NCBI RefSeq assembly: GCF_003432035.1 | Contig: NZ_QOHO01000022.1 | Location: 1-64,000, forward strand | Source of the DNA: Lacrimispora amygdalina | GTDB lineage: Bacteria > Bacillota > Clostridia > Lachnospirales > Lachnospiraceae | Reading direction: 5' to 3' | Length of the DNA stretch: 64,000 nt | Shown: positions 1 to 64,000 of the stretch, in pieces | Position numbering within the stretch: the stretch's first letter is position 1 | How the letters are laid out: each line of letters opens with the position of its first letter | Program-made: the position numbers and the translations under genes | Notes under the pieces: generated by a model | Seen by the model: the letters and a program-made list of their open reading frames with translations, nothing else | Told to the model about the DNA's origin: nothing | The model's database searches: none

Positions 1-22
1 TAATTATTCTGCTATTATGAAT

Positions 23-37
23 ATTAAATCATTTAAT
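23..37. promoter_or_regulatory. Palindromic operator candidate for the ROK regulator
   Basis: ATTAAATCATTTAAT is a perfect palindrome around a central C, about 26 bases before the ATG at 64. Its core (24-38, TTAAATCATTTAATT) recurs exactly at 7857-7871, and an 11/13 match to the 13-base palindrome lies at 15433-15445. The ROK regulator gene is immediately downstream of the first gene. That it binds here is inference from repeated occurrence at three promoter regions. Confidence 0.5.
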
Positions 38-63
38 TATTGTTAAACAGCCCTGGAGGAAAT

Positions 64-912
64 ATGAAAACACATATTTTAAATAAGATGAGAAATGTTG
101 AAGTTGAGGAGTATTTAGACCGCGGCAGAGATGTTATTTTTATCCCTGTGGGAACTGTGGAGCTTCATGGTGATTTACCACTTGATTGTGAAACGATTTA
201 TGTGGAAGCGATTGCGGAAAAGATGGCCCAGGCCACCGACAGTCTGTCGTTAACCGGTCTCCCCTTCTTTTATCCGGGTGCGACACGGACGGGACGGGGT
301 ACGGTATACTTAAGTATTGCAGAAGGTGCATCTTATCTGAGGCAGCTGTCTGACAGCCTGTTAAAACAGGGATTTCGTAAGCAGATTTATGTCTCCGGTC
401 ATGGTCCTGCCTATTTAACAATCAACAGTTTTATTATGGATGCATTTCATGACAAAAAAGTCCCGTTCGTTCATATCAGCCTGCTGCAGGCAATACAGAT
501 TGCAAAAGATAACGGCTGGCAGGTTAAGGGCATGCCGTTAAAAGAGCTTATGTACGGCGCTTATAAACAGATGAACCAGTTGGATTACCTCTTCGTTGAC
601 CCTGATGCCGGACAGAAGGAAGAACCGCTTCATGGCGCTTCGGGAAATCCCCTAAAATCTGCGGTTCAAAGACTGAACGCCGTGGCAACCTCACCTGGTA
701 ATGTGGGATTTTTCTATGAAGAATTTTCAGACCATGGCGGGGGCGAAGGCTGTCGATCCATTGCCGAACGTGATGAACTTGCTCTTAAGGGTACGAAAAT
801 GATTGATGACTTTGTCCGTTTCTTCAATCCCCAGCAGGTAATTGACGACTTAAACCTGATTGACCTTGCAACACAGGAGCATATCATCCCCCGTTATCCT
901 CATTTAAAATAA
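64..912 (+). CDS. Creatininase-family amidohydrolase
   Basis: The protein (282 aa from the ATG at 64) carries the creatininase-family signature near its N-terminus: PVGTVELHGDLPL followed by DCET, where Glu, His and Asp normally bind the metal pair. A second motif, SGHG, lies near residue 113. The family hydrolyses cyclic amides such as creatinine and also includes MftE-like peptidases and formamide deformylases, so the substrate is unknown. I chose ATG 64 because GGAGGA lies at 55-60; a TTG at 40 is in frame but lacks a ribosome site. The ROK regulator starts 45 bases downstream, probably in the same transcript, and a palindromic operator candidate lies upstream. The sugar-gene setting hints at a role in glycoside or amide scavenging, but this is inference. 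Confidence 0.8.
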   Translation: MKTHILNKMRNVEVEEYLDRGRDVIFIPVGTVELHGDLPLDCETIYVEAIAEKMAQATDSLSLTGLPFFYPGATRTGRGTVYLSIAEGASYLRQLSDSLLKQGFRKQIYVSGHGPAYLTINSFIMDAFHDKKVPFVHISLLQAIQIAKDNGWQVKGMPLKELMYGAYKQMNQLDYLFVDPDAGQKEEPLHGASGNPLKSAVQRLNAVATSPGNVGFFYEEFSDHGGGEGCRSIAERDELALKGTKMIDDFVRFFNPQQVIDDLNLIDLATQEHIIPRYPHLK

Positions 913-957
913 TGATAGAAAAATATTTGATACATATACAGAAAGGATCCAAATAAC

Positions 958-2187
958 ATGCAGATTGCCAATGGAAATAATTTATCAAGAGTTAAGGTCA
1001 CGAATCAGTCCGCGATTCGCCAGATGATTTATCACGATGGCCCCATTTCCAGAATTGAAATATCAGAAAAGCTGTCACTTACCCTTCCTACAATCACCAC
1101 CACTGTGAATTTTTTACTTTCCAAAGGACTTATTAAAGAGGTGGAAAATACAAAAACTTCCGGAAAAACCCTTGGGCGAAAGGCATCTCTCATTGATATT
1201 TCAGACGATGGCGGTTATTTTATTGGAATTGAAACACGCGGTACACTGCGCCGTGCCTGCATCACCGATTACCGTGGTAAACTGATAAAAGCAATTGCAG
1301 ATGATACGGCCTACAGTGATTATGATGAAATCATGACAGAAACTTCGGAGCTGGTTAAGAAGCTTCTTCGGACCAGTAAAATACCAAAGTCCAAAATCGC
1401 TGGTATTGGTCTTTGCATGCCGGGACTCGTCGACCGCAACAAGGGAAAACTCATTGTCCTTACAGGCTATGAATGGAAAAACAAAGATCTGAAAGGCGAT
1501 TTATCCAGACTGCTTAACTACAACGGTCCTATCTCAATCGAAAACAATGCCAGCGCAAGAGCCTATGGCTCCTATTTATTTGATCATGAACGAATGGATC
1601 ACTATCACTCCTTTGCATACTTTATGGTTTCAACAGGTATTGCCTGTCCTTTGATGTATACTCATGATCGTTTTCGGGAATCTATCATCGGTCAGGGCGA
1701 GGTGGGACACATGGTGGTTGACTCTCACGGTCCTCTCTGCCGATGCGGAAACCACGGCTGCCTTGAGGCATTCTCAAGTGAACGGGCGATCATTTCCAAT
1801 TGTATCAGTGAACTGAACAGCGGCAAGGCAGATATTCTTCGCGGGATTTGCGTAAATGCGGAATCTCCAACCATATATGAAATAATAAAAGCCCAGTCTG
1901 AAGGAGACCAGAGTGTGAATGCGATCCTGGAAGATGCAGTCTATCACATGGGAATCGGCATTGCCAATATTGATAATTTCGTCAGACCCAAATGCATTCT
2001 GATCGACGGAAACATCTTTCAGAATCAGAAGAATAAAGATCAGCTTATGGATGTCATCCATCGTAATTTATATACAGCCACTGATATCGATACCAACTTT
2101 ATGTTTGTTGAACCCGACATATACAGTGGTGCTCTGGGTGCCGCCGCTGCTGCAGTGCAAAATGATTTAAAAACTTTCATTGAATAA
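958..2187 (+). CDS. ROK-family transcriptional regulator
   Basis: 409 aa. Residues about 15-65 form a winged helix-turn-helix (SRIEISEKLSLTLPTITTTV), followed by the ROK sugar-kinase-like fold with GIGLCMPGLVD near residue 150 and the zinc signature CRCGNHGCLE near residue 261. ROK repressors of the NagC/XylR type bind sugars or sugar phosphates in this fold and release palindromic operators. GAAAGGA at 941-947 supports the ATG at 958. The gene follows the creatininase gene and its last 11 bases overlap the end of the convergent MATE gene, so no terminator separates them. I infer that it controls the island 1-15450, because a shared TTAAATCATTTAA-type palindrome sits at three promoter regions. 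The ligand is unknown. Confidence 0.88.
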   Translation: MQIANGNNLSRVKVTNQSAIRQMIYHDGPISRIEISEKLSLTLPTITTTVNFLLSKGLIKEVENTKTSGKTLGRKASLIDISDDGGYFIGIETRGTLRRACITDYRGKLIKAIADDTAYSDYDEIMTETSELVKKLLRTSKIPKSKIAGIGLCMPGLVDRNKGKLIVLTGYEWKNKDLKGDLSRLLNYNGPISIENNASARAYGSYLFDHERMDHYHSFAYFMVSTGIACPLMYTHDRFRESIIGQGEVGHMVVDSHGPLCRCGNHGCLEAFSSERAIISNCISELNSGKADILRGICVNAESPTIYEIIKAQSEGDQSVNAILEDAVYHMGIGIANIDNFVRPKCILIDGNIFQNQKNKDQLMDVIHRNLYTATDIDTNFMFVEPDIYSGALGAAAAAVQNDLKTFIE

Positions 2188-3553
2188 CTACCTGAGAGCT
2201 TTCCCGTGCAAGAATTTTTCTGATATTCAATGCAAATAATACAATTGCAATACTAATCGATAAAAAATCAGAGACAGGCTCAGCCAGAAACACCGCAAAC
2301 AGCTTATCATCAAAAAACACGGGTAAAAAATAAATCAGGGGAATAAGCAATATAAGTTTTCTTAAACAAGCAATAATCAGAGACAGTTTCGCTTGACCAA
2401 GAGCATTAAATATCCTCTGAATTGCTATTAAGATTCCAAATATACCAGAAACCGCAAAATAAACACGGATTGCCTCAACAGATATGGTTATTAATTCCTG
2501 TGAACTGTTATTAAAAATTTTTACAAAAGATTCAGAGAAGCAATAAATCAGAATCCAGAAGAGAAATGTGTAGCCAAAATCTAACAATAACAGCAATTGA
2601 CATGTTTTCTGAACTCGTTTTACTTTACCCGCCCCATAATTAAAGCTTATAATCGGTTGTGCGCCCTGTGCAATCCCATGAGCGGGAAGCGTCTGAAATT
2701 GCATAAGACTTGCAATAATCGTCATTGCACCAACTGCCAGATCACCTCCATACTTTGCAAGTGATATATTAAATACTATACTCAAAGCGCTTTCTGTTGC
2801 TGTCATAATAAAAGTAGAAAAACCCAAAGATAATACAGGTATTATGACAGCCGGTCTGATAATCAGGCAATCAGATCTTATTTTTAGATTTGTCTTACAC
2901 GAAATCAGGATATGTAATACCCATAATGCTGATACCATCTGAGAAATAACGGTTGCAACGGCTGCCCCCACAACACCCATTTTAAATACAAAGATAAAAA
3001 GCGGATCCAAGAGGATATTTAAAATCGCACCAATCATAACAGTCGCCATACCGATCCCGGAATAGCCCTGGGTGATAATGAGAGCATTCAATCCCATTGT
3101 AAGCATAACAAAAACAGTTCCCAGGATATAAACACGCAAATAGGGAAGGGCATATGACAGGCTATTGTCACTTGCCCCAAATAACCGCAAAACTGGCTCC
3201 AATGATATTTCTAATATAATTGTAAGAAAAAGTGATAAAATAATCAAAACCGTCACACAATTTCCAAGCACTTCTTCCGCAGCCTTCGGCTGTCCTTTTC
3301 CCATATAAATAGCAGCCCTCGGTGCACCTCCCTGACCAATCATACCTGCAAAAGCCGAAATAATCATAATGACTGGAAAGCACAATCCCAGACCTGTTAA
3401 AGCGATGTCTCCTGTTTCGGGCATGTGTCCGATATAAATTCTGTCAACCACATTGTATAACATGCTGACCAACTGCGCTATGACAGAAGGTATTGCAAGC
3501 TTCAAGAGTAACTTTCCTATTCTTTCTTCTCCTAGATTTATATTATTATCCAT
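2177..3553 (-). CDS. MATE-family multidrug/metabolite exporter
   Basis: 458 aa, the usual MATE length, with about 12 hydrophobic segments. The N-terminal region reads LAIPSVIAQLVSMLYNVVDRIYIG, split here by its typical helix break, and the two halves resemble each other, as in MepA/NorM-type drug/sodium or proton antiporters. It would act in the cytoplasmic membrane. GAAAGG lies 8 bases before the ATG at 3553. It is the last gene of a GH3-sulfatase-MATE run on the minus strand, separated from the sulfatase by 86 bases that contain a strong hairpin, so expression may be uncoupled. The 3' end overlaps the ROK gene tail to tail by 11 bases. Substrate cannot be read from sequence. Confidence 0.87.
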   Translation of the reverse strand: MDNNINLGEERIGKLLLKLAIPSVIAQLVSMLYNVVDRIYIGHMPETGDIALTGLGLCFPVIMIISAFAGMIGQGGAPRAAIYMGKGQPKAAEEVLGNCVTVLIILSLFLTIILEISLEPVLRLFGASDNSLSYALPYLRVYILGTVFVMLTMGLNALIITQGYSGIGMATVMIGAILNILLDPLFIFVFKMGVVGAAVATVISQMVSALWVLHILISCKTNLKIRSDCLIIRPAVIIPVLSLGFSTFIMTATESALSIVFNISLAKYGGDLAVGAMTIIASLMQFQTLPAHGIAQGAQPIISFNYGAGKVKRVQKTCQLLLLLDFGYTFLFWILIYCFSESFVKIFNNSSQELITISVEAIRVYFAVSGIFGILIAIQRIFNALGQAKLSLIIACLRKLILLIPLIYFLPVFFDDKLFAVFLAEPVSDFLSISIAIVLFALNIRKILARESSQVVIQ

Positions 3554-3584
3554 TTTTCTACCTTTCGTACCAGTAAATGAGCAA

Positions 3585-3617
3585 ATAGAACTGCATAATT
3601 CTGTTATGCAGTTCTAT
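3585..3617 (-). terminator. Hairpin after the sulfatase gene
   Basis: ATAGAACTGCATAA and its exact complement form a 14-bp stem around a 5-base loop, between the sulfatase stop and the MATE start. There is no clear U-run after it on the minus strand (TTTGCTCATTT), so it may be a weak terminator or an mRNA-stabilising hairpin. Confidence 0.5.
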
Positions 3618-3639
3618 CTCATGAAATTAATTATAATTT

Positions 3640-5250
3640 TTATTCATCAGCTCCTGCCGTCAATTGCGCTCTGATATAAGCCATCCCCTTACCATCCCGG
3701 ATCATTTCCCACACTTTTTTTTCAAGGTGGGGCGGACAATCCTGCTTTATCTTTGCCCACATCATACGATCGCTTAAACGCCGGTCACAATCCCTTGGGA
3801 CTACATCACAGGTCTGCTGATACCAGTCCAGAAGACGAAGCTTTAGTTCCAATGTTTTTGCTTCGTGCTCAGATTCACCATAAACATTATTTTCTTCAAG
3901 AGGATCCGACTGAAGGTCATAAAATTCATGACGTCCGTTTGACCGGTGAACATATTTATAGAAATAATCCCGTATCATGGTTCCTTTACAGTGGGCATCT
4001 GCATTAAGCTGGGCCGTCTGCCTTGGCCAGTACATGCTGGTTTTGGGAATTACACCGGAACTGCCGGCAGCCGGATGGTATTCATCGGCCTGGGTTTCCC
4101 ATGGCATTCTGCCGCCCTCACAAAAAACGTAATCGCGCAGCTTTATACTCCGGTCCCTGAGAACAGGCTTAAGAGTCCTTCCAAAGTGATCATGGCTGGG
4201 GGCTGTATTGGCATAATCCATCACAGTTGCATAAAAATCCACCAGTTCCACCAGAGAATCAGAGATTCCAGCATCAACCAGTTCTCCCTTAGGGGGTTTT
4301 ATGAGCAGCGGAACCTTGGTGAGACAATCTTCAAAGGTATTCTGGGATTTTTCCGGCAAATCAAAGTCACCGGCATAATCACCGTGATCGCTCAGGAAAA
4401 AGATCGCGCAATCATCGTAGATTTCAGCTTCCTTGAGCGCATCACATAAGCGTCTGAACTGTTCATCCACCTTCATGCACATCCCTAAGTAACAGGCACG
4501 CAGCTCATCCCAGTCCTGTTCCGTATAGGAATCCATAGCCATGAGATTCTTTAAGGCTGACTCCATTTCCGGCTTATCTCTTCCTGCCGCAGCACGCCTG
4601 GGCAGCAGGCTTCGGTCAATCGCTGAAAAGTATGGCTCTTCCACTGCATAGGGCGTATGCGGATACATTAAACCAAGAAACATACAAAGCGGCTGGTCAT
4701 TTACCCGATGAAAGATCCGTTCAATCGCCGCATCCACGACTCCGTCATCATCGGAATAATGAATTCCGTTCGCATCTGTCAACAGCCTGCCTTCATAATG
4801 CGAGTAATAGTTCTTATCTCCCATCTGCCCTCTGAAATCCTTTTTTTCCGGACCCGGCGGCTTGGGACATTCCTCCCCATAATAGATCTCAGTTGCATGC
4901 TTTTCCATAAGACCTGGTATCTGTCCTGCAATTAAATCATTCCGGGTGTTCATCCAAACATAATAACCTGCGTCCTTCAATTCGGAAAACAGGCTTGACT
5001 CATGGCTGCGCAGCAAATGCTGCATGGTACGATGCCCGCCCACATGGGGGTAGAGACCGGTAAAAAAGCTGCACCGGCTGGGAACACAGACCGTATTCTG
5101 GCAGAAGGCATTGCGAAACGATACGCCTTCTGTCCGGGCAAATTCATCTAAGAACGGAGTTTTGGCGGCCTTATTCTGCCCCAGATGAGCCAGACAGTCA
5201 GAGCGCATTTCATCCGGGTTAAAGATAATAATATGGGGTTTTTTATCCAT
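3640..5250 (-). CDS. Type I (formylglycine) sulfatase
   Basis: 536 aa from the ATG at 5250 (AAAGGAAG is just upstream; an in-frame ATG at 5289 has no ribosome site). The core signature CVPSR at about residues 55-59 is the Cys-type sulfatase motif, whose Cys is converted to formylglycine. Metal-site residues appear in FNPDEMRSD near the start and in LSDHGD about halfway. The enzyme cleaves sulfate esters, plausibly from carbohydrates given the GH3 glycosidase just upstream in the operon. There is no signal peptide, so it should be cytosolic, fitting import of intact sulfated oligosaccharides. The anaerobic radical-SAM maturase (anSME) it needs is not in the window. The exact substrate is unknown. 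Confidence 0.88.
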   Translation of the reverse strand: MDKKPHIIIFNPDEMRSDCLAHLGQNKAAKTPFLDEFARTEGVSFRNAFCQNTVCVPSRCSFFTGLYPHVGGHRTMQHLLRSHESSLFSELKDAGYYVWMNTRNDLIAGQIPGLMEKHATEIYYGEECPKPPGPEKKDFRGQMGDKNYYSHYEGRLLTDANGIHYSDDDGVVDAAIERIFHRVNDQPLCMFLGLMYPHTPYAVEEPYFSAIDRSLLPRRAAAGRDKPEMESALKNLMAMDSYTEQDWDELRACYLGMCMKVDEQFRRLCDALKEAEIYDDCAIFFLSDHGDYAGDFDLPEKSQNTFEDCLTKVPLLIKPPKGELVDAGISDSLVELVDFYATVMDYANTAPSHDHFGRTLKPVLRDRSIKLRDYVFCEGGRMPWETQADEYHPAAGSSGVIPKTSMYWPRQTAQLNADAHCKGTMIRDYFYKYVHRSNGRHEFYDLQSDPLEENNVYGESEHEAKTLELKLRLLDWYQQTCDVVPRDCDRRLSDRMMWAKIKQDCPPHLEKKVWEMIRDGKGMAYIRAQLTAGADE

Positions 5251-5293
5251 AAGTTTTTCTTCCTTTCTCGCAAAGCGGTAAAAGTACATGAAA

Positions 5294-5322
5294 GAGGCCA
5301 GCCATAGTTTTCAGCTGACCTC
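5294..5322. terminator. Hairpin between GH3 and sulfatase genes
   Basis: GAGGCCAGC and GCTGACCTC form a 9-bp stem with one wobble and an 11-base loop. On + it is followed by CGTTTTTT, on - by TTTC. With the sulfatase 80 bases downstream on -, it could attenuate or punctuate the GH3-sulfatase transcript. Confidence 0.4.
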
Positions 5323-5334
5323 CGTTTTTTAAAA

Positions 5335-7770
5335 CTAACGCAGTTCTGTCTGACAAACATAAGAACGTCTGCCCATTACATCTGCCGGTTTTCCAGTCAG
5401 AAGTACACTGCTGTTTAACGGAAGATTTGCGGAGCTTGTGCCCATCATAAGGTGCATCGTTCCCGGTTCAACCACAAATTCCATACATTCGTTGTAATAC
5501 CCAAGCTGTGCCATATCCAGATGGAATACAACCTGCTTTTCCTCACCTGGTTTCAGAGACATGCGCAGGAAACCGGAAAGCTGCTTGTTTGGACGGGTAA
5601 CATGTGCCTCAGTAAAGCTGGTATACAGCTGTACTACCTCATCACCAGCCAAATCTCCGGTATTTTTTACTTTACAGCTGATTTCCAGTTTTCCGTCTGT
5701 GGGAACTTCAGCGGCAGATACTTCCATATCAGAAAGCTCAAACGTGGTGTAGCTGAGACCATGACCAAAGCAGTACAGTGGATCAGCAGGACCATCCACA
5801 TATCCCCCGGAAAAGATGGAGGAAGAAGTGATATCTCCTCCGCTGTTATAACCGGATCCGATGCGGTGGTTGTAATAGATCGGAATCTGCCCGGCTGTTC
5901 TCGGCACAGTCATTGTCAACTTTCCTCCAGGATTTAATGTTCCGTCTAATACATCGGTAATAACCTTTCCGGCAAATGGTCCGGGCATAAAGGCCTGCAA
6001 AATCGCTCCGCAATTTTCCTGGGCCCAGTTAACGGCAAACACGCCTGGTCCGTAAAGTACAAGTACAACCGGTTTTCCTGTCGCTGCAACTGCTTCCAGA
6101 AGCTTCTGCTGAACACCTGGTAAATCAAGGAACTGGCGGTCTTTTCCCTCACCTCCGGTTACATTGACCCAGCCGGAGTTTCCGCCGCATGCCATCACAA
6201 TCACATCTGATTCTTCCGCTGCTTCCACAGCTTCGGCAAAACCATCCGTCTCTTCGCCTATAATACTGCAGCCCTGTGCATAGGATACAGAGAAACGCTC
6301 TGTAAGAACTTCTTTTAAACTGCGGGTACCCGTTCTCCTTAAAGCCGATTCCATATCATTCATGGAATCCTGTTCTTCCTTGGAGAACATATCAAACATG
6401 ACTGCAAAAGGTCCTTTGTATTTCTTTTCACTGCTTTGTGCTTTTTCCTGCTCATCAGCCAGACCGTTAAAACCAGTTGCCTGACCGCTGGCACCGGCCT
6501 TCATCATTTCTACATATGCCGGGTAGGTATAACCGCTGACCGGATATCTCAGTGAATCAGCGTGGGGGCCGATGAGTGCTACTTTTGTTCCTTTTTTAAG
6601 AGGCAGCACGCCGTCATTCTTTAAAAGAACCATTGATTTGGCTGCAATTTCTTCACTTAATTCGTTTTTAGAAGCATTGCTTAAAGCCATCGAAACTTTC
6701 TCTTCCTCACAATAAGGATTCTCAAACAGGCCGTGTTTGAATTTTACTGTCAGTATACGGCGCACTGAAGCATCGATGCATTCTTCACTCAGTTCACCGG
6801 AACGCACATACTTCGGCAGCTGGCGGAAGGCAGCTCCTACCGGAATCTCAGTGTCAGTACCCGCCTTTTTGGCCAGAAATCCAGCTTCTTCATAGGTTTT
6901 TGCAACCTTAAAGTATTGATAAGTCTTTAGTACAGCCGCACCGTCAGATGTTAAAACTCCGTCAAAGCCCATGGTCTTGCGAAGCAGATTTTCAATAATA
7001 TCTTTGTTAACAATCACAGGAAGCCCATCAATTTCTCCGTAATTGGCCATCATGGCATCCAGTCCTGCCAGCTTGTCCGCCGCTTCAAAAGGCGTTGCAA
7101 ATATTTCATAAAGCTCCCGTTTTCCCATCCGGCATGCCGATGTATTTAAGCCGCCCTGTGTTGAAGAATATCCTAAGAAATGCTTTGCGATACAGCTGAC
7201 GCCCTGTTCCTGCATTCCTTTTACGTAGTGTATGCCGAACTGGCTGATCAGATATGGATCTTCTCCAAATGTCTCATAGGTTCTTCCCCACCGGGGATCC
7301 TGAACTACATCGATTACCGGGCTCATGGCGGAGGTGATTCCCACACTGCGGCTCTCCTGACCGATAATCTCACTCATCTTCCCGGCAAGTTCCGGCTCCC
7401 AGGTACAGCCCATGTTGATCATTGCCGGGAAAAGGGTGCCGCCGGCTGCCGGATAACCGCAAAGATTCTCCGCCTGTAATGCAACAGGAATTCCCAGTCT
7501 TGTTTCTTCAACAAAATAACGCTGTATCTGATTGCTGATCTTTGCGATCTGCTCAGGACTTACCAGACCAACAATAGAATACTGGGTGAAACGTCCATGA
7601 CCATCGGGAAATTTCTCTTTCAGCAGCTTTGTATTTACTTTTCCATCTTCAATAAAGGAAGCTGGTAAATCACCGCATAACTGGGCAACCTTCTCTTCAA
7701 GAGTCATTTTGGAAAGAAGATCCTCCACTCTTGCTTCTATCGGCTGATGCGGATCCTTGTATAATTCCAT
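5335..7770 (-). CDS. GH3 beta-glycosidase (beta-glucosidase/beta-xylosidase type)
   Basis: 811 aa with the full GH3 layout: N-terminal TIM barrel, alpha/beta sandwich and a C-terminal fibronectin-III-like domain (VVQLYTSFTEAHVTRP near residue 700). The catalytic nucleophile is the Asp of GVLTSDG at about residue 275, and KHFLGY is the conserved substrate-binding Lys-His pair. ATG 7770 is preceded by GGAGG with 8 bases spacing; the upstream ATG at 7785 overlaps that ribosome site and is not used. There is no signal peptide, so it acts in the cytoplasm on imported oligosaccharides. It heads the GH3-sulfatase-MATE run and is divergent from the PH-like gene at 7893, sharing a region with the palindromic operator candidate. 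Confidence 0.92.
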   Translation of the reverse strand: MELYKDPHQPIEARVEDLLSKMTLEEKVAQLCGDLPASFIEDGKVNTKLLKEKFPDGHGRFTQYSIVGLVSPEQIAKISNQIQRYFVEETRLGIPVALQAENLCGYPAAGGTLFPAMINMGCTWEPELAGKMSEIIGQESRSVGITSAMSPVIDVVQDPRWGRTYETFGEDPYLISQFGIHYVKGMQEQGVSCIAKHFLGYSSTQGGLNTSACRMGKRELYEIFATPFEAADKLAGLDAMMANYGEIDGLPVIVNKDIIENLLRKTMGFDGVLTSDGAAVLKTYQYFKVAKTYEEAGFLAKKAGTDTEIPVGAAFRQLPKYVRSGELSEECIDASVRRILTVKFKHGLFENPYCEEEKVSMALSNASKNELSEEIAAKSMVLLKNDGVLPLKKGTKVALIGPHADSLRYPVSGYTYPAYVEMMKAGASGQATGFNGLADEQEKAQSSEKKYKGPFAVMFDMFSKEEQDSMNDMESALRRTGTRSLKEVLTERFSVSYAQGCSIIGEETDGFAEAVEAAEESDVIVMACGGNSGWVNVTGGEGKDRQFLDLPGVQQKLLEAVAATGKPVVLVLYGPGVFAVNWAQENCGAILQAFMPGPFAGKVITDVLDGTLNPGGKLTMTVPRTAGQIPIYYNHRIGSGYNSGGDITSSSIFSGGYVDGPADPLYCFGHGLSYTTFELSDMEVSAAEVPTDGKLEISCKVKNTGDLAGDEVVQLYTSFTEAHVTRPNKQLSGFLRMSLKPGEEKQVVFHLDMAQLGYYNECMEFVVEPGTMHLMMGTSSANLPLNSSVLLTGKPADVMGRRSYVCQTELR

Positions 7771-7815
7771 ATCAAATACCTCCATTTATATTTATGATTT
7801 TTATATCTTTGCAAT

Positions 7816-7844
7816 TTGACACAATGCAGTTCTTTCGTTATAAT
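7816..7844 (+). promoter_or_regulatory. Consensus sigma-A promoter for the 7893 gene
   Basis: TTGACA (7816-7821), a spacer of 17 bases and TATAAT (7839-7844) match the consensus exactly. The start of transcription would be about 7851, just before the palindrome at 7857-7869. Confidence 0.85.
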
Positions 7845-7856
7845 AGTTTTAATTAT

Positions 7857-7869
7857 TTAAATCATTTAA
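7857..7869. promoter_or_regulatory. Palindromic operator candidate, second copy
   Basis: TTAAATCATTTAA is a perfect 13-base palindrome, identical to the core at 24-36. It lies just downstream of the expected transcription start of the consensus promoter, a position where a bound repressor blocks transcription, and upstream of the divergent GH3 gene. Regulation by the ROK protein is inferred. Confidence 0.5.
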
Positions 7870-7892
7870 TTTAAGGAGAGGAATATAATTAC

Positions 7893-8381
7893 ATGAAAAA
7901 AACATACCTTGTCGATACCTTTAAGGCGGCAGTCAGCATCGCCACCGTCCTGTTTTCTCTCATTATTGTTATCAGTCTGATTATCATTCACCGTTTTGGG
8001 TCAGCTGCAGTATTTTTCCTGATCGGACTTATCTTTATAAAACCAATGCTCACTTATGCTGCTAAAGTTTCAGTGGACCAGACAGGCATACGCTGCTTTC
8101 TGCCCTGGAAGACGCTTCAAACCTTCTCCTGGGATGAAATTGCGGAAGTGGGTATTGCAGGAACGAAGCTGTTTACCAGAAAAGATGCCAAGAATACAGG
8201 ATCACTCTATATCTACATTTCAAAAAATACTTTCACAGACGAAGAACGGTTTGACATGATGTTTAACTGGCCGCCAAAGGACTTAATTTTCCTTACCTAC
8301 TCAAAACAGCGCCTGGATGAAATTCAAATGCGCTTCAGCAATAAGATACAAACCTACAATGCAGGAGACATTCATCTCTGA
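7893..8381 (+). CDS. Small membrane protein with PH-like domain
   Basis: 162 aa. Residues about 10-55 form two hydrophobic segments. The remainder resembles the bacterial PH-like domains of membrane-anchored small proteins, with a pattern VSVDQTGIRCFLPWKTLQTF then SWDEIAEVGI. I cannot assign a function. An AAGGAGAG site lies 7873-7880, which leaves a long spacing (12 bases) to the ATG at 7893; no better start is visible. It has a perfect consensus promoter with the palindromic operator candidate in its leader, so it is likely a repressed member of the ROK regulon. A bidirectional terminator follows it. Its place between the glycosidase and importer operons suggests a link to sugar uptake, but that is only context. 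Confidence 0.6.
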   Translation: MKKTYLVDTFKAAVSIATVLFSLIIVISLIIIHRFGSAAVFFLIGLIFIKPMLTYAAKVSVDQTGIRCFLPWKTLQTFSWDEIAEVGIAGTKLFTRKDAKNTGSLYIYISKNTFTDEERFDMMFNWPPKDLIFLTYSKQRLDEIQMRFSNKIQTYNAGDIHL

Positions 8382-8393
8382 TCCTGCTATAAA

Positions 8394-8434
8394 GACTCCA
8401 AAAACACTGATTCTTCATTAGCGTTTTTGGAGTC
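8394..8434. terminator. Bidirectional terminator
   Basis: GACTCCAAAAAC and GTTTTTGGAGTC form a perfect 12-bp stem with a 17-base loop, between two convergent genes (stops at 8381 on + and 8442 on -). Confidence 0.8.
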
Positions 8435-8441
8435 TTCTTCG

Positions 8442-9404
8442 TTAATTATACGAGGAATTAATTTCATGAAGGCGGCAGCATGTCACAAAATGTCCAGGGG
8501 ATACCTCCGCCTGCTTCTGCTGTTTTAAGCACTCCTCTTTCGCGTAGGGACAGCGGGCTGCAAAGCGGCATCCTGGTTTTGGATTGACCGGCGATGTAAT
8601 TTCACCGCGCAAAATCTCACGCTTATTCGGTTTATCAATATCTGTGGAAGGGATTGCAGAAAGCAATGCTCTTGTATAAGGATGAAGCGGATTCTGAAAC
8701 AGCTCCTTAGAGGAGCATTTTTCAACTACCTGTCCTAAGTACATTACACAAATATCGTCGGAAATGTGACGGACCACAGACATGTCATGCGTCACAAACA
8801 TATAGGTCAGTCCCTTTTCCTTCTGAAGCTTCTTTAAAAGGTTGAGTACCTGTGCCTGAATTGATACATCAAGAGCAGATACCGGCTCATCGCACACCAC
8901 AAACTCCGGCTCTAATGCCAGAGCACGGGCAATGCCCACTCTCTGTCTTCGTCCGCCGTCAAGTTCATGGGGATATGCTTTTCTCAACCGCTCATCTATA
9001 CCAACCAGATCCATCAATTCCTGTGTCTTCTGATCAATCTGGCTTTTTGTAAAACGCCTTGATACGATTAAGGGTTCCCGAATCGTACTGTCAATGGTTT
9101 TACGGGGATCAAGAGAGGAGTATGGATCCTGGAAAATAATCTGCATTTTTTCACGGGCCTGCCGTAAATTTTTACCCTTTAAGTTGGTGACATCCTGTCC
9201 ATTTAATAAAATCTGTCCATCTGTGCTCTCATGGAGATGAATAATCGTTCTTCCAAGGGTGGATTTCCCGCAGCCTGATTCTCCTACAACGCCCAGAGTA
9301 CGCCCTTTTTCAATGGTAAATGTGACGTCATCAACAGCATGAAGCATGCCGCGGGGGGTTGTAAAATATTTTTTTAAATTCTTTACTTCAATAACCGGAT
9401 TCAT
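8442..9404 (-). CDS. Oligopeptide/oligosaccharide ABC transporter ATPase (OppF/DppF type)
   Basis: 320 aa. Walker A is GESGCGKST, Walker B is FVVCDEP, and the C-terminal cysteine-rich oligopeptide-transporter extension is present (CRFAARCPYAKEEC). The ABC signature reads LDGGRRQR instead of the canonical LSGGQ; the Ser that contacts ATP in the dimer is replaced by Asp. It pairs with the canonical ATPase encoded just upstream (stop and start abut) and would power the two permeases. It is the last gene of the minus operon starting at the isomerase gene (15399), and the terminator at 8394-8434 follows. Confidence 0.92.
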   Translation of the reverse strand: MNPVIEVKNLKKYFTTPRGMLHAVDDVTFTIEKGRTLGVVGESGCGKSTLGRTIIHLHESTDGQILLNGQDVTNLKGKNLRQAREKMQIIFQDPYSSLDPRKTIDSTIREPLIVSRRFTKSQIDQKTQELMDLVGIDERLRKAYPHELDGGRRQRVGIARALALEPEFVVCDEPVSALDVSIQAQVLNLLKKLQKEKGLTYMFVTHDMSVVRHISDDICVMYLGQVVEKCSSKELFQNPLHPYTRALLSAIPSTDIDKPNKREILRGEITSPVNPKPGCRFAARCPYAKEECLKQQKQAEVSPGHFVTCCRLHEINSSYN

Positions 9405-10412
9405 TTAATCCTCCCCCTTCATAACGGCTTCGATACGGCAGCAGCGGCAGTCGTGTCCATCCTGAGTCCTATACATGCTGATTGATTCCTTCCGGCACGC
9501 ATCTGTTGCATATTTGCATCGGGGCGCAAAGGAACAGCCCTGAGGCAGGTTGGTTGGATCCGGCGGCAGTCCGTCAATTGGGTGCAGCCACTCTTCATCC
9601 TCATTCATATCAGGGATTGCCCCAAACAAACCGATGGTATATGGGTGGGAGGGATGTTTAAAAATCTGCTGCTTTGTTCCATATTCAATAATGCTGCCTG
9701 CATAGATAACTGCTACTGTATCACAAACCTGGGCAACAACTCCCATATCGTGGGTGATTAACAGCATGGCTGTATTATATTTGTTTCTTAACTCTGCTAT
9801 TAAATCAAGCACCTGTGCCTGAATGGTCACATCGAGAGCGGTTGTCGGTTCATCTGCCAGCAGAAGGTCGGGATTGCACGCCAGAGCAATGGCAATGACA
9901 ACTCTCTGCTTCATACCGCCGGAAAACTGATGGGGGTATGCGTAATAACGTTCTGCAGGAATACCGACAATTTCAAGCATCTCTTTTGCTCTTTTTTCAT
10001 GTTCTGCACGATTGTTGTTATCACTGTGCAGGCTCACTACCTCTGCGATCTGATCGCCCACACGCAGGACTGGATTTAATGCCGTCATGGGATCCTGAAA
10101 AATCATGGAAACCTTGTTGCCCCGGATCTTTCTCATGTCGGTTTCCGACAGCTTCAAAAGATTCTCCCCTTCCAGGTAGATCTCACCATTGGCAATATGA
10201 CTGCCCACATCAGGTAAAATCCTTAGAATAGATTTTGCTATGGTAGTTTTACCCGCGCCGGTCTCACCAACCAGCCCCAGGGTTTTTCCCCGCTCCAGCT
10301 GAAGGCTTACATCATTTACGGCATGTACAATCTGTCCATCCGATTTGTATTCCACCTTTAAGTCCTTTATAGAAAGGAACGGCATTTCTGTATTAATTTC
10401 TTTCTGATGCAC
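9405..10412 (-). CDS. Oligopeptide/oligosaccharide ABC transporter ATPase (OppD/DppD type)
   Basis: 335 aa with Walker A GETGAGKTT, canonical signature FSGGMKQR, Walker B LLLADEP and the C-terminal OppD/F extension with Cys residues (CSFAPRCKYATDAC). It forms a heterodimer with the ATPase encoded downstream, where the signature is degenerate, so the two sites may be functionally asymmetric. It starts 16 bases after the permease stop. A second in-frame ATG at residue 10 (MPFLSIKDL) is an alternative start. Opp/Dpp systems move peptides, but several homologues import oligosaccharides; neighbouring isomerase and glycosidase genes favour sugars here (inference). Confidence 0.92.
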   Translation of the reverse strand: MHQKEINTEMPFLSIKDLKVEYKSDGQIVHAVNDVSLQLERGKTLGLVGETGAGKTTIAKSILRILPDVGSHIANGEIYLEGENLLKLSETDMRKIRGNKVSMIFQDPMTALNPVLRVGDQIAEVVSLHSDNNNRAEHEKRAKEMLEIVGIPAERYYAYPHQFSGGMKQRVVIAIALACNPDLLLADEPTTALDVTIQAQVLDLIAELRNKYNTAMLLITHDMGVVAQVCDTVAVIYAGSIIEYGTKQQIFKHPSHPYTIGLFGAIPDMNEDEEWLHPIDGLPPDPTNLPQGCSFAPRCKYATDACRKESISMYRTQDGHDCRCCRIEAVMKGED

Positions 10413-10428
10413 AGCTGTTCCTCCTTCC

Positions 10429-11298
10429 TTAATTCTTCAATTTGGGATCCAGAGCATCTCTTAAGCCGTCTCCCAGTAAATTCAATGCAAGTACCGTCAC
10501 TGCAATCGCAAGTCCCGGAAAATAAACCAGATGAGGAGCCTGACGAATAAACTGGCGGGCTGCAGATAACATGGCACCCCATTCAGGAATAGGAGGCTGA
10601 ACACCCAGACCGATAAAGCTTAAACCAGCAGCCAGCGTTATGGTCTGCGCCACTCCCATTGTGGCAGATACAATCATGGGTGAAATACAGTTGGGAAGCA
10701 GATGACTTGTAATAATACGGAATTTGCTGCAGTTAATGGACTGGGCTGCCTCAATGTATTCGTTTTCCCTCTCCTTCAGCATCTGGGCCCGGAGCATTCT
10801 GGCCATACCGGAAATACTTCCTATGGATAATGCAACAATTGTATTAAAATAACCAGGCCCCAGTACGGCAGAAATAACGATCATTAAAAGCATTCCCGGA
10901 ATTGCCTGAATGATATCCAGAAAACGCATGATGAGATTGTCCACCTGTCCGCCGAAATAACCGGCAATTGCACCAATGGTACAACCAATAACGGAACCAA
11001 TGGCAACCGCTATAATACCGATGGAAATGGAATATCTTGCGCCAAAAAGTACACGGCTGAATATATCTCTTCCCATATCATCGCATCCAAACGGATGGGA
11101 AAATGATGGTTTGGCAAACATATTTGCCATGTCCATAAAGGAATAATCATAAGGTATAATGTAAGGTGCCAGAATTGCCAGGATGATTTCAGTCGAAAGA
11201 ATTAAAAGGCCAAGCATTGCCGCTTTATTCTTTCTCATCTGTCTTATAACAGCTGTAAAACCGCCCTGATTCTTGGCATGTCCGGTCGTCTTAGGCAT
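10429..11298 (-). CDS. ABC transporter permease (DppC/OppC type)
   Basis: 289 aa, with an N-terminal cytoplasmic region, a first membrane segment (AAMLGLLILSTEIILAILAP), and a BPD_transp_1 core of about five further segments. The conserved linker HPFGCDDMGRDIFSR is typical of DppC, and the EAA loop for contacting the ATPases is in the segment around YIEAAQSI. Its start overlaps the end of the partner permease by 8 bases, indicating translational coupling. Together the permeases form the channel fed by the binding protein encoded upstream. Confidence 0.92.
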   Translation of the reverse strand: MPKTTGHAKNQGGFTAVIRQMRKNKAAMLGLLILSTEIILAILAPYIIPYDYSFMDMANMFAKPSFSHPFGCDDMGRDIFSRVLFGARYSISIGIIAVAIGSVIGCTIGAIAGYFGGQVDNLIMRFLDIIQAIPGMLLMIVISAVLGPGYFNTIVALSIGSISGMARMLRAQMLKERENEYIEAAQSINCSKFRIITSHLLPNCISPMIVSATMGVAQTITLAAGLSFIGLGVQPPIPEWGAMLSAARQFIRQAPHLVYFPGLAIAVTVLALNLLGDGLRDALDPKLKN

Positions 11299-12268
11299 TT
11301 GCTTTCACCTTCCTTTTCTTCCTGCCTGATGCATATTGCGCTTTGATTCGCGGATCTACCAGTGCATAAAGTAAATCTACAATAAGCATACAGAAGCTGA
11401 ATGTGATTGCAAGGAATATGGAGCCGCCCTGCACGATGGGATAATCACGGCTGTTTACAGCACCGATAATATAGGTGCCCATACCCGGAATAGCAAAGAT
11501 TGTTTCAATGATCATCGCTCCTCCAAGGAAATGGCCAAACATGGTTCCCATAACAGTTATAATAGGGATTAAACTGTTTTTTAAAGCATGTTTCATAATT
11601 ACATCCCGTTCCGGCACACCTTTTGAACGGGCAGTTGTGATATAATCGGCACGGATTACATCTAACATGGCAGACCGGGTTTGTCTGGCACAGCTTGCAA
11701 GTCCTCCAGTACTTCCGGAAATTGCAGGCAGAATGTAAAATTTAATTCCGGCCAGCCCGGTTCCGATTCCCAAAGCAGGGAGCCAGTTGAGTTTTACAGA
11801 AAACTGTAAAACAAGCAGCAACGCAAGCCAGAAATTGGGGATTGCCACACCAATCAGTGCAAGCACCATACACAGGGAATCCTGCCATTTATTCTGCTTG
11901 ATTGCAGCTATCACACCCAATGGAATACCAATACCAACGGATATTAATAAGGTAGTAATAGTCAGCATCAATGTTCTTGGAAGACGTTCCTTAATAGAAC
12001 TGGTAATATCCACATTGGTCAGCCAGGACTTTCCAAGGTCAAAATGGATAAAAACATCACTCATATACCGGCCGAGGCGAAGCACAATCGGATCATCCAG
12101 TCCCAGTTCCAGACGTTTCGCAACAAGTTCTGTTTCCGTCGCGGAAGGACCAAGGATAATTTCCTCCGGCTTTCCCGGGCAGAAGGTCATCATAATAAAA
12201 ACCAGAATTGCAACTCCCAGAACAATCGGTATCATCCAGATCAATCGTTTCAATACATATTTTAACAT
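11291..12268 (-). CDS. ABC transporter permease (DppB/OppB type)
   Basis: 325 aa with six predicted membrane segments. The N-terminal segment IWMIPIVLGVAILVFIMMTF and the C-terminal motif LLYALVDPRIK are typical of DppB. The EAA-type loop is in YITTARSKGVPERDV. GGAGA lies upstream of the ATG at 12268, and the 100-base gap from the binding-protein gene carries a large hairpin. It overlaps the next permease gene by 8 bases. Confidence 0.92.
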   Translation of the reverse strand: MLKYVLKRLIWMIPIVLGVAILVFIMMTFCPGKPEEIILGPSATETELVAKRLELGLDDPIVLRLGRYMSDVFIHFDLGKSWLTNVDITSSIKERLPRTLMLTITTLLISVGIGIPLGVIAAIKQNKWQDSLCMVLALIGVAIPNFWLALLLVLQFSVKLNWLPALGIGTGLAGIKFYILPAISGSTGGLASCARQTRSAMLDVIRADYITTARSKGVPERDVIMKHALKNSLIPIITVMGTMFGHFLGGAMIIETIFAIPGMGTYIIGAVNSRDYPIVQGGSIFLAITFSFCMLIVDLLYALVDPRIKAQYASGRKKRKVKANA

Positions 12269-12284
12269 ATATTATTCTCCATTG

Positions 12285-12333
12285 AAGCTGACTGGTGCGC
12301 AGCCTTGTTGTGCTTCTCTGCGCACCTCAGCTT
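12285..12333 (-). other. Strong hairpin between binding-protein and permease genes
   Basis: AAGCTGA plus GGTGCGCAG pair with CTGCGCACC plus TCAGCTT, giving a 16-bp stem with a small internal bulge. No U-run follows on the minus strand, so it is more likely an mRNA-protecting or processing hairpin than a terminator. That would let the binding protein be made in excess over the permeases, as is common in ABC operons. Confidence 0.6.
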
Positions 12334-12368
12334 AGAATTAGTATAAAACTGTTCTGCTTCTGATATTT

Positions 12369-14006
12369 TTAGTAATTGGTAAATGTACTGGATGCCGGAG
12401 CAATATAACCCTGGTACTCAAGTACTTCTTTTTCTAAACCTGCATCTTTTCTTATTACTACAATCGTCTGGGGATTAAACATTCCATACGCAATTGCATT
12501 ATCCTTGATATACTTATGAACTGCATCAATGTTTTCCTCTGTATAACCACTTGGTGTCCAGGTCTTATATAAAAGCTCTGCCAGAGTATTGTCATGACGG
12601 CTTGTTGCATCTCCGGTCTTATAAGCAGCGGGGTCATACCGGATAGACCAGTGGTCACTTAAGAATGTTCCACCGATTGTATTAAGTACAATGTCATACT
12701 GGGTACCATCCAGACGAATGGAGGTGTATAACGCCATATCAACTATTTTTAACTCAACCTTGATGCCGATTGCCATTAAGTAGCTCTGGAGCATCTGCGC
12801 CATTCTCTGAGACAATGTGTTACTGGTTGTAAGGATGCTGATTGGTTCACCGTTATAGCCGGAATCTGCAAGCAGCTGTTTTGCCTTGTCAACATTGTAA
12901 TTGTAATAATCTTCTTCCATCCACTTCTGGTTAAATCCGTTAAACATCGGCGGGCAGACATCATACATTGGAGTTCCATAGCCCTGAAGAAGACCAGTGA
13001 TCAGACCATTCTCATCAATGCTGTAGCAGATTGCCTGACGCAGTTTCACATTATTTGCAACTACACTGGTGTCTGCGCCGGAGAAAAACATCTGATATCC
13101 CTGAGAACCATCTGCCAGTTCAACTGTGTAATCCTTATTGTCTGCAAATTGTTTTACAGAAGATGGATCAAGAGCTATTACCATGTCTACAATACCGGTT
13201 TCCAAAGCAATTGCCATCTGGGAAGATTCTGTAATACAGTGATAGCTGAGCTTCTTAACAGAAGGACGTACACATTTTGGCATATTTGCTTCATCCTGCC
13301 AATAATCACTTCTCTTTTCAAAGGACAATTTGGAATTTGCTGTATATTCCGTAATCATGTAAGGTGATGTGGAAACCAGTGACGCACCGAATTCATCCGG
13401 GCTGGCTTCAAATGCTTTTTTAGAGATTGCGTAGGTATCTCTTAAAAGAGACTCAAATGTACCCACAATATTGGATTTCATCTTGACTGTCAATGTATAG
13501 TCGCCAGTCTGTTCCACACTTTCAACCTTTGCAAATACAGGCTTTAATGCCCGTTTCATGGATTCCTGCATAAACCAGACAATATCAGACGCATCGATTT
13601 TATTTCCTGCGGAATCGCTTACTCTGTCCCAGATTTCAATATTATATGTAAATCCATCATCATCTGTTTTCCATGATTTTGCTACCAGTGGTTCCATTTC
13701 CCGGATTTCATTTACAACTGCCAGAGATTCATACAGCTGGGTCATAAACGGAGCATTTCTTAAGGTATTACCCCTGAATGGTGTTAAGCTTTCCACCATC
13801 TGGTTATAACCGATATCCAATACACCATCGCCGCCTGTGGCTGCTGCCTGAGTATCACCGCTGCCTGCTGTTGTACTTTCAGCTGCGGCACTGCCTGCAC
13901 TGCTTTCTGACGTTTCTGACTTAGAACCGCCGCAGCCTGCCAGCGTAGAAGCTGTCATTACCACAGCCAGGGCAAGCGAGCAAAACTTCTTAAAACTTTT
14001 TTTCAT
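12369..14006 (-). CDS. Family-5 extracellular solute-binding lipoprotein
   Basis: 545 aa. A lipoprotein signal is clear: Lys-rich start, hydrophobic core and lipobox LAGC with Cys at residue 25, followed by a Ser/Ala/Gly/Thr-rich linker to about residue 58. The rest matches the SBP_bac_5 (OppA/DppA) family (YNIEIWDRVSDSAGNKIDASD, IVWFMQESM). The protein is tethered outside the membrane and delivers ligand to the DppB/DppC permeases. AAGGAGG precedes ATG 14006. It lies 58 bases after the isomerase gene, so that enzyme and the importer are co-transcribed. Ligand may be an oligosaccharide rather than a peptide, judged only from neighbours. Confidence 0.92.
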   Translation of the reverse strand: MKKSFKKFCSLALAVVMTASTLAGCGGSKSETSESSAGSAAAESTTAGSGDTQAAATGGDGVLDIGYNQMVESLTPFRGNTLRNAPFMTQLYESLAVVNEIREMEPLVAKSWKTDDDGFTYNIEIWDRVSDSAGNKIDASDIVWFMQESMKRALKPVFAKVESVEQTGDYTLTVKMKSNIVGTFESLLRDTYAISKKAFEASPDEFGASLVSTSPYMITEYTANSKLSFEKRSDYWQDEANMPKCVRPSVKKLSYHCITESSQMAIALETGIVDMVIALDPSSVKQFADNKDYTVELADGSQGYQMFFSGADTSVVANNVKLRQAICYSIDENGLITGLLQGYGTPMYDVCPPMFNGFNQKWMEEDYYNYNVDKAKQLLADSGYNGEPISILTTSNTLSQRMAQMLQSYLMAIGIKVELKIVDMALYTSIRLDGTQYDIVLNTIGGTFLSDHWSIRYDPAAYKTGDATSRHDNTLAELLYKTWTPSGYTEENIDAVHKYIKDNAIAYGMFNPQTIVVIRKDAGLEKEVLEYQGYIAPASSTFTNY

Positions 14007-14064
14007 AAAAAATTCCTCCTTCTCTGATGCCTTATTATTTCAAGTGTGTTTCACGCACCTGATA

Positions 14065-15399
14065 TTAAAAAGAGATACCTCCGGCACTTCTGTCACCGAC
14101 AGCTGTCCCATAACTGTTTGCCTGCTTCCGTTGTCTGTTCTTTCCCAGAGCCTGAAACATATGCTGTTTATACGCTTCCACTCCTGGCTGGTCAAACGGG
14201 TTAACCCCCAGAATCTTTGCCGATAAATAACAGACAAACTCGAAGAAATAAAACAGCTGGCCAAACGTCTCCTCGTCAACAGCAGGAACACTTATTTTCA
14301 CACAGGGAAACTTTTTACTGTGTGCTGTTATTGTCGCCTCAAATGCTGCCCGGTTTATTTCATCGAAATCCTTACCGTCTAAATAATCAAAGAGATCGTC
14401 CACATTATCATTGTGCAGAACGTAAGATGCACCTGTATTCTGAATATCCAAAAAAGTCTCGAAAATAATATTTGATCCATCCTGTAAAAACTGGCCGATC
14501 GAATGCAGATCCTCAGAAAAATTGCCAAACAAAGGATATAACCCTTTGTTGTCTTTTCCTTCGCTCTCGCCAAACAGCTGCATCCACCACTTTGCGAAGC
14601 GGAAGTAGCGCGGCTCGAAATAAGAAAGCATCTCCATGCCAAATCCCTTCTGATACAACAGGTTTCTTATCACTGCATATTTCAGAGCCATACTCTCAGA
14701 AGCACTTTCCTTAAGCAGTCTCTGGCGCATGCACTGTGCGCCTGCAGCAATTGCTTCAATATCAATTCCTGCCACAGCCATAGGGAACAGTCCTACCGGG
14801 GAAAGGGCCGTAAATCTTCCTCCGATATTAAGCGGAAACGGCAGAAAGTGAAATCCGTTCATCTTGCAAAGCATATCCAGATGACTTCCTTCCGTTCCGG
14901 TACAGATCACACGCTTTGCATATTCTTCCCCATATTCTTTTTTCATAAAACTGCGAAGAGCGCGAAATCCGATGCCAGGTTCCAGCGTTTCAAAATTTTT
15001 AGCGATTAGATTTATGTAAACACTCTTTCCTTTTAATTCCTGCAGTACATTACGGATACTGTCTGCAGAAATACTGTTACCCGCCCATATAATCGTAACC
15101 GGACCGGTCTCACCAATTGCCTCCACCACCGCACGCGCCGCCTGATTCGATCCGCCGATACCGATCACTACGAACACATCTGCATTCTTCCGTACATCTG
15201 CTGCTAATTTCTGATAGTAAGTGATCCACTTTTCACCTGCCCACTCATTTACATCAAGCCAGCCAAGGTTTTCTTCATACTGCTCTTCCCCGTACTTTAC
15301 TTCATCGAGGTAAGAGGCGTATTCCTCCATTTTGCCTGTAATTTCCTCAGGCGTAAGCCATGAGGAACCGTCTATCAAATCCATACTTATTTCTTTCAT
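14065..15399 (-). CDS. pgi: Glucose-6-phosphate isomerase paralog
   Basis: 444 aa, the usual bacterial length. Recognisable PGI motifs are IGIGGSNQAARA (usually GGSYLGA), NIGGRFTALSPVG, QLFGESEGKDNKG, DLHSIGQ and the C-terminal NPFDQPGVEAYK. These include the phosphate-binding Ser/Thr residues and catalytic Glu and Lys. The enzyme interconverts glucose 6-phosphate and fructose 6-phosphate. Substitution of SYLG by SNQA in the first motif, and its place at the head of an importer operon, suggest a specialised second copy. Its substrate range should not be assumed. AGAGGTG lies upstream of the ATG at 15399. A -10-like TATAAA and a ROK-type operator candidate overlap at 15433-15451. Confidence 0.85.
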   Translation of the reverse strand: MKEISMDLIDGSSWLTPEEITGKMEEYASYLDEVKYGEEQYEENLGWLDVNEWAGEKWITYYQKLAADVRKNADVFVVIGIGGSNQAARAVVEAIGETGPVTIIWAGNSISADSIRNVLQELKGKSVYINLIAKNFETLEPGIGFRALRSFMKKEYGEEYAKRVICTGTEGSHLDMLCKMNGFHFLPFPLNIGGRFTALSPVGLFPMAVAGIDIEAIAAGAQCMRQRLLKESASESMALKYAVIRNLLYQKGFGMEMLSYFEPRYFRFAKWWMQLFGESEGKDNKGLYPLFGNFSEDLHSIGQFLQDGSNIIFETFLDIQNTGASYVLHNDNVDDLFDYLDGKDFDEINRAAFEATITAHSKKFPCVKISVPAVDEETFGQLFYFFEFVCYLSAKILGVNPFDQPGVEAYKQHMFQALGKNRQRKQANSYGTAVGDRSAGGISF

Positions 15400-15432
15400 A
15401 TTTCACCTCTGAAAAAATGTAAAAGCAATTAA

Positions 15433-15451
15433 TTAATTAATTTAATTTATA
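15433..15451 (-). promoter_or_regulatory. Isomerase-operon -10 box and ROK operator candidate
   Basis: TTAATTAATTTAA (15433-15445) matches TTAAATCATTTAA at 11 of 13 positions. It adjoins a minus-strand TATAAA (15446-15451), about 47 bases before the isomerase ATG. A repressor here would block the operon. The -35 is not convincing, and the AT-rich sequence makes a chance match possible. Confidence 0.35.
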
Positions 15452-15666
15452 CACATTTTACTTTACATCCGGGTTTTATTCAAGATGTGAAATTTCATAA
15501 AAATATGCCATATATTTTGTGCACTATTTTCAGTAAAATACTTTATTCGACAAATTGCATTAGATAACCGTTCTATGAATGAATTTTGATCTGTCGTCTT
15601 ATGTTGTTAAACTTTGATAGTGCTGGTAAAATATGAATAACGGCCAGAACTGTACTGTATAAGAGC

Positions 15667-15720
15667 AAAAAAGGTCCATCAGACTGCTGTTTAAAACAAC
15701 AGATCCGATGGACTTTTTTT
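15667..15720 (-). terminator. Intrinsic terminator of hcp
   Basis: GTCCATC (15674-15680) pairs with GATGGAC (15707-15713), with an inner CTG/CAG stem. The hairpin is flanked by A and T runs, so on the minus strand it ends in TTTTTT directly after hcp. Confidence 0.8.
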
Positions 15721-15731
15721 AATATTTATAA

Positions 15732-17363
15732 TTATGCATTCATGAATAATTCGATATCATCATCCACTTCTCCGATTCCTGCAATACCAAAGGTATCTAC
15801 AAGCACCTTTGCAACATTAGGAGATAAAAATCCTGGTAATGTCGGTCCTAAGTGAATGTTCTTTACGCCAAGATGAAGGAGTGCAAGGAGCACGATAACC
15901 GCTTTCTGCTCATACCAGGCAATGTTATAAGCGATGGGAAGCTCATTGATATCAGCCAGGCCGAAGATTTCCTTTAACTTCATTGCAATAACTGCAAGGG
16001 AATAAGAATCGTTGCACTGACCTGCATCAAGGACTCTCGGAATACCGCCGATATCGCCCAGATTCAGCTTGTTGTATTTATATTTTGCACAGCCTGCTGT
16101 CAGGATTACCGTATCCTTTGGAAGCTTCTGGGCAAACTCTGTATAGTAGTTTCTTGATTTCGCTCTGCCGTCGCAGCCTGCCATTACAAAGAATTTCTTG
16201 ATGGCGCCGGATTTTACAGCATCAACCACCTGGTCTGCCAGTGCAAATACCTGATTATGTGCGAATCCGCCTATAATAGAGCCAGTTTCAATCTCTTCCG
16301 GACTAGGAAGTGTCTTTGCAAGCTCGATGATTGCTGAGAAATCTTTCTTTCCATTTTCATCTGCTTCAATATGTGTGCATCCCGGGAAGCCGGTAGCGCC
16401 GGTCGTGAAGATTTTAGCTGCTGCCTCCGGTGTTCTTGGAGGAACGATACAGTTGGTTGTAAAGAGAACCGGACCATGGAAGGACTCAAACTCTTCTAAC
16501 TGTTTCCACCATGCATTTCCGTAGTTTCCTGCAAAATGATCATACTTTTTGAATGCAGGATAGTAATGAGCGGGAAGCATCTCGCCGTGGGTATAAACAT
16601 CTACGCCTGTTCCGGCAGTCTGCTCTAAAAGCTGTTCCATATCTGCTAAGTCATGACCGGAGATTAAGATAGCCGGATTCTTTCTGACACCAATATTAAC
16701 AGAAGTGATTTCCGGATTGCCGTAACGGGAAGTATTGGCTTCATCAAGAAGTGCCATGGCTGTTACGCCAACTTCTCCTGTCTGTAATGTTAAAGCAACC
16801 AGATCATCTGCAGAAAGGGTGTTATCAAGAGTTGCTGCCAGCCCTTTATACATAAATCCATAGATGTCGGTGTTTTCTTTGCCAAGATTAATTGCGTGCT
16901 CTACATAAGCAGCCATACCTTTAATACCATAGATAATCAGCTCTCTTAAGGAACGTACATCCTCATTCTCTGTGGCAAGAACGCCTACTGTAGCTGCCTT
17001 CTCAAGCATTGCTTCTCTTGTAGTTACGTGGAAAACAGCTGCATCCTGATTGCCTGTGTAACCTTTTTTTGCCGCAAGCTCATCTCTTAAGCCAAGTACC
17101 TTTAAAATCTGTGCTTCAATCGCTGCCGCATCGAAGTTCGCATTGGTGATGGTAATAAAAAGGCTCTTTACTGCTTCATGATTAATTTCAGCGATATCTG
17201 CTGCACTGGTTCCTGTCTTAACCACCACTTCAGAAATTCCTTTTACTGCATAGATAAGCAGATCCTGCAGCTTGGCAACCTCTTCCGTCTTGCCGCATAC
17301 ACCTTTCACTGTACATCCTGTGTTCTTTGCTGTCTCCTGACACTGATAGCAAAACATGCTCAT
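15732..17363 (-). CDS. hcp: Hybrid cluster protein (hydroxylamine reductase)
   Basis: 543 aa. The N-terminal iron-sulfur cluster ligands are Cys5, Cys8, Cys17 and Cys23 ([16 protein letters not shown] then GVC). The hybrid 4Fe-2S-2O cluster ligands are visible in [34 protein letters not shown] and LDAGQCND. Hcp proteins reduce hydroxylamine to ammonia in vitro and nitric oxide in vivo, protecting anaerobes against nitrosative stress. The layout matches the shorter anaerobe-type Hcp. AGGAGG lies 8 bases before ATG 17363. It is monocistronic: a terminator follows and a long regulatory region with two related palindromes precedes it. No Hcr reductase gene is next to it. Confidence 0.95.
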
Positions 17364-17480
17364 ATTCCTTACCTCCTAAAGTAAATTTATACACACCCCA
17401 TTTGGGAGTTTGTGCGCGATTCAACAATGTGCTATTGCCTTGTTGCTCATTAAGAATATCATCGAACCGCATTTATGTCG

Positions 17481-17494
17481 GTTGTTATTACAAC
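17481..17494. promoter_or_regulatory. Palindrome in hcp leader
   Basis: GTTGTTATTACAAC has 5-base inverted arms GTTGT/ACAAC. It shares 12 of 14 bases with the palindrome at 17598-17611, and both are followed by AC. A redox or NO-sensing regulator site is plausible, but this is inference. Confidence 0.45.
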
Positions 17495-17583
17495 ACAACA
17501 ATATCTTTTTTAATATTTCTCCAGATTGAAATTTGTTTTTTTAAAAATAAAGATGTTTTTTCATACTAAATCATATCATAGGA

Positions 17584-17611
17584 ATTATAACAAATACGTT
17601 GTATTTACAAC
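17584..17611 (-). promoter_or_regulatory. Putative hcp promoter with palindromic operator
   Basis: TATAAT on the minus strand (17584-17589) has GTTGTATTTACAAC (17598-17611, perfect 6-base arms) occupying the -35 position, and no good -35 hexamer. This is the arrangement expected for a regulated promoter, about 220 bases before the hcp ATG. Confidence 0.5.
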
Positions 17612-17678
17612 ACTCGCATACAATCTGTTATACGGACAAAGTAATATATAAAAATCTAATATCCGGCAGTTTGCCAAT

Positions 17679-17726
17679 AAGAAAGGAACGGGGATATTAT
17701 TGATCCAATGTCCTCGTTCCGTTCTT
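17679..17726 (-). terminator. Terminator of the RND efflux operon
   Basis: GGAACGAGGA pairs with TCCCCGTTCC (one mismatch), extended by AAGAA/TTCTT pairing, immediately downstream of the last TolC-like gene. The U-run is interrupted (TTTCTTATT). Confidence 0.6.
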
Positions 17727-17731
17727 ATAAT

Positions 17732-18928
17732 TTATTTCATAAGGATTCCATTCACTGCCCACTGGTAGGTATCATAGGCCTGGTAAAGAGACCCATAGGC
17801 ATTTTGTTTTGCACTTTCTGCTTTTAAATATGATAATTGGGCTTGTATATAACCGATTTTACTTAGAATTCCAATCTGATAGGAACGATCTGCTTTTTCT
17901 TTTTCCAATACTGCCTTTTCAAAAGAGGTACAGGCAGCCTCATACGATTTTTTTTCCTGCAGCAGCGCCTGATAATAGGACTGCATCGTAATTGCGACGT
18001 TTTGTTCTCCCTCCGAAACACGGGCTATTTTGTTATTCAACCCGGTTGTAGAGTGATTGGAAGCTGTATGCCGTTCTGATATGAGATTATAATTATTTCC
18101 TATCGCCTTTGCTGTATCAGCTTCTAAGCTGATGGCAGAAATTGCAGCAGGATCGATGTCTGGAAGATTACCAATTACAGGAGTTGTATCCTTAGAATAT
18201 CCGGTCATTAAACAAAGTGAGCTTCGAAAGCTGTCAATGGTTTGATCAAGTTTTAGAAGTGAATTTTGGGCTGACTGAACTTCCTTTTGAGCAGACAATA
18301 TATCTGATTCCGTTGAAATCCCCTGCTTAACGCTTATTTCTTGAGTTTCCAGGGCAGCATTGCTTAATTCTGCTGCCTTTATAAGTGTATTTCGGTTCGC
18401 CAGTGTATTGTTATAACTGATCATAACCTGATTCGCATAATATGTATTGGACTTTACTGCCTGTGTGATGTTTGATTGAACCGATGAATTGGACCGATCC
18501 ATATAGTCCAGTGATCTTCCCATTTTTTCTGCCGACGCTTTCATGCTCTTTACCGTCTGATTTAGAATCATATACTGTTCCATTCCATGGGCAGTGTCTG
18601 CTGCACCCGAATTTTTTAATTCATCCGCTTCATCATTTAAATCTATAATGTAACGTTTCATTTCATTTTGTATATATCGCTGATTGTCCAGAGAGTCATA
18701 AATAGTATCTGTTGTATTTTGAATACCCGGATTAAAATAACGTACCAAATCAGAAAGCTCATCAAACTCAATTGTCTGATCATTTAATTTATCCCACTGC
18801 TCTTTTGTTATTCCATTTGGAATGGAATTCTCTTTCTGACCGGGTCCGGTTGAACCGTAAACAGGAATGACGAAAGAAACCGCAAGTCCTGCTGCCATAC
18901 AGAAAGATAAAATAACTGCCTTTTTCAT
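17732..18928 (-). CDS. TolC-family outer-membrane-efflux-like protein (second)
   Basis: 398 aa from ATG 18928, which has GGAGG 8 bases upstream; the longer frame from 18952 would include that ribosome site. A signal peptide is seen (KKAVILSFCMAAGLAVSFVIPVYG). The mature part is almost wholly helical and Gln/Asn/Ser-rich with two similar long coiled-coil halves, as in TolC/OEP proteins (for example KADRSYQIGILSKIGYIQAQ). In Gram-negative bacteria TolC forms the outer duct of RND pumps. Here it is the last gene of an RND operon in a host that looks monoderm, so the protein may act in or near the cell wall. It follows the other TolC-like gene with a 4-base gap. Confidence 0.78.
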   Translation of the reverse strand: MKKAVILSFCMAAGLAVSFVIPVYGSTGPGQKENSIPNGITKEQWDKLNDQTIEFDELSDLVRYFNPGIQNTTDTIYDSLDNQRYIQNEMKRYIIDLNDEADELKNSGAADTAHGMEQYMILNQTVKSMKASAEKMGRSLDYMDRSNSSVQSNITQAVKSNTYYANQVMISYNNTLANRNTLIKAAELSNAALETQEISVKQGISTESDILSAQKEVQSAQNSLLKLDQTIDSFRSSLCLMTGYSKDTTPVIGNLPDIDPAAISAISLEADTAKAIGNNYNLISERHTASNHSTTGLNNKIARVSEGEQNVAITMQSYYQALLQEKKSYEAACTSFEKAVLEKEKADRSYQIGILSKIGYIQAQLSYLKAESAKQNAYGSLYQAYDTYQWAVNGILMK

Positions 18929-18932
18929 CACA

Positions 18933-20081
18933 TCATCCTCCTGCAGAAGCAAGACCGTTTACAGTATTATCATAGGTCTGGACAGAGGAGAAAAGGGTAA
19001 GCTCTGCGGATTTTACCGCAATACTTTTTGTTTTGTATGTATTTTCCTGCTTTTGATACACAAGAGAGCTAACCATACCAAGCTGGTATTTTTGCCGAAT
19101 GACATCCATGGTTTTACTTTCCAGATTATATTCCGTAACTGCCTGTTCATAGGCGGCATTCGCCTGCAAAACTGCCTGATAAGCCTTTACAAGTGCTGTG
19201 CTGATGCTCTGCTCATTGCTTGAGATGGTTCTTTTTAACGTCTCCTTTGTAATATCTGCACTGGCATTTTCCAGCTTTCTCTTATTTATATTTATAGTAT
19301 AATTATTCTGCAGAGCTTTTTCCTTATCTGCCTCCGGATTCAATGATTGAATGTGTCCTGAGTCTGCCGCCGGAAGATCCCGGATTTCAGGAGAATCATT
19401 GTAATTCCAGCCCAGCATTACGCAGAATTTTTGTCTTGTTTCTTCCACCGACGCACGAAGTTTCTCCATGGAGACACTGGTGTTTTGTATGGTTTCCCGG
19501 GCTGCAAGTATATCAGCCTGGGTTACCATACCTGCGCTTTGCTTTGCCAGTGTTGTCTGATAATCTGCCTCAGAACGCTCTAATTCTAATTGTGAGCTTT
19601 CCAGTTGGTTCTTCTGTTGGAAATAGGTAATCATTAAGGTCTGAGCCTGCGCAGCCAAATTTGCTTCAGTCTGATCATAGGTGAGTCTGTATACCTCCAG
19701 ATCCTCTGTATTATCATCCGCCGCTTTATCCGCCTTTGCAGCGCTCACTGCGCTTTTTGCATCAGTAACCGGATCATCGCCTGATATGGCACTTCTTGCA
19801 TCATCTGCCGCATCCCTGTAATACTGAGCATACTGGTCTCTGGTAATCAGATCATCTTTTTTCTTATTATTGAGATCCAGCTGGTTCTTTTGAACAGTCA
19901 CATTGTATTCATGGATCAGATCAGCCAGTTCCTCATATTCCACCACATTATCCCTAAGCTTCATCCACTCCTCCTGTGTCCTGGAAAACTCCGGGCTGCC
20001 GGCCCAGACGTTTAACGCCGGGCCGGAAAAAGAGAGTACAGCAGCGAGACTGAATGCGGCAATCTGTTTTAAATTTCTCAT
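18933..20081 (-). CDS. TolC-family outer-membrane-efflux-like protein (first)
   Basis: 382 aa with a signal peptide (IAAFSLAAVLSFSGPALNVWA) and a long alpha-helical, heptad-rich mature region typical of the OEP/TolC family. Characteristic stretches are AGMVTQADILAARETIQ and YQLGMVSSLVYQKQE, one in each half-repeat. It resembles its downstream neighbour in size and design, so the pair probably arose by duplication. GGAAAGGAATAATAA precedes ATG 20081, only 14 bases after the RND gene stop, so it is translated from the efflux operon. Whether these form a channel in a cell without an outer membrane is not known. Confidence 0.78.
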   Translation of the reverse strand: MRNLKQIAAFSLAAVLSFSGPALNVWAGSPEFSRTQEEWMKLRDNVVEYEELADLIHEYNVTVQKNQLDLNNKKKDDLITRDQYAQYYRDAADDARSAISGDDPVTDAKSAVSAAKADKAADDNTEDLEVYRLTYDQTEANLAAQAQTLMITYFQQKNQLESSQLELERSEADYQTTLAKQSAGMVTQADILAARETIQNTSVSMEKLRASVEETRQKFCVMLGWNYNDSPEIRDLPAADSGHIQSLNPEADKEKALQNNYTININKRKLENASADITKETLKRTISSNEQSISTALVKAYQAVLQANAAYEQAVTEYNLESKTMDVIRQKYQLGMVSSLVYQKQENTYKTKSIAVKSAELTLFSSVQTYDNTVNGLASAGG

Positions 20082-20095
20082 TTATTATTCCTTTC

Positions 20096-23000
20096 CTATA
20101 ACTGAAACCACCGGTCTATACATCTTTTTTCCTTGATTTTCTCTTCTTTTTTTCTTTTTTTCTTTTTTTCTTTTTTTCTCTCTTTTTTACTCATAAGATT
20201 ATAGTATACCGGAAGCATAAGAAGACTTAAAACGGTGGAAGCCGTCAATCCTCCGATATTGACAACTGCAAGTCCCTGCATCATTTCACCGGAATGTCCT
20301 AATGCAAGGGCCATCGGGATCATAGAAAGTACAGTGGTTAAGGTTGTCATTAATATCGGGCGAAGTCTGGTCGCTCCAGCTTCAATCATTGCCTCTTCGG
20401 GTGACATCTCTGCTCTATACTGGTTGACCGTATCCACATAAAGAATACCGCTGTTTACTACTGTTCCGATTAACATTAAAAATCCAAGCATGGCAACCAT
20501 ACTTAATTCGCAACCTGCAAAAAACATCAGGCCAAATGCCCCTATCAGGCTGAATGGAATGGTTGTCATAACCATAAACGAAAACCTCGGTGATTCAAAC
20601 TGAGCCGCCATTACTACAAATACCAGAAATACTGCCAGCATAATTGCATACAGAAGAGAAGTAAGTTCTTCTGTCGTCTGATCATCCATTGCACTGGATC
20701 CTAAGCTTACGAAAGAATTTAAATTTGGTGTCACAATCTCCCGGTTAATTACGGGTTTTGTATTTTTATTCGCTGATGGCGTATAATCCCCGGTTATGGA
20801 AACAACATATTGCTTATTTTCTCTTGTAATACTTGCCGGGCTGTCCTGAAAGCTTATTTCTGCAACATCATTAACAGCAGCAAACCCTCCGTTTGAAAGA
20901 GACAGTGTCATATTCCGGATCTGATCCACAGACTTAAATTCATCATCCTGATATTGGACTTTTACATCCACATCATCTCCATTTACTTCTATGGTTTTTG
21001 CAGTCACTCCATTAATAGCCTGGTATATACTGTGGCCAATTGAGGAAGGACTGATCCCTTTTGCCTTTGCTTTAACCGAATCCACCCGTACTTCCACAAC
21101 GGGTGCCGCATTTTCAAGGGACGAATGTATCCGGGTAAGTTCAGGCCTTTCCATTAATTTTGATACAATCTGCTGGGATGAGTTTTTCAACTGATCGTAG
21201 TCTGTACTTCTCAATACCAGTTCATAAGAATCTTCTGAACTCATCATGCTTGCATAGGAATTTTCTTTTACCGTAATTTTACAATCTGTCAACTTGCTAA
21301 GCTTTTCTTTAAAAATTTCCACCGCCTGTTTCGTGGGTACTTTTCTGTTTTCTTTCAAATAAACAATGATTGATGCAGAGTTTCCTGCGCTTACACCACT
21401 TCCTCCATAACTGGTTACATAGGACTCCATCTCCTGATAATCGGAAAAAGAATCTTCTACTTTTTTCAGCAATTCATCCGCATCTTTTGTCTTGAGTCCG
21501 GGAGCCATATCTACTGTAACAGCAATCTGCCCCTGGTCATCGGCAGTGATCAGGCTTACTTTAAGCTGTCCTGCCATAAGAAAAGACACCAAAAGAAGAA
21601 GGATAGAGACTGCCATGACCGTTTTCTTCTTCGGAAGGATATGACGCATCACGTTTCTATACAGATTCTGAAGCTTGCTAATCGGGGCTGATAAGGGTGC
21701 CGGAGTCTCTTCCGGCTTATACATCAGATAGCATAAAGGTACCACCGTAATGGCTGATATCAGGGAAGCTCCCATGCAGAACACAATGGTAAATCCCAGA
21801 GGCATAAACATCTGTCCTGCCATGCCGTTCAAAAAAGCCAGGGGAAGGAATACCACACAGGTAGTCAGTGTGGAGCCAAAAACGGAAGCTGCCACAATTC
21901 CAGTTCCTTTTAAGGCGTCTTGAAAATAATCAATGAATTCCTTCTTTTCCTGTGATGTCACACGGAAACAGCTTTCCATTACGACAATTGAATTATCCAC
22001 CATCATACCGACTCCCATGGACAGTGCTGCCAGTGTGAGCATATTCAATGAAAAATCCATAAACTTCATTAAAATAAGCGCGGTCAGAATCGATACAGGT
22101 ATGGAACTTCCAACGATTAAGGAAGCTTTTAAATCCCCAAAGAAAAGCCAGATAACCGCCATGGAAATCAGGATAGCAAGAATAACGGTTTCTGCAATGG
22201 ACTCCAGGGAAGCCATAATATCTTTGGAGCTGTCATTGACTATCTGAATGTCTAAACCAGGGTTCGATGCCTCAAGTGTCTTAATTGTCTGATTTACTTC
22301 TTTTGAAAGATCTGCTGCAGTGGAACTCTGCTGTTTGCTGACAGATAGCGAAACGGTATTCTTCCCATTATAATGTGCTATACTTCCTTCTTTTTCACTT
22401 GTTGTATAAATATCTGCTATATCTCCAAGATAAACAATATTATTGCCCGGTACCGTAAGCGGTACATTCTGCAGGGAATCTTCTGTATCAAACTTCAGTC
22501 GTGATGATATTGCCGCTTTTTTTCTGCCTACTTCGATTGTACCGCCAGGCATCTTTACATCTGATGCGGAGATATCATTCGCGATGGAGGACATGGATAT
22601 CTTATACTGCTGCATTTTTTCCGGATTCAGTTCTACTTTAATATAATCCTCGCTGCCTCCGGCTATTGATACTTCCGCTGCATTGGACAGCTTTTCAAAT
22701 TCCGGTACAATCTCCTGTTTCACATAATCATACTGATTTGACGTCTCTGCCCCGGTAACAACTAATTTTATATCAGCGGAAGATCCGGTATCCAGTTCCA
22801 TTACAATCGGCGTTTTAGCCTCTCCCGGCAGATCTGATGAAACTTCGTCTATTTTCTTTTTCAAATCATTATAGGACTTATCTAAATCTGTGCCATATTC
22901 ATACTGAATTGTTACTGTAGAACGGTTTTCAGAGGATTTAGACGTTACCTTTTTTATACCGCTGAGTGAACCAACTGCATCTTCAATCTTTTTACTGATT

Positions 23001-23188
23001 AATTCATCTACATCCTTTGGCTGTGCTCCAGGGTATGCGGTCACGACCATAAGCATGGGCATGCTCATCTCCGGAGTCAGCTCCTGCCTGGAGTTGATTA
23101 CAGAAGAAACACCAAATACCACTAGGCATAGAAGACACATAATAACGGTAACCGGCCGTCTTAAGACGATTTTTGTTAATTGATTCAT
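20096..23188 (-). CDS. RND-family efflux pump (AcrB/SwrC type)
   Basis: 1030 aa, standard RND length. Twelve membrane segments lie in two repeats of 1+5, each with a large external loop. The proton-relay region in segment 4 reads GVGMMVDNSIVVME, with Asp followed by Asn where AcrB has two Asp residues. The start is RPVTVIMCLLCLVVFGVSSV and the last segments include TVVNSGILYVD. It pumps amphiphilic compounds using proton motive force together with the HlyD-type adaptor (4-base overlap, ATGA). The extreme C-terminus is a Lys/Glu-rich tail encoded by an 8-base simple repeat. In Bacillus, the homologue SwrC exports surfactin; a role for this pump in exporting the window's lipopeptides is possible but unproven. 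Confidence 0.9.
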   Translation of the reverse strand: MNQLTKIVLRRPVTVIMCLLCLVVFGVSSVINSRQELTPEMSMPMLMVVTAYPGAQPKDVDELISKKIEDAVGSLSGIKKVTSKSSENRSTVTIQYEYGTDLDKSYNDLKKKIDEVSSDLPGEAKTPIVMELDTGSSADIKLVVTGAETSNQYDYVKQEIVPEFEKLSNAAEVSIAGGSEDYIKVELNPEKMQQYKISMSSIANDISASDVKMPGGTIEVGRKKAAISSRLKFDTEDSLQNVPLTVPGNNIVYLGDIADIYTTSEKEGSIAHYNGKNTVSLSVSKQQSSTAADLSKEVNQTIKTLEASNPGLDIQIVNDSSKDIMASLESIAETVILAILISMAVIWLFFGDLKASLIVGSSIPVSILTALILMKFMDFSLNMLTLAALSMGVGMMVDNSIVVMESCFRVTSQEKKEFIDYFQDALKGTGIVAASVFGSTLTTCVVFLPLAFLNGMAGQMFMPLGFTIVFCMGASLISAITVVPLCYLMYKPEETPAPLSAPISKLQNLYRNVMRHILPKKKTVMAVSILLLLVSFLMAGQLKVSLITADDQGQIAVTVDMAPGLKTKDADELLKKVEDSFSDYQEMESYVTSYGGSGVSAGNSASIIVYLKENRKVPTKQAVEIFKEKLSKLTDCKITVKENSYASMMSSEDSYELVLRSTDYDQLKNSSQQIVSKLMERPELTRIHSSLENAAPVVEVRVDSVKAKAKGISPSSIGHSIYQAINGVTAKTIEVNGDDVDVKVQYQDDEFKSVDQIRNMTLSLSNGGFAAVNDVAEISFQDSPASITRENKQYVVSITGDYTPSANKNTKPVINREIVTPNLNSFVSLGSSAMDDQTTEELTSLLYAIMLAVFLVFVVMAAQFESPRFSFMVMTTIPFSLIGAFGLMFFAGCELSMVAMLGFLMLIGTVVNSGILYVDTVNQYRAEMSPEEAMIEAGATRLRPILMTTLTTVLSMIPMALALGHSGEMMQGLAVVNIGGLTASTVLSLLMLPVYYNLMSKKERKKEKKKKRKKEEKIKEKRCIDRWFQL
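20146..20177. repeat. Four tandem copies of an 8-base unit in the RND gene
   Basis: CTTTTTTT is repeated four times exactly (minus strand AAAAAAAG), inside the last codons of the RND gene after its final membrane segment. The unit length is not a multiple of three, so any change in copy number would shift the reading frame of the tail. Confidence 0.85.
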
Positions 23189-24264
23189 GCCTTGGATTCT
23201 CCTTTTATTTCTTCTCCTGAATTCATTACCGACGCTTTTGCTCCTTCATAAAGCTCAGGACTCCAGGTGGTAATTACATCCATATTTTTCTGTATTCCTC
23301 CCTTTACCTCCAGGCGGCTTGAATCGTAGATACCAGCTTCAATAAAAATTTTATGTACTGTACCATTGTCATAAGTAAACACATATGGTTTACTGTTCTC
23401 ATAATAAACAGAATCTACGGGTACTGTAATCACCTGGTCTGCCCTCTCAGAGCACAAAGACAACTTGACACTGGTTCCGGTAGATAAATCGTTTGTGTCG
23501 GCAAGCTGTATCTTAATCTTAAACAAACCGGTCTTATCATCTGCCATCCCGCTTATTTCAGAAATAGTTCCCTGCATATTGTTTCCGTCTTCCTCAACGG
23601 TAACAGTATCACCAGGGTTTACCCGGCGTTTTAATTTCTCTGTCAGGCTGGTAGAGATAATTTTATTCCCCACTCCGGATATGACAAAGATCTGATCGCT
23701 GGTAGATACCTTGTCAAATTGCTCTATGCTGCAGCTTTCTATCTTTCCGCTGATTGGAGATTTGATATTACTATAGGAGACCTGATTTTCGTACTCCTCC
23801 TTCGCCTGTTTGTATGCAATCTCCGACTTTTTTGCTGAGTTTACATACCCCTGATATTCCTGCTCCGAGACAGCACCGCTTTGATAAAGCGCTGACATTC
23901 GTCCCAGGGTATCATGTGCTTCTTTATAAGTAACTTGCGCATTGTCCATGGTATTCTTTGCATTCTGTACTTTATTTGTATCAATGACGCACAGAAGCTG
24001 TCCCTGCTGCACCATATCACCTGCTTTTGCAGCTACCTGCGTAACTGTTCCTGATGCTTCAGGGGAGATTCTGACAACAGTTTCAGGCTCTATGGTTCCA
24101 ATGAGACTGGTGTATAACTCAATTGTGCCAACTTCCGGATTAACGGTTTCTACTACGGGCAGAGTATCTGCCTTGACGGGAACCTTCATTCCATTAATCC
24201 GAATCAATATCACCGCAATCAATATCACTGCGCTTACTCCAAGTAATAGTACTTTCTTTTTCAT
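23185..24264 (-). CDS. HlyD/AcrA-type periplasmic adaptor (membrane fusion protein)
   Basis: 359 aa. A single N-terminal membrane anchor (VLLLGVSAVILIAVILI) is followed by the split lipoyl (biotinyl-like) domain: VRISPEASGTVTQVAAKAGD and later YSNIKSPISGKIES. A helical hairpin of about 70 residues separates them, and beta-barrel and membrane-proximal domains follow (VTVEEDGNNMQG, VPVDSVYYENSKPYVFTYD). It links the RND pump to the TolC-like proteins. The ribosome site AAGGAG is 9 bases before ATG 24264. Its stop overlaps the pump start as ATGA, so translation is coupled. Confidence 0.92.
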   Translation of the reverse strand: MKKKVLLLGVSAVILIAVILIRINGMKVPVKADTLPVVETVNPEVGTIELYTSLIGTIEPETVVRISPEASGTVTQVAAKAGDMVQQGQLLCVIDTNKVQNAKNTMDNAQVTYKEAHDTLGRMSALYQSGAVSEQEYQGYVNSAKKSEIAYKQAKEEYENQVSYSNIKSPISGKIESCSIEQFDKVSTSDQIFVISGVGNKIISTSLTEKLKRRVNPGDTVTVEEDGNNMQGTISEISGMADDKTGLFKIKIQLADTNDLSTGTSVKLSLCSERADQVITVPVDSVYYENSKPYVFTYDNGTVHKIFIEAGIYDSSRLEVKGGIQKNMDVITTWSPELYEGAKASVMNSGEEIKGESKA

Positions 24265-24327
24265 TTTCTGCTCCTTAAAATTAATTTTTATATGGTCCTG
24301 TTTTATCTACAGGGATCCTTCGTTCAA

Positions 24328-25158
24328 TTACACAACCTTTTTTTGCAGCACATTGATTCCCGATGCTACCAAGCCCCCATCGCATAAAATATCCACTCCC
24401 GTCAAATAACCTGCGCTTTCGCTGACACAGTACGAAAACAGACCGGCTATTTCTTCTACTCTTCCAGCTCTTTTAACAGCACAGTATTTTACGTAAGCGG
24501 AGGCTTCTTCCTTTTCAATTTCTCCCATAGGAGTGTCAAAATTGCCGGGTGACACCGAAAGTACTCTGGCTCCGCTCTCTCCAAATCTGGCGGCATCCTG
24601 TTTTGCATACCAGATAACAAAGTTTTTTGAAATTCCATATGCGATACCGGATTGATATTTTTCAGGATAAAACCTGATGCGCCGCATCATTTTTCTCATA
24701 AATTTTTCCGGGTCGTTTCGGCTGTACTTATATATTCCCACCGGCATTACCATTTGGGGAGTTAAATATGCAGACATCGATGACACATCAATCAAACAGG
24801 ATCCCTCTTCCATCACTTTGTAAAAAGCATTATTGATATAAATGGTGCCAAGCGCATTTACCTCCAAAATAGTTTTTGCATCTCCCATATGAGGTGACAT
24901 ACCGGCCGCGTGAATCACTGCAGCCACAGTACCCTTGGCTTTTGAATAAGAAGCCAGCTTCTCTACACTGGCCAGATCAGAAACATCACAGGGATATGCT
25001 TCCGCCTGTATTCCTTCCGCTTTCAATTCATTTACTGCAGCTTCCAGCTTCTCTGTATTTCTCCCGCAGATGATAATATAATAACTTTTTCCCATGATCT
25101 TTGCAGCCGCTAACCCCATACCGCTGCCGCCACCCGTTATCACGCAAATTTTTCGCAT
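24328..25158 (-). CDS. Short-chain dehydrogenase/reductase
   Basis: 276 aa from ATG 25158 (AAAGGAG upstream); the open frame extends to 25269 but runs through the previous gene. The Rossmann motif is TGGGSGMG at residues 8-15, the catalytic Ser sits in DVSSMSAY, and Tyr-x3-Lys is YGISK. An insert of about 35 residues between the Ser and Tyr motifs (KYSRNDPEKFMRKMMRRI) is longer than usual. C-terminal ILCDGG is the usual SDR end. It reduces or oxidises a small alcohol or ketone with NAD(P)H. It is the second gene of the efflux operon, following another SDR by 23 bases, which suggests drug or bile-acid-like substrate modification coupled to efflux (inference). Confidence 0.85.
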   Translation of the reverse strand: MRKICVITGGGSGMGLAAAKIMGKSYYIIICGRNTEKLEAAVNELKAEGIQAEAYPCDVSDLASVEKLASYSKAKGTVAAVIHAAGMSPHMGDAKTILEVNALGTIYINNAFYKVMEEGSCLIDVSSMSAYLTPQMVMPVGIYKYSRNDPEKFMRKMMRRIRFYPEKYQSGIAYGISKNFVIWYAKQDAARFGESGARVLSVSPGNFDTPMGEIEKEEASAYVKYCAVKRAGRVEEIAGLFSYCVSESAGYLTGVDILCDGGLVASGINVLQKKVV

Positions 25159-25181
25159 TATTTGTTTTCTCCTTTTTACCG

Positions 25182-25982
25182 TCAATGACTGTTGGATGCC
25201 ATCACCTTTCGAATTAATTTCATTGCTGATTCCGGTCTTAAACGATACAGTACATTCATTATCCTGCAATCCTTACCTATAAATACCTGGAAACGATTCT
25301 TCTCCATTGCTTGTATAATCTGTTTAGCTGCCTGTTCCGGAGACATCATTTTTTTTGCCCTTTTGTCTTCTGTTACCGATTTACTTCCTTTTATATCAGA
25401 ATTCACTTTGATATCTGTTGCTACACCACCTGGAAATACAACCGTAACCTTTACTGTTGTATTTGCAAGTTCTGAATGAAGAGCTTCTGTCATAGCTTTT
25501 ACAGCAGCTTTCGAAGCACCATAGATTCCCTGACCAGGAACCGGCAGAAAGCCCCCCATACTGGATATATTTACTAAATGTGCTTCCGGACGTTTTTTTA
25601 AATAAGGCAGAAATGATTTTGTCATATAGAGTGTTCCGTAAAAATTCACATTCATCACCCGGTCAATCGCTGCCAGATCCAGTTCATCCAGGTTTATAAA
25701 TGGCTGTATGATTCCTGCACAGTTAATAAGGCCGTCAATATTTTTATATTTTGAAACTGCCTCAGCTGTAAATGCAGCTACCTCCTCTCGATTGGAAATA
25801 TCAACAGCATGAGTATATAACCGGCTGTTATTTCCTGATATTAAAATGGTCTCGTTCAGCGCTACCTGATTTTTATCAACTGCAATTACTGCAGCTCCTC
25901 TTATCAGCAGTTCAAGTATCAATTGTCTGCCTACTCCATTACCGCCTCCGGTTACTATTATGTTTTTATGATCTGCTTTCAT
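25182..25982 (-). CDS. Short-chain dehydrogenase/reductase
   Basis: 266 aa from ATG 25982 (AGAGGAG is 6 bases upstream; a TTG at 25997 is rejected). TGGGNGVG binds the nucleotide, NCAG is the family motif, ISSMGG carries the catalytic Ser and YGASK the Tyr and Lys. The C-terminal half, with FIGKDCRIMNVLYRLRPE, resembles lipid- or steroid-type SDRs. It is the first gene of the efflux operon, behind a promoter that carries the response-regulator-type direct repeat. The substrate is unknown. Confidence 0.87.
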   Translation of the reverse strand: MKADHKNIIVTGGGNGVGRQLILELLIRGAAVIAVDKNQVALNETILISGNNSRLYTHAVDISNREEVAAFTAEAVSKYKNIDGLINCAGIIQPFINLDELDLAAIDRVMNVNFYGTLYMTKSFLPYLKKRPEAHLVNISSMGGFLPVPGQGIYGASKAAVKAMTEALHSELANTTVKVTVVFPGGVATDIKVNSDIKGSKSVTEDKRAKKMMSPEQAAKQIIQAMEKNRFQVFIGKDCRIMNVLYRLRPESAMKLIRKVMASNSH

Positions 25983-26020
25983 TGAATCTCCTCTCAAGCC
26001 TGATGAATGACTACTTCTGC

Positions 26021-26054
26021 ATTGTAATAAGCGTTTGTAAACTGAATGTAAACT
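26021..26054 (-). promoter_or_regulatory. Response-regulator-type direct repeat and -10 box of the efflux operon
   Basis: On the minus strand TTTACA-N5-TTTACA (26036-26041 and 26047-26052; on + TGTAAACT twice, 11 bases apart) precedes TACAAT (26021-26026) by 9 bases. This is the layout of PhoB/OmpR-class activated promoters, where the repeat replaces the -35. The neighbouring VanR-like response regulator is the obvious candidate binder (inference). Confidence 0.6.
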
Positions 26055-26083
26055 AAAATAAAAACAGCAAAGTTTTTATAATA

Positions 26084-26126
26084 CAAAAAAAAAGGCATTT
26101 ACACGATCAATGTCCATGTAAAGCCT
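26084..26126 (-). terminator. Terminator after the sensor kinase gene
   Basis: AGGC plus TTTACA pair with TGTAAA plus GCCT with a 1-base bulge, followed on the minus strand by a run of nine Ts. It separates the two-component genes from the efflux operon. Confidence 0.85.
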
Positions 26127-26134
26127 CTTTCCTT

Positions 26135-27124
26135 TTATTTGTTTTTGTTTTGATTTTGTAATACTACTGAAAATGTGCTTCCTCTTCCGGGAACACTGGT
26201 TACAATGATTTCACTCTTGCACAAATCTACAATACGTTTCACGATAGAAAGCCCAAGTCCAAACCCTGCGGTAGCATGAGAAGAATCTCCCTGATAGTAT
26301 TTATTAAATATAAGCCTGGCAGTTTCCTCATCCATCCCGATTCCTGTATCCGATATATTAATGGTGATCTGGTTTCCTACAGCAATCATTATAATAGTAA
26401 TCTCTCCGCCATTGGGAGTAAATTTAATCGCATTACTAATGAGATTCATCCATACCTGATGCAGCAGTTCTGCGCTTCCATAATATGTCACGGGAGCCAG
26501 CTCCATATTTAAAACGATCTCTTTCTTTTCTATTTCCCTGAATAATAAAATTGCGCATTTTTTAATCTGCTCATCTAATTCAAATTCCTTTTTATCCGTC
26601 AAAACCTCCTGTGCATCCAGCTTTGAGAGTAACAGCGTGTTTTGAGAAAGTGATGCCAGTCGCTGGGATTCCTCCAATATAATCTGAAGGTATTGTTTTC
26701 TATCATCTTCGCTGATATTTTCTTCTAATAACAATTCTGCAAAACCATGAATGGAGGTTATGGGGGTTTTAAATTCATGGGAGAATTCATTCATAAAATT
26801 CTGCATTTCAATTTTTGTATTCTTCAATTCCCGAACCATACGGTTAAAATTCTCGTACATTTCTCTATATTCACCGGAATTATTTAAATCTATCTCAACA
26901 TCCAGGTCGCCTTCTGCCACACTGGTAATGCCATCCAGAATTTTTTTCATCCGAAGTTTGAGAATTCTTATTATTTTTAGCAGGGCTGCTCCTGCAATTA
27001 TACCCATACAAGGCATCATGGCAAGCATATAAACCGCATCATTGCTATTCATATCCAATTCCATATACGCAATAAATCCAAAAGACATAACAGAACTGAT
27101 CAGTATTAAAATGTAAAACCACAC
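26135..27124 (-). CDS. Sensor histidine kinase of the efflux-linked two-component system
   Basis: At least 329 aa. Two membrane segments bracket a very short extracellular loop (residues about 3-20 and 30-50), then HAMP (DGITSVAEGDLDVEI), a dimerisation domain with phospho-acceptor His116 in FSHEFKTPI, and an ATPase domain with N (NLISNAIKFTPNGG), G1 (DTGIGM) and G2 (GFGLGLSI) boxes. The small sensor region suggests intramembrane sensing of drug or envelope stress. The annotated start is GTG 27124, but conserved-looking residues KFNKKKLLTVHWA lie upstream in frame with no ATG, GTG or TTG before a TAG at 27179. An ATT at 27172 sits 9 bases after AGAGAGG, so the true start may be non-canonical. 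Confidence 0.88.
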   Translation of the reverse strand: MWFYILILISSVMSFGFIAYMELDMNSNDAVYMLAMMPCMGIIAGAALLKIIRILKLRMKKILDGITSVAEGDLDVEIDLNNSGEYREMYENFNRMVRELKNTKIEMQNFMNEFSHEFKTPITSIHGFAELLLEENISEDDRKQYLQIILEESQRLASLSQNTLLLSKLDAQEVLTDKKEFELDEQIKKCAILLFREIEKKEIVLNMELAPVTYYGSAELLHQVWMNLISNAIKFTPNGGEITIIMIAVGNQITINISDTGIGMDEETARLIFNKYYQGDSSHATAGFGLGLSIVKRIVDLCKSEIIVTSVPGRGSTFSVVLQNQNKNK

Positions 27125-27197
27125 TGCCCAATGTACAGTAAGTAGTTTTTTCTTATTAAATTTTCCTGTAATTTTTATCTACCTCTCTTTCCTGTAA

Positions 27198-27872
27198 CTA
27201 TTTTTCATGAATTTCCGCTTTATACCCCAGTCCCCTGATTGTAATGATTTCGAACTCCATACAGTCTGCAAATTTGTTCCTCAGTCTGTTTATATGGGTC
27301 TTTATCGTTGTTTCATCGCTATTGGTTTCATACCCCCATATTTCATCAAGAAGCTGGGATTTTGTAAAAATCATACCAGGATAGGAAAGTAATTTAAAAA
27401 GAAGATCGAATTCTTTCTTAGCCAGTTCTGTAATTGCTCCTTCTCTTGTTACGGTATAAGCGGCAGAATCAAGAGTAATATCTCCAATTATAATTTTTCT
27501 TTGGCTGACTATATTAGCCCTTCTTAGAAGTGCTTTTATACGCCAGAGAAGCTCCTCATAATCAATCGGCTTAGTCATATAATCATCTGTGCCGGAAGCA
27601 AAGCCTGTTCTTTTATCATCAAACGTGTGCATTGCAGTCAGCATGATAACTGGTATTTGTATCCCTGAATCCCGTAGTTCCTTTACAAGATCATAACCAT
27701 TCATAACAGGCATCTGAATATCGGCTATTATGAGATCTATATGATTTTGATCCAGCATTTTCAACGCTTCTTCCCCATTTTCCGCTTCTGCCACTGCATA
27801 AAACGGTTTCAATCTGGCGCAGGTAAGCAGTCTTGTATGTTTATCATCTTCAACAACCAGAATTGTTGCCAT
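27198..27872 (-). CDS. OmpR/VanR-type response regulator
   Basis: 224 aa. The receiver domain has acidic residues VVEDD, phospho-acceptor Asp51 in IADIQMP, the conserved Thr in MLTA and Lys in TKPIDYEE. A winged-helix output domain follows (ELAKKEFDLLFKLLSYPG, TIKTHINRLRNKF). GGAGG is 6 bases before ATG 27872. The kinase gene follows on the same strand. I infer that it activates the SDR-efflux operon, because a TTTACA-N5-TTTACA box lies at that operon's promoter. Confidence 0.93.
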   Translation of the reverse strand: MATILVVEDDKHTRLLTCARLKPFYAVAEAENGEEALKMLDQNHIDLIIADIQMPVMNGYDLVKELRDSGIQIPVIMLTAMHTFDDKRTGFASGTDDYMTKPIDYEELLWRIKALLRRANIVSQRKIIIGDITLDSAAYTVTREGAITELAKKEFDLLFKLLSYPGMIFTKSQLLDEIWGYETNSDETTIKTHINRLRNKFADCMEFEIITIRGLGYKAEIHEK

Positions 27873-27919
27873 ATAACACCTCCAAATCTGATTTATATAA
27901 ACTAATATAACTATTGTAC

Positions 27920-28333
27920 TTAATTTAGGTAGTATATTAAGCTAAATCCCATAAAGATCAAAACTACACCCAAAAATTTAACAAGTTTAGTTGTTTTCAT
28001 TATTCCCCATAAAAAATACGATTCCGAAGTGGCAAAGGGAAAGAAGAACACAGAGATCCCCTGAATAACCAGCCCTCCTGTTATGCACAATGTCATGAGA
28101 GACTGGGAATATTTTAGCACAGCCACTACTGTTCCTGCAAGAACAAGACCCAGCGACAGGAAGATACCCATATAGAACCAGCGTTTCATTCTTTTAAAAA
28201 AATTTAAAAAATCTTTCGTTTTCTGTACACATTCCCCGCTGCAGCAAAGCAGTTGTTCTTCTTTGTCTCCGGTAGGCAGCGTATGAGCAATTAAAATTTC
28301 CTTATGGCAATAAATGCATCGATCCATCTTCAT
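27920..28333 (-). CDS. Zinc-ribbon membrane protein
   Basis: 137 aa. The N-terminus has Cys6 and Cys9 (CIYC) and Cys30, Cys31 and Cys35 (CCSGEC), a likely zinc site. It is followed by about three hydrophobic segments (MGIFLSLGLVLAGTVVAVL, LCITGGLVIQGISVFFF, VKFLGVVLIFMGFSLIYYL). I do not recognise a named family. Its start overlaps the stop of the serine hydrolase as ATGA, so the two are co-translated, and the co-transcribed MerR protein also ends in a zinc ribbon after membrane segments. A membrane stress or envelope role is inferred only from this context. Confidence 0.65.
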   Translation of the reverse strand: MKMDRCIYCHKEILIAHTLPTGDKEEQLLCCSGECVQKTKDFLNFFKRMKRWFYMGIFLSLGLVLAGTVVAVLKYSQSLMTLCITGGLVIQGISVFFFPFATSESYFLWGIMKTTKLVKFLGVVLIFMGFSLIYYLN

Positions 28334-29487
28334 GATTCTCCAATTCCACTAACAGATTCATTATTAAGCGAAATATTACGGGCATACAATAAAATTTTAA
28401 CACCAAGTGCTCTGACATCACAGGCAGTATTTGATAAAATAATGATTCCAGTTTCATCTTCTTTATCAATAGCGATATAGCTGCTGTAGCCTCCCGCCAT
28501 TCCATTGTGCCAGATGATATCATTTAATCCCAGAAGCCTTTCTCCAAGCATTGGAAAATGCCACCCAAGACCGGTTTTTCCATTCATCTGCCTTACATGG
28601 GTTTTAAACAGCGAGGCGGAAAGGGTAGTTTTCTCTTCATACAAATTTGCCTTTATGAATTTTACCATATCTTCTGCATTTGATAAAAACGAACCGGCAC
28701 CTGTCAGAACATAATCTTCCCAGACAGGATTTGGAGCGCCTTTTGCATCATAGCCCTGTGCCAGCAGCTTTTGCTGGCTTTCATTCATGGTTATCGTTGT
28801 GTTTTCCATATCTAACTGAGTGCAGATCTCTTTTTTAATAATATTCTCATATGTATCCTTATATTTCAGTTCAAATAGATGGCCTAATAGTCCCATGCCG
28901 AAATTGGAATACTTATAATGACCTGCCCTCTTTTTACCTTGGCAGGTGGAAAGATATTCATAAAGATCTGCCTTTGTCAGACTTTTGTATGGATTTTTCT
29001 GATCCTTCATCCTTCTTCTTAAGCTGTCAGGTATGGAAGGAAAACCAGAGGTATGGGTAGCCAGCTGCATTAAGGTTGTGGTTTGCGCTGTTTTGGGAAG
29101 TTTTACTACATCAGCTAAATATTGATCAATACTGTCGCTGGCAGAAAGATCTCCTCTGTCAGTAAACACCTCAAGCGCTGCAGCTGTAAAAAGCTTTCCT
29201 ACCGATGCCAGTTCAAAAAGGGACATTTCATCAGGCTTCTCATCGCTTTCTTTTCTGATTCTTCCATACCCCTGAATATAAACGTTCCCTCTTTGAACCA
29301 CTCCAATAACAAGACCCACACCATTATTGGATTTTAAATATTCCTCTCCAGACTGATCAATTCTTCCCTGCAGATCCCCAGTATCCTTCCTATTCTTCAG
29401 ACGGTTAAGTCTGACTCGGAACAGATTAGACAGAAAAGCAACCGACAGCATAACCATAATTAAAAATATTACTGCTAATTTCTTCAT
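28330..29487 (-). CDS. Beta-lactamase-class-C-like serine hydrolase
   Basis: 385 aa. An N-terminal anchor (VIFLIMVMLSVAFLSNLF) places the enzyme outside the membrane. The active-site motif SVGK is at residues 95-98 (SxxK), YSN lies near residue 190 (YKYSNFGMG), and HNGMAGG near residue 330 replaces the KTG box, as in esterase/D-aminopeptidase-like members of the family. Such proteins act on cell-wall peptides or esters and rarely confer beta-lactam resistance. GGGGGAG precedes ATG 29487. It follows the MerR gene by 27 bases and overlaps the zinc-ribbon gene by 4. Confidence 0.87.
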   Translation of the reverse strand: MKKLAVIFLIMVMLSVAFLSNLFRVRLNRLKNRKDTGDLQGRIDQSGEEYLKSNNGVGLVIGVVQRGNVYIQGYGRIRKESDEKPDEMSLFELASVGKLFTAAALEVFTDRGDLSASDSIDQYLADVVKLPKTAQTTTLMQLATHTSGFPSIPDSLRRRMKDQKNPYKSLTKADLYEYLSTCQGKKRAGHYKYSNFGMGLLGHLFELKYKDTYENIIKKEICTQLDMENTTITMNESQQKLLAQGYDAKGAPNPVWEDYVLTGAGSFLSNAEDMVKFIKANLYEEKTTLSASLFKTHVRQMNGKTGLGWHFPMLGERLLGLNDIIWHNGMAGGYSSYIAIDKEDETGIIILSNTACDVRALGVKILLYARNISLNNESVSGIGES

Positions 29488-29514
29488 AACTCTCCCCCAT
29501 AGAATGTTTAAACG

Positions 29515-30234
29515 TTAATGGAAATAAGTTTCTTTAAACCACCCCTTTCGGCCGCAGGACGGACACTTGAGAAATTTACCCTTCCTGATGCCATTAAAAG
29601 AAAATGCATCTTTAAAAAAACCTATGGAAAACCGTTTTCCGCAAACAGGGCAGATATAAGAATTGACTTGTGAATGGTAAAAAATCAATCCTGACAAAAG
29701 AATCACGGCTGCCACACCCATTACCCCAGGTGCAAATCCACCCAGGGCTGCTGCAATGGGAAATCCTGCCAAAAGCACAAGAACATAACAGGCCAAAAAA
29801 ATGTACGTCATAACATCCGTCCTTTTATGACGTTCTTTTCTCCGCATCAGCTCCTCCAAATCATCAATACTTTCCACTTCCACTTTTCCAGCCTCATTGA
29901 TTTGTTCCGTAATAACGCTTAACCGCGCCTTCATCTGTTCCAGATTTTTGATCTCCTCATCTATTTTTAATCTCTGGAAAAAGACGATTTCTGACAGAAG
30001 CCCGTATGGATTCTGGGTTTGTGATACTTTTTTGATTTCATCCAGTGAGAGACCAAGAGCCTTATAAAGACAAATACACCGAAACTTTTTAACCTCTTCC
30101 TCCGTATACAGTCTTCGTCCGCCATCGCTTAATTTTGACGGCTTCACGATATTCTCCTTGTCGTAGAACTGTACCGTTCGTATGCTTACATTACATATTT
30201 TTGCAAGCTCACCTGTTGTAAAAAATTTTAACAT
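29515..30234 (-). CDS. Membrane-spanning MerR-family regulator with zinc ribbon
   Basis: 239 aa from ATG 30234, 8 bases after AGAGG (GTG 30243 and ATG 30240 are too close to it). An N-terminal MerR DNA-binding domain (TTGELAKICNVSIRTVQFYD) leads into a coiled-coil dimer helix (residues about 75-120). Two hydrophobic segments follow (TYIFLACYVLVLLAGFPIAA and GVMGVAAVILLSGLIFY), then a C-terminal zinc ribbon with CPVCG and CPSCG. Membrane-bound MerR proteins are unusual and would sense an envelope or metal signal. The promoter has the MerR hallmark 19-base spacer with an internal dyad, so autoregulation of this three-gene operon is likely. Confidence 0.82.
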   Translation of the reverse strand: MLKFFTTGELAKICNVSIRTVQFYDKENIVKPSKLSDGGRRLYTEEEVKKFRCICLYKALGLSLDEIKKVSQTQNPYGLLSEIVFFQRLKIDEEIKNLEQMKARLSVITEQINEAGKVEVESIDDLEELMRRKERHKRTDVMTYIFLACYVLVLLAGFPIAAALGGFAPGVMGVAAVILLSGLIFYHSQVNSYICPVCGKRFSIGFFKDAFSFNGIRKGKFLKCPSCGRKGWFKETYFH

Positions 30235-30252
30235 TTTCATCACCTCTTCTCA

Positions 30253-30283
30253 ATCTTACAACATGACGCAGCGTCACAAGCAA
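30253..30283 (-). promoter_or_regulatory. MerR-type promoter with 19-base spacer and dyad
   Basis: On the minus strand TTGCTT (30278-30283), a 19-base spacer and TAAGAT (30253-30258). The spacer contains the perfect palindrome TGACGCTGCGTCA (30264-30276). Over-long spacers with a central dyad are the signature of promoters twisted by MerR proteins. Confidence 0.75.
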
Positions 30284-30287
30284 TACA

Positions 30288-30950
30288 TTACGTAAGAGGA
30301 TTTTTATCCTTCTCTTTTTTATATAGGGCAAAGGAATAAAAAAAGGGTATTACAATGATCAATGCTGTTATAACAACAATAATAGAAACTCCATATAAAA
30401 CAGCTATTTGCTGCAAATATCCGCTCAACAGGATAATTACTCCTCCGGCCACCATAATATGTCCGGCCATCCGGTTTGTTTTATTCCAATTATCGGGATC
30501 GTGAAAGGTCCATGGAAGCCTCACTCCCATCACGTAATTTCTCCTGCTTTTCGGTAAGTAATTTCCAGTTACAATAAGCAGAATACCTACCACGGAAGAT
30601 GATAATGCGGATATTGGAATTTGAGCACCAAGTGCTATAAACAGTGTGGCAGGAACCAGAATCAGAGAAGTAAGCGGTACCGTCCAGATACTGATCGCAC
30701 GAAGAACTTTCGAGTGCCCCTCCCGTCTTGGGTCATAGAGCAGCCGAATGTTTGAATACAAGTTTAACAGCAGAAATAAAACCGGCATTCCAAACGCTGC
30801 CAAAGCTTTTGGAAAATATCCGTCAACCTCACCTGCGCTGTTCCAGTGTACAGCAATCTGCTCCGGCAGTCTCTTATAGAGTATAACAGACAGTATCTCC
30901 GGAAGCATACACATAACGGAGGTTAAGATAATTGTTCTTTTATTCTTCAT
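30288..30950 (-). CDS. sdpI: SdpI-family membrane protein (immunity-type)
   Basis: 220 aa from ATG 30950 (GGAAGG 5 bases upstream; longer frames run through the ArsR gene). The N-terminal DUF1648 segment contains PEQIAVHWNSAGEVDGYF. The SdpI signature GNYLPKSRRNYVMGVRLPW, TFHDPDNWNKTNRMAG follows, with about six membrane segments. In Bacillus, SdpI protects against the SdpC toxin and sequesters SdpR. Here the gene overlaps the upstream ArsR/SdpR-like gene by 11 bases. No sdpABC toxin genes are visible, so the pair may serve orphan immunity or signalling. Confidence 0.88.
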   Translation of the reverse strand: MKNKRTIILTSVMCMLPEILSVILYKRLPEQIAVHWNSAGEVDGYFPKALAAFGMPVLFLLLNLYSNIRLLYDPRREGHSKVLRAISIWTVPLTSLILVPATLFIALGAQIPISALSSSVVGILLIVTGNYLPKSRRNYVMGVRLPWTFHDPDNWNKTNRMAGHIMVAGGVIILLSGYLQQIAVLYGVSIIVVITALIIVIPFFYSFALYKKEKDKNPLT

Positions 30951-31221
30951 CATTTCCTTCCTTTCCCTTAAATTGAGACAGCCAAAGCATAAGCTCCTCA
31001 AAAACAGATGTATTAAGTTCATAATAAACAAAATTTTTATACTTTGATTCAAATACCAGGTCTGCCTTCTTTAACTGTGCAAGGTGGTATGAAATCGTTG
31101 CATTTGTCATGTCAAATTTTTCTGCTATCTGTCCGGCAGATAAGCGGCCATTTCTCAGCATCAGCAGGATCTCCCGCCTGACCGGATCTGAGAGAGCCTT
31201 AAACGTATCCGGGAAGCCCAA
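30940..31221 (-). CDS. sdpR: ArsR-family autorepressor (SdpR-like)
   Basis: 93 aa, TTG start at 31221 with AGGAGG 6 bases upstream. The winged helix is clear (FKALSDPVRREILLMLRNG, LSAGQIAEKFDMTNATISYH), and no metal-binding Cys or His cluster is visible, as in SdpR. It is translated with SdpI (11-base overlap). A perfect 11-bp inverted repeat sits between its -10 box and ribosome site, indicating autorepression, which in the Bacillus system is relieved when SdpI traps the repressor at the membrane. Confidence 0.9.
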   Translation of the reverse strand: MGFPDTFKALSDPVRREILLMLRNGRLSAGQIAEKFDMTNATISYHLAQLKKADLVFESKYKNFVYYELNTSVFEELMLWLSQFKGKEGNDEE

Positions 31222-31233
31222 TATGATCCTCCT

Positions 31234-31288
31234 ATCTATTTAGATATTTTTCTAAATAGATATTACTCCCTTCATGAATTCCTGTCAA
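31234..31288 (-). promoter_or_regulatory. sdpRI-like promoter and operator
   Basis: TTGACA (31283-31288), 17 bases and TAATAT (31260-31265) form a strong minus-strand promoter. ATCTATTTAGA and TCTAAATAGAT (31234-31244 and 31251-31261, perfect 11-base arms, 6-base centre) overlap the transcription start: an ideal repressor site. Confidence 0.85.
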
Positions 31289-31325
31289 GAGTCTTAGCAC
31301 TTTTACTATCTGACATTTTATACAA

Positions 31326-31370
31326 AACAGGGACATACCGGAAGTAAAATACCTCCTGCATGTCCCTGTT
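31326..31370 (-). terminator. Terminator of the beta-glucoside operon
   Basis: AACAGGGACAT and ATGTCCCTGTT form an 11-bp perfect stem with an inner GGAGGT/ACTTCC stem, immediately after the glucosidase stop on the minus strand, and T/A runs on both sides. Confidence 0.82.
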
Positions 31371-31371
31371 T

Positions 31372-34689
<3,318 letters not shown>

Positions 34690-34705
34690 TTATTTGAAAT
34701 ATGAA

Positions 34706-34732
34706 AGTTTAGCCAACCTAATGTAACCATCT
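34706..34732 (-). promoter_or_regulatory. Degenerate RAT-like site before the PTS gene
   Basis: On the minus strand GATGGTTAC and GGCTAAAC are spaced like the two halves of a BglG/LicT RNA antiterminator, just after the licT stop. No clear terminator follows, so it may be a remnant. Confidence 0.3.
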
Positions 34733-34734
34733 TG

Positions 34735-35577
34735 TCATAAAACAGTCTTATAAACAACTCGTTCAATATGAAGCGTTAAATACAGCTTTTCATCATTGGA
34801 TACCTGATAGTTATATTTCTTTTTCAGAAATTCACAGATCTTTTCCGCACACTCATAGGCATTCACATATTTTTTCTTAATGATCATAAGAAGATCATCC
34901 TGTTCATCATCAAGATAGGTTTTTCCCTCCAGCAGTCTCTGGGCGAAAAACTTCAGATGAGTGATAAAACGGTAATAATATAGTGAATCTTCGTTAAAGA
35001 ACAAGTGAAAATTATAGGAAACGATGCTTGTGATCTCAGCGATCAGCTCGGCAACCTGGTGAATCTCCTCAGCACCTTTTTTTGTTACAGCTTCCACAAA
35101 GTGAATGGCAATAAAACCGGCTTCATCTTCCGGCAGTCGGATGGAAAAACGTTTTTCTATCATATCCAGTGCCTTTAAACCAATCTCAAATTCCTTCTTA
35201 TAAAACTTCTTTATATCCCAGAGAATGGCATTTTTTATCCCAATCCCCTCCTGGAACCGTTTCACTGCAGAATAAATGTGATCGATTAAAGATAAATGAA
35301 TGGTATCATTTAAGTCTGCCTCTAAAACCTTTGAAGCATATTCAATAATCTCTTCTCCCAGCTCCACATAACCGATGGGAATGCTGGCAACCAGTTCCTG
35401 AAACCGGTTGTTAATCAGGGGGTCGGACAAAACAAAAATCTTATCAATCTTACTTTCATCAAGCTCATCTCCATTCTTCTTTTTAAACGCCAGACCGCAT
35501 CCCATAACCACCTTTTCCACCCCGTTTTCATCTTTAATAACTACCGCGTTGTTATTAAAAATTTTGTAAATGATCAT
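34735..35577 (-). CDS. licT: BglG/LicT-family transcription antiterminator
   Basis: 280 aa from ATG 35577 (GGGGTGAG upstream); the longer open frame to 35721 runs across the RAT and terminator and is not coding. An N-terminal RNA-binding CAT domain (MIIYKIFNNNAVVI, MGCGLAFKKKNGD) is followed by two PTS regulation domains with their conserved His residues (HLSLIDHIYSAV, FIAIHFVEA, HLKFFAQRL, YLTLHIERV). Unphosphorylated by the PTS when sugar is present, it binds the RAT RNA and prevents terminator folding. The leader seen here fits that scheme. Confidence 0.92.
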   Translation of the reverse strand: MIIYKIFNNNAVVIKDENGVEKVVMGCGLAFKKKNGDELDESKIDKIFVLSDPLINNRFQELVASIPIGYVELGEEIIEYASKVLEADLNDTIHLSLIDHIYSAVKRFQEGIGIKNAILWDIKKFYKKEFEIGLKALDMIEKRFSIRLPEDEAGFIAIHFVEAVTKKGAEEIHQVAELIAEITSIVSYNFHLFFNEDSLYYYRFITHLKFFAQRLLEGKTYLDDEQDDLLMIIKKKYVNAYECAEKICEFLKKKYNYQVSNDEKLYLTLHIERVVYKTVL

Positions 35578-35631
35578 GCTTCTCACCCCTGTCCACTGGT
35601 ATAAATGATCCTCAAGTTCCTGTTTTTGGCG

Positions 35632-35693
35632 AAAAAAAACCTGTTTACCATGTATTATAGGCAAAAAATGCCACAATAACATAATAAACAGGT
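35632..35693 (-). terminator. Leader terminator (attenuator) of the licT operon
   Basis: On the minus strand ACCTGTTTA (35685-35693) pairs with TAAACAGGT (35639-35647), with a small inner GGCA/TGCC hairpin, and a run of eight Ts follows. Its 5' arm overlaps the end of the RAT, so the two structures exclude one another. Confidence 0.8.
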
Positions 35694-35719
35694 ATAGCTT
35701 GCAAATGCAATCACCATCC
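35691..35719 (-). promoter_or_regulatory. RAT ribonucleic antiterminator
   Basis: 29 bases that align without gaps to the LicT/SacY RAT layout: GGAT-GT at the 5' side, a TGCATTTGCA hairpin core, GC-A-ACC at the 3' side. It follows the promoter closely and overlaps the terminator by 3 bases. Confidence 0.75.
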
Positions 35720-35729
35720 ACTTGACCAC

Positions 35730-35758
35730 AGTATAATACAAAAAAATGATTTTAGCAA
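35730..35758 (-). promoter_or_regulatory. Promoter of the licT-bgl operon
   Basis: Minus-strand TTGCTA (35753-35758), 17 bases, TATACT (35730-35735). Transcription would start about 35723, just before the RAT. Confidence 0.7.
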
Positions 35759-35772
35759 GATAAATTATGAAT

Positions 35773-37299
35773 CTACTCGAATATTCTCCATGCCACAATA
35801 AAGTTATTTCTCCACCAGGCTGTCCTCTGCCGGTAAACTACTTTTCCGTTGCTAGAAGAAGCATCTATCACCTTTTGGCTCTCTGCCGCAATCCCCATAT
35901 GACCTTTTCCCACCACAATATCACCTGGTTTTATATCGTCGTAATTGGATATTCGTTTGTATTTACCCATGTTTCTCCACCCGCTGGAGGTAAGGTAGCT
36001 CTGTCTTACTCCGATCTGATTCAGACTCCAGTAAACAAAACCGGAACAATCAAACGAATTGGGTCCTTTTGACCCCCATACATACTTTGATCCTACCTTC
36101 GATGCTGCAATATCAATAAATGCCTTTACGTTTCCATTTACTGTTTTGCCTCCGCCGCCACTGCCTGCATCCACTACCGCAGGGCGGAAGTCCTTGCCCG
36201 CTTTGACAGACTTATCTGCTGTAAGCAGCGAAAGCGTCTGTACACCAACCGACCCGTCTGCTTTCAAACCATTATCTTTCTGAAAGCGCTTCACGGACTG
36301 CTCGGTTACCTCTCCAAAATACCCGGTAACATTAGAAGAGGACAGATAACCGTACTTATTTAAAAGTTCCTGTATCCGCTTTACACTCTCTCCCTGTTCT
36401 CTCAGCATGACCCCATTGGGTGTGGCCTCCTCCTGTTCTAACGCAATTCTTGTAGAAGGTCCCAGGTATCCGTCTACAACTAAATCATTTCTGGACTGGA
36501 ACTGCTTTACTGCCGTTACCGTATCTTTTCCATAATTACCATCTGGTACAGTTGTTAAATACCCCAGACTTTTTAAACGCTTTTGCGCAGAAAGAACCAC
36601 TTCATTTTTCTCTCCGTAGGCCAGATAATCAGGTTTCACCTCTTCACTGTAAAGCAGACGAATGGTCTTCCGCCCTACCTTTCCGTCTATTGACAGCTGG
36701 TTGAGCTCCTGCAGTTTCATTACTGCTTTTTCTGTTGTTTCGTTAAACTCTCCGGTTACTTCCTCTTCCTTCGCAAGATAACCCAGTTCATAAAGTCTGT
36801 TTTGGATTTGTTTGACGTCATCCCCGGAAATCCCCAGGGATACCGCATAATACTTTGCTTCCTGGGAGAAAAGTGAAGCCAGTGTCTCTGGTCCCGCAAT
36901 TCCATCCTGAACAATATTATTCTGCCTCTGGTATATACGAATGGCATTGGCAGTTACAGACCCATAGAACAGAGTCGGTTCATCATTTTCCATAAAACCC
37001 AGTTCCATCAGCCGCTCCTGCAATTTAGCAACAAAGGGGTGTTCTGAACCTTCTTTTAGATTGTCCGGCACAGGTTCTTCCTGCGCTTCACTTTCTGTCG
37101 CAGGCAAAACCGCTTCGTTTACTGTTTCCAGTTTTATGACCTGACTGTTCTCATCAGGAATGACCGTTTCTGCTTTCTGCTCAAATTGAGAACTGGTTTC
37201 TGCCTGATTGTATACAAATATACCGTACACTGCTGCAAATAATACAGCTGCAGCAAGAAAAAGAACTGTTCGTTTCTGTGTTTTAATGATATTAAACAT
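35773..37299 (-). CDS. Peptidoglycan endopeptidase: four PG-binding repeats and NlpC/P60
   Basis: 508 aa. A single N-terminal membrane anchor (TVLFLAAAVLFAAVYGIFVYN) and an acidic linker are followed by four PG_binding_1 repeats at about 88-140, 155-215, 230-285 and 302-357 (each like VKQIQNRLYELGYL). A Gly-rich linker and an NlpC/P60 domain (about 390-508) come last. The catalytic Cys is in NSFDCSGF and the His in GKGHMGIA. The enzyme is predicted to cleave cell-wall stem peptides outside the membrane, for growth, separation or germination. It is monocistronic, and its end lies directly before the licT promoter with no visible terminator. Confidence 0.9.
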   Translation of the reverse strand: MFNIIKTQKRTVLFLAAAVLFAAVYGIFVYNQAETSSQFEQKAETVIPDENSQVIKLETVNEAVLPATESEAQEEPVPDNLKEGSEHPFVAKLQERLMELGFMENDEPTLFYGSVTANAIRIYQRQNNIVQDGIAGPETLASLFSQEAKYYAVSLGISGDDVKQIQNRLYELGYLAKEEEVTGEFNETTEKAVMKLQELNQLSIDGKVGRKTIRLLYSEEVKPDYLAYGEKNEVVLSAQKRLKSLGYLTTVPDGNYGKDTVTAVKQFQSRNDLVVDGYLGPSTRIALEQEEATPNGVMLREQGESVKRIQELLNKYGYLSSSNVTGYFGEVTEQSVKRFQKDNGLKADGSVGVQTLSLLTADKSVKAGKDFRPAVVDAGSGGGGKTVNGNVKAFIDIAASKVGSKYVWGSKGPNSFDCSGFVYWSLNQIGVRQSYLTSSGWRNMGKYKRISNYDDIKPGDIVVGKGHMGIAAESQKVIDASSSNGKVVYRQRTAWWRNNFIVAWRIFE

Positions 37300-37442
37300 G
37301 ATTGTAGTCTTTAATCCTTTCTGTTGTCCGATGTATGATTATACTCCTGGTCCCAGAGCCTTTTTTTCTGTATTCCACAGGCGATATGAAGACTTTTTCA
37401 ATTTATCATATTAATGTGTGGATTTTATGTGGATGAAAAAAA

Positions 37443-37469
37443 ACATCGTCAACCTCGTGATGACGATGT
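37443..37469. terminator. Bidirectional terminator
   Basis: ACATCGTC and GACGATGT form an 8-bp stem with A8 before and T6 after, so it works on both strands. It is the second hairpin after the ArsR gene and lies upstream of the hydrolase gene. Confidence 0.75.
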
Positions 37470-37507
37470 TTTTTAAGTATGATATTACTGCGGCAAATAA
37501 TAGTAAA

Positions 37508-37540
37508 TACAGCGCCTGATAAAAAAGCACAGGCGCTGTA
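37508..37540 (-). terminator. Hairpin after the ArsR/CadC-like gene
   Basis: TACAGCGCCTG and CAGGCGCTGTA are a perfect 11-bp stem with an 11-base loop, followed on the minus strand by a T-rich stretch. It comes 8 bases after the regulator's stop. Confidence 0.75.
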
Positions 37541-37547
37541 TGAAATA

Positions 37548-37925
37548 CTACTTTTGGTATTTTACATGAATCAGAGCATTCTCCATTATCTCAAATACAT
37601 GCTCATTATTCATGGAATAATAGACAAATTTCCCCTCTTTTCTTGATTTTACCTGGCCGGATACCTTAAGCAGTTTTAATTGATGGGATATTGCTGATTT
37701 CGTCATATCTAAAATGACGGCAAGATCATTCACACATAATTCACTTTTTGATAATGCATACATGATCTTTATTCTGGTATCATCACTAATTAATTTTAAG
37801 AATGCCAAGAGAAGAGAAAAACAGCCGTCATCTTTCATTTCTGACTTCACTTTTTCTGCCAATTCCTGATTAATAGCCTGACAGTCACACTTATTAACTG
37901 AACCTCCCATACTGCACCGTTCCAT
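37548..37925 (-). CDS. ArsR/SmtB-family regulator, CadC-like
   Basis: 125 aa. It has a CadC-like Cys-bearing N-terminus (Cys4, Cys13 and Cys15 in NKCDC), a winged helix (SISDDTRIKIMYAL-like region, then SAISHQLKLL) and a beta-hairpin (SRKEGKFVYYSM). The alpha-3 metal motif reads ELCVNDLA: only the first Cys of the usual ELCVCDLA remains, the second being Asn. It could still bind Cd, Pb or Zn through other ligands or sense something else. No metal pump lies nearby. AGGGATC precedes ATG 37925. A -10 box and an inverted repeat upstream suggest autorepression. Confidence 0.82.
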   Translation of the reverse strand: MERCSMGGSVNKCDCQAINQELAEKVKSEMKDDGCFSLLLAFLKLISDDTRIKIMYALSKSELCVNDLAVILDMTKSAISHQLKLLKVSGQVKSRKEGKFVYYSMNNEHVFEIMENALIHVKYQK

Positions 37926-37950
37926 GATCCCTTCTGAACTTCAATTATTG

Positions 37951-37973
37951 ATTATACGCAGATTCCATTCTGC
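37951..37973 (-). promoter_or_regulatory. ArsR promoter -10 box with inverted repeat
   Basis: Minus-strand TATAAT (37951-37956) is preceded by GCAGA-N6-TCTGC (37958-37973) in the spacer to the -35 region, where a repressor would act. Confidence 0.5.
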
Positions 37974-37982
37974 ATATAGATT

Positions 37983-38705
37983 TTATGATACATAGCAATC
38001 AGCTTTTTTAAGCGTGCGGTTAATGTAGGCTGTGACATTTCCAATATTTTGGTTTAGGAAAAAATGTCCTCCGCTAAAATATACAATTTCTGCCTCATTT
38101 AACAAATTCTCGTTCCACGCTTCTATGCCTTCTTCGGTAATCGTATCATCCTTGCCGCACAGAATCGAAACTCCACACTCAAGTTTGCTTTTTCCAGGGG
38201 TATAGATGTACTTTTCCGTAATTTTATAATCTGCCCTGATTAGCGGAACAAAAATTTCAGCCAGCGCGCTATCTTCAAAAACAGCTTTCGGCGTGCCCCC
38301 CATTTTTAAAATGGCATTCTTAAATTCATGTTCCGGCAGATTATGGATTATTCTATTTCTTTTCACATTCAGCTGGGGGGCCCTGTTTCCGGAGAAAAAA
38401 ATATGTTCCGGCATACGAAGACCTGACTTTTTTAACTCATGATATAATTCAAATGCAATCCAACTGCCCATACTGTGCCCGAATATGGCATACGGTGTAT
38501 CTTTTATCTGATTTTTTATGGAACAGCACACATCCTGTGCTGCTCCATTCATACTGTCATATAAGGGAACATCAATTCTGCTCCCTCTTCCTGCTAATTC
38601 CACAGGCTGCAAATCTATATCCTTATCCAGAAATTTGCTCCATTGATAATATATCATAGCGGAACTTCCCGCATAAGGCAGACAAAACAACTTAATTCTG
38701 CTCAC
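37983..38705 (-). CDS. Type II thioesterase of the NRPS cluster
   Basis: 240 aa. The alpha/beta-hydrolase triad is Ser78 in GHSMGSW, Asp in LCGKDDTIT near residue 188 and His in GGHFFLNQ near residue 218. The start LFCLPYAGSSAMIYYQW is typical of GrsT/SrfD enzymes. It removes mis-loaded or stalled acyl groups from carrier domains. The start is GTG 38705 (AAAGGAG 9 bases upstream), inside the last 14 bases of the NRPS-B gene, so it is co-translated. It does not release product, since both assembly lines end in reductase domains. Confidence 0.93.
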   Translation of the reverse strand: MSRIKLFCLPYAGSSAMIYYQWSKFLDKDIDLQPVELAGRGSRIDVPLYDSMNGAAQDVCCSIKNQIKDTPYAIFGHSMGSWIAFELYHELKKSGLRMPEHIFFSGNRAPQLNVKRNRIIHNLPEHEFKNAILKMGGTPKAVFEDSALAEIFVPLIRADYKITEKYIYTPGKSKLECGVSILCGKDDTITEEGIEAWNENLLNEAEIVYFSGGHFFLNQNIGNVTAYINRTLKKADCYVS

Positions 38706-41700
38706 GTTCTCTCTCCTTTACAAAACGATTAATAAATCCCACCTTCATGCAATGCTCAAGCATTAACTTTACCTTTTCACAGTCAAGCCTTGACCATTCA
38801 AAACCTGCAGCTTTTAAAATCACATCCGTTTTGCTGTTTAACAGGGTAAATGAGGTCTTTTCCATGCTTCCGGATAACATATTGGTGTGGACAAGAATCT
38901 GGGTGATATCATCTGTTTTATCTTTATCATCATATTTTTTAAGCAGATTCTCCACAAATTCTGCAGGAGGAATGATCTTAACTTTCACCCCGGCCTGATT
39001 GATCAGCTCTGCAACGAAACTCATGCTCACGGTGTGACTGTTATACAGGTGATACGTTTCATTCTGCAGTTTTTTCCTGTCAAACAGCAGCACAACCGCT
39101 TTGGCCACCTGATCGATGAAAGAGAAATTGATGTTCTTTTCTGCCGTCTCAGGAAAACAGCCAAGATTGATACAGGATCTGATTACCGCATAGAACGCGT
39201 TATTTGTGATATTTTCCTGGAAAATGCCTGTGGCAGAGTCAAATACCAGATTACCAACCCGGAACACATTGGCATTTACTCCTTCTTCCCGGGCTTTTAC
39301 AACCATCTTCTCCGCTTCAAATTTCGTCTGTGAGTAGTAGTTTTCTGAGTTCTGCCCCAGATCACAATCGTATTCGGTAAACAGTTCTCTTTTCTTTCCC
39401 TCTATAGCTCCCTCTCCTATGCTGGTTGTGGAAATGAGGTTGTACGCTTTTTTCTTCCCTGTCCGGGCAAATTCAATCAGCCTTTCATTACCTGCCACAT
39501 TGGCGTCATACAGCTCAGAGTAGTGGCCATAATGCTTCACGTTCGCCGCCGAATTAATGATTACATCAATTTTATCTGCCAGCACTTCATACAGTTCCCT
39601 GCTTAAGCCCATATTTTCTTTTGCCAGATCTCCTCTAAATGCGAAGACTCTGTCCGCTAAAACATTCTTTAGCTGCGCATCCGGATTAAAATAATACTCA
39701 AGCTTTTTGCAAAGCCTTTCAAAGGCTTCTTCGTCATCCTTACTTCTGATCGGCACATACAGCTTATAATCGGTATTTTGCAGCAGCTGATATAAAATAT
39801 GGATTCCCAGATAACCGGTGCTTCCAGCCAGAAGGATATTTCTGTAATCTGCTTTTTCTGATAAATCCATCTTCTTATACTTCTGGATCCTGGTCTTATA
39901 TTTAATGATCCGCTTTTCCATTCCTTCGTCTAGTGCAGCCACTCCGCTTTGAGCTGTAACAGCCGCTTCTCTATAGGCATTTAAGGCATTTTTCAGCCTG
40001 TCTTTGGAATATCTGATGTGATCCGACAAAACACGTATCGTCAGGCACTTAAAAATATCATTGATCTCTATTTCAAACTCCATTGCCAGTTTAGATACTG
40101 TCTGGATCGCCTTAATAGAATTACCTCCAAGCATAAAGAAGTTGTCGTCGATACTGATCTGTCCGATCCCCAGGACCTCCTGCCATACCTTCTGGATTTT
40201 GGCATCTGTGTCGTTTCTCGGTCCGATGTATTCTGCTTGCCCACATCCGCCTATTTCCGGCTCCGGCAATGCTTTTTTATCAATCTTACCGTTGGCAGTT
40301 ACAGGCATCGCATCCAACTGCACAAAATAGGACGGCACCATATAGTCAGGCAGTGCTTGTGCCATCTGTTCCCTGAGTTTAGCCGCTTCCAGCTCTTCTT
40401 CCCCCGTATAATAAGAGACAAGATACTTATCTCCATGACTGTCTTCGCGGGCCATAACCACTGCCTCACGTACTAACGGACACTGAAGCAGCCGATCTTC
40501 GATTTCTCCAAGCTCGATCCGAAAGCCCCTGATCTTTACCTGGTCGTCAATTCTTCCCATATACTCGATATTTCCATCCGGAAGCCATCTGGCTAAATCT
40601 CCAGTATGGTACATTCTTTCACCAGACAAAAACGGATCAGCTGTAAATTTTTCAGCTGTCAGCTCCGGCCTGTTTAAATAACCTCTGGCAATTCCGTCTC
40701 CGGCTACACACAATTCACCCGCCGCACCTACCGGCAGAAGATTGCCGTTTTTGTCCAGAATATAGATTCTCGTGTTGTCCACAGGTCTTCCAATCGGTAC
40801 GGAACCGTAGCACATTTCTTCTGCCCTGTACTTCCATGCGGAGGTTATAATGCTGTATTCCGTGGGACCATAGGCATTCATATATTCAACACTGTCTTTC
40901 CACTGATCTGCCAGGTTCTTTGTAATAGCGGAACCGCCGGTAACCAGTTTTTTCAGTGTACGCAGTTTTCCCGGTTCAATTCCGGCTAAGTAAGTAGGCG
41001 GAAGCAGTGCTATGGTTATTTCCTTTTCATTGACGTATGCTTCAAATTCATTTAGGTTGTTTATGGTGTCTTTTGATATCAGGTACAGGGTCCCCCCTCC
41101 CAGCAGACAGGTGAATATCTCCCATACCGATGCATCAAAGGAACTGCTTGCAAACTGAAGCATCCGCTCATTTTCGTCCACCTTCCAGTATCTTTTAAAA
41201 TAATTCCGGAGGTTTATGATTCCATGATGTTCTACCATGACTCCTTTGGGTTTTCCCGTTGAACCTGAGGTGTAGATAATATACGCTAAATCTCCTGCAC
41301 TGCTTAAGTTCTCAGGATTTTCCCCACACTCACCAAATTGGTCATCAAGGAAAATCACCTCACTGTCAGTCACAGCTTTCTCCTTAAGGTGCCTTTGTGT
41401 CAGGACTACCGCTGCACCGCTGTCCTCCAGCATGTACCGGATTCTGTCCTCCGGATAATTGGGGTCTACAGGCAGATAGGCTCCTCCTGCTTTTAATACT
41501 CCAAACATTGCAACGATCATTTCCAGGGAGCGCTCCGCCATAATGGCGACAATCTTATCCGTCCCCACACCCCTGTTTTGCAGTATTTCAGCCAGTGCGT
41601 TGGCCCTTTTGTTCAGTTCCAGATAGCTTAGACTGCTCTCACCAAAGACTACCGCTGCCTTATCCGGATACCTTCTGACCTGTTCTTCAAAAGCTCCATG

Positions 41701-44700
41701 AATGGTACTGTGTTTTGGATACGGCTCCGCTGTCCTGTTAAAGCAGTATAATATTTTTTTACGTTCTTCTTCATCAAGAATCGGAATATCCTTCAGCTTC
41801 ACCTCCGGATTTTCTGCCACTGCTTTCAAAATATTGACAAAATGTTCCGAAAGAGCTTCCATGGTTTCCTTTTTATACAGCTTAATCCCGTATTCCAGTT
41901 CAAAGGAAATGCCTTCCTGTGTTTCAATGGCAGCCAGAGTTATATCGAACTTGGATATGGGAGCCCCGCCGCCATAAGGAGCGGCTTTCATTCCAGCAAG
42001 TTCAAAGCTTCCGGTCTCCATATTCTGAAGCGCAAACATGGTATCAAACAACGCATTTCTGCTCATGTCTCCCTTTAATCCCAGTTTTTCTACTATCTCT
42101 TCAAAGGGATAATCCTGGTTTTCATAAGCGCCCAGGGCCATTTCCCGGACTTCTGCCAGAAATTCTTTATAGGTTTTTTCTCCCTGGGGGTAATTTCTCA
42201 TCGCCAGGGTATTAACAAACATCCCTATTATATTTTGCAGATCTGCATGAGGCCTTCCGGCAATGGGGGAGCCGACTATCATATCTTCCTGCCCTGTATA
42301 TCTGTAAAGCAGCGTGTTGTAGGCTGCCAGCAGTACCATATACATGGTGGCTCCGTTTTCTTTTGCAATTTCACCAAGCTTTCCGGTGATTTGGCTGCCT
42401 ATGCGGAAACGAACTCTTCCTCCTTCAAAGCTTTGCACTGCCGGTCTTTTGTAATCTGTCTGCAGGTTAAGTACGGGTATCTCACCCCCTAATGTCTCCA
42501 GCCAGAAACTTTCCTGGTGTTTCAGTGAACCGTTCCCATACATCTGCTTCTGCCATACGGAGTAGTCCCTGTACTGAAGATGCAGTGGTTTTAATTCTTT
42601 TCCTTCATAAAGAGCGCTGAATTCTCTTAGCAGTATCTCCATGGAAACTCCGTCGGAAATGATGTGATGCATATCAAACATCAGGATGTAACTTTCATTT
42701 TTTAATTTTACCAGTCCTGCTCTCAAAAGAGGTGCCTTACTTAAGTCAAAAGGTTTTACAAAATTACGTACAATCTCCTTTCCCTCTTCTTCCGCAGCTT
42801 CTTCATACCCGACTGTAAAATCGACATGGGCATCCACCCATTGGATCAGTTCACCATCTATTGTTTTAAATGATGTTCTTAAGGTTTCATGGCGCTCAAT
42901 CAGCTGACTAAAGGCCGTTTGCAGGCGTTCTATATCAACATTTCCTTCTATCCGCAATGCAGAAGGCATGTTATAGGTAATTCCATTCCCTCCCAGCTGG
43001 CTTAATACATAGACCCGCTTCTGCGCAGAGGACATTGGATAATACTGCGCTTTTTTAGCCGGCTCAATGGATGCATAGATATCTTCCTTTGCATTTTCTA
43101 TGTATTTTTTCATTTCAGCAATTGTCGGTCCTGCAAAGATCTCTTTTAACGGGATGTTGATGTTAAATTCCTTGTGGATTCTGGAAACCAGCACTGTTGC
43201 CTTTAAAGAATGTCCTCCCAGTTCAAAGAAGTTATCCATTCTCCCGATTTTCTCAGCTTTCAGCACGTCCTGCCAGATAACCGCCAGCTTTTCTTCCACA
43301 ATCCCTTCCGGTTTCACGTATTCCACACCGGTATCGATTCTGCCCTCCGGCTCCGGAAGTGCCTTTCTGTCAAGCTTTCCGTTAAAGGTAAGGGGCAGCT
43401 TCTCAAGCTGAATAAAATAGGACGGCACCATATAGTCAGGCAGATCCTTTAACAGATATGCTCTCAGTTCCCCTGTTGTAAGCTCCTCTTTTCCTGCTAT
43501 ATATGCACAGAGATATTTTGTCCCGTATCCGTCTTCCCGGTCAATCACTGCGGCTTCCCTGACTGACTCATGGGTCAGCAGCCGGTTCTCAATCTCCCCC
43601 AGTTCGATCCTGTATCCACGGATTTTTACCTGATAATCGATTCTTCCAAGAAACTCGATGGTTCCATCAGGCAGCCATCTTGCCAAATCTCCTGTCCGGT
43701 ACATCCTGCTTCCGGAAACAAACGGATTTTCCACAAATTTCTGCTCTGTCAGTTCTTTTCTGTTTAAATAGCCTCTTCCCACTCCGTCACCGGATATGTA
43801 CAGTTCTCCTGCCGCGCCAACCGGAAGTACCTCTCTGTCTTTTCCAAGAATGTAGACTTTGACATTGTCAAGCGGAACTCCGATGGGAATAGAGTCCAGT
43901 CTGGCTGCGGTTTCATAATCAATTGTAAATAAGGTGGAATCCACACAGCATTCTGTTGGACCATAAACATTGGTGATCCTGGGTTTTTCTCCGGCAATCC
44001 TATCATAAAAACTCTTTACCGTTTCTATCCCCAGTGCCTCACCGCCAATAACAAAATGCTTTACCGTTAAGGCATCCGCTCCATCCAGCATGGCATTCTC
44101 CAGAAAACGGATATGTGCCGGGGTTCCATCGGAGATATCCACGGAATGTTCTTTATAGTAACGGAGCAGACTCGTGCCATCAAGCCTTGCTTCTTCCGGA
44201 ACGATGCAAAGTGTATGACCCAGCATCAGAGTCGGGAAAATCTGCTTGACCGATGCATCAAAGACATAGGGTGCCACCAGGGCAACTTTTAAATTCCTGT
44301 TATACTTTCCGTAAATATGCCTGTTTAAAGCTGCAGTCAGATTCAGCACATTTCTGTGCTCGATCACGACTCCTTTTGGCTTACCTGTTGTTCCTGAAGT
44401 GTATATGACGTAAGCCATATTCTGCGGAGTGTTAACCGGAGCTATATTGCCTGCCTCTCCCTGATACAATGACTCATTCTTTAAGTCCAGCATTTTTCCA
44501 GAGAATTGCACCTTGTCCAATAATTCCGACTGCGTTAGCAGTATTTCCGTCTGGCTGTCTTCCAGCATATACCGGATTCTGGCTTCCGGATAAAGGGGAT
44601 CAACAGGCAGATAAGCACTTCCGGCTTTCAGTACTGCCATAATTCCCACTATCATTTCCACCGAGCGCTCTGCCATAATTCCTACCGTCTTATCAGGACC

Positions 44701-47700
44701 TGCTCCATTTTCTCTCAATACTGCAGCCAGCTGATTGGAACGTGCATTCAATTCCCCATAAGTCAGGCTGTTTTCTTCAAATTCCACAGCTGTCCGGTCG
44801 GGACTTTTCTCTGCCTGTTCTTCAAATACCTGAATTATGGTCTTGTCTTTGAAATACTCTGCGGAGTTGTCATTAAAGCCATATACAATTCTTTGAATTT
44901 CTTCCTTTTCCAGCATCTGAAGATCCTTAAGCCGGGTCTGAGGATCATTGGCAATCTCTTCCAGCAATGTGCCGTAGTGGATTGCGGCTTTCTCCATGGT
45001 TTCTTTACGGAACAGCCTGGTACAGTATGCCAGCTCAAACTCTATCCCCGCTTCCTCCTCTTTGGCAGTCAGGGCAATGTCAAATTTGGACATCTTCACT
45101 TCATAGCTGTAAGGCGTGATGTTTAGTCCATCCATCACCAGTGATGCTGAATCCACATTTAGCAGTGCGAAGAAAGCATCAAAAAGGGCACTCCGGCTTA
45201 CATCCCGTTTCAGATTAAGCTTTTCCACCAGTTCTTCAAAGGGATAATCCTGGTTCTCATACGCGCCCAGGGCCATTTCTCTGACTTCCGCCAAAAATTT
45301 CTCAAAGGTCTTCTCTCCCTGGGGATAGTTTCTCATTGCCAGAGTGTTAACAAACATTCCTATCATGTTTTGAAGATCTGCATGAGGTCTTCCTGCAATC
45401 GGCGATCCGATTATAATATCTTCCTGGCCGGTATATTTATAAAGCAGTGTGTTATATGCTGCAAGCAGTACCATGTACATGGTTGCTCCGTTTTCCCTGG
45501 CCACACCCCGAAGCTTTTGTGATACCTCCTGGCTTAAACGAAATCTGATTCTGTCTCCTTCAAAGCTCTGTACTGCCGGCCGTTTATAATCAAGGGGCAA
45601 GTTGAGTACCGGAATTTCACCTTGGAAGGTTTTCAGCCAGTAATCTTCCTGCTTTTTTAAAGTTCCATCTTCGTACATCTGATTCTGCCATGCGGAATAA
45701 TCCCTGTACTGGAGCCTGAGCGGATTTAAATTCGTTTCTTCATAAAGGGCAATAAATTCCCGGATCAGAATTTCCATGGAGACGCCGTCGGAGATAATAT
45801 GGTGCATATCAAACAAAAGAACATGACTGTTTTCTCCAGTCTTTACCAGCTCTACTCTTAAAAGAGGTGCTTTGCTTAAATCAAAGGGCTTTATAAATTC
45901 ATTTAACAGGTCTTCTGTCGTTTCTCCTGGTGCCTCTTTGCAGGACACACAAAAGTCTGCCTCATCGTGCACTCTTTGTAACGGCTCTCCATCCATCATT
46001 TCAAAAGAGGTTCTTAAAGTCTCATGGCGCTTTATGAGTTTTTTAAATGCAGCTTCTGTTTTTAGTCCATCCACGCTGCCCTCAATCATGACAGCTCCCG
46101 GCATATTATAGACCGTCTTGCTGTCCTCCAGCTGTCCCAATACAAATACCCTCTTCTGGGCAGACGACATCGGATAGTATTCTGCCTTTTCCACCGGTTT
46201 AATGGAAGCGTAGATATCTTCTTTTGCGTTTTTAATATATTCTGCAGTTTCTTTTATTGTCGGTCCTGCAAAAATCGTTTTTAACGGAATGTTGATGTTG
46301 AATTCCTTGTGGATTCTGGAAACCAGCACAGTAGCTTTTAAAGAATGTCCTCCCAGTTCAAAGAAGTTATCCATTCTCCCGATTTTCTCGATTTTCAATA
46401 CTTCCTGCCAGATTCCTGCCAGCTTTTCTTCCACCATTCCTTCCGGCTTTTCATATTCCACACCGGTATCAATCCTGCCCTCCGGCTCTGGAAGTGCCTT
46501 TCGGTCAAGCTTTCCGTTGAAGGTAAGGGGCAGCTTTTCAAGCTGAATAAAATAGGACGGCACCATATAATCAGGCAGATCCCTTAACAGAAACTCTCTC
46601 AGTTCCCCTGTCGTAAGATCTTCTTTTCCTGCTATATATGCACAGAGATATTTTGTCCCGTATCCGTCTTCCCGGTCAATCACTGCGGCTTCCCTGACTG
46701 ACTCATGGGTCAGCAGCCGGTTCTCAATCTCACCCAGTTCAATTCTGTATCCCCGGATTTTTACCTGATAATCAATTCTTCCAAGGAACTCGATGGTTCC
46801 ATCAGGCAGCCATCTTGCCAAATCCCCTGTCCGGTACATTCTGCTTCCGGGAACAAAGGGATTTTCCACGAATTTCTGCTCTGTCAGTTCTATTCTGTTT
46901 AAATAACCTCTTCCCACTCCGTCACCGGATATGTACAGCTCTCCTGCCGCACCAATCGGAAGTACCTCTCTGTCTTTACCAAGAATGTAGACCTGTACAT
47001 TGTTAAGCGGCACTCCGATGGGAACAGAGTTCAGTCCTGCTGCCGTTTCATCATCAATGGAAAACAAGGTGGAATCCACACAGCATTCTGTAGGACCGTA
47101 TACATTGGTGATCCTGGGTTTTTCTCCGGAAATCCGGTCATAAAAACTCTTTACCGTTTCTATCCCCAGTGCCTCACCGCCGATTATAAAATGCTTTACC
47201 GTTAAGGCATCCGCTCCATCCAGCATGGCATTCTCCAGAAAACGGATATGTGCCGGGGTTCCATCGGAGACATCCACGGAATGTTCTTTATAGTAACGGA
47301 GCAGACTCGTGCCATCAATCCTTGCTTCTTCCGGCACGATGCAAAGAGTATGACCAAGCATCAGAGTCGGGAATATCTGCTTGACTGATGCATCAAAGAC
47401 ATAGGGTGCCACCAGAGCAACTTTTAAGTTCCTGTCATACGCTCCGTAAATATGCCTGTTTAAACCTGCTGTCAGATTCAGCACATTCCTGTGCTCAATT
47501 ATGACTCCCTTAGGCTTACCGGTTGTTCCGGAAGTATAGATAACATAGGCCATATCATCCGGAAAATTAAGCGAAGATATATTTGCTGCGTCTCCCTGAT
47601 ACAATGACTCATTCTTTAAGTCCAGTATTTTGCCAGTAAATTGCACCTTGTCCATCACTTCCGTCTGCGTCAGCAGAATTTCCGTCTGGCTGTCTTCCAG

Positions 47701-50700
47701 CATATACCGGATTCTCGCTTCCGGATAAAGGGGATCGATAGGCAGATAAGCGCTTCCTGCTTTCAGTACTGCCATAATTCCCACTATCATTTCCACCGAG
47801 CGCTCTGTCATGATACCTATCGTCTTTTCCGTACCCGCTCCATTTTCTCTCAATACTCCTGCCAGCTGGTTGGAACGTGCATTCAATTCCCCATAGGTCA
47901 GGCTGCTTTCTTCAAATTCCACAGCCACCCGGTCAGGATTTTTCTTAGCCTGTTCTTCGAATACCTGGATGATGGTTTTATTTCTGGAATACTCTGCAGC
48001 GTTGTCATTAAAGCCATATACAATTCGTTGAATTTCTTCTTTTTCCAGCATCTGAAGATCCTTAAGACGGGTCTGGGGACAAGAGCCAATCTCTTCCAGC
48101 AATGCGCCGTAGTGGATTGCGGTTTTCTCCATGAATTCTTTGCTGAACAGCCTGATACAATATGCCAGTTCAAACGCTATCCCCTCTTCCTCCTCCTTGG
48201 CAGTCAGGGCAATGTCAAATTTGGACATTTTCACATCATAACTGTAAGGTATCATGCTCAGACCGTCCATTGCAAATGCTGCAGTATCCACACTTTGAAG
48301 GGCGAAGAAGGCATCAAAAAGGGCATTTCGGCTTACATCCCTTTTCAGCTTAAGCTTTTCCACCAGCTCCTCAAAGGGATAATCCTGGTTTTCATACGCG
48401 CCCAGAGCCATTTCCCTGACTTCTGTTAAAAAGTCCTGGAAGGTCTTCTCTCCCTGGGGATAGTTTCTCATTGCCAGAGTATTGACAAACATTCCTATAA
48501 TATTTTGCAGATCTGCATGGGGCCTTCCCGCAATCGGTGAACCCACTATAATATCTTCCTGTCCGGTGTATTTATAAAGCAGTATATTGTACGCTGCAAG
48601 CAGCACCATGTACATGGTAGCTCCGTTATCCTTTGCCACAACCTGAAGCTTCCTTGTAATGTCCTGGCTTAAATGAAACCTGATTCTGTCTCCTTCAAAG
48701 CTCTGTACTGCCGGTCTTTGATAATTAAGAGGCATGTTGAGTACAGGGATATCGCCTTCAAAGGTTTTCAGCCAGTATTCTTCCTGTTTTTTTAAGGTTC
48801 CATCCTCGTACATCTGATTCTGCCATGCTGAATAATCCCTGTACTGAAGCCTGAGCGGATCTAACTCCATTCCTTCATAAAGGGTTGTAAATTCCCGGAT
48901 CAGTATCTCCATGGAGACTCCGTCAGAGATAATATGGTGCATATCAAACAAAAGAACATGCCTGTTTTCTCCGGTTTTCACCAGACCTACCCGCAAAAGT
49001 GGTGCTTTGCTTAAATCAAAGGGCTTTATAAATTCATCCAGCAGGTTATCTGTTGTTTCTTCCGGAACTTCCCTGTAAGACACGCTGAAATCTGCCTGTT
49101 CATGCACTCTCTGGACCGGTTCCCCGTTTATCATCTCAAAGGAGGTTCTTAAAGTCTCATGACGTTCGATCAGCTGTTTAAAAACAGCTTCTGTTTTTTG
49201 TGCGTCAATACCGCCTTCAATCAGGACAGCCCCCGGTATGTTATATACTGTCTTCCCGTCCTCCAGCTGCCCTAATACAAATATCCGTTTCTGGGCAGAT
49301 GACATGGGATAATATTCCGCCTGTTCCACTGGCTTAATGGAAGCATAGATATCCTGTTTCGCATTCCTTAAATATTGCGCCATATCCCTTACTGTGGGAC
49401 CTGCGAAAATCTCTTTTAACGGGATGTTACTATTAAATTCTTTATGGATTTCAGAGGAAAGTACAATCGCATTTAATGAATCTCCCCCAAGTGCAAAGAA
49501 ATTATCATTGATGCCCACACGTTCTGCCTTAAATATTTTCTTCCACAACCGGCAGATACCTTCTTCCAGTTCATCAGACGGTGCTTCGTACTCTGCACCT
49601 GTATCCATAGTCAGGTCAGGTTCCGGAAGGGCTTTGCGGTCAATTTTTCCATTGACAGTGAAAGGCATCTGGTCAAGCTGGACAAAGCAGGAAGGTACCA
49701 TATAATCCGGCAGTTCCTGTAACAGTTCTGCTCTTAACCTGTCTAACGGTAATGCTTCTTCCCAGACAATATAAGCTGCAATATATTTATTACCCTGTGA
49801 ATCATCTCTTGCAACAGCTGCTGCCTCTTTGATCTGCGGCAGTTTCAGCAGCTGGCTCTCGATTTCACCCAGTTCAATCCTGAAACCTCTGACTTTTACC
49901 TGATCGTCAATTCTGCCGAGGAATTCAATATTGCCGTCTGGCAGCCATCTGGCAAGATCCCCTGTCCGGTACATCTTTTCTCCTGATTCAAAGGGGTTAT
50001 CCACGAACTTTTCTTTCGTAAGCTCCGGACGGTTTAAATACCCTCTTGCAAGTCCGTCACCTGAAATGCACAATTCACCCGCTGCACCGATTGGCAGCAT
50101 ATGGCGCTTTTTGTCAAGAATAAAAACTCTGGTATTGTTCACAGGGGTTCCAATGGGTACCGATTCATATTCCATCTCTTCCTCTTTATATGTCCATGTA
50201 GTAGTAATAACGCTGTATTCCGTGGGCCCGTAAGCGTTGATATAGGTAAGCCCGTCCTTCCACTTTTTCACCATTTCTTTTGTGATTGCAGACCCTCCGG
50301 TAACCAGCCTTGTAAGAGTTGGCAGGTTTCCTGGTTCCAGGTTAGATAAATAGGTTGGGGGGAGCAATGCTATGGTAATACCTGTTTTATTCACATATTT
50401 TTCAAACTCCATTAAATTGTTTATGGTTTCTTTTGGTATTAAATAAAGGGAAGCACCGGTCAGCAGGGTGGTAAAAATCTCCCATACGGAAGCATCAAAA
50501 GAACTGCTTGCAAACTGCAGCATTCTGTCATTTTTATTCATCTCATGCTTCTGCACAAAAAAGGCCTGAAGGTTTAAGATTCCCTGATGCTTTACCATAA
50601 CTCCTTTTGGTTTACCCGTAGATCCGGAAGTGTAGATGATATATGCAAGATCCTCCGGATTACTTCTGTTCTCCGGATTATCTTTGTTATCATTAAAACT

Positions 50701-52473
50701 CTGGCTGTCATCAAGCAGGATCACTTCACCGTCAAAATCCGCTTTATCCCTCAGATACTTTTGAGTCAGCAAAATTTCCGACGCGCTGTCTTCCAGCATA
50801 TACTTTATTCTTTCTGAAGGATAGTTGGGATCAATGGTTAAATAAGCGCCGCCTGCTTTGAGTATTCCCATCATACCTATGATCATTTCAAATGAACGTC
50901 CGGTCATGAGGGCAATGATCTGATCTTTTTTCACCCCCCTCTCTCTCAGTGTCCATGCCAGCTGGTTTGCCCTTTGGTTTAATTCACGGTACGTAAGCTT
51001 CTCATCTTCCAGACATAGGGCAGCCTGTTCCGGATATTTTAAAACCTGTTCCTCAAACAGAGTGTGAATGGTCTTGTTTTTGGAATAATCCGCAGCTGCT
51101 GCATGAAACTCTTCTAACATCTTCTTTTGTTCCCATTCAGGTACAATACCGATTTCTGTTATGATGGATTCGTTATATTCCAATACCTGGCGGAATAAAA
51201 AGTCAAAATGAGAGACCACATGTTCAATTGGAATAAATTTGTCAAACACATCCATGCGGTAGGAAAAATCAATATAAACTTCTGCATTCTCATACTCTCT
51301 TAAATAGACTGTCAGGGCATTGCGTTCATGATGATGAGGCAGCATTACATGGCTTCCTATTTCAGCATCCACAAAGCTTTCCGTCGCCCCATGCTTTTCA
51401 TAGGAAAACGAAATATCAAAAAGACTGCTTTTTTCGTTTGTTGTACGGAAAACAGACCGGTAGATTTCTCCGGTGGAAACCCTCATGTGCCTGTAGCAAT
51501 CCATGAGCTCATTTTTAATGTATTTCACAAGTTCCTGAAAGCTCATATCGCTTCCCGGAGATATCCTCAACGGAATCACATTGGCAAAATGTCCCATTGT
51601 CTGCTTATATTTTGTTTTACTTCGGTTTAAAACCGGCACGCCGATCACTACCTCTTCCTTATCGCATACTCTGCTGAAATAGGTAAATAAGGTTCCAAGT
51701 ACAAAGTGAAAGACAGAACAGCCCCTTTCTTCACTAAACTGAATGATCCGGTTATATAATTCCCTGTCTAGCTTTAAAATTCGCCTGCCGCTCCAGTCTG
51801 ACTGCATGTCCGGACCGGTTCCGTTAGCGTTTCGGTTAAACAATGGCTCTGGAATAGTTAAATACTTTTCCCTCCAGAATTCCCGGTCTTTTATAAAACT
51901 GTTTGAATTATGGTAGCTTTGATCTTCCAACAGGAAATCGTGATAGGAATAGACCGGTTTCTCTTCCGTTTTTCCCTCTCTGTATAATTCATTATAGTTT
52001 TCTATGATTTGTTTGTGAGTGAGTACAAAGCCCCAGCCATCTATAATAAGATGAAAGGCTTTGATGAATACAAAGTACTGGTTATCACTCCATTTCAGCA
52101 GGTCAAACTGGAAGAGCTGTTTTCCCATATCAAAGGGCTTCTGAAACTCTCCCCGCATCCATTCCATACAAAACTCACGGGGATTTTTCTTCCCGGAGAA
52201 ATCATGCACAGGCAGTTCATACAAAGACTCTGATAATATGTTCAGATATGGTACTCCGTCCCTTTCTGTCATTTTAGCCCGCATCATTTCATTGCGGTTT
52301 ATAAAAACCTGAATGGCCTGGTTAAATAATGGTACATTAATTTCGCCTTTTATTTCTGTATATCCGCCAATATTATAAATCGGCTTACCGGGATACATAC
52401 ACTGTTCCAGCCATATATCCTTCTGGTATGAGCTTAACGGATATTCTGTAACGTTTTTCATTTTTGTTTCCAT
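38692..52473 (-). CDS. NRPS-B: four-module synthetase ending in reductase (C-A-T x4, R)
   Basis: 4593 aa. A starter-type condensation domain comes first (residues 10-440; FHLIIDG at 140-146, first His of the motif replaced by Phe), suggesting N-acylation. Modules 1-4 carry A3 motifs near residues 615, 1650, 2695 and 3740 and carrier Ser motifs GGDS near 997, GGHS near 2042 and 3086, and GGNS near 4117. Condensation domains 2-4 have HHIISDG. My reading of the specificity residues gives D-A-W-L-V-G-A-V-I for A1, D-A-K-D-I/V-G-V-V-D for A2 and A3 (the glutamate code of surfactin synthetase) and D-A-W-L-V-G-A-I-I for A4 (hydrophobic, unassigned). No epimerase. The C-terminal reductase (GSTGYLG near 4212, YSQTK) would release an aldehyde or alcohol. 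AAGGGGAG precedes ATG 52473; acyltransferase gene 22 bases upstream. Confidence 0.95.
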   Translation of the reverse strand: METKMKNVTEYPLSSYQKDIWLEQCMYPGKPIYNIGGYTEIKGEINVPLFNQAIQVFINRNEMMRAKMTERDGVPYLNILSESLYELPVHDFSGKKNPREFCMEWMRGEFQKPFDMGKQLFQFDLLKWSDNQYFVFIKAFHLIIDGWGFVLTHKQIIENYNELYREGKTEEKPVYSYHDFLLEDQSYHNSNSFIKDREFWREKYLTIPEPLFNRNANGTGPDMQSDWSGRRILKLDRELYNRIIQFSEERGCSVFHFVLGTLFTYFSRVCDKEEVVIGVPVLNRSKTKYKQTMGHFANVIPLRISPGSDMSFQELVKYIKNELMDCYRHMRVSTGEIYRSVFRTTNEKSSLFDISFSYEKHGATESFVDAEIGSHVMLPHHHERNALTVYLREYENAEVYIDFSYRMDVFDKFIPIEHVVSHFDFLFRQVLEYNESIITEIGIVPEWEQKKMLEEFHAAAADYSKNKTIHTLFEEQVLKYPEQAALCLEDEKLTYRELNQRANQLAWTLRERGVKKDQIIALMTGRSFEMIIGMMGILKAGGAYLTIDPNYPSERIKYMLEDSASEILLTQKYLRDKADFDGEVILLDDSQSFNDNKDNPENRSNPEDLAYIIYTSGSTGKPKGVMVKHQGILNLQAFFVQKHEMNKNDRMLQFASSSFDASVWEIFTTLLTGASLYLIPKETINNLMEFEKYVNKTGITIALLPPTYLSNLEPGNLPTLTRLVTGGSAITKEMVKKWKDGLTYINAYGPTEYSVITTTWTYKEEEMEYESVPIGTPVNNTRVFILDKKRHMLPIGAAGELCISGDGLARGYLNRPELTKEKFVDNPFESGEKMYRTGDLARWLPDGNIEFLGRIDDQVKVRGFRIELGEIESQLLKLPQIKEAAAVARDDSQGNKYIAAYIVWEEALPLDRLRAELLQELPDYMVPSCFVQLDQMPFTVNGKIDRKALPEPDLTMDTGAEYEAPSDELEEGICRLWKKIFKAERVGINDNFFALGGDSLNAIVLSSEIHKEFNSNIPLKEIFAGPTVRDMAQYLRNAKQDIYASIKPVEQAEYYPMSSAQKRIFVLGQLEDGKTVYNIPGAVLIEGGIDAQKTEAVFKQLIERHETLRTSFEMINGEPVQRVHEQADFSVSYREVPEETTDNLLDEFIKPFDLSKAPLLRVGLVKTGENRHVLLFDMHHIISDGVSMEILIREFTTLYEGMELDPLRLQYRDYSAWQNQMYEDGTLKKQEEYWLKTFEGDIPVLNMPLNYQRPAVQSFEGDRIRFHLSQDITRKLQVVAKDNGATMYMVLLAAYNILLYKYTGQEDIIVGSPIAGRPHADLQNIIGMFVNTLAMRNYPQGEKTFQDFLTEVREMALGAYENQDYPFEELVEKLKLKRDVSRNALFDAFFALQSVDTAAFAMDGLSMIPYSYDVKMSKFDIALTAKEEEEGIAFELAYCIRLFSKEFMEKTAIHYGALLEEIGSCPQTRLKDLQMLEKEEIQRIVYGFNDNAAEYSRNKTIIQVFEEQAKKNPDRVAVEFEESSLTYGELNARSNQLAGVLRENGAGTEKTIGIMTERSVEMIVGIMAVLKAGSAYLPIDPLYPEARIRYMLEDSQTEILLTQTEVMDKVQFTGKILDLKNESLYQGDAANISSLNFPDDMAYVIYTSGTTGKPKGVIIEHRNVLNLTAGLNRHIYGAYDRNLKVALVAPYVFDASVKQIFPTLMLGHTLCIVPEEARIDGTSLLRYYKEHSVDVSDGTPAHIRFLENAMLDGADALTVKHFIIGGEALGIETVKSFYDRISGEKPRITNVYGPTECCVDSTLFSIDDETAAGLNSVPIGVPLNNVQVYILGKDREVLPIGAAGELYISGDGVGRGYLNRIELTEQKFVENPFVPGSRMYRTGDLARWLPDGTIEFLGRIDYQVKIRGYRIELGEIENRLLTHESVREAAVIDREDGYGTKYLCAYIAGKEDLTTGELREFLLRDLPDYMVPSYFIQLEKLPLTFNGKLDRKALPEPEGRIDTGVEYEKPEGMVEEKLAGIWQEVLKIEKIGRMDNFFELGGHSLKATVLVSRIHKEFNINIPLKTIFAGPTIKETAEYIKNAKEDIYASIKPVEKAEYYPMSSAQKRVFVLGQLEDSKTVYNMPGAVMIEGSVDGLKTEAAFKKLIKRHETLRTSFEMMDGEPLQRVHDEADFCVSCKEAPGETTEDLLNEFIKPFDLSKAPLLRVELVKTGENSHVLLFDMHHIISDGVSMEILIREFIALYEETNLNPLRLQYRDYSAWQNQMYEDGTLKKQEDYWLKTFQGEIPVLNLPLDYKRPAVQSFEGDRIRFRLSQEVSQKLRGVARENGATMYMVLLAAYNTLLYKYTGQEDIIIGSPIAGRPHADLQNMIGMFVNTLAMRNYPQGEKTFEKFLAEVREMALGAYENQDYPFEELVEKLNLKRDVSRSALFDAFFALLNVDSASLVMDGLNITPYSYEVKMSKFDIALTAKEEEAGIEFELAYCTRLFRKETMEKAAIHYGTLLEEIANDPQTRLKDLQMLEKEEIQRIVYGFNDNSAEYFKDKTIIQVFEEQAEKSPDRTAVEFEENSLTYGELNARSNQLAAVLRENGAGPDKTVGIMAERSVEMIVGIMAVLKAGSAYLPVDPLYPEARIRYMLEDSQTEILLTQSELLDKVQFSGKMLDLKNESLYQGEAGNIAPVNTPQNMAYVIYTSGTTGKPKGVVIEHRNVLNLTAALNRHIYGKYNRNLKVALVAPYVFDASVKQIFPTLMLGHTLCIVPEEARLDGTSLLRYYKEHSVDISDGTPAHIRFLENAMLDGADALTVKHFVIGGEALGIETVKSFYDRIAGEKPRITNVYGPTECCVDSTLFTIDYETAARLDSIPIGVPLDNVKVYILGKDREVLPVGAAGELYISGDGVGRGYLNRKELTEQKFVENPFVSGSRMYRTGDLARWLPDGTIEFLGRIDYQVKIRGYRIELGEIENRLLTHESVREAAVIDREDGYGTKYLCAYIAGKEELTTGELRAYLLKDLPDYMVPSYFIQLEKLPLTFNGKLDRKALPEPEGRIDTGVEYVKPEGIVEEKLAVIWQDVLKAEKIGRMDNFFELGGHSLKATVLVSRIHKEFNINIPLKEIFAGPTIAEMKKYIENAKEDIYASIEPAKKAQYYPMSSAQKRVYVLSQLGGNGITYNMPSALRIEGNVDIERLQTAFSQLIERHETLRTSFKTIDGELIQWVDAHVDFTVGYEEAAEEEGKEIVRNFVKPFDLSKAPLLRAGLVKLKNESYILMFDMHHIISDGVSMEILLREFSALYEGKELKPLHLQYRDYSVWQKQMYGNGSLKHQESFWLETLGGEIPVLNLQTDYKRPAVQSFEGGRVRFRIGSQITGKLGEIAKENGATMYMVLLAAYNTLLYRYTGQEDMIVGSPIAGRPHADLQNIIGMFVNTLAMRNYPQGEKTYKEFLAEVREMALGAYENQDYPFEEIVEKLGLKGDMSRNALFDTMFALQNMETGSFELAGMKAAPYGGGAPISKFDITLAAIETQEGISFELEYGIKLYKKETMEALSEHFVNILKAVAENPEVKLKDIPILDEEERKKILYCFNRTAEPYPKHSTIHGAFEEQVRRYPDKAAVVFGESSLSYLELNKRANALAEILQNRGVGTDKIVAIMAERSLEMIVAMFGVLKAGGAYLPVDPNYPEDRIRYMLEDSGAAVVLTQRHLKEKAVTDSEVIFLDDQFGECGENPENLSSAGDLAYIIYTSGSTGKPKGVMVEHHGIINLRNYFKRYWKVDENERMLQFASSSFDASVWEIFTCLLGGGTLYLISKDTINNLNEFEAYVNEKEITIALLPPTYLAGIEPGKLRTLKKLVTGGSAITKNLADQWKDSVEYMNAYGPTEYSIITSAWKYRAEEMCYGSVPIGRPVDNTRIYILDKNGNLLPVGAAGELCVAGDGIARGYLNRPELTAEKFTADPFLSGERMYHTGDLARWLPDGNIEYMGRIDDQVKIRGFRIELGEIEDRLLQCPLVREAVVMAREDSHGDKYLVSYYTGEEELEAAKLREQMAQALPDYMVPSYFVQLDAMPVTANGKIDKKALPEPEIGGCGQAEYIGPRNDTDAKIQKVWQEVLGIGQISIDDNFFMLGGNSIKAIQTVSKLAMEFEIEINDIFKCLTIRVLSDHIRYSKDRLKNALNAYREAAVTAQSGVAALDEGMEKRIIKYKTRIQKYKKMDLSEKADYRNILLAGSTGYLGIHILYQLLQNTDYKLYVPIRSKDDEEAFERLCKKLEYYFNPDAQLKNVLADRVFAFRGDLAKENMGLSRELYEVLADKIDVIINSAANVKHYGHYSELYDANVAGNERLIEFARTGKKKAYNLISTTSIGEGAIEGKKRELFTEYDCDLGQNSENYYSQTKFEAEKMVVKAREEGVNANVFRVGNLVFDSATGIFQENITNNAFYAVIRSCINLGCFPETAEKNINFSFIDQVAKAVVLLFDRKKLQNETYHLYNSHTVSMSFVAELINQAGVKVKIIPPAEFVENLLKKYDDKDKTDDITQILVHTNMLSGSMEKTSFTLLNSKTDVILKAAGFEWSRLDCEKVKLMLEHCMKVGFINRFVKEREREQN
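43065..49300. repeat. Tandem duplicated modules 2 and 3 of NRPS-B
   Basis: Modules 2 and 3 (C-A-T, both read as Glu) repeat with a period of exactly 3135 bases (1045 codons). For example 43501-43596 and 46636-46731 are identical over 96 bases. Divergence is spread unevenly, with whole A-domain blocks nearly identical. Outer boundaries given are approximate. Confidence 0.85.
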
Positions 52474-52495
52474 ACTGATTGATCTCCCCTTATTA

Positions 52496-53770
52496 CTATG
52501 AATTTAATAAATGTTTCTCAGATAATATCCTGTCAAAAAGAGAAATAACTTCTTCCGGATCGTAAAGATTTTTTGAAACGCATAGTTCCATCATTAACCG
52601 GCCTGAAATGGTAGCCGACGAAAGGAAAAGTGACTGGGCTCTCACAGAAATATAAAAGGATTCCACCCATTTTTCCATAATTGGATATGATATAATGCCA
52701 AGGTTAGAAAGAGTGATTGACGTATTCATCAACGGCCCCCTTTCAGACATGGTTTTCTTACACGATTTCAAACATAGACTCTTGTATTTTTCCAATGAAC
52801 TGGAGCATACCGCTGCCAGACGCAGCAAGCCGTACGGAACTCCTCTTTTGAACCATTTAAACGCTTCTTTTACCTGTTTTCTCAAATCTCCCTCCCGGAA
52901 GAACTGCGCCGGAAGACTCGCCACATAATTACCATGCATGGTCTGTGGCGAATAGGAATGCAAAGGCTGTATGTCCATAGGCATGGAGACAAGCACACGC
53001 TGTTTTCCGGAATCATGCTCCAATAATCCATCCGTCATTCTGTAACAGAGATATTCGCCAAATGTCATATCATACCGTCTGCTCTGGCGTAATATTTCCC
53101 GGGTTTTTTCAGCACTGAAGCTGTAGGATTTTTTCACATAGCCTCTGCCTTTCTTTGGTTTTCTGTCATAACTTAAGTCTAACGTTTCGTTTTTATCCTT
53201 CTTATTCGCATGGAATGCAAAGCCCGTTAAAAAAACAGGCAGCCATAAATAGGCAGAAATTCTTCTTACCGTGCGAAGAATCCGATCTCTTAAGCCGGAA
53301 GAGGCGTCTGTCTCTCCCGGCACTGTGTCAATTTCACATGAATAGTATTCAAGCCACTTCTTAATCCAGAATATCAGTCCCCGGCCATTGGTCACTGCAT
53401 GGTGCATGGAAAATACCATCGTATTCTCATTTACAGGAAACAGGTGAAAAACCAGCCTGGAATTGGTGGAATCGTATCGTTCCAAAACCTCTTCCTCAGT
53501 ATAATACTTAGAAAGCTGCTCCTCTTCATAATCAAGCAAAGCTTTTAGCTCCTCTTTTGGAAACCGGTTCCATTTGAACGTATTTTTTTCAGGCTGTTCC
53601 ACCATTTTTGCCTGCAGCAGCGGATTTTCCATAACCAGCGCCCGGTAGCTGGGATACAATCGTTCCGGATCAATTTTTTTCTTAAAGCTGACTGTTGCTA
53701 TCATGCAATTGGACGAATTAAATTCTTCTGTTCCAAAAAAATATAAACTTGCAAGTTTGATTGCATCCAT
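52496..53770 (-). CDS. Stand-alone condensation-like acyltransferase
   Basis: 424 aa. The fold resembles the condensation/PapA/wax-ester-synthase superfamily: an N-terminal half with SMHHAVTNGRG near residue 122, where HHxxxDG has become HHxxxNG, and a C-terminal half ending with NTSITLSNLGIISYP, as in PapA-type acyltransferases. The catalytic second His is kept; the structural Asp is Asn. It lies between the two NRPS genes (23 and 22 bases away), so it likely acylates or couples the products: an ester, an N-acyl cap or joining of two chains are all possible. GGAGG is 9 bases before ATG 53770. I cannot assign donor or acceptor. Confidence 0.75.
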   Translation of the reverse strand: MDAIKLASLYFFGTEEFNSSNCMIATVSFKKKIDPERLYPSYRALVMENPLLQAKMVEQPEKNTFKWNRFPKEELKALLDYEEEQLSKYYTEEEVLERYDSTNSRLVFHLFPVNENTMVFSMHHAVTNGRGLIFWIKKWLEYYSCEIDTVPGETDASSGLRDRILRTVRRISAYLWLPVFLTGFAFHANKKDKNETLDLSYDRKPKKGRGYVKKSYSFSAEKTREILRQSRRYDMTFGEYLCYRMTDGLLEHDSGKQRVLVSMPMDIQPLHSYSPQTMHGNYVASLPAQFFREGDLRKQVKEAFKWFKRGVPYGLLRLAAVCSSSLEKYKSLCLKSCKKTMSERGPLMNTSITLSNLGIISYPIMEKWVESFYISVRAQSLFLSSATISGRLMMELCVSKNLYDPEEVISLFDRILSEKHLLNS

Positions 53771-53793
53771 CTTTTACTGCCTCCAGCGTATTT

Positions 53794-56700
53794 TTACTGC
53801 ATAAACCCTACATTTCTGCAGTGTTCAATCATGAGCTTTACTCTGCTGCCGTCAAGCTTCGGCCACTCAAATCCCAGTGCTTTTAAGATACCGTCGGTCT
53901 TTCTGTTCTTCACCAGGAATAATGTTTTGCTGGCTCCTTCAAAGAATATATTGGAATGGACAAGTATTCTGGATACTTCCTGTTTCGCATCATCATCATC
54001 GTATTTTTTCAGAATAAATGAGGTAAACTTGTCCACGGGCATCGTCTCCACTTCCACTCCTGCCTGATTTAAAAACCGGGCAAAGGAAATCATATTGATC
54101 CGATGGCTGTTAAATAAATGGTACGTCTCATTTTTTAAATTCTTCCTGTCAAACAGCAGTACGACAGCTTTCGCCACCTGGTCAACAAAGGAAAAGTCCA
54201 GGGTTTTATCAGCAATCGCAGGGACATATCCAAGTTTTATCAGGGATTTCACCATGGTGTAGAACGCATTATCCTGAATATTTTCCTGGAAAATACCGGA
54301 CTTTGAATCAAAAACCAGATTTCCCACCCTGAAAACATTGCATATAATGCCTTCTTCTCTCGCCCTGACGATCTGCTTCTCAGCCTCCAGTTTCGTCATT
54401 ACATAGTAGTTATCGGAGCTCTGTTCCACATCACAGTCATACTCAGTAAACACCACGCTTGACTGATCTTCTATGAATCCGCTTCCCACACTGGTGGTAG
54501 AGATGAAGTTATACACCTTTTTCTTCCCTGTACCGGCAAATTCAATGAGCCTTTTATTTCCTTCCACATTAATTGCATAAAACTCCGAGTAATTCCCAAA
54601 ATGCTTTACATTTGCCGCTGAGTTTATGACTGCATCAATTTTTTCTGCCAGACTTTCATAACGCTCTTTGCTCAGCCCGAAGTATTCCTTTGTTAAATCT
54701 CCGCAAAATACACACAATCTGTCTTCCAGTGTTTCCTGTCCGCAGATTTCATTTCCAAAGTGGAACTTAAGCTTTGCATGCAGCCTTTCCCGTGCATCAC
54801 TGTCATCCTTTCCTCTGACAGCTATGTAAATCTTATAATCAGTAATCTTCAGCAGCTGATGTACAATCTGTATTCCAAGATAACCGGTTCCTCCGGCCAC
54901 CAGTATATTCTGGTAGCCAGCCTTTTCCGAAATCTCAACTCCCTTATACTTCTGATTTCTTTTATGGTATTCTTTCAGGCTTTTGAGGATTCTGCCATCA
55001 CTGGCTCCCCTTCCTTCAATCCTGGTGACCGCTGCTTCCTGCAGTGCTTCAATCGCTGTCTTCAGCCTGTCTTTGGAGTATTTTATCTGATCTGACAGAC
55101 TCCGTATTGTGGGATATTGGAAAATGTCATTGATTCCAATTTCAAATTCCGACGCCAGCCTTGATACAGCCTGAATCGCCTTGATGGAATTACCGCCTAG
55201 CATAAAGAAATTGTCGTCGATTCCGATTGATTCAATTCCCAGTGTATCCTGCCACACTTCCTGAATCTTCTTATCCGCATCGTTTCTCGGGCTTATGAAA
55301 TCTGCCCCTGAATTTCCGCGCATTTCAGGCTCCGGCAGTGTTTTTTTGTCTATCTTACCGCTTTGAGTCATGGGCATGTGCTCCAGCTGCATAAAGAAGG
55401 CTGGGACCATGTAGTCCGGCAGTTCCTTTAAAAGATGTTTTTTCAATTCTTCCGCTTTCAGCTCTTCTTCCGAAGTAAAATATGCTGTCAGATACTTCTC
55501 TTTCTTTTTATCCTCTCTGGCGATCACTGCCACTTCACGGATCAGCGGATACTTATGTAAGTTTGCTTCAATCTCCCCAAGCTCAATCCGAAATCCCCGG
55601 ATCTTTACCTGGTCATCAATTCTCCCCAAATATTCCACATTCCCATCCGGCAGCCAGCGGGCAAGGTCTCCTGTCCGGTACATCTTCTCTCCGGCTTCAT
55701 ACGGATTATCCACAAACTTTTCTGCAGTCAGGGACTGGCGGTTTAAATAGCCTCTGGCAATGCCGTCTCCCGATACGCACATCTCTCCGGCCGCTCCCAC
55801 CGGCAAAAGCTTCTGGTCCTTATCCAGTATATAGATCCTTGTATTGGACACAGGCTTTCCAATGGGGACCGAATCACATCCCATCTCCTCGTTCCGGTAT
55901 TTCCATGCAGTTGCAATTACACTGTATTCGGTAGGACCATAAGCATTCATATAGGCCGCCTTATCCTTCCACTTTGAAACCAGTTCCTTTGTAATAGCCG
56001 ATCCGCCGGTTACCAGCTTCTTTAATGACGGAAGGCTTCCCGGCTCAATGCCTGAAAGGTATGCAGGCGGCAGAAGGGTGATGGAGATTTTGTTTTCATT
56101 GATGAAATTCTTAAAATCATCCAGATTATTAATCACATCTCTGGAAACCAGATAAAGTGTTCCCCCGCCCAGCAGAATGGTAAAGGTCTCCCATACGGAG
56201 GCATCAAAGGAGCTGCTGGCAAACTGAAGCATCCGGTCTGATCCGTCCACGCCCCAGCTTTCCTTAAAGTAATTCTGCAGATTCAAAATTCCGTGATGTT
56301 CCACCATGACCCCTTTCGGTTTTCCGGTAGAGCCTGATGTATAGATGATATACGCCAGATCATCTGGTTTATTTACAGGCTTGGGATTGGCATCCTCTTC
56401 CAGATAAACATCCTCCTCATTCAGACAGATTATATTACCGTTATACTGAATACTGTCTTTTAGATGCTTTTGAGTCAGCAGAACGCCAGCGCCGCTGTCC
56501 TCCAGCATATATTCAATCCGGTCCTGCGGATAGCCTGGATCTATGGGCAGGTAGGCACCTCCGGCCTTGAGCGTACCAAATATCCCTGTTACCATATCCA
56601 GAGAACGTTCCGTCATCACAGCAACAATGCTGTCCGGTTTCACTCCCTTTCTCCTCAGCGCATGGGCAAGCCTGTTGGCTTTTTGGTTCAGTTCCCTATA

Positions 56701-59700
56701 GGTCAGTTTTTTATCTTCAAAAACGAGCGCCGTATGTTCCGGTCTTTGTTCTGCCTGCTCCTCAAACAAACCGTGGATGGTCTGATTTTTTGGATATTCC
56801 ATCACTGTCTGATTAAAATCATGAAGCAGCATACGCCTTTCTCCTTCCGGTACTACATCGATCTCTTCAACGGACATCCCGGGGCGCTTTACGATTTCAC
56901 TGATCATGGTTTTCATCTGTTCAGCAATCCGGGCGAGAAAGCTTTTGTTATAAACCAGACTGTTGTATCGGAATTTGATTTGCAGATCCTTTCCCGGCAT
57001 TATAATAATATTTAAGTCAAAATTCGTCTGCTCGGATACCTTTGCTGAAAGAATGGTGATATGATCCCTGCCGTTGTCATCTCCCTTAACGGCTTCCTCC
57101 ATGGGATAATTTTCAAAAGCCATAAGGCTCTGAACCAGTTCCCCTTTGCAGGATATCCTGGACTGAATTTCTGCCAGCGGATAATAACTGTGTTTCTCAG
57201 ACTCCAGCGCCTCCCGCTGCTGTCTTGAAATAAGAGAGGAGAAGCTTTCCCCTTTTTCTGACCGGACTCTGACTGGAATGGTATTAATAAAGAGGCCTAT
57301 CATTCGTTCAACACCCTCTACCTCGGCCGGTCTGCCTGAAACTACTGATCCAAACACCACATCCCGGGTATTGCTGTACCTTTGCAGTAAGATTCCCCAT
57401 ACCGTCTGCATCACCGTACTTAAAGTGGCGGCGTTATCTCTTGCCGTTTTCTCAAGTCCTGCTTTCATTTCTTCATTTATTGTAAAATCGTATTCCTCCT
57501 GAAGATATCCCTGCCCGGCAGTTGTGACTTTCATTCTGGAGAGCTGTTCGGTCTGCTCATATTCCATGAGATACTGATCCCAGTAATCCGAAGCTTCCTG
57601 GTCATCTCTGTTTTCCAGCCATTGTATATACTGGCTGTATGGATACACCCTGCCTAACCGCGGGGAACTGCCTTCCCGGAACGCTTTATAGGATTCCAGA
57701 AGTTCCTTAAATACAATAGGCAGACACCAGCCATCCATGATGATATGATGGAAGCTCCAGATTAAATGGTAAATTCCCTCACTCACTTTAATCAGCATGA
57801 TCCTGACCAGCGGCTCATGGGTTAAGTCAAAGCCCTTTTTCCTGTCGCCAGCCATGCATTCTTCCAAATAGGATTTTTTTTGTCCTTCTGATAAAAGGGA
57901 AATATCCTTATAGTCCATTTTGGAAGTCCTGTCTTTTAAGACCACCTGAACCGGCTTGTCCACCTTTTCATAAATAAAAGCCGTTCTTAAAATATCGTGT
58001 CTTAAAATCACCTGCCAAAACGCCCGTTCAAACGCGTCTTTATCAACACTGCCCTTTAATGTGATCACTGCCTGCTCAAAATAAGCATTGGAATCTTTTT
58101 CCCTGAGGAAATGATACAGCATTCCAGTCTGCATGGGTGTCAGTGAATAAATATCCCTGATATTGTGTTTTGATGATTCCATCACGCGGTACACCGCTTC
58201 CACTTCCCGGGCGGTGATCTTCGAGGAGCTTAAATCGCCAGGTGTCAGTTCGGTATAATCCTGAGATACGCAGTGTTCAATCATTTGTATCAGGCTGCGT
58301 TTAAAATTATCAGCAATCCGGTTTATTGTAATCTTTTCATATTCACCCCTGTGATATGAAAAATGAAGCCCCAGCTTCCCGTTATTAATTCCTCCATAAA
58401 TATCAAGACAGTATGGCCGCTGCATTTCCGGTGAAATGGTTTCACCTGCTGAAATGTCCGTTAAGGTAAATAAATCGCTGTCAATATCCTGGTCAAATTG
58501 TCCAAGATAGTTGAAACTGATCTCCGGATTTAAATTGAACTTAAGCATTTCTTCATCTGGAAGAATCGTCTGATATTTTAAAATACCATAGCCCATTCCT
58601 CTCCCCGGTATGGTACGCAGGCTTTCTTTTACGGATTTAATTCTGGAAGATATGGACCCTGTCTCTTTCATATCTAAAATCACGGGATACTGTGTGGTAA
58701 ACCATCCTACGGTTCTGCTGATATCAATATCCCCGGCAATCTCTTCACGGCCATGTCCTTCTAAGTTAATGAGCACTTTTTCCTCACCGGTCCATTCTGA
58801 AACCGCCTCTCCCAGCGCTGCCAGAAGAATATCATTAATTTCGGTATGATACGCCTTGTTCACATCCCTGATCAGCCGGGAAGTCCGGATCTCATCAAGC
58901 TCCATGAAAACCTGGTCACTGTCCTTATATTTTCTGTTGGTGACAGTATGTTCCTTTGGAAGGGGTTTCACCTGGATTTTCTCAAGGGCGCTCCAGTATG
59001 GAATCTCCTTTTGAAGCTCTTCACTGTCGGCATACCCATAAAGTTTCTCCGACCATTCCTTAAAAGAGTCTGTTTTTTCAGGGAAATTAATTTCTTCTCC
59101 GTTAACCGCCTGCCGGTATCCTGTTGAAATATCCTCAAAGAGAATTCTCCATGAAATCCCGTCAACCACCAGATGATGGATGGCAAGGAGCAGATAATCT
59201 CCCTCTTTCGTCTGAAATAAGCCTGCATTTACCAGAGGCCCCTGCTTTATGTCCATAGAGGACTGTAGAATCCGGGCTTCTTCTTCCAATGCTTTCTCAT
59301 CTACCTGCATACTTGTGAGATCTCTTACAGCCAGCGAATAAAGATTGCCTTCCATCCCCCTGTTAAGCAGGGCAATCCGACCCGCTTTTTCTCTCATTAC
59401 AATCCGCAGCGCATCGTGGTGCTCTGCCACCCGGTCAAGTACTTTTCTCAGTGCCTCTTCGTTAAAGCCCTCTTTCCGGTACAGCATCACTGACTGGTTG
59501 AAGTGATTTCTATATTCAGAACAATGTTCAAAAAACCAGCTCTGGACAGGTGTAAGAATTACCTCTCCTTTTACAATTCCCTGAACAGCAGTACGTTTGG
59601 CTGTTTTAATATAAGCACTCAGTTCTTCGATGAACGGGTGTTCAAAAATATCCTTCAGCTCAAGCTTTAACTGATAACTGTTCAGTTTGGATAATACCTG

Positions 59701-62700
59701 TATGGCTTTAATAGAATCTCCGCCCAGATTAAAGAAATTGTCTTTGATTCCCACCCGTTCAAGTTCAAGCACCTTTTCCCATACCCGTACCATGATCTCT
59801 TCTGTTTTGTTTCTCGGCGCCACATATTCCACTGCAGCACTCATACCTGTATCTGGTTCAGGAAGGACCTTTTTATCAATCTTTCCGCTTTGATTCATGG
59901 GCATATGCTCCAGCTGTGTAAAGTAAGACGGCACCATATAATCCGGCAGTTCCTTTAATAGATGTTCCCGCAGTTCATCTCCTTTAAGCGGGCTGTCTGC
60001 CGTATAATACGCAGAAAGATATTTTTCTTTCTTTTTATCCTCTCTGGCGATCACTGCCACCTCACGGATCAGCGGATGCTTATGTAAGTTTGCTTCAATC
60101 TCCCCCAGCTCGATCCGAAATCCCCGGATCTTTACCTGGTCATCGATTCTTCCTAAATATTCCACATTCCCGTCAGGCAGCCAGCGGGCAAGGTCTCCTG
60201 TCCGGTACATCTTCTCTCCGGCTTCATACGGGTTATCAACAAACTTTTCTGCAGTCAGGGACTGGCGGTTTAAATAGCCTCTGGCAATACCGTCTCCCGA
60301 TACGCACATCTCTCCGGCCGCTCCCACCGGTAAAAGCTTCTGATCCTTATCCAGTATATAGATCCTTGTATTGGACACTGGCTTTCCAATGGGGACCGAA
60401 TCATATCCCATCTCCTCGTTCCGGTATTTCCACGCGGTTGCAATTACACTGTATTCTGTGGGACCATAAGCATTCATATAGGCCGCCTTGTCCTTCCACT
60501 TTGCAACCAGTTCCTTTGTAATAGCCGATCCGCCGGTTACCAGCTTCTTTAATGACGGAAGGCTTCCCGGCTCAATGCCTGAAAGGTATGCAGGCGGCAG
60601 AAGGGTGATGGTGATTTTGTTTTCATTGATGAAATTCTTAAAATCATCCAGATTATTTATCACATCTCTGGAAACCAGATAAAGTGTTCCCCCGCCCAGC
60701 AGAATGGTAAAAGTCTCCCATACGGAGGCATCAAAGGAACTGCTGGCAAACTGAAGCATCCGGTCTGATCCGTCCACGCCCCAGCTTTCCTTAAAATAAT
60801 TCTGGAGATTTAAAATTCCGTGATGTTCTACCATGACCCCTTTCGGTTTTCCGGTAGAGCCTGATGTATAGATGATATATGCCAGATCATCTGGTTTATT
60901 TACAGACTCCGGATTGGCATCCTCTTCCTGATAAACATCCTCCTCATCCAGACAGATTATATTACCGTTATACTGAATACTGTCTTTTAGATGCTTTTGA
61001 GTCAGCAGAACGCCAGCGCCGCTGTCCTCCAGCATATATTCAATCCTGTCCTCCGGGTAACCGGGATCTATGGGCAGGTAGGCACCTCCGGCCTTGAGCG
61101 TACCAAATATCCCTGTCACCATATCCAGGGAACGCTCGGTCATGACAGCAACAATGCTGTCCGGTTTCACTCCCTTTCTCCGCAGCGCATGGGCAAGCCT
61201 GTTGGCTTTTTGGTTCAGTTCCCTATAGGTCAGTTTTTTATCTTCAAAAACAAGCGCGGTATGCTCCGGTCTTTGTTCTGCCTGCTCCTCAAATAGACCG
61301 TGGATGGTCTGATCTTTGGAATATTCCATCACTGTCTGATTAAAATCATGAAGCAGCATCCGCTTTTCTGCCTCCGGCACCACTTCTATTGCAGAGATGG
61401 GAGTATCGCCATGTTCCATTGCTTCTGTGAATAAATATTCAAAATGGGAAATGAAGTTTTCAATGGGTATAAACTTTCTAAACACATCCAGCCGGTAATC
61501 AAAATTAACGCATACATCCGCTTCCCCCTCATGTCCCCAGATCAGAAGCATTAGAGCATTTCTTTCATGTTGATGCGTCATTGTTACATTCTGGCATTCA
61601 TCAGCAGTAACAAATTTTTTTCTGATTTCCTGTTCTTCAAAAGAAAGGGATATATCAAATAAGTTACCTTTCTCACTCACCCCTTCATAAACCGCCCGGC
61701 TGATGTCACCAAAGTTCGTTCTTTTATGACGGTAGCATTCAAAAAGTCCATGCCTGATCAGTTTCATAAGCTCTTTAAAGCTCATATCCGACTCCGGGTT
61801 TATTCTCAGCGGTATTACATTTGCAAAATGTCCCATGGTTTGTTTATATTTTGCATTGCTCCGGTTAAAAACAGGGACACCGATCACCAGGTCCTTCTGT
61901 TTGCAGACCTTGCTGAAATAGAGATATAAAATCCCCAATAAATAATGAAATGCAGAGCTGTTTTCCTCTTTGCAAAACTCAAGCATTCTGTTATATAGCA
62001 CTTTCTTAATTTTTAAAGTACTCCTGTCACTCCAAATGGAGCTGTTATTTTCACAATCATATCCGATCCCTTTACTTAAAAGCGGTTCAGGAATCGTCCG
62101 GTATTTGTTCTTCCAAAATTCAATGTCCTTTAAAAAGGCCGGGGAATTTCTATATTCCTGATCCTCGGCGATAAAATCGGTGTAGGAATAGGCATCTGCC
62201 TTTACTTCCGGATTTCCTTCCGACAGTTCATTGTAAGTATCAATCATCTGACTGTATAATAGTGCAAAGCCCCAGCCATCGATGATCATATGATAAACTT
62301 TCAGAAAAACAAAATATTCATTTTCACCACTTTTTAATAAAATAAACTTAAAAAAATAATCGTTTGGATCAAATGGTTTTAAAAACTCACTTTTAATCCA
62401 GTCAACACAAAAAGCAGCCGGGTTTTCTTTCATTGAATAGTCCAGAAATGGAGCTTTATAGTGGATTTCCGGCAGTATGGTCAGATACGCTTCTCCTGCC
62501 CGGTCTATAAGACGTGTTCTCAGAGTATCATTTTGATTGATGATTCTCTGCATGGTATTTCTGAATATTTCAATATCAATATTTCCTTTAATCCTGATAT
62601 AACCGCCAAGATTATAAATCGGTTTTCCTGGATGCATAAACTGCTCTAACCATATATCTCTCTGGTAAGAGCTTAGACTAAATTCCTTTGCATTTTCATT

Positions 62701-62709
62701 TGTACTCAT
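53794..62709 (-). CDS. NRPS-A: C-A-T-E-C-A-T-R dipeptide synthetase
   Basis: 2971 aa. Starter-type condensation domain (residues 10-440; YHMIIDG at 139-145, first His replaced by Tyr), A1 (A3 motif near 615), T1 (NLGGDSIKA near 996) and an epimerisation domain (HHLVVDGISW near 1180; EGHGRE near 1318; RTVGWFT). A condensation domain of the D-accepting type follows (DIYSLTPMQTGMLYH, FHHIIMDG near 1653), then A2 (near 2128), T2 (MLGGNSIKA near 2505) and reductase (GGTGYLG near 2607; YYVMTK). Both A domains read D-A-W-L-V-G-A-V-I, hydrophobic but unassigned. The predicted product is an N-acyl-D-X-L-X aldehyde or alcohol. GAGGGGAG lies 6 bases before ATG 62709. It is the first large gene of the operon; a terminator-like leader precedes it. 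Confidence 0.95.
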   Translation of the reverse strand: MSTNENAKEFSLSSYQRDIWLEQFMHPGKPIYNLGGYIRIKGNIDIEIFRNTMQRIINQNDTLRTRLIDRAGEAYLTILPEIHYKAPFLDYSMKENPAAFCVDWIKSEFLKPFDPNDYFFKFILLKSGENEYFVFLKVYHMIIDGWGFALLYSQMIDTYNELSEGNPEVKADAYSYTDFIAEDQEYRNSPAFLKDIEFWKNKYRTIPEPLLSKGIGYDCENNSSIWSDRSTLKIKKVLYNRMLEFCKEENSSAFHYLLGILYLYFSKVCKQKDLVIGVPVFNRSNAKYKQTMGHFANVIPLRINPESDMSFKELMKLIRHGLFECYRHKRTNFGDISRAVYEGVSEKGNLFDISLSFEEQEIRKKFVTADECQNVTMTHQHERNALMLLIWGHEGEADVCVNFDYRLDVFRKFIPIENFISHFEYLFTEAMEHGDTPISAIEVVPEAEKRMLLHDFNQTVMEYSKDQTIHGLFEEQAEQRPEHTALVFEDKKLTYRELNQKANRLAHALRRKGVKPDSIVAVMTERSLDMVTGIFGTLKAGGAYLPIDPGYPEDRIEYMLEDSGAGVLLTQKHLKDSIQYNGNIICLDEEDVYQEEDANPESVNKPDDLAYIIYTSGSTGKPKGVMVEHHGILNLQNYFKESWGVDGSDRMLQFASSSFDASVWETFTILLGGGTLYLVSRDVINNLDDFKNFINENKITITLLPPAYLSGIEPGSLPSLKKLVTGGSAITKELVAKWKDKAAYMNAYGPTEYSVIATAWKYRNEEMGYDSVPIGKPVSNTRIYILDKDQKLLPVGAAGEMCVSGDGIARGYLNRQSLTAEKFVDNPYEAGEKMYRTGDLARWLPDGNVEYLGRIDDQVKIRGFRIELGEIEANLHKHPLIREVAVIAREDKKKEKYLSAYYTADSPLKGDELREHLLKELPDYMVPSYFTQLEHMPMNQSGKIDKKVLPEPDTGMSAAVEYVAPRNKTEEIMVRVWEKVLELERVGIKDNFFNLGGDSIKAIQVLSKLNSYQLKLELKDIFEHPFIEELSAYIKTAKRTAVQGIVKGEVILTPVQSWFFEHCSEYRNHFNQSVMLYRKEGFNEEALRKVLDRVAEHHDALRIVMREKAGRIALLNRGMEGNLYSLAVRDLTSMQVDEKALEEEARILQSSMDIKQGPLVNAGLFQTKEGDYLLLAIHHLVVDGISWRILFEDISTGYRQAVNGEEINFPEKTDSFKEWSEKLYGYADSEELQKEIPYWSALEKIQVKPLPKEHTVTNRKYKDSDQVFMELDEIRTSRLIRDVNKAYHTEINDILLAALGEAVSEWTGEEKVLINLEGHGREEIAGDIDISRTVGWFTTQYPVILDMKETGSISSRIKSVKESLRTIPGRGMGYGILKYQTILPDEEMLKFNLNPEISFNYLGQFDQDIDSDLFTLTDISAGETISPEMQRPYCLDIYGGINNGKLGLHFSYHRGEYEKITINRIADNFKRSLIQMIEHCVSQDYTELTPGDLSSSKITAREVEAVYRVMESSKHNIRDIYSLTPMQTGMLYHFLREKDSNAYFEQAVITLKGSVDKDAFERAFWQVILRHDILRTAFIYEKVDKPVQVVLKDRTSKMDYKDISLLSEGQKKSYLEECMAGDRKKGFDLTHEPLVRIMLIKVSEGIYHLIWSFHHIIMDGWCLPIVFKELLESYKAFREGSSPRLGRVYPYSQYIQWLENRDDQEASDYWDQYLMEYEQTEQLSRMKVTTAGQGYLQEEYDFTINEEMKAGLEKTARDNAATLSTVMQTVWGILLQRYSNTRDVVFGSVVSGRPAEVEGVERMIGLFINTIPVRVRSEKGESFSSLISRQQREALESEKHSYYPLAEIQSRISCKGELVQSLMAFENYPMEEAVKGDDNGRDHITILSAKVSEQTNFDLNIIIMPGKDLQIKFRYNSLVYNKSFLARIAEQMKTMISEIVKRPGMSVEEIDVVPEGERRMLLHDFNQTVMEYPKNQTIHGLFEEQAEQRPEHTALVFEDKKLTYRELNQKANRLAHALRRKGVKPDSIVAVMTERSLDMVTGIFGTLKAGGAYLPIDPGYPQDRIEYMLEDSGAGVLLTQKHLKDSIQYNGNIICLNEEDVYLEEDANPKPVNKPDDLAYIIYTSGSTGKPKGVMVEHHGILNLQNYFKESWGVDGSDRMLQFASSSFDASVWETFTILLGGGTLYLVSRDVINNLDDFKNFINENKISITLLPPAYLSGIEPGSLPSLKKLVTGGSAITKELVSKWKDKAAYMNAYGPTEYSVIATAWKYRNEEMGCDSVPIGKPVSNTRIYILDKDQKLLPVGAAGEMCVSGDGIARGYLNRQSLTAEKFVDNPYEAGEKMYRTGDLARWLPDGNVEYLGRIDDQVKIRGFRIELGEIEANLHKYPLIREVAVIAREDKKKEKYLTAYFTSEEELKAEELKKHLLKELPDYMVPAFFMQLEHMPMTQSGKIDKKTLPEPEMRGNSGADFISPRNDADKKIQEVWQDTLGIESIGIDDNFFMLGGNSIKAIQAVSRLASEFEIGINDIFQYPTIRSLSDQIKYSKDRLKTAIEALQEAAVTRIEGRGASDGRILKSLKEYHKRNQKYKGVEISEKAGYQNILVAGGTGYLGIQIVHQLLKITDYKIYIAVRGKDDSDARERLHAKLKFHFGNEICGQETLEDRLCVFCGDLTKEYFGLSKERYESLAEKIDAVINSAANVKHFGNYSEFYAINVEGNKRLIEFAGTGKKKVYNFISTTSVGSGFIEDQSSVVFTEYDCDVEQSSDNYYVMTKLEAEKQIVRAREEGIICNVFRVGNLVFDSKSGIFQENIQDNAFYTMVKSLIKLGYVPAIADKTLDFSFVDQVAKAVVLLFDRKNLKNETYHLFNSHRINMISFARFLNQAGVEVETMPVDKFTSFILKKYDDDDAKQEVSRILVHSNIFFEGASKTLFLVKNRKTDGILKALGFEWPKLDGSRVKLMIEHCRNVGFMQ
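55480..61340. repeat. Near-identical adenylation domains A1 and A2 of NRPS-A
   Basis: The two A-domain coding blocks (about 60000-61340 and 55480-56815) align at an offset of exactly 4527 bases. Runs such as 60507-60611 and 55980-56084 appear identical. This points to recent duplication or gene conversion. Confidence 0.8.
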
Positions 62710-62725
62710 AAATATCTCCCCTCAT

Positions 62726-62768
62726 AAAAAAAGCAGTCTGTCCCCATAAAAATTATTGGAACAGGCTG
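62726..62768 (-). terminator. Terminator-like attenuator between agrD and NRPS-A
   Basis: On the minus strand CAGCCTGTTCC pairs with GGGGACAGACTG (one mismatch, one wobble) around an AT-rich loop, then GCTTTTTTT. The U-run ends only 17 bases before the NRPS-A start, so the hairpin precedes the ribosome site rather than ending an operon far away. Confidence 0.7.
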
Positions 62769-62773
62769 CAGTC

Positions 62774-62824
62774 ATTGCCTGGTTTCCTTCGGCGGCCTGG
62801 CAATCATAGCTGAGTAACCAGCTA
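62774..62824 (-). other. Two leader hairpins between agrD and the attenuator
   Basis: TAGCTG/CAGCTA (62807-62812 and 62819-62824, 6-base loop) and ATTGCC/GGCAAT (62774-62779 and 62799-62804) are consecutive perfect stems. With the terminator hairpin they give a three-hairpin leader RNA just after agrD. Confidence 0.5.
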
Positions 62825-62828
62825 TTAC

Positions 62829-62972
62829 TTAAAATCTGCGCAGTTTTTTAGCATTGTCCGGAAGTTTGGGCTGATGAATAAACAGCATGCATGCTAAATT
62901 CATATTTAATGATGTAAAACTCAGCGCAAGACTCGCTATTATTTTTACAAGTTTAAAAAATAAAAGTTCTAT
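62829..62972 (-). CDS. agrD: AgrD-like cyclic thiolactone autoinducer precursor
   Basis: About 47 aa. An amphipathic N-terminal helix (ELLFFKLVKIIASLALSF) is followed by NLACMLFIHQPKLPDNAKKL. The Cys, the five-residue ring region CMLFI, HQP-x-x-P and a basic tail match clostridial AgrD; the C. perfringens peptide has ACLWFTHQPEEP at the same place. The predicted signal is a thiolactone ring Cys-Met-Leu-Phe-Ile with a short N-terminal tail. A perfect AGGAGG at 62981-62986 stands 8 bases before an ATA codon (62972) and 5 before an ATC. No ATG, GTG or TTG is near, and the longer open frame from ATG 63113 lacks a ribosome site. The gene lies divergent from agrA/agrC and directly upstream of the NRPS genes. 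AgrB, which cyclises the peptide, is not in the window. Confidence 0.8.
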   Translation of the reverse strand: MELLFFKLVKIIASLALSFTSLNMNLACMLFIHQPKLPDNAKKLRRF

Positions 62973-63013
62973 GATTTTCCCCTCCTCTCTATTGTATTCT
63001 GCTTTCAGACTGT

Positions 63014-63083
63014 ATTTTATCAAATAATTTACTATAAAATAACTTAATGTAGTGAATGGTACTTTCGATTGATGTGAAATGTA
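63014..63083 (-). promoter_or_regulatory. agrD promoter candidates and LytTR-type direct repeat
   Basis: On the minus strand TACATTTCAC (63074-63083) and TACCATTCAC (63052-63061) are 8/10 identical with a period of 22 bases (12 between). That matches LytTR regulator sites, which span two helix turns. The proximal copy covers the -35 position of a -10 TATAGT (63031-63036); TAAAAT (63014-63019) is an alternative -10. No consensus -35 exists, as expected for AgrA-dependent promoters. Confidence 0.55.
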
Positions 63084-63097
63084 ACGATAAATTAAGA

Positions 63098-63126
63098 GTA
63101 GCAAAAATGACACATTTTGCTATAAT
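63098..63126 (+). promoter_or_regulatory. agrA promoter with extended -10
   Basis: TGCTATAAT (TATAAT at 63121-63126) is an extended -10; the -35 position (63098-63103) is poor. A near-perfect inverted repeat, GCAAAAATG/CATTTTGC, lies at 63101-63120 directly before it. Confidence 0.65.
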
Positions 63127-63177
63127 AAGAGTGTAATCGACAAATTTGTTACCAATATCTAACGGAAAGGAGAAACT

Positions 63178-63885
63178 ATGATTGATATTGCTATATGTGA
63201 TGATGATAATGCGATATGCTCTCAAATGGAGCAGATCATATCGGATTATGCTGCCAGAAATTTTTTAAAGATTGATTTAAACATTTTTAACAGCGGCGAA
63301 AGTCTTCTAAAATCGTTTAACCAGGATAAATCATTTGACCTGATTTTTCTGGATATTGAACTAGGCTGTATGAATGGCGTGGAAGCAGGCCGGCAGATAA
63401 GAAAAGTGCTGAAAAATTATAACACTGAAATTGTGTATATTTCAGGCAAGGACGCCTACGACAGACAGCTGTTTGACATTCAGCCCCTCCATTTTATCCC
63501 AAAGCCCATTAATCCGCTCACGGTCATCGAAGATTTAAAACTGGCTTTAGAACGAACCCGGAGGCTGGGGGGGTATTTCACCTATCAGAAAGGATATGAT
63601 ACGCACAAGATACCAATTAGTGAAATCATATATTTTGAAAGCTTAAACCGGGAAAACAGAATTGTTTTTACAACCGGAGAAGATTTTTTTTACGGGAAAC
63701 TGGAGGACACCGCCTTAAGTGTTACAAAATATCAATTTGTTCAGATACACCGGTCCTATCTAATCAATTATAACCATATTGCGATTTTGCGTTATACAGA
63801 AGTAGTGATGTCAAATGGTACGGTACTTCCTATCAGCAGATCAAAGCGCCATGAATTCCGCAGACTGCAGATCAGTGAAGAATAA
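63178..63885 (+). CDS. agrA: AgrA-type LytTR response regulator
   Basis: 235 aa. The receiver domain has acidic residues ICDDD, phospho-acceptor Asp59 in LIFLDIELG and the Lys in HFIPKPINPL. The C-terminal LytTR DNA-binding domain (FESLNRENRIVF, QIHRSYLINYNHI, NGTVLPISRSKR) contacts direct repeats two helix turns apart. AAAGGAG lies 5 bases before ATG 63178. It is followed by an agrC-like kinase gene 12 bases later and lies divergent to agrD and the NRPS operon, so it is the likely pathway activator at high cell density. Confidence 0.93.
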   Translation: MIDIAICDDDNAICSQMEQIISDYAARNFLKIDLNIFNSGESLLKSFNQDKSFDLIFLDIELGCMNGVEAGRQIRKVLKNYNTEIVYISGKDAYDRQLFDIQPLHFIPKPINPLTVIEDLKLALERTRRLGGYFTYQKGYDTHKIPISEIIYFESLNRENRIVFTTGEDFFYGKLEDTALSVTKYQFVQIHRSYLINYNHIAILRYTEVVMSNGTVLPISRSKRHEFRRLQISEE

Positions 63886-63897
63886 GGGGGAAACTTT

Positions 63898-64000
63898 ATG
63901 AATATGGAAAGCTACAATGCAGTCTACTGCCTGGGTAATCTGTTTATGACGTTTGTCATATACAAATATATGCATATTTTCTACTCAGACTGCAGGGTGA
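63898..64000 (+). CDS. agrC: Start of AgrC-like sensor kinase (cut by window end)
   Basis: Only 34 residues are present: MNMESYNAVYCLGNLF, then MTFVIYKYMHIFY as the first membrane segment. AAGGGGG lies 7 bases before ATG 63898. Position after agrA and the hydrophobic start fit the GHKL-type peptide-sensing kinase of Agr systems, but the kinase domain is outside the window. Confidence 0.6.
   Translation, partial: MNMESYNAVYCLGNLFMTFVIYKYMHIFYSDCRV

Follow-up and report, generated by a model that had tools for sequence, protein, structure and literature searches.

A divergent agr module with its signal gene ahead of reductase-ended NRPS genes in Lacrimispora amygdalina

Silent nonribosomal peptide synthetase (NRPS) clusters are difficult to activate in anaerobic Clostridia. 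In Lacrimispora amygdalina, a gene for an agr signal peptide lies ahead of two NRPS genes, and the question is whether signal and synthetases are controlled together. We analyzed positions 1-64000 (the window) of contig C91, which is 65210 nt long, in a 5.94-Mb genome of 174 contigs. The original prediction placed an AgrD-like peptide on the minus strand before two NRPS genes, with agrA and the start of agrC divergent on the plus strand, and profile matches confirmed this layout:

37548-37925, minus strand: ArsR-type HTH protein, probably the last gene of the NRPS operon
37983-38705, minus strand: thioesterase, overlapping the NRPS2 end; type II by its stand-alone place
38692-52473, minus strand: NRPS2, 4593 aa, with four condensation, four adenylation and four carrier domains and a C-terminal NAD_binding_4 (reductase) domain
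52496-53770, minus strand: stand-alone condensation-like protein, 424 aa (PF00668, 24 bits, under the cut-off of 30.6)
53794-62709, minus strand: NRPS1, 2971 aa, with three condensation-type, two adenylation and two carrier domains and a C-terminal NAD_binding_4 (reductase) domain
62829-62972, minus strand: agrD, 47 codons plus stop (IELLFFKLVKIIASLALSFTSLNMNLACMLFIHQPKLPDNAKKLRRF), with a predicted CMLFI ring before HQP
63178-63885, plus strand: agrA, Response_reg plus LytTR DNA-binding domain
63898 to C91:65193, plus strand, running beyond the 64,000-nt window: agrC, GHKL histidine kinase, 431 aa

Thus agrA and agrC diverge from the minus-strand agrD and NRPS genes, and agrD is adjoined by the two regulatory genes that mark an agr system, one for a GHKL sensor kinase and one for a response regulator of the LytTR type. 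The NRPS genes are not directly adjacent to one another, because the condensation-like gene stands between them, and the ArsR-type gene is followed by a hairpin and T tract at about 37443. Aldehyde release is established for the C-terminal reductase domain family, and since both synthetases end in such a domain, their products are likely released as aldehydes. In being modular and ended by a reductase, they resemble the aureusimine-type NRPS (AusA) and the dipeptide-aldehyde NRPSs of gut clostridia; NRPS1 partly matches NF047350, with 1451 of 2500 bits (below the cut-off). Unlike both of these types, the NRPSs here are larger and carry N-terminal condensation domains. Elsewhere in the window, at 20096-24264, this Clostridia-class genome encodes an AcrB-type RND pump with an HlyD-type adaptor.

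The nearest relative that we found is L. amygdalina src4 (G010; NZ_OAOF01000004.1), which belongs to the same genus, is treated here as a sister species and gives a 95% match to NRPS1. The original prediction had proposed a search for the same agrD-NRPS order in related genomes, and src4 has it. There, agrB directly follows agrC (L030:4216-4785; PF04647, 146 bits) at full length and retains the GGYHAR...C motif, which we take to be the catalytic His/Cys region, so that the order agrD / agrA-agrC-agrB makes a complete agr set at the locus.

The agrD gene is well supported by profile. It matched NCBIfam TIGR04223 (quorum_AgrD) with 38.8 bits on the DNA of this genome (cut-off 19), a 43-aa version of the product scored 40.2 bits, and the same search gave matches in 0 of 14 control genomes. 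The product consists of a leader, a Cys ring and a tail opening with QP, and C28, Q34, P35 and P38 are invariant in an alignment with five other AgrD sequences. A CMLFI pentapeptide thiolactone is plausible because of the analogy with [CLWFT] of C. perfringens, one of the rings tabulated with their agr systems in Table 1 of PMC12312760. However, agrD has no ATG, GTG or TTG start in a usable position. The codon aligned with the starting methionine of the five other AgrD sequences (as cut for the alignment) is AUA, at 62972-62970, and a good Shine-Dalgarno sequence, GAGGAGGGG, stands at normal distance before it. The same AUA is found in src4, and the agrD of another relative, G009, starts with ATG. 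An upstream GTG, which would open a 94-aa ORF from 63113, was rejected because the repeat site described below lies within that ORF. AUA is a poor start codon, so agrD is probably translated weakly and signal output may be low; for the same reason, it is uncertain that agrD is expressed and its product processed and secreted as a thiolactone.

We then compared the agrD promoters of this genome (G000) and G009, which share a block with 29 of 40 positions identical at nearly equal distance to agrD. When the G000 promoter was dinucleotide-shuffled 200 times, this value was reached twice. The block contains direct repeats, TACMNTTCAYWWCAW, located 74 nt before agrD and spaced in a 22-base register. 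Such a register equals two turns of the helix and is the spacing seen with LytTR regulators. The upstream features are:

63047-63083, minus strand: candidate AgrA site, direct repeats TACATTTCACATCAA and TACCATTCACTACAT in a 22-base register
63000-63046, minus strand: putative agrD promoter, with a -10-like GATAAAAT near 63021-63014 read from sequence; the promoter pattern scan gives instead a weak site, TTGATA-16-CAGAAT, at 63023-62996

A repeat pattern built from G000 and G009 was scanned over five genomes (G000, src4, G009, G008 and G012) and gave five matches, four of them just upstream of agrD; the reversed pattern, used as a control, gave none in all five. The matches in G000, G009 and src4 had no mismatches, for the first two by construction and for src4 nearly so. 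G008 was not used for the pattern and is an independent test: its repeats match with two mismatches and, in a locus ordered agrA-C-D-B, are located behind agrC at a distance of 62 nt from the agrD ATG. G012 had no match within three mismatches, though a weaker look-alike is visible by eye at the corresponding place before agrD. The fifth match (C6:7026 in this genome) has three mismatches and nearby long ORFs that run the opposite way, and was treated as chance rather than as a second AgrA target. Because this genome holds no second good match to the pattern, the putative AgrA circuit appears to be confined to agrD and the NRPS genes. The repeats are present before agrD without an NRPS (G009) and in the agrA-C-D-B order (G008), and therefore the site appears to go with agrD within this agr subfamily, irrespective of the genes downstream. 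In S. aureus agr as well, tandem repeats for the LytTR regulator stand upstream of the activated promoters; here, repeats upstream of a presumed activated promoter are seen as sequence only, and the locus thus offers a candidate LytTR repeat for this subfamily.

The original prediction went further and held that AgrA switches on agrD and the synthetases together, with agrD as first cistron of the biosynthetic transcript. The repeat site speaks for this, as does the position of agrD at the head of the NRPS genes, and the promoter scan listed no minus-strand site in the agrD-NRPS1 gap. Against it stands what the 119-bp gap contains, in addition to the AUA start:

62806-62825, minus strand: leader hairpin 1, by folding
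62774-62804, minus strand: leader hairpin 2, by folding
62726-62769, minus strand: intrinsic terminator (attenuator), -17.0 kcal/mol, U7 tail

The third hairpin, the terminator, stops 16 bp short of the start codon of NRPS1 and ranks third among the 138 runs of at least six T on both strands of the window, the first two ranks being one hairpin on two strands. It is absent from the output of the pattern scanner, probably because mismatches interrupt its stem. The whole 136-nt leader has only a modest folding advantage over shuffled sequences (z -1.74), 14 of 200 of which fold as well. In src4, the terminator (-16.9) and the other stems are kept, and the three differences in the 119 bases fall in the hairpin 1 loop, the closing G-U pair of hairpin 1 and the apical loop of the terminator. 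A known riboswitch or leader RNA was rejected for want of an Rfam family match: there were none at gathering score in the window, and at E values up to 10 the region 62600-63250 gave five matches (best E 0.59), none inside 62710-62828. Antitermination by LoaP was also discarded, as the sole NusG-family match scored 95 bits (cut-off 125) and its neighbors, by eye secE and rplK, mark it as housekeeping nusG.

With a terminator between agrD and NRPS1, the synthetases would need read-through. We lean toward an AgrA-driven agrD-NRPS transcript that is attenuated after agrD, and this is the simplest reading because no promoter site is listed in the gap. The strong terminator may instead simply separate two units, agrD being a short AgrA-driven unit and the NRPS genes being transcribed from a promoter of their own that escaped recognition, so that their adjacency is incidental. 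We consider this somewhat unlikely, although it gains from the placement of the terminator so close to the NRPS1 start codon, and from G009, which has the same divergent agr unit with no NRPS beside it. Promoter scans are also crude, with 9 sites where chance alone would give 6.3, and a weak promoter-like site lies within agrD at 62918-62891. On the other hand, there is no other gene start between agrD and NRPS1, and the hairpin-bearing gap has diverged less from src4 than have NRPS1 and agrA, though not less than agrC. The numbers of differing bases are 0 of 144 in agrD, 3 of 119 in the leader and 4 of 205 upstream of agrD (7 of 468 together), and 58 of 710 at the NRPS1 5' end; agrA has 34 of 708 and agrC 23 of 1296. 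As evidence of special constraint the low leader and promoter divergence is weak, since it is no lower than that of agrC; agrD alone is lower. The identity of agrD indicates no decay, but constraint on it is not proven, because the rate of agrC predicts only two or three differences.

The spread of the arrangement was examined from both sides. With agrC as query, 15 of 61 genomes (own counted) passed 1e-40, and among the 60 relatives identities above 50% were found in src4 (99%) and G009 (53%). G009 shares the divergent layout, with AgrA 60% and AgrC 53% identical to those of this genome, and no NRPS was found in the 20 kb examined around its agr locus. After agrD it carries instead (L031:14906-17689) an EamA transporter, a B12-binding/radical SAM piece and a thioesterase piece. 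Both pieces look truncated, and the set hints at a different secondary-metabolism cargo that may have decayed. The agrA-C-D-B loci of G008 and G012, from the same genus, encode AgrD sequences 49% and 53% identical to that described here, and G008 has the repeat site before agrD; unlike here, agrD and agrB are collinear behind agrC, and in G008 no NRPS was present among the ORFs of the 19 kb examined. With the NRPS1 N-terminus as query, the GTDB 220 species collection gave two loci, both L. amygdalina, at 95% and 24%, by a method that finds close relatives only. Among 397 family genomes drawn from a larger group, six matched at 1e-50: this genome and five at 27-28% identity, src4 not being among the matches of that draw. 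The arrangement is so far known in just two close species, and a close NRPS1 relative was found in just one other species.

In the reading that we favor, the agr system would be split into two divergent units, one of agrA-agrC-agrB (agrB as seen in src4) and one of agrD with the NRPS operon. AgrB would convert AgrD to a small cyclic thiolactone, predicted to be CMLFI, and AgrC would sense it and phosphorylate AgrA. AgrA would then bind the tandem repeats at 63047-63083 and activate the agrD promoter. Most transcripts would end at the terminator at 62726-62769, leaving the signal in excess, and the read-through fraction would serve as NRPS mRNA. This model is based on the gene identities, the gene order in two species, the repeat before agrD in four species and the terminator in both species, from which we infer AgrA binding, ring structure, promoter position, read-through and density control of the NRPS genes. 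Given the NRPS adjacency, the AgrA-type site and the terminator, the peptides may be made only in a dense population. A predictable five-residue thiolactone that switches on an NRPS would, if this is true, be a direct handle on a silent cluster, and the locus is a case in which the joint action of quorum control and transcription attenuation could be tested. A two-input switch, which we hold to be unlikely, would have AgrA start agrD RNA at high density and the three-hairpin leader pass polymerase only under a second condition. A short structured RNA would then carry the signal ORF in an RNAIII-like position and layout, and the synthetases would need both a quorum and a second cue, the latter acting through a leader RNA outside the known Rfam families.

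The AgrB/C/D/A family set and the two divergent units recall S. aureus agr, as set out for agrBDCA and the divergent RNAIII in PMC12312760. In contrast to that system, agrD here takes the place of RNAIII across the divergent region, where it heads the NRPS operon, and the opposite unit has the order agrA-C-B. A clostridial agr system with an adjacent biosynthetic gene has been described in C. acetobutylicum, where, in the reporter assays of PMC10301443, the lanthipeptide-synthetase-like CA_C0082 next to agrBD/agrCA was under agr control; at our locus, control is proposed from sequence. The cases differ in that the C. acetobutylicum assays concern one LanM-like gene after agrCA, fused through its own 88-bp upstream region, and not an NRPS operon behind agrD. 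According to PMC11316579, cyclic-lactone-autoinducer clusters are common in Lacrimispora genomes and one species has an NRPS cluster, the two not being linked in the cluster descriptions there. Literature searches of titles and abstract starts, with few subscription papers, found no agrD heading an NRPS operon, and a report elsewhere is possible.

The original prediction proposed extending the contig past 64000 for agrC and agrB, and supposed that AgrB must be encoded elsewhere. The extension completes agrC, to 65193, but does not reach agrB: the contig stops 17 bases on, in the end of an IS110 element, at the agrB ribosome site. As agrB is the gene right after agrC in src4, a distant location is not required; here its place falls at the IS110 end and assembly break. 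With src4 AgrB as query, this assembly yielded only paralogues, at 26-35% identity. The original prediction had also staked itself on an agrB somewhere in the genome, and six other AgrB matches are present, along with six AgrD matches counting the agrD of this locus. Five of these six agrB genes lie within about 3 kb of their own agrD, which, with their low identity to src4 AgrB, led us to reject them as the source of AgrB; the agrB on C145 has no agrD nearby, and supply in trans from it may occur. The five further AgrD precursors, on C140, C96, C123, C40 and C122, have distinct rings, which amounts to several parallel agr channels per cell.

On the far side of the gap, the match of contig C144 to src4 begins 79 bases after the agrB end. 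The agrB of this strain was either deleted or left unassembled, and because it is absent from the assembly the agr system may be broken in this strain. Under that reading, the start of agrD would have decayed to AUA and IS110 would have removed agrB or severed it from the locus, so that the cell would produce no signal and AgrA would have nothing to do. We regard a dead or dying module as quite improbable. The AUA codon, the IS110 end directly after agrC and the lack of an agrB orthologue in the assembly would all fit it, yet AUA is common to both species, agrD is identical in them over its whole length, src4 has a full-length agrB, and the agrB stretch may merely be absent from the assembly. 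Moreover, IS110 right ends in this genome carry a Shine-Dalgarno sequence before an ATG.

The last 18 bases of C91 occur at four contig ends in this genome (C91:65193-65210, C98, C133 and C143; left end), exactly in five places in G023, and once with one mismatch in G022; the 22 remaining genomes searched had no copy. Two G023 copies (L069 and L070) share 1673 bases at 99.8%. In L069, two ORFs together encode an IS110 transposase; they score 115.8 and 118.3 bits to NF033542, each under the cut-off of 140. A group II intron, suggested by the GTGTG end, was rejected on the basis of this transposase and the lack of an Rfam match. This assembly yielded no match to the transposase, and we infer IS110 at this locus from its two ends; the missing transposase fits an unassembled repeat, which proves nothing.

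Right ends of the element were found at C19, C31, C39, C97, C123 and C167. The IS110-family element sits between Shine-Dalgarno sequence and start codon. In all six exact matches, two one-mismatch matches being left out, GGAATGGAGATTATT is followed immediately by the ATG of a gene. Because its right end brings a Shine-Dalgarno sequence, the element seems to give the gene that it separates a new ribosome site. At a second locus with agrA/agrC-like genes, the IS110 left end comes right after the kinase gene (L058, C133 start), and at the C123 start (L010) the right end is followed by agrB-agrD; two agr operons may thus have been struck by the same IS110 element, each at this junction.
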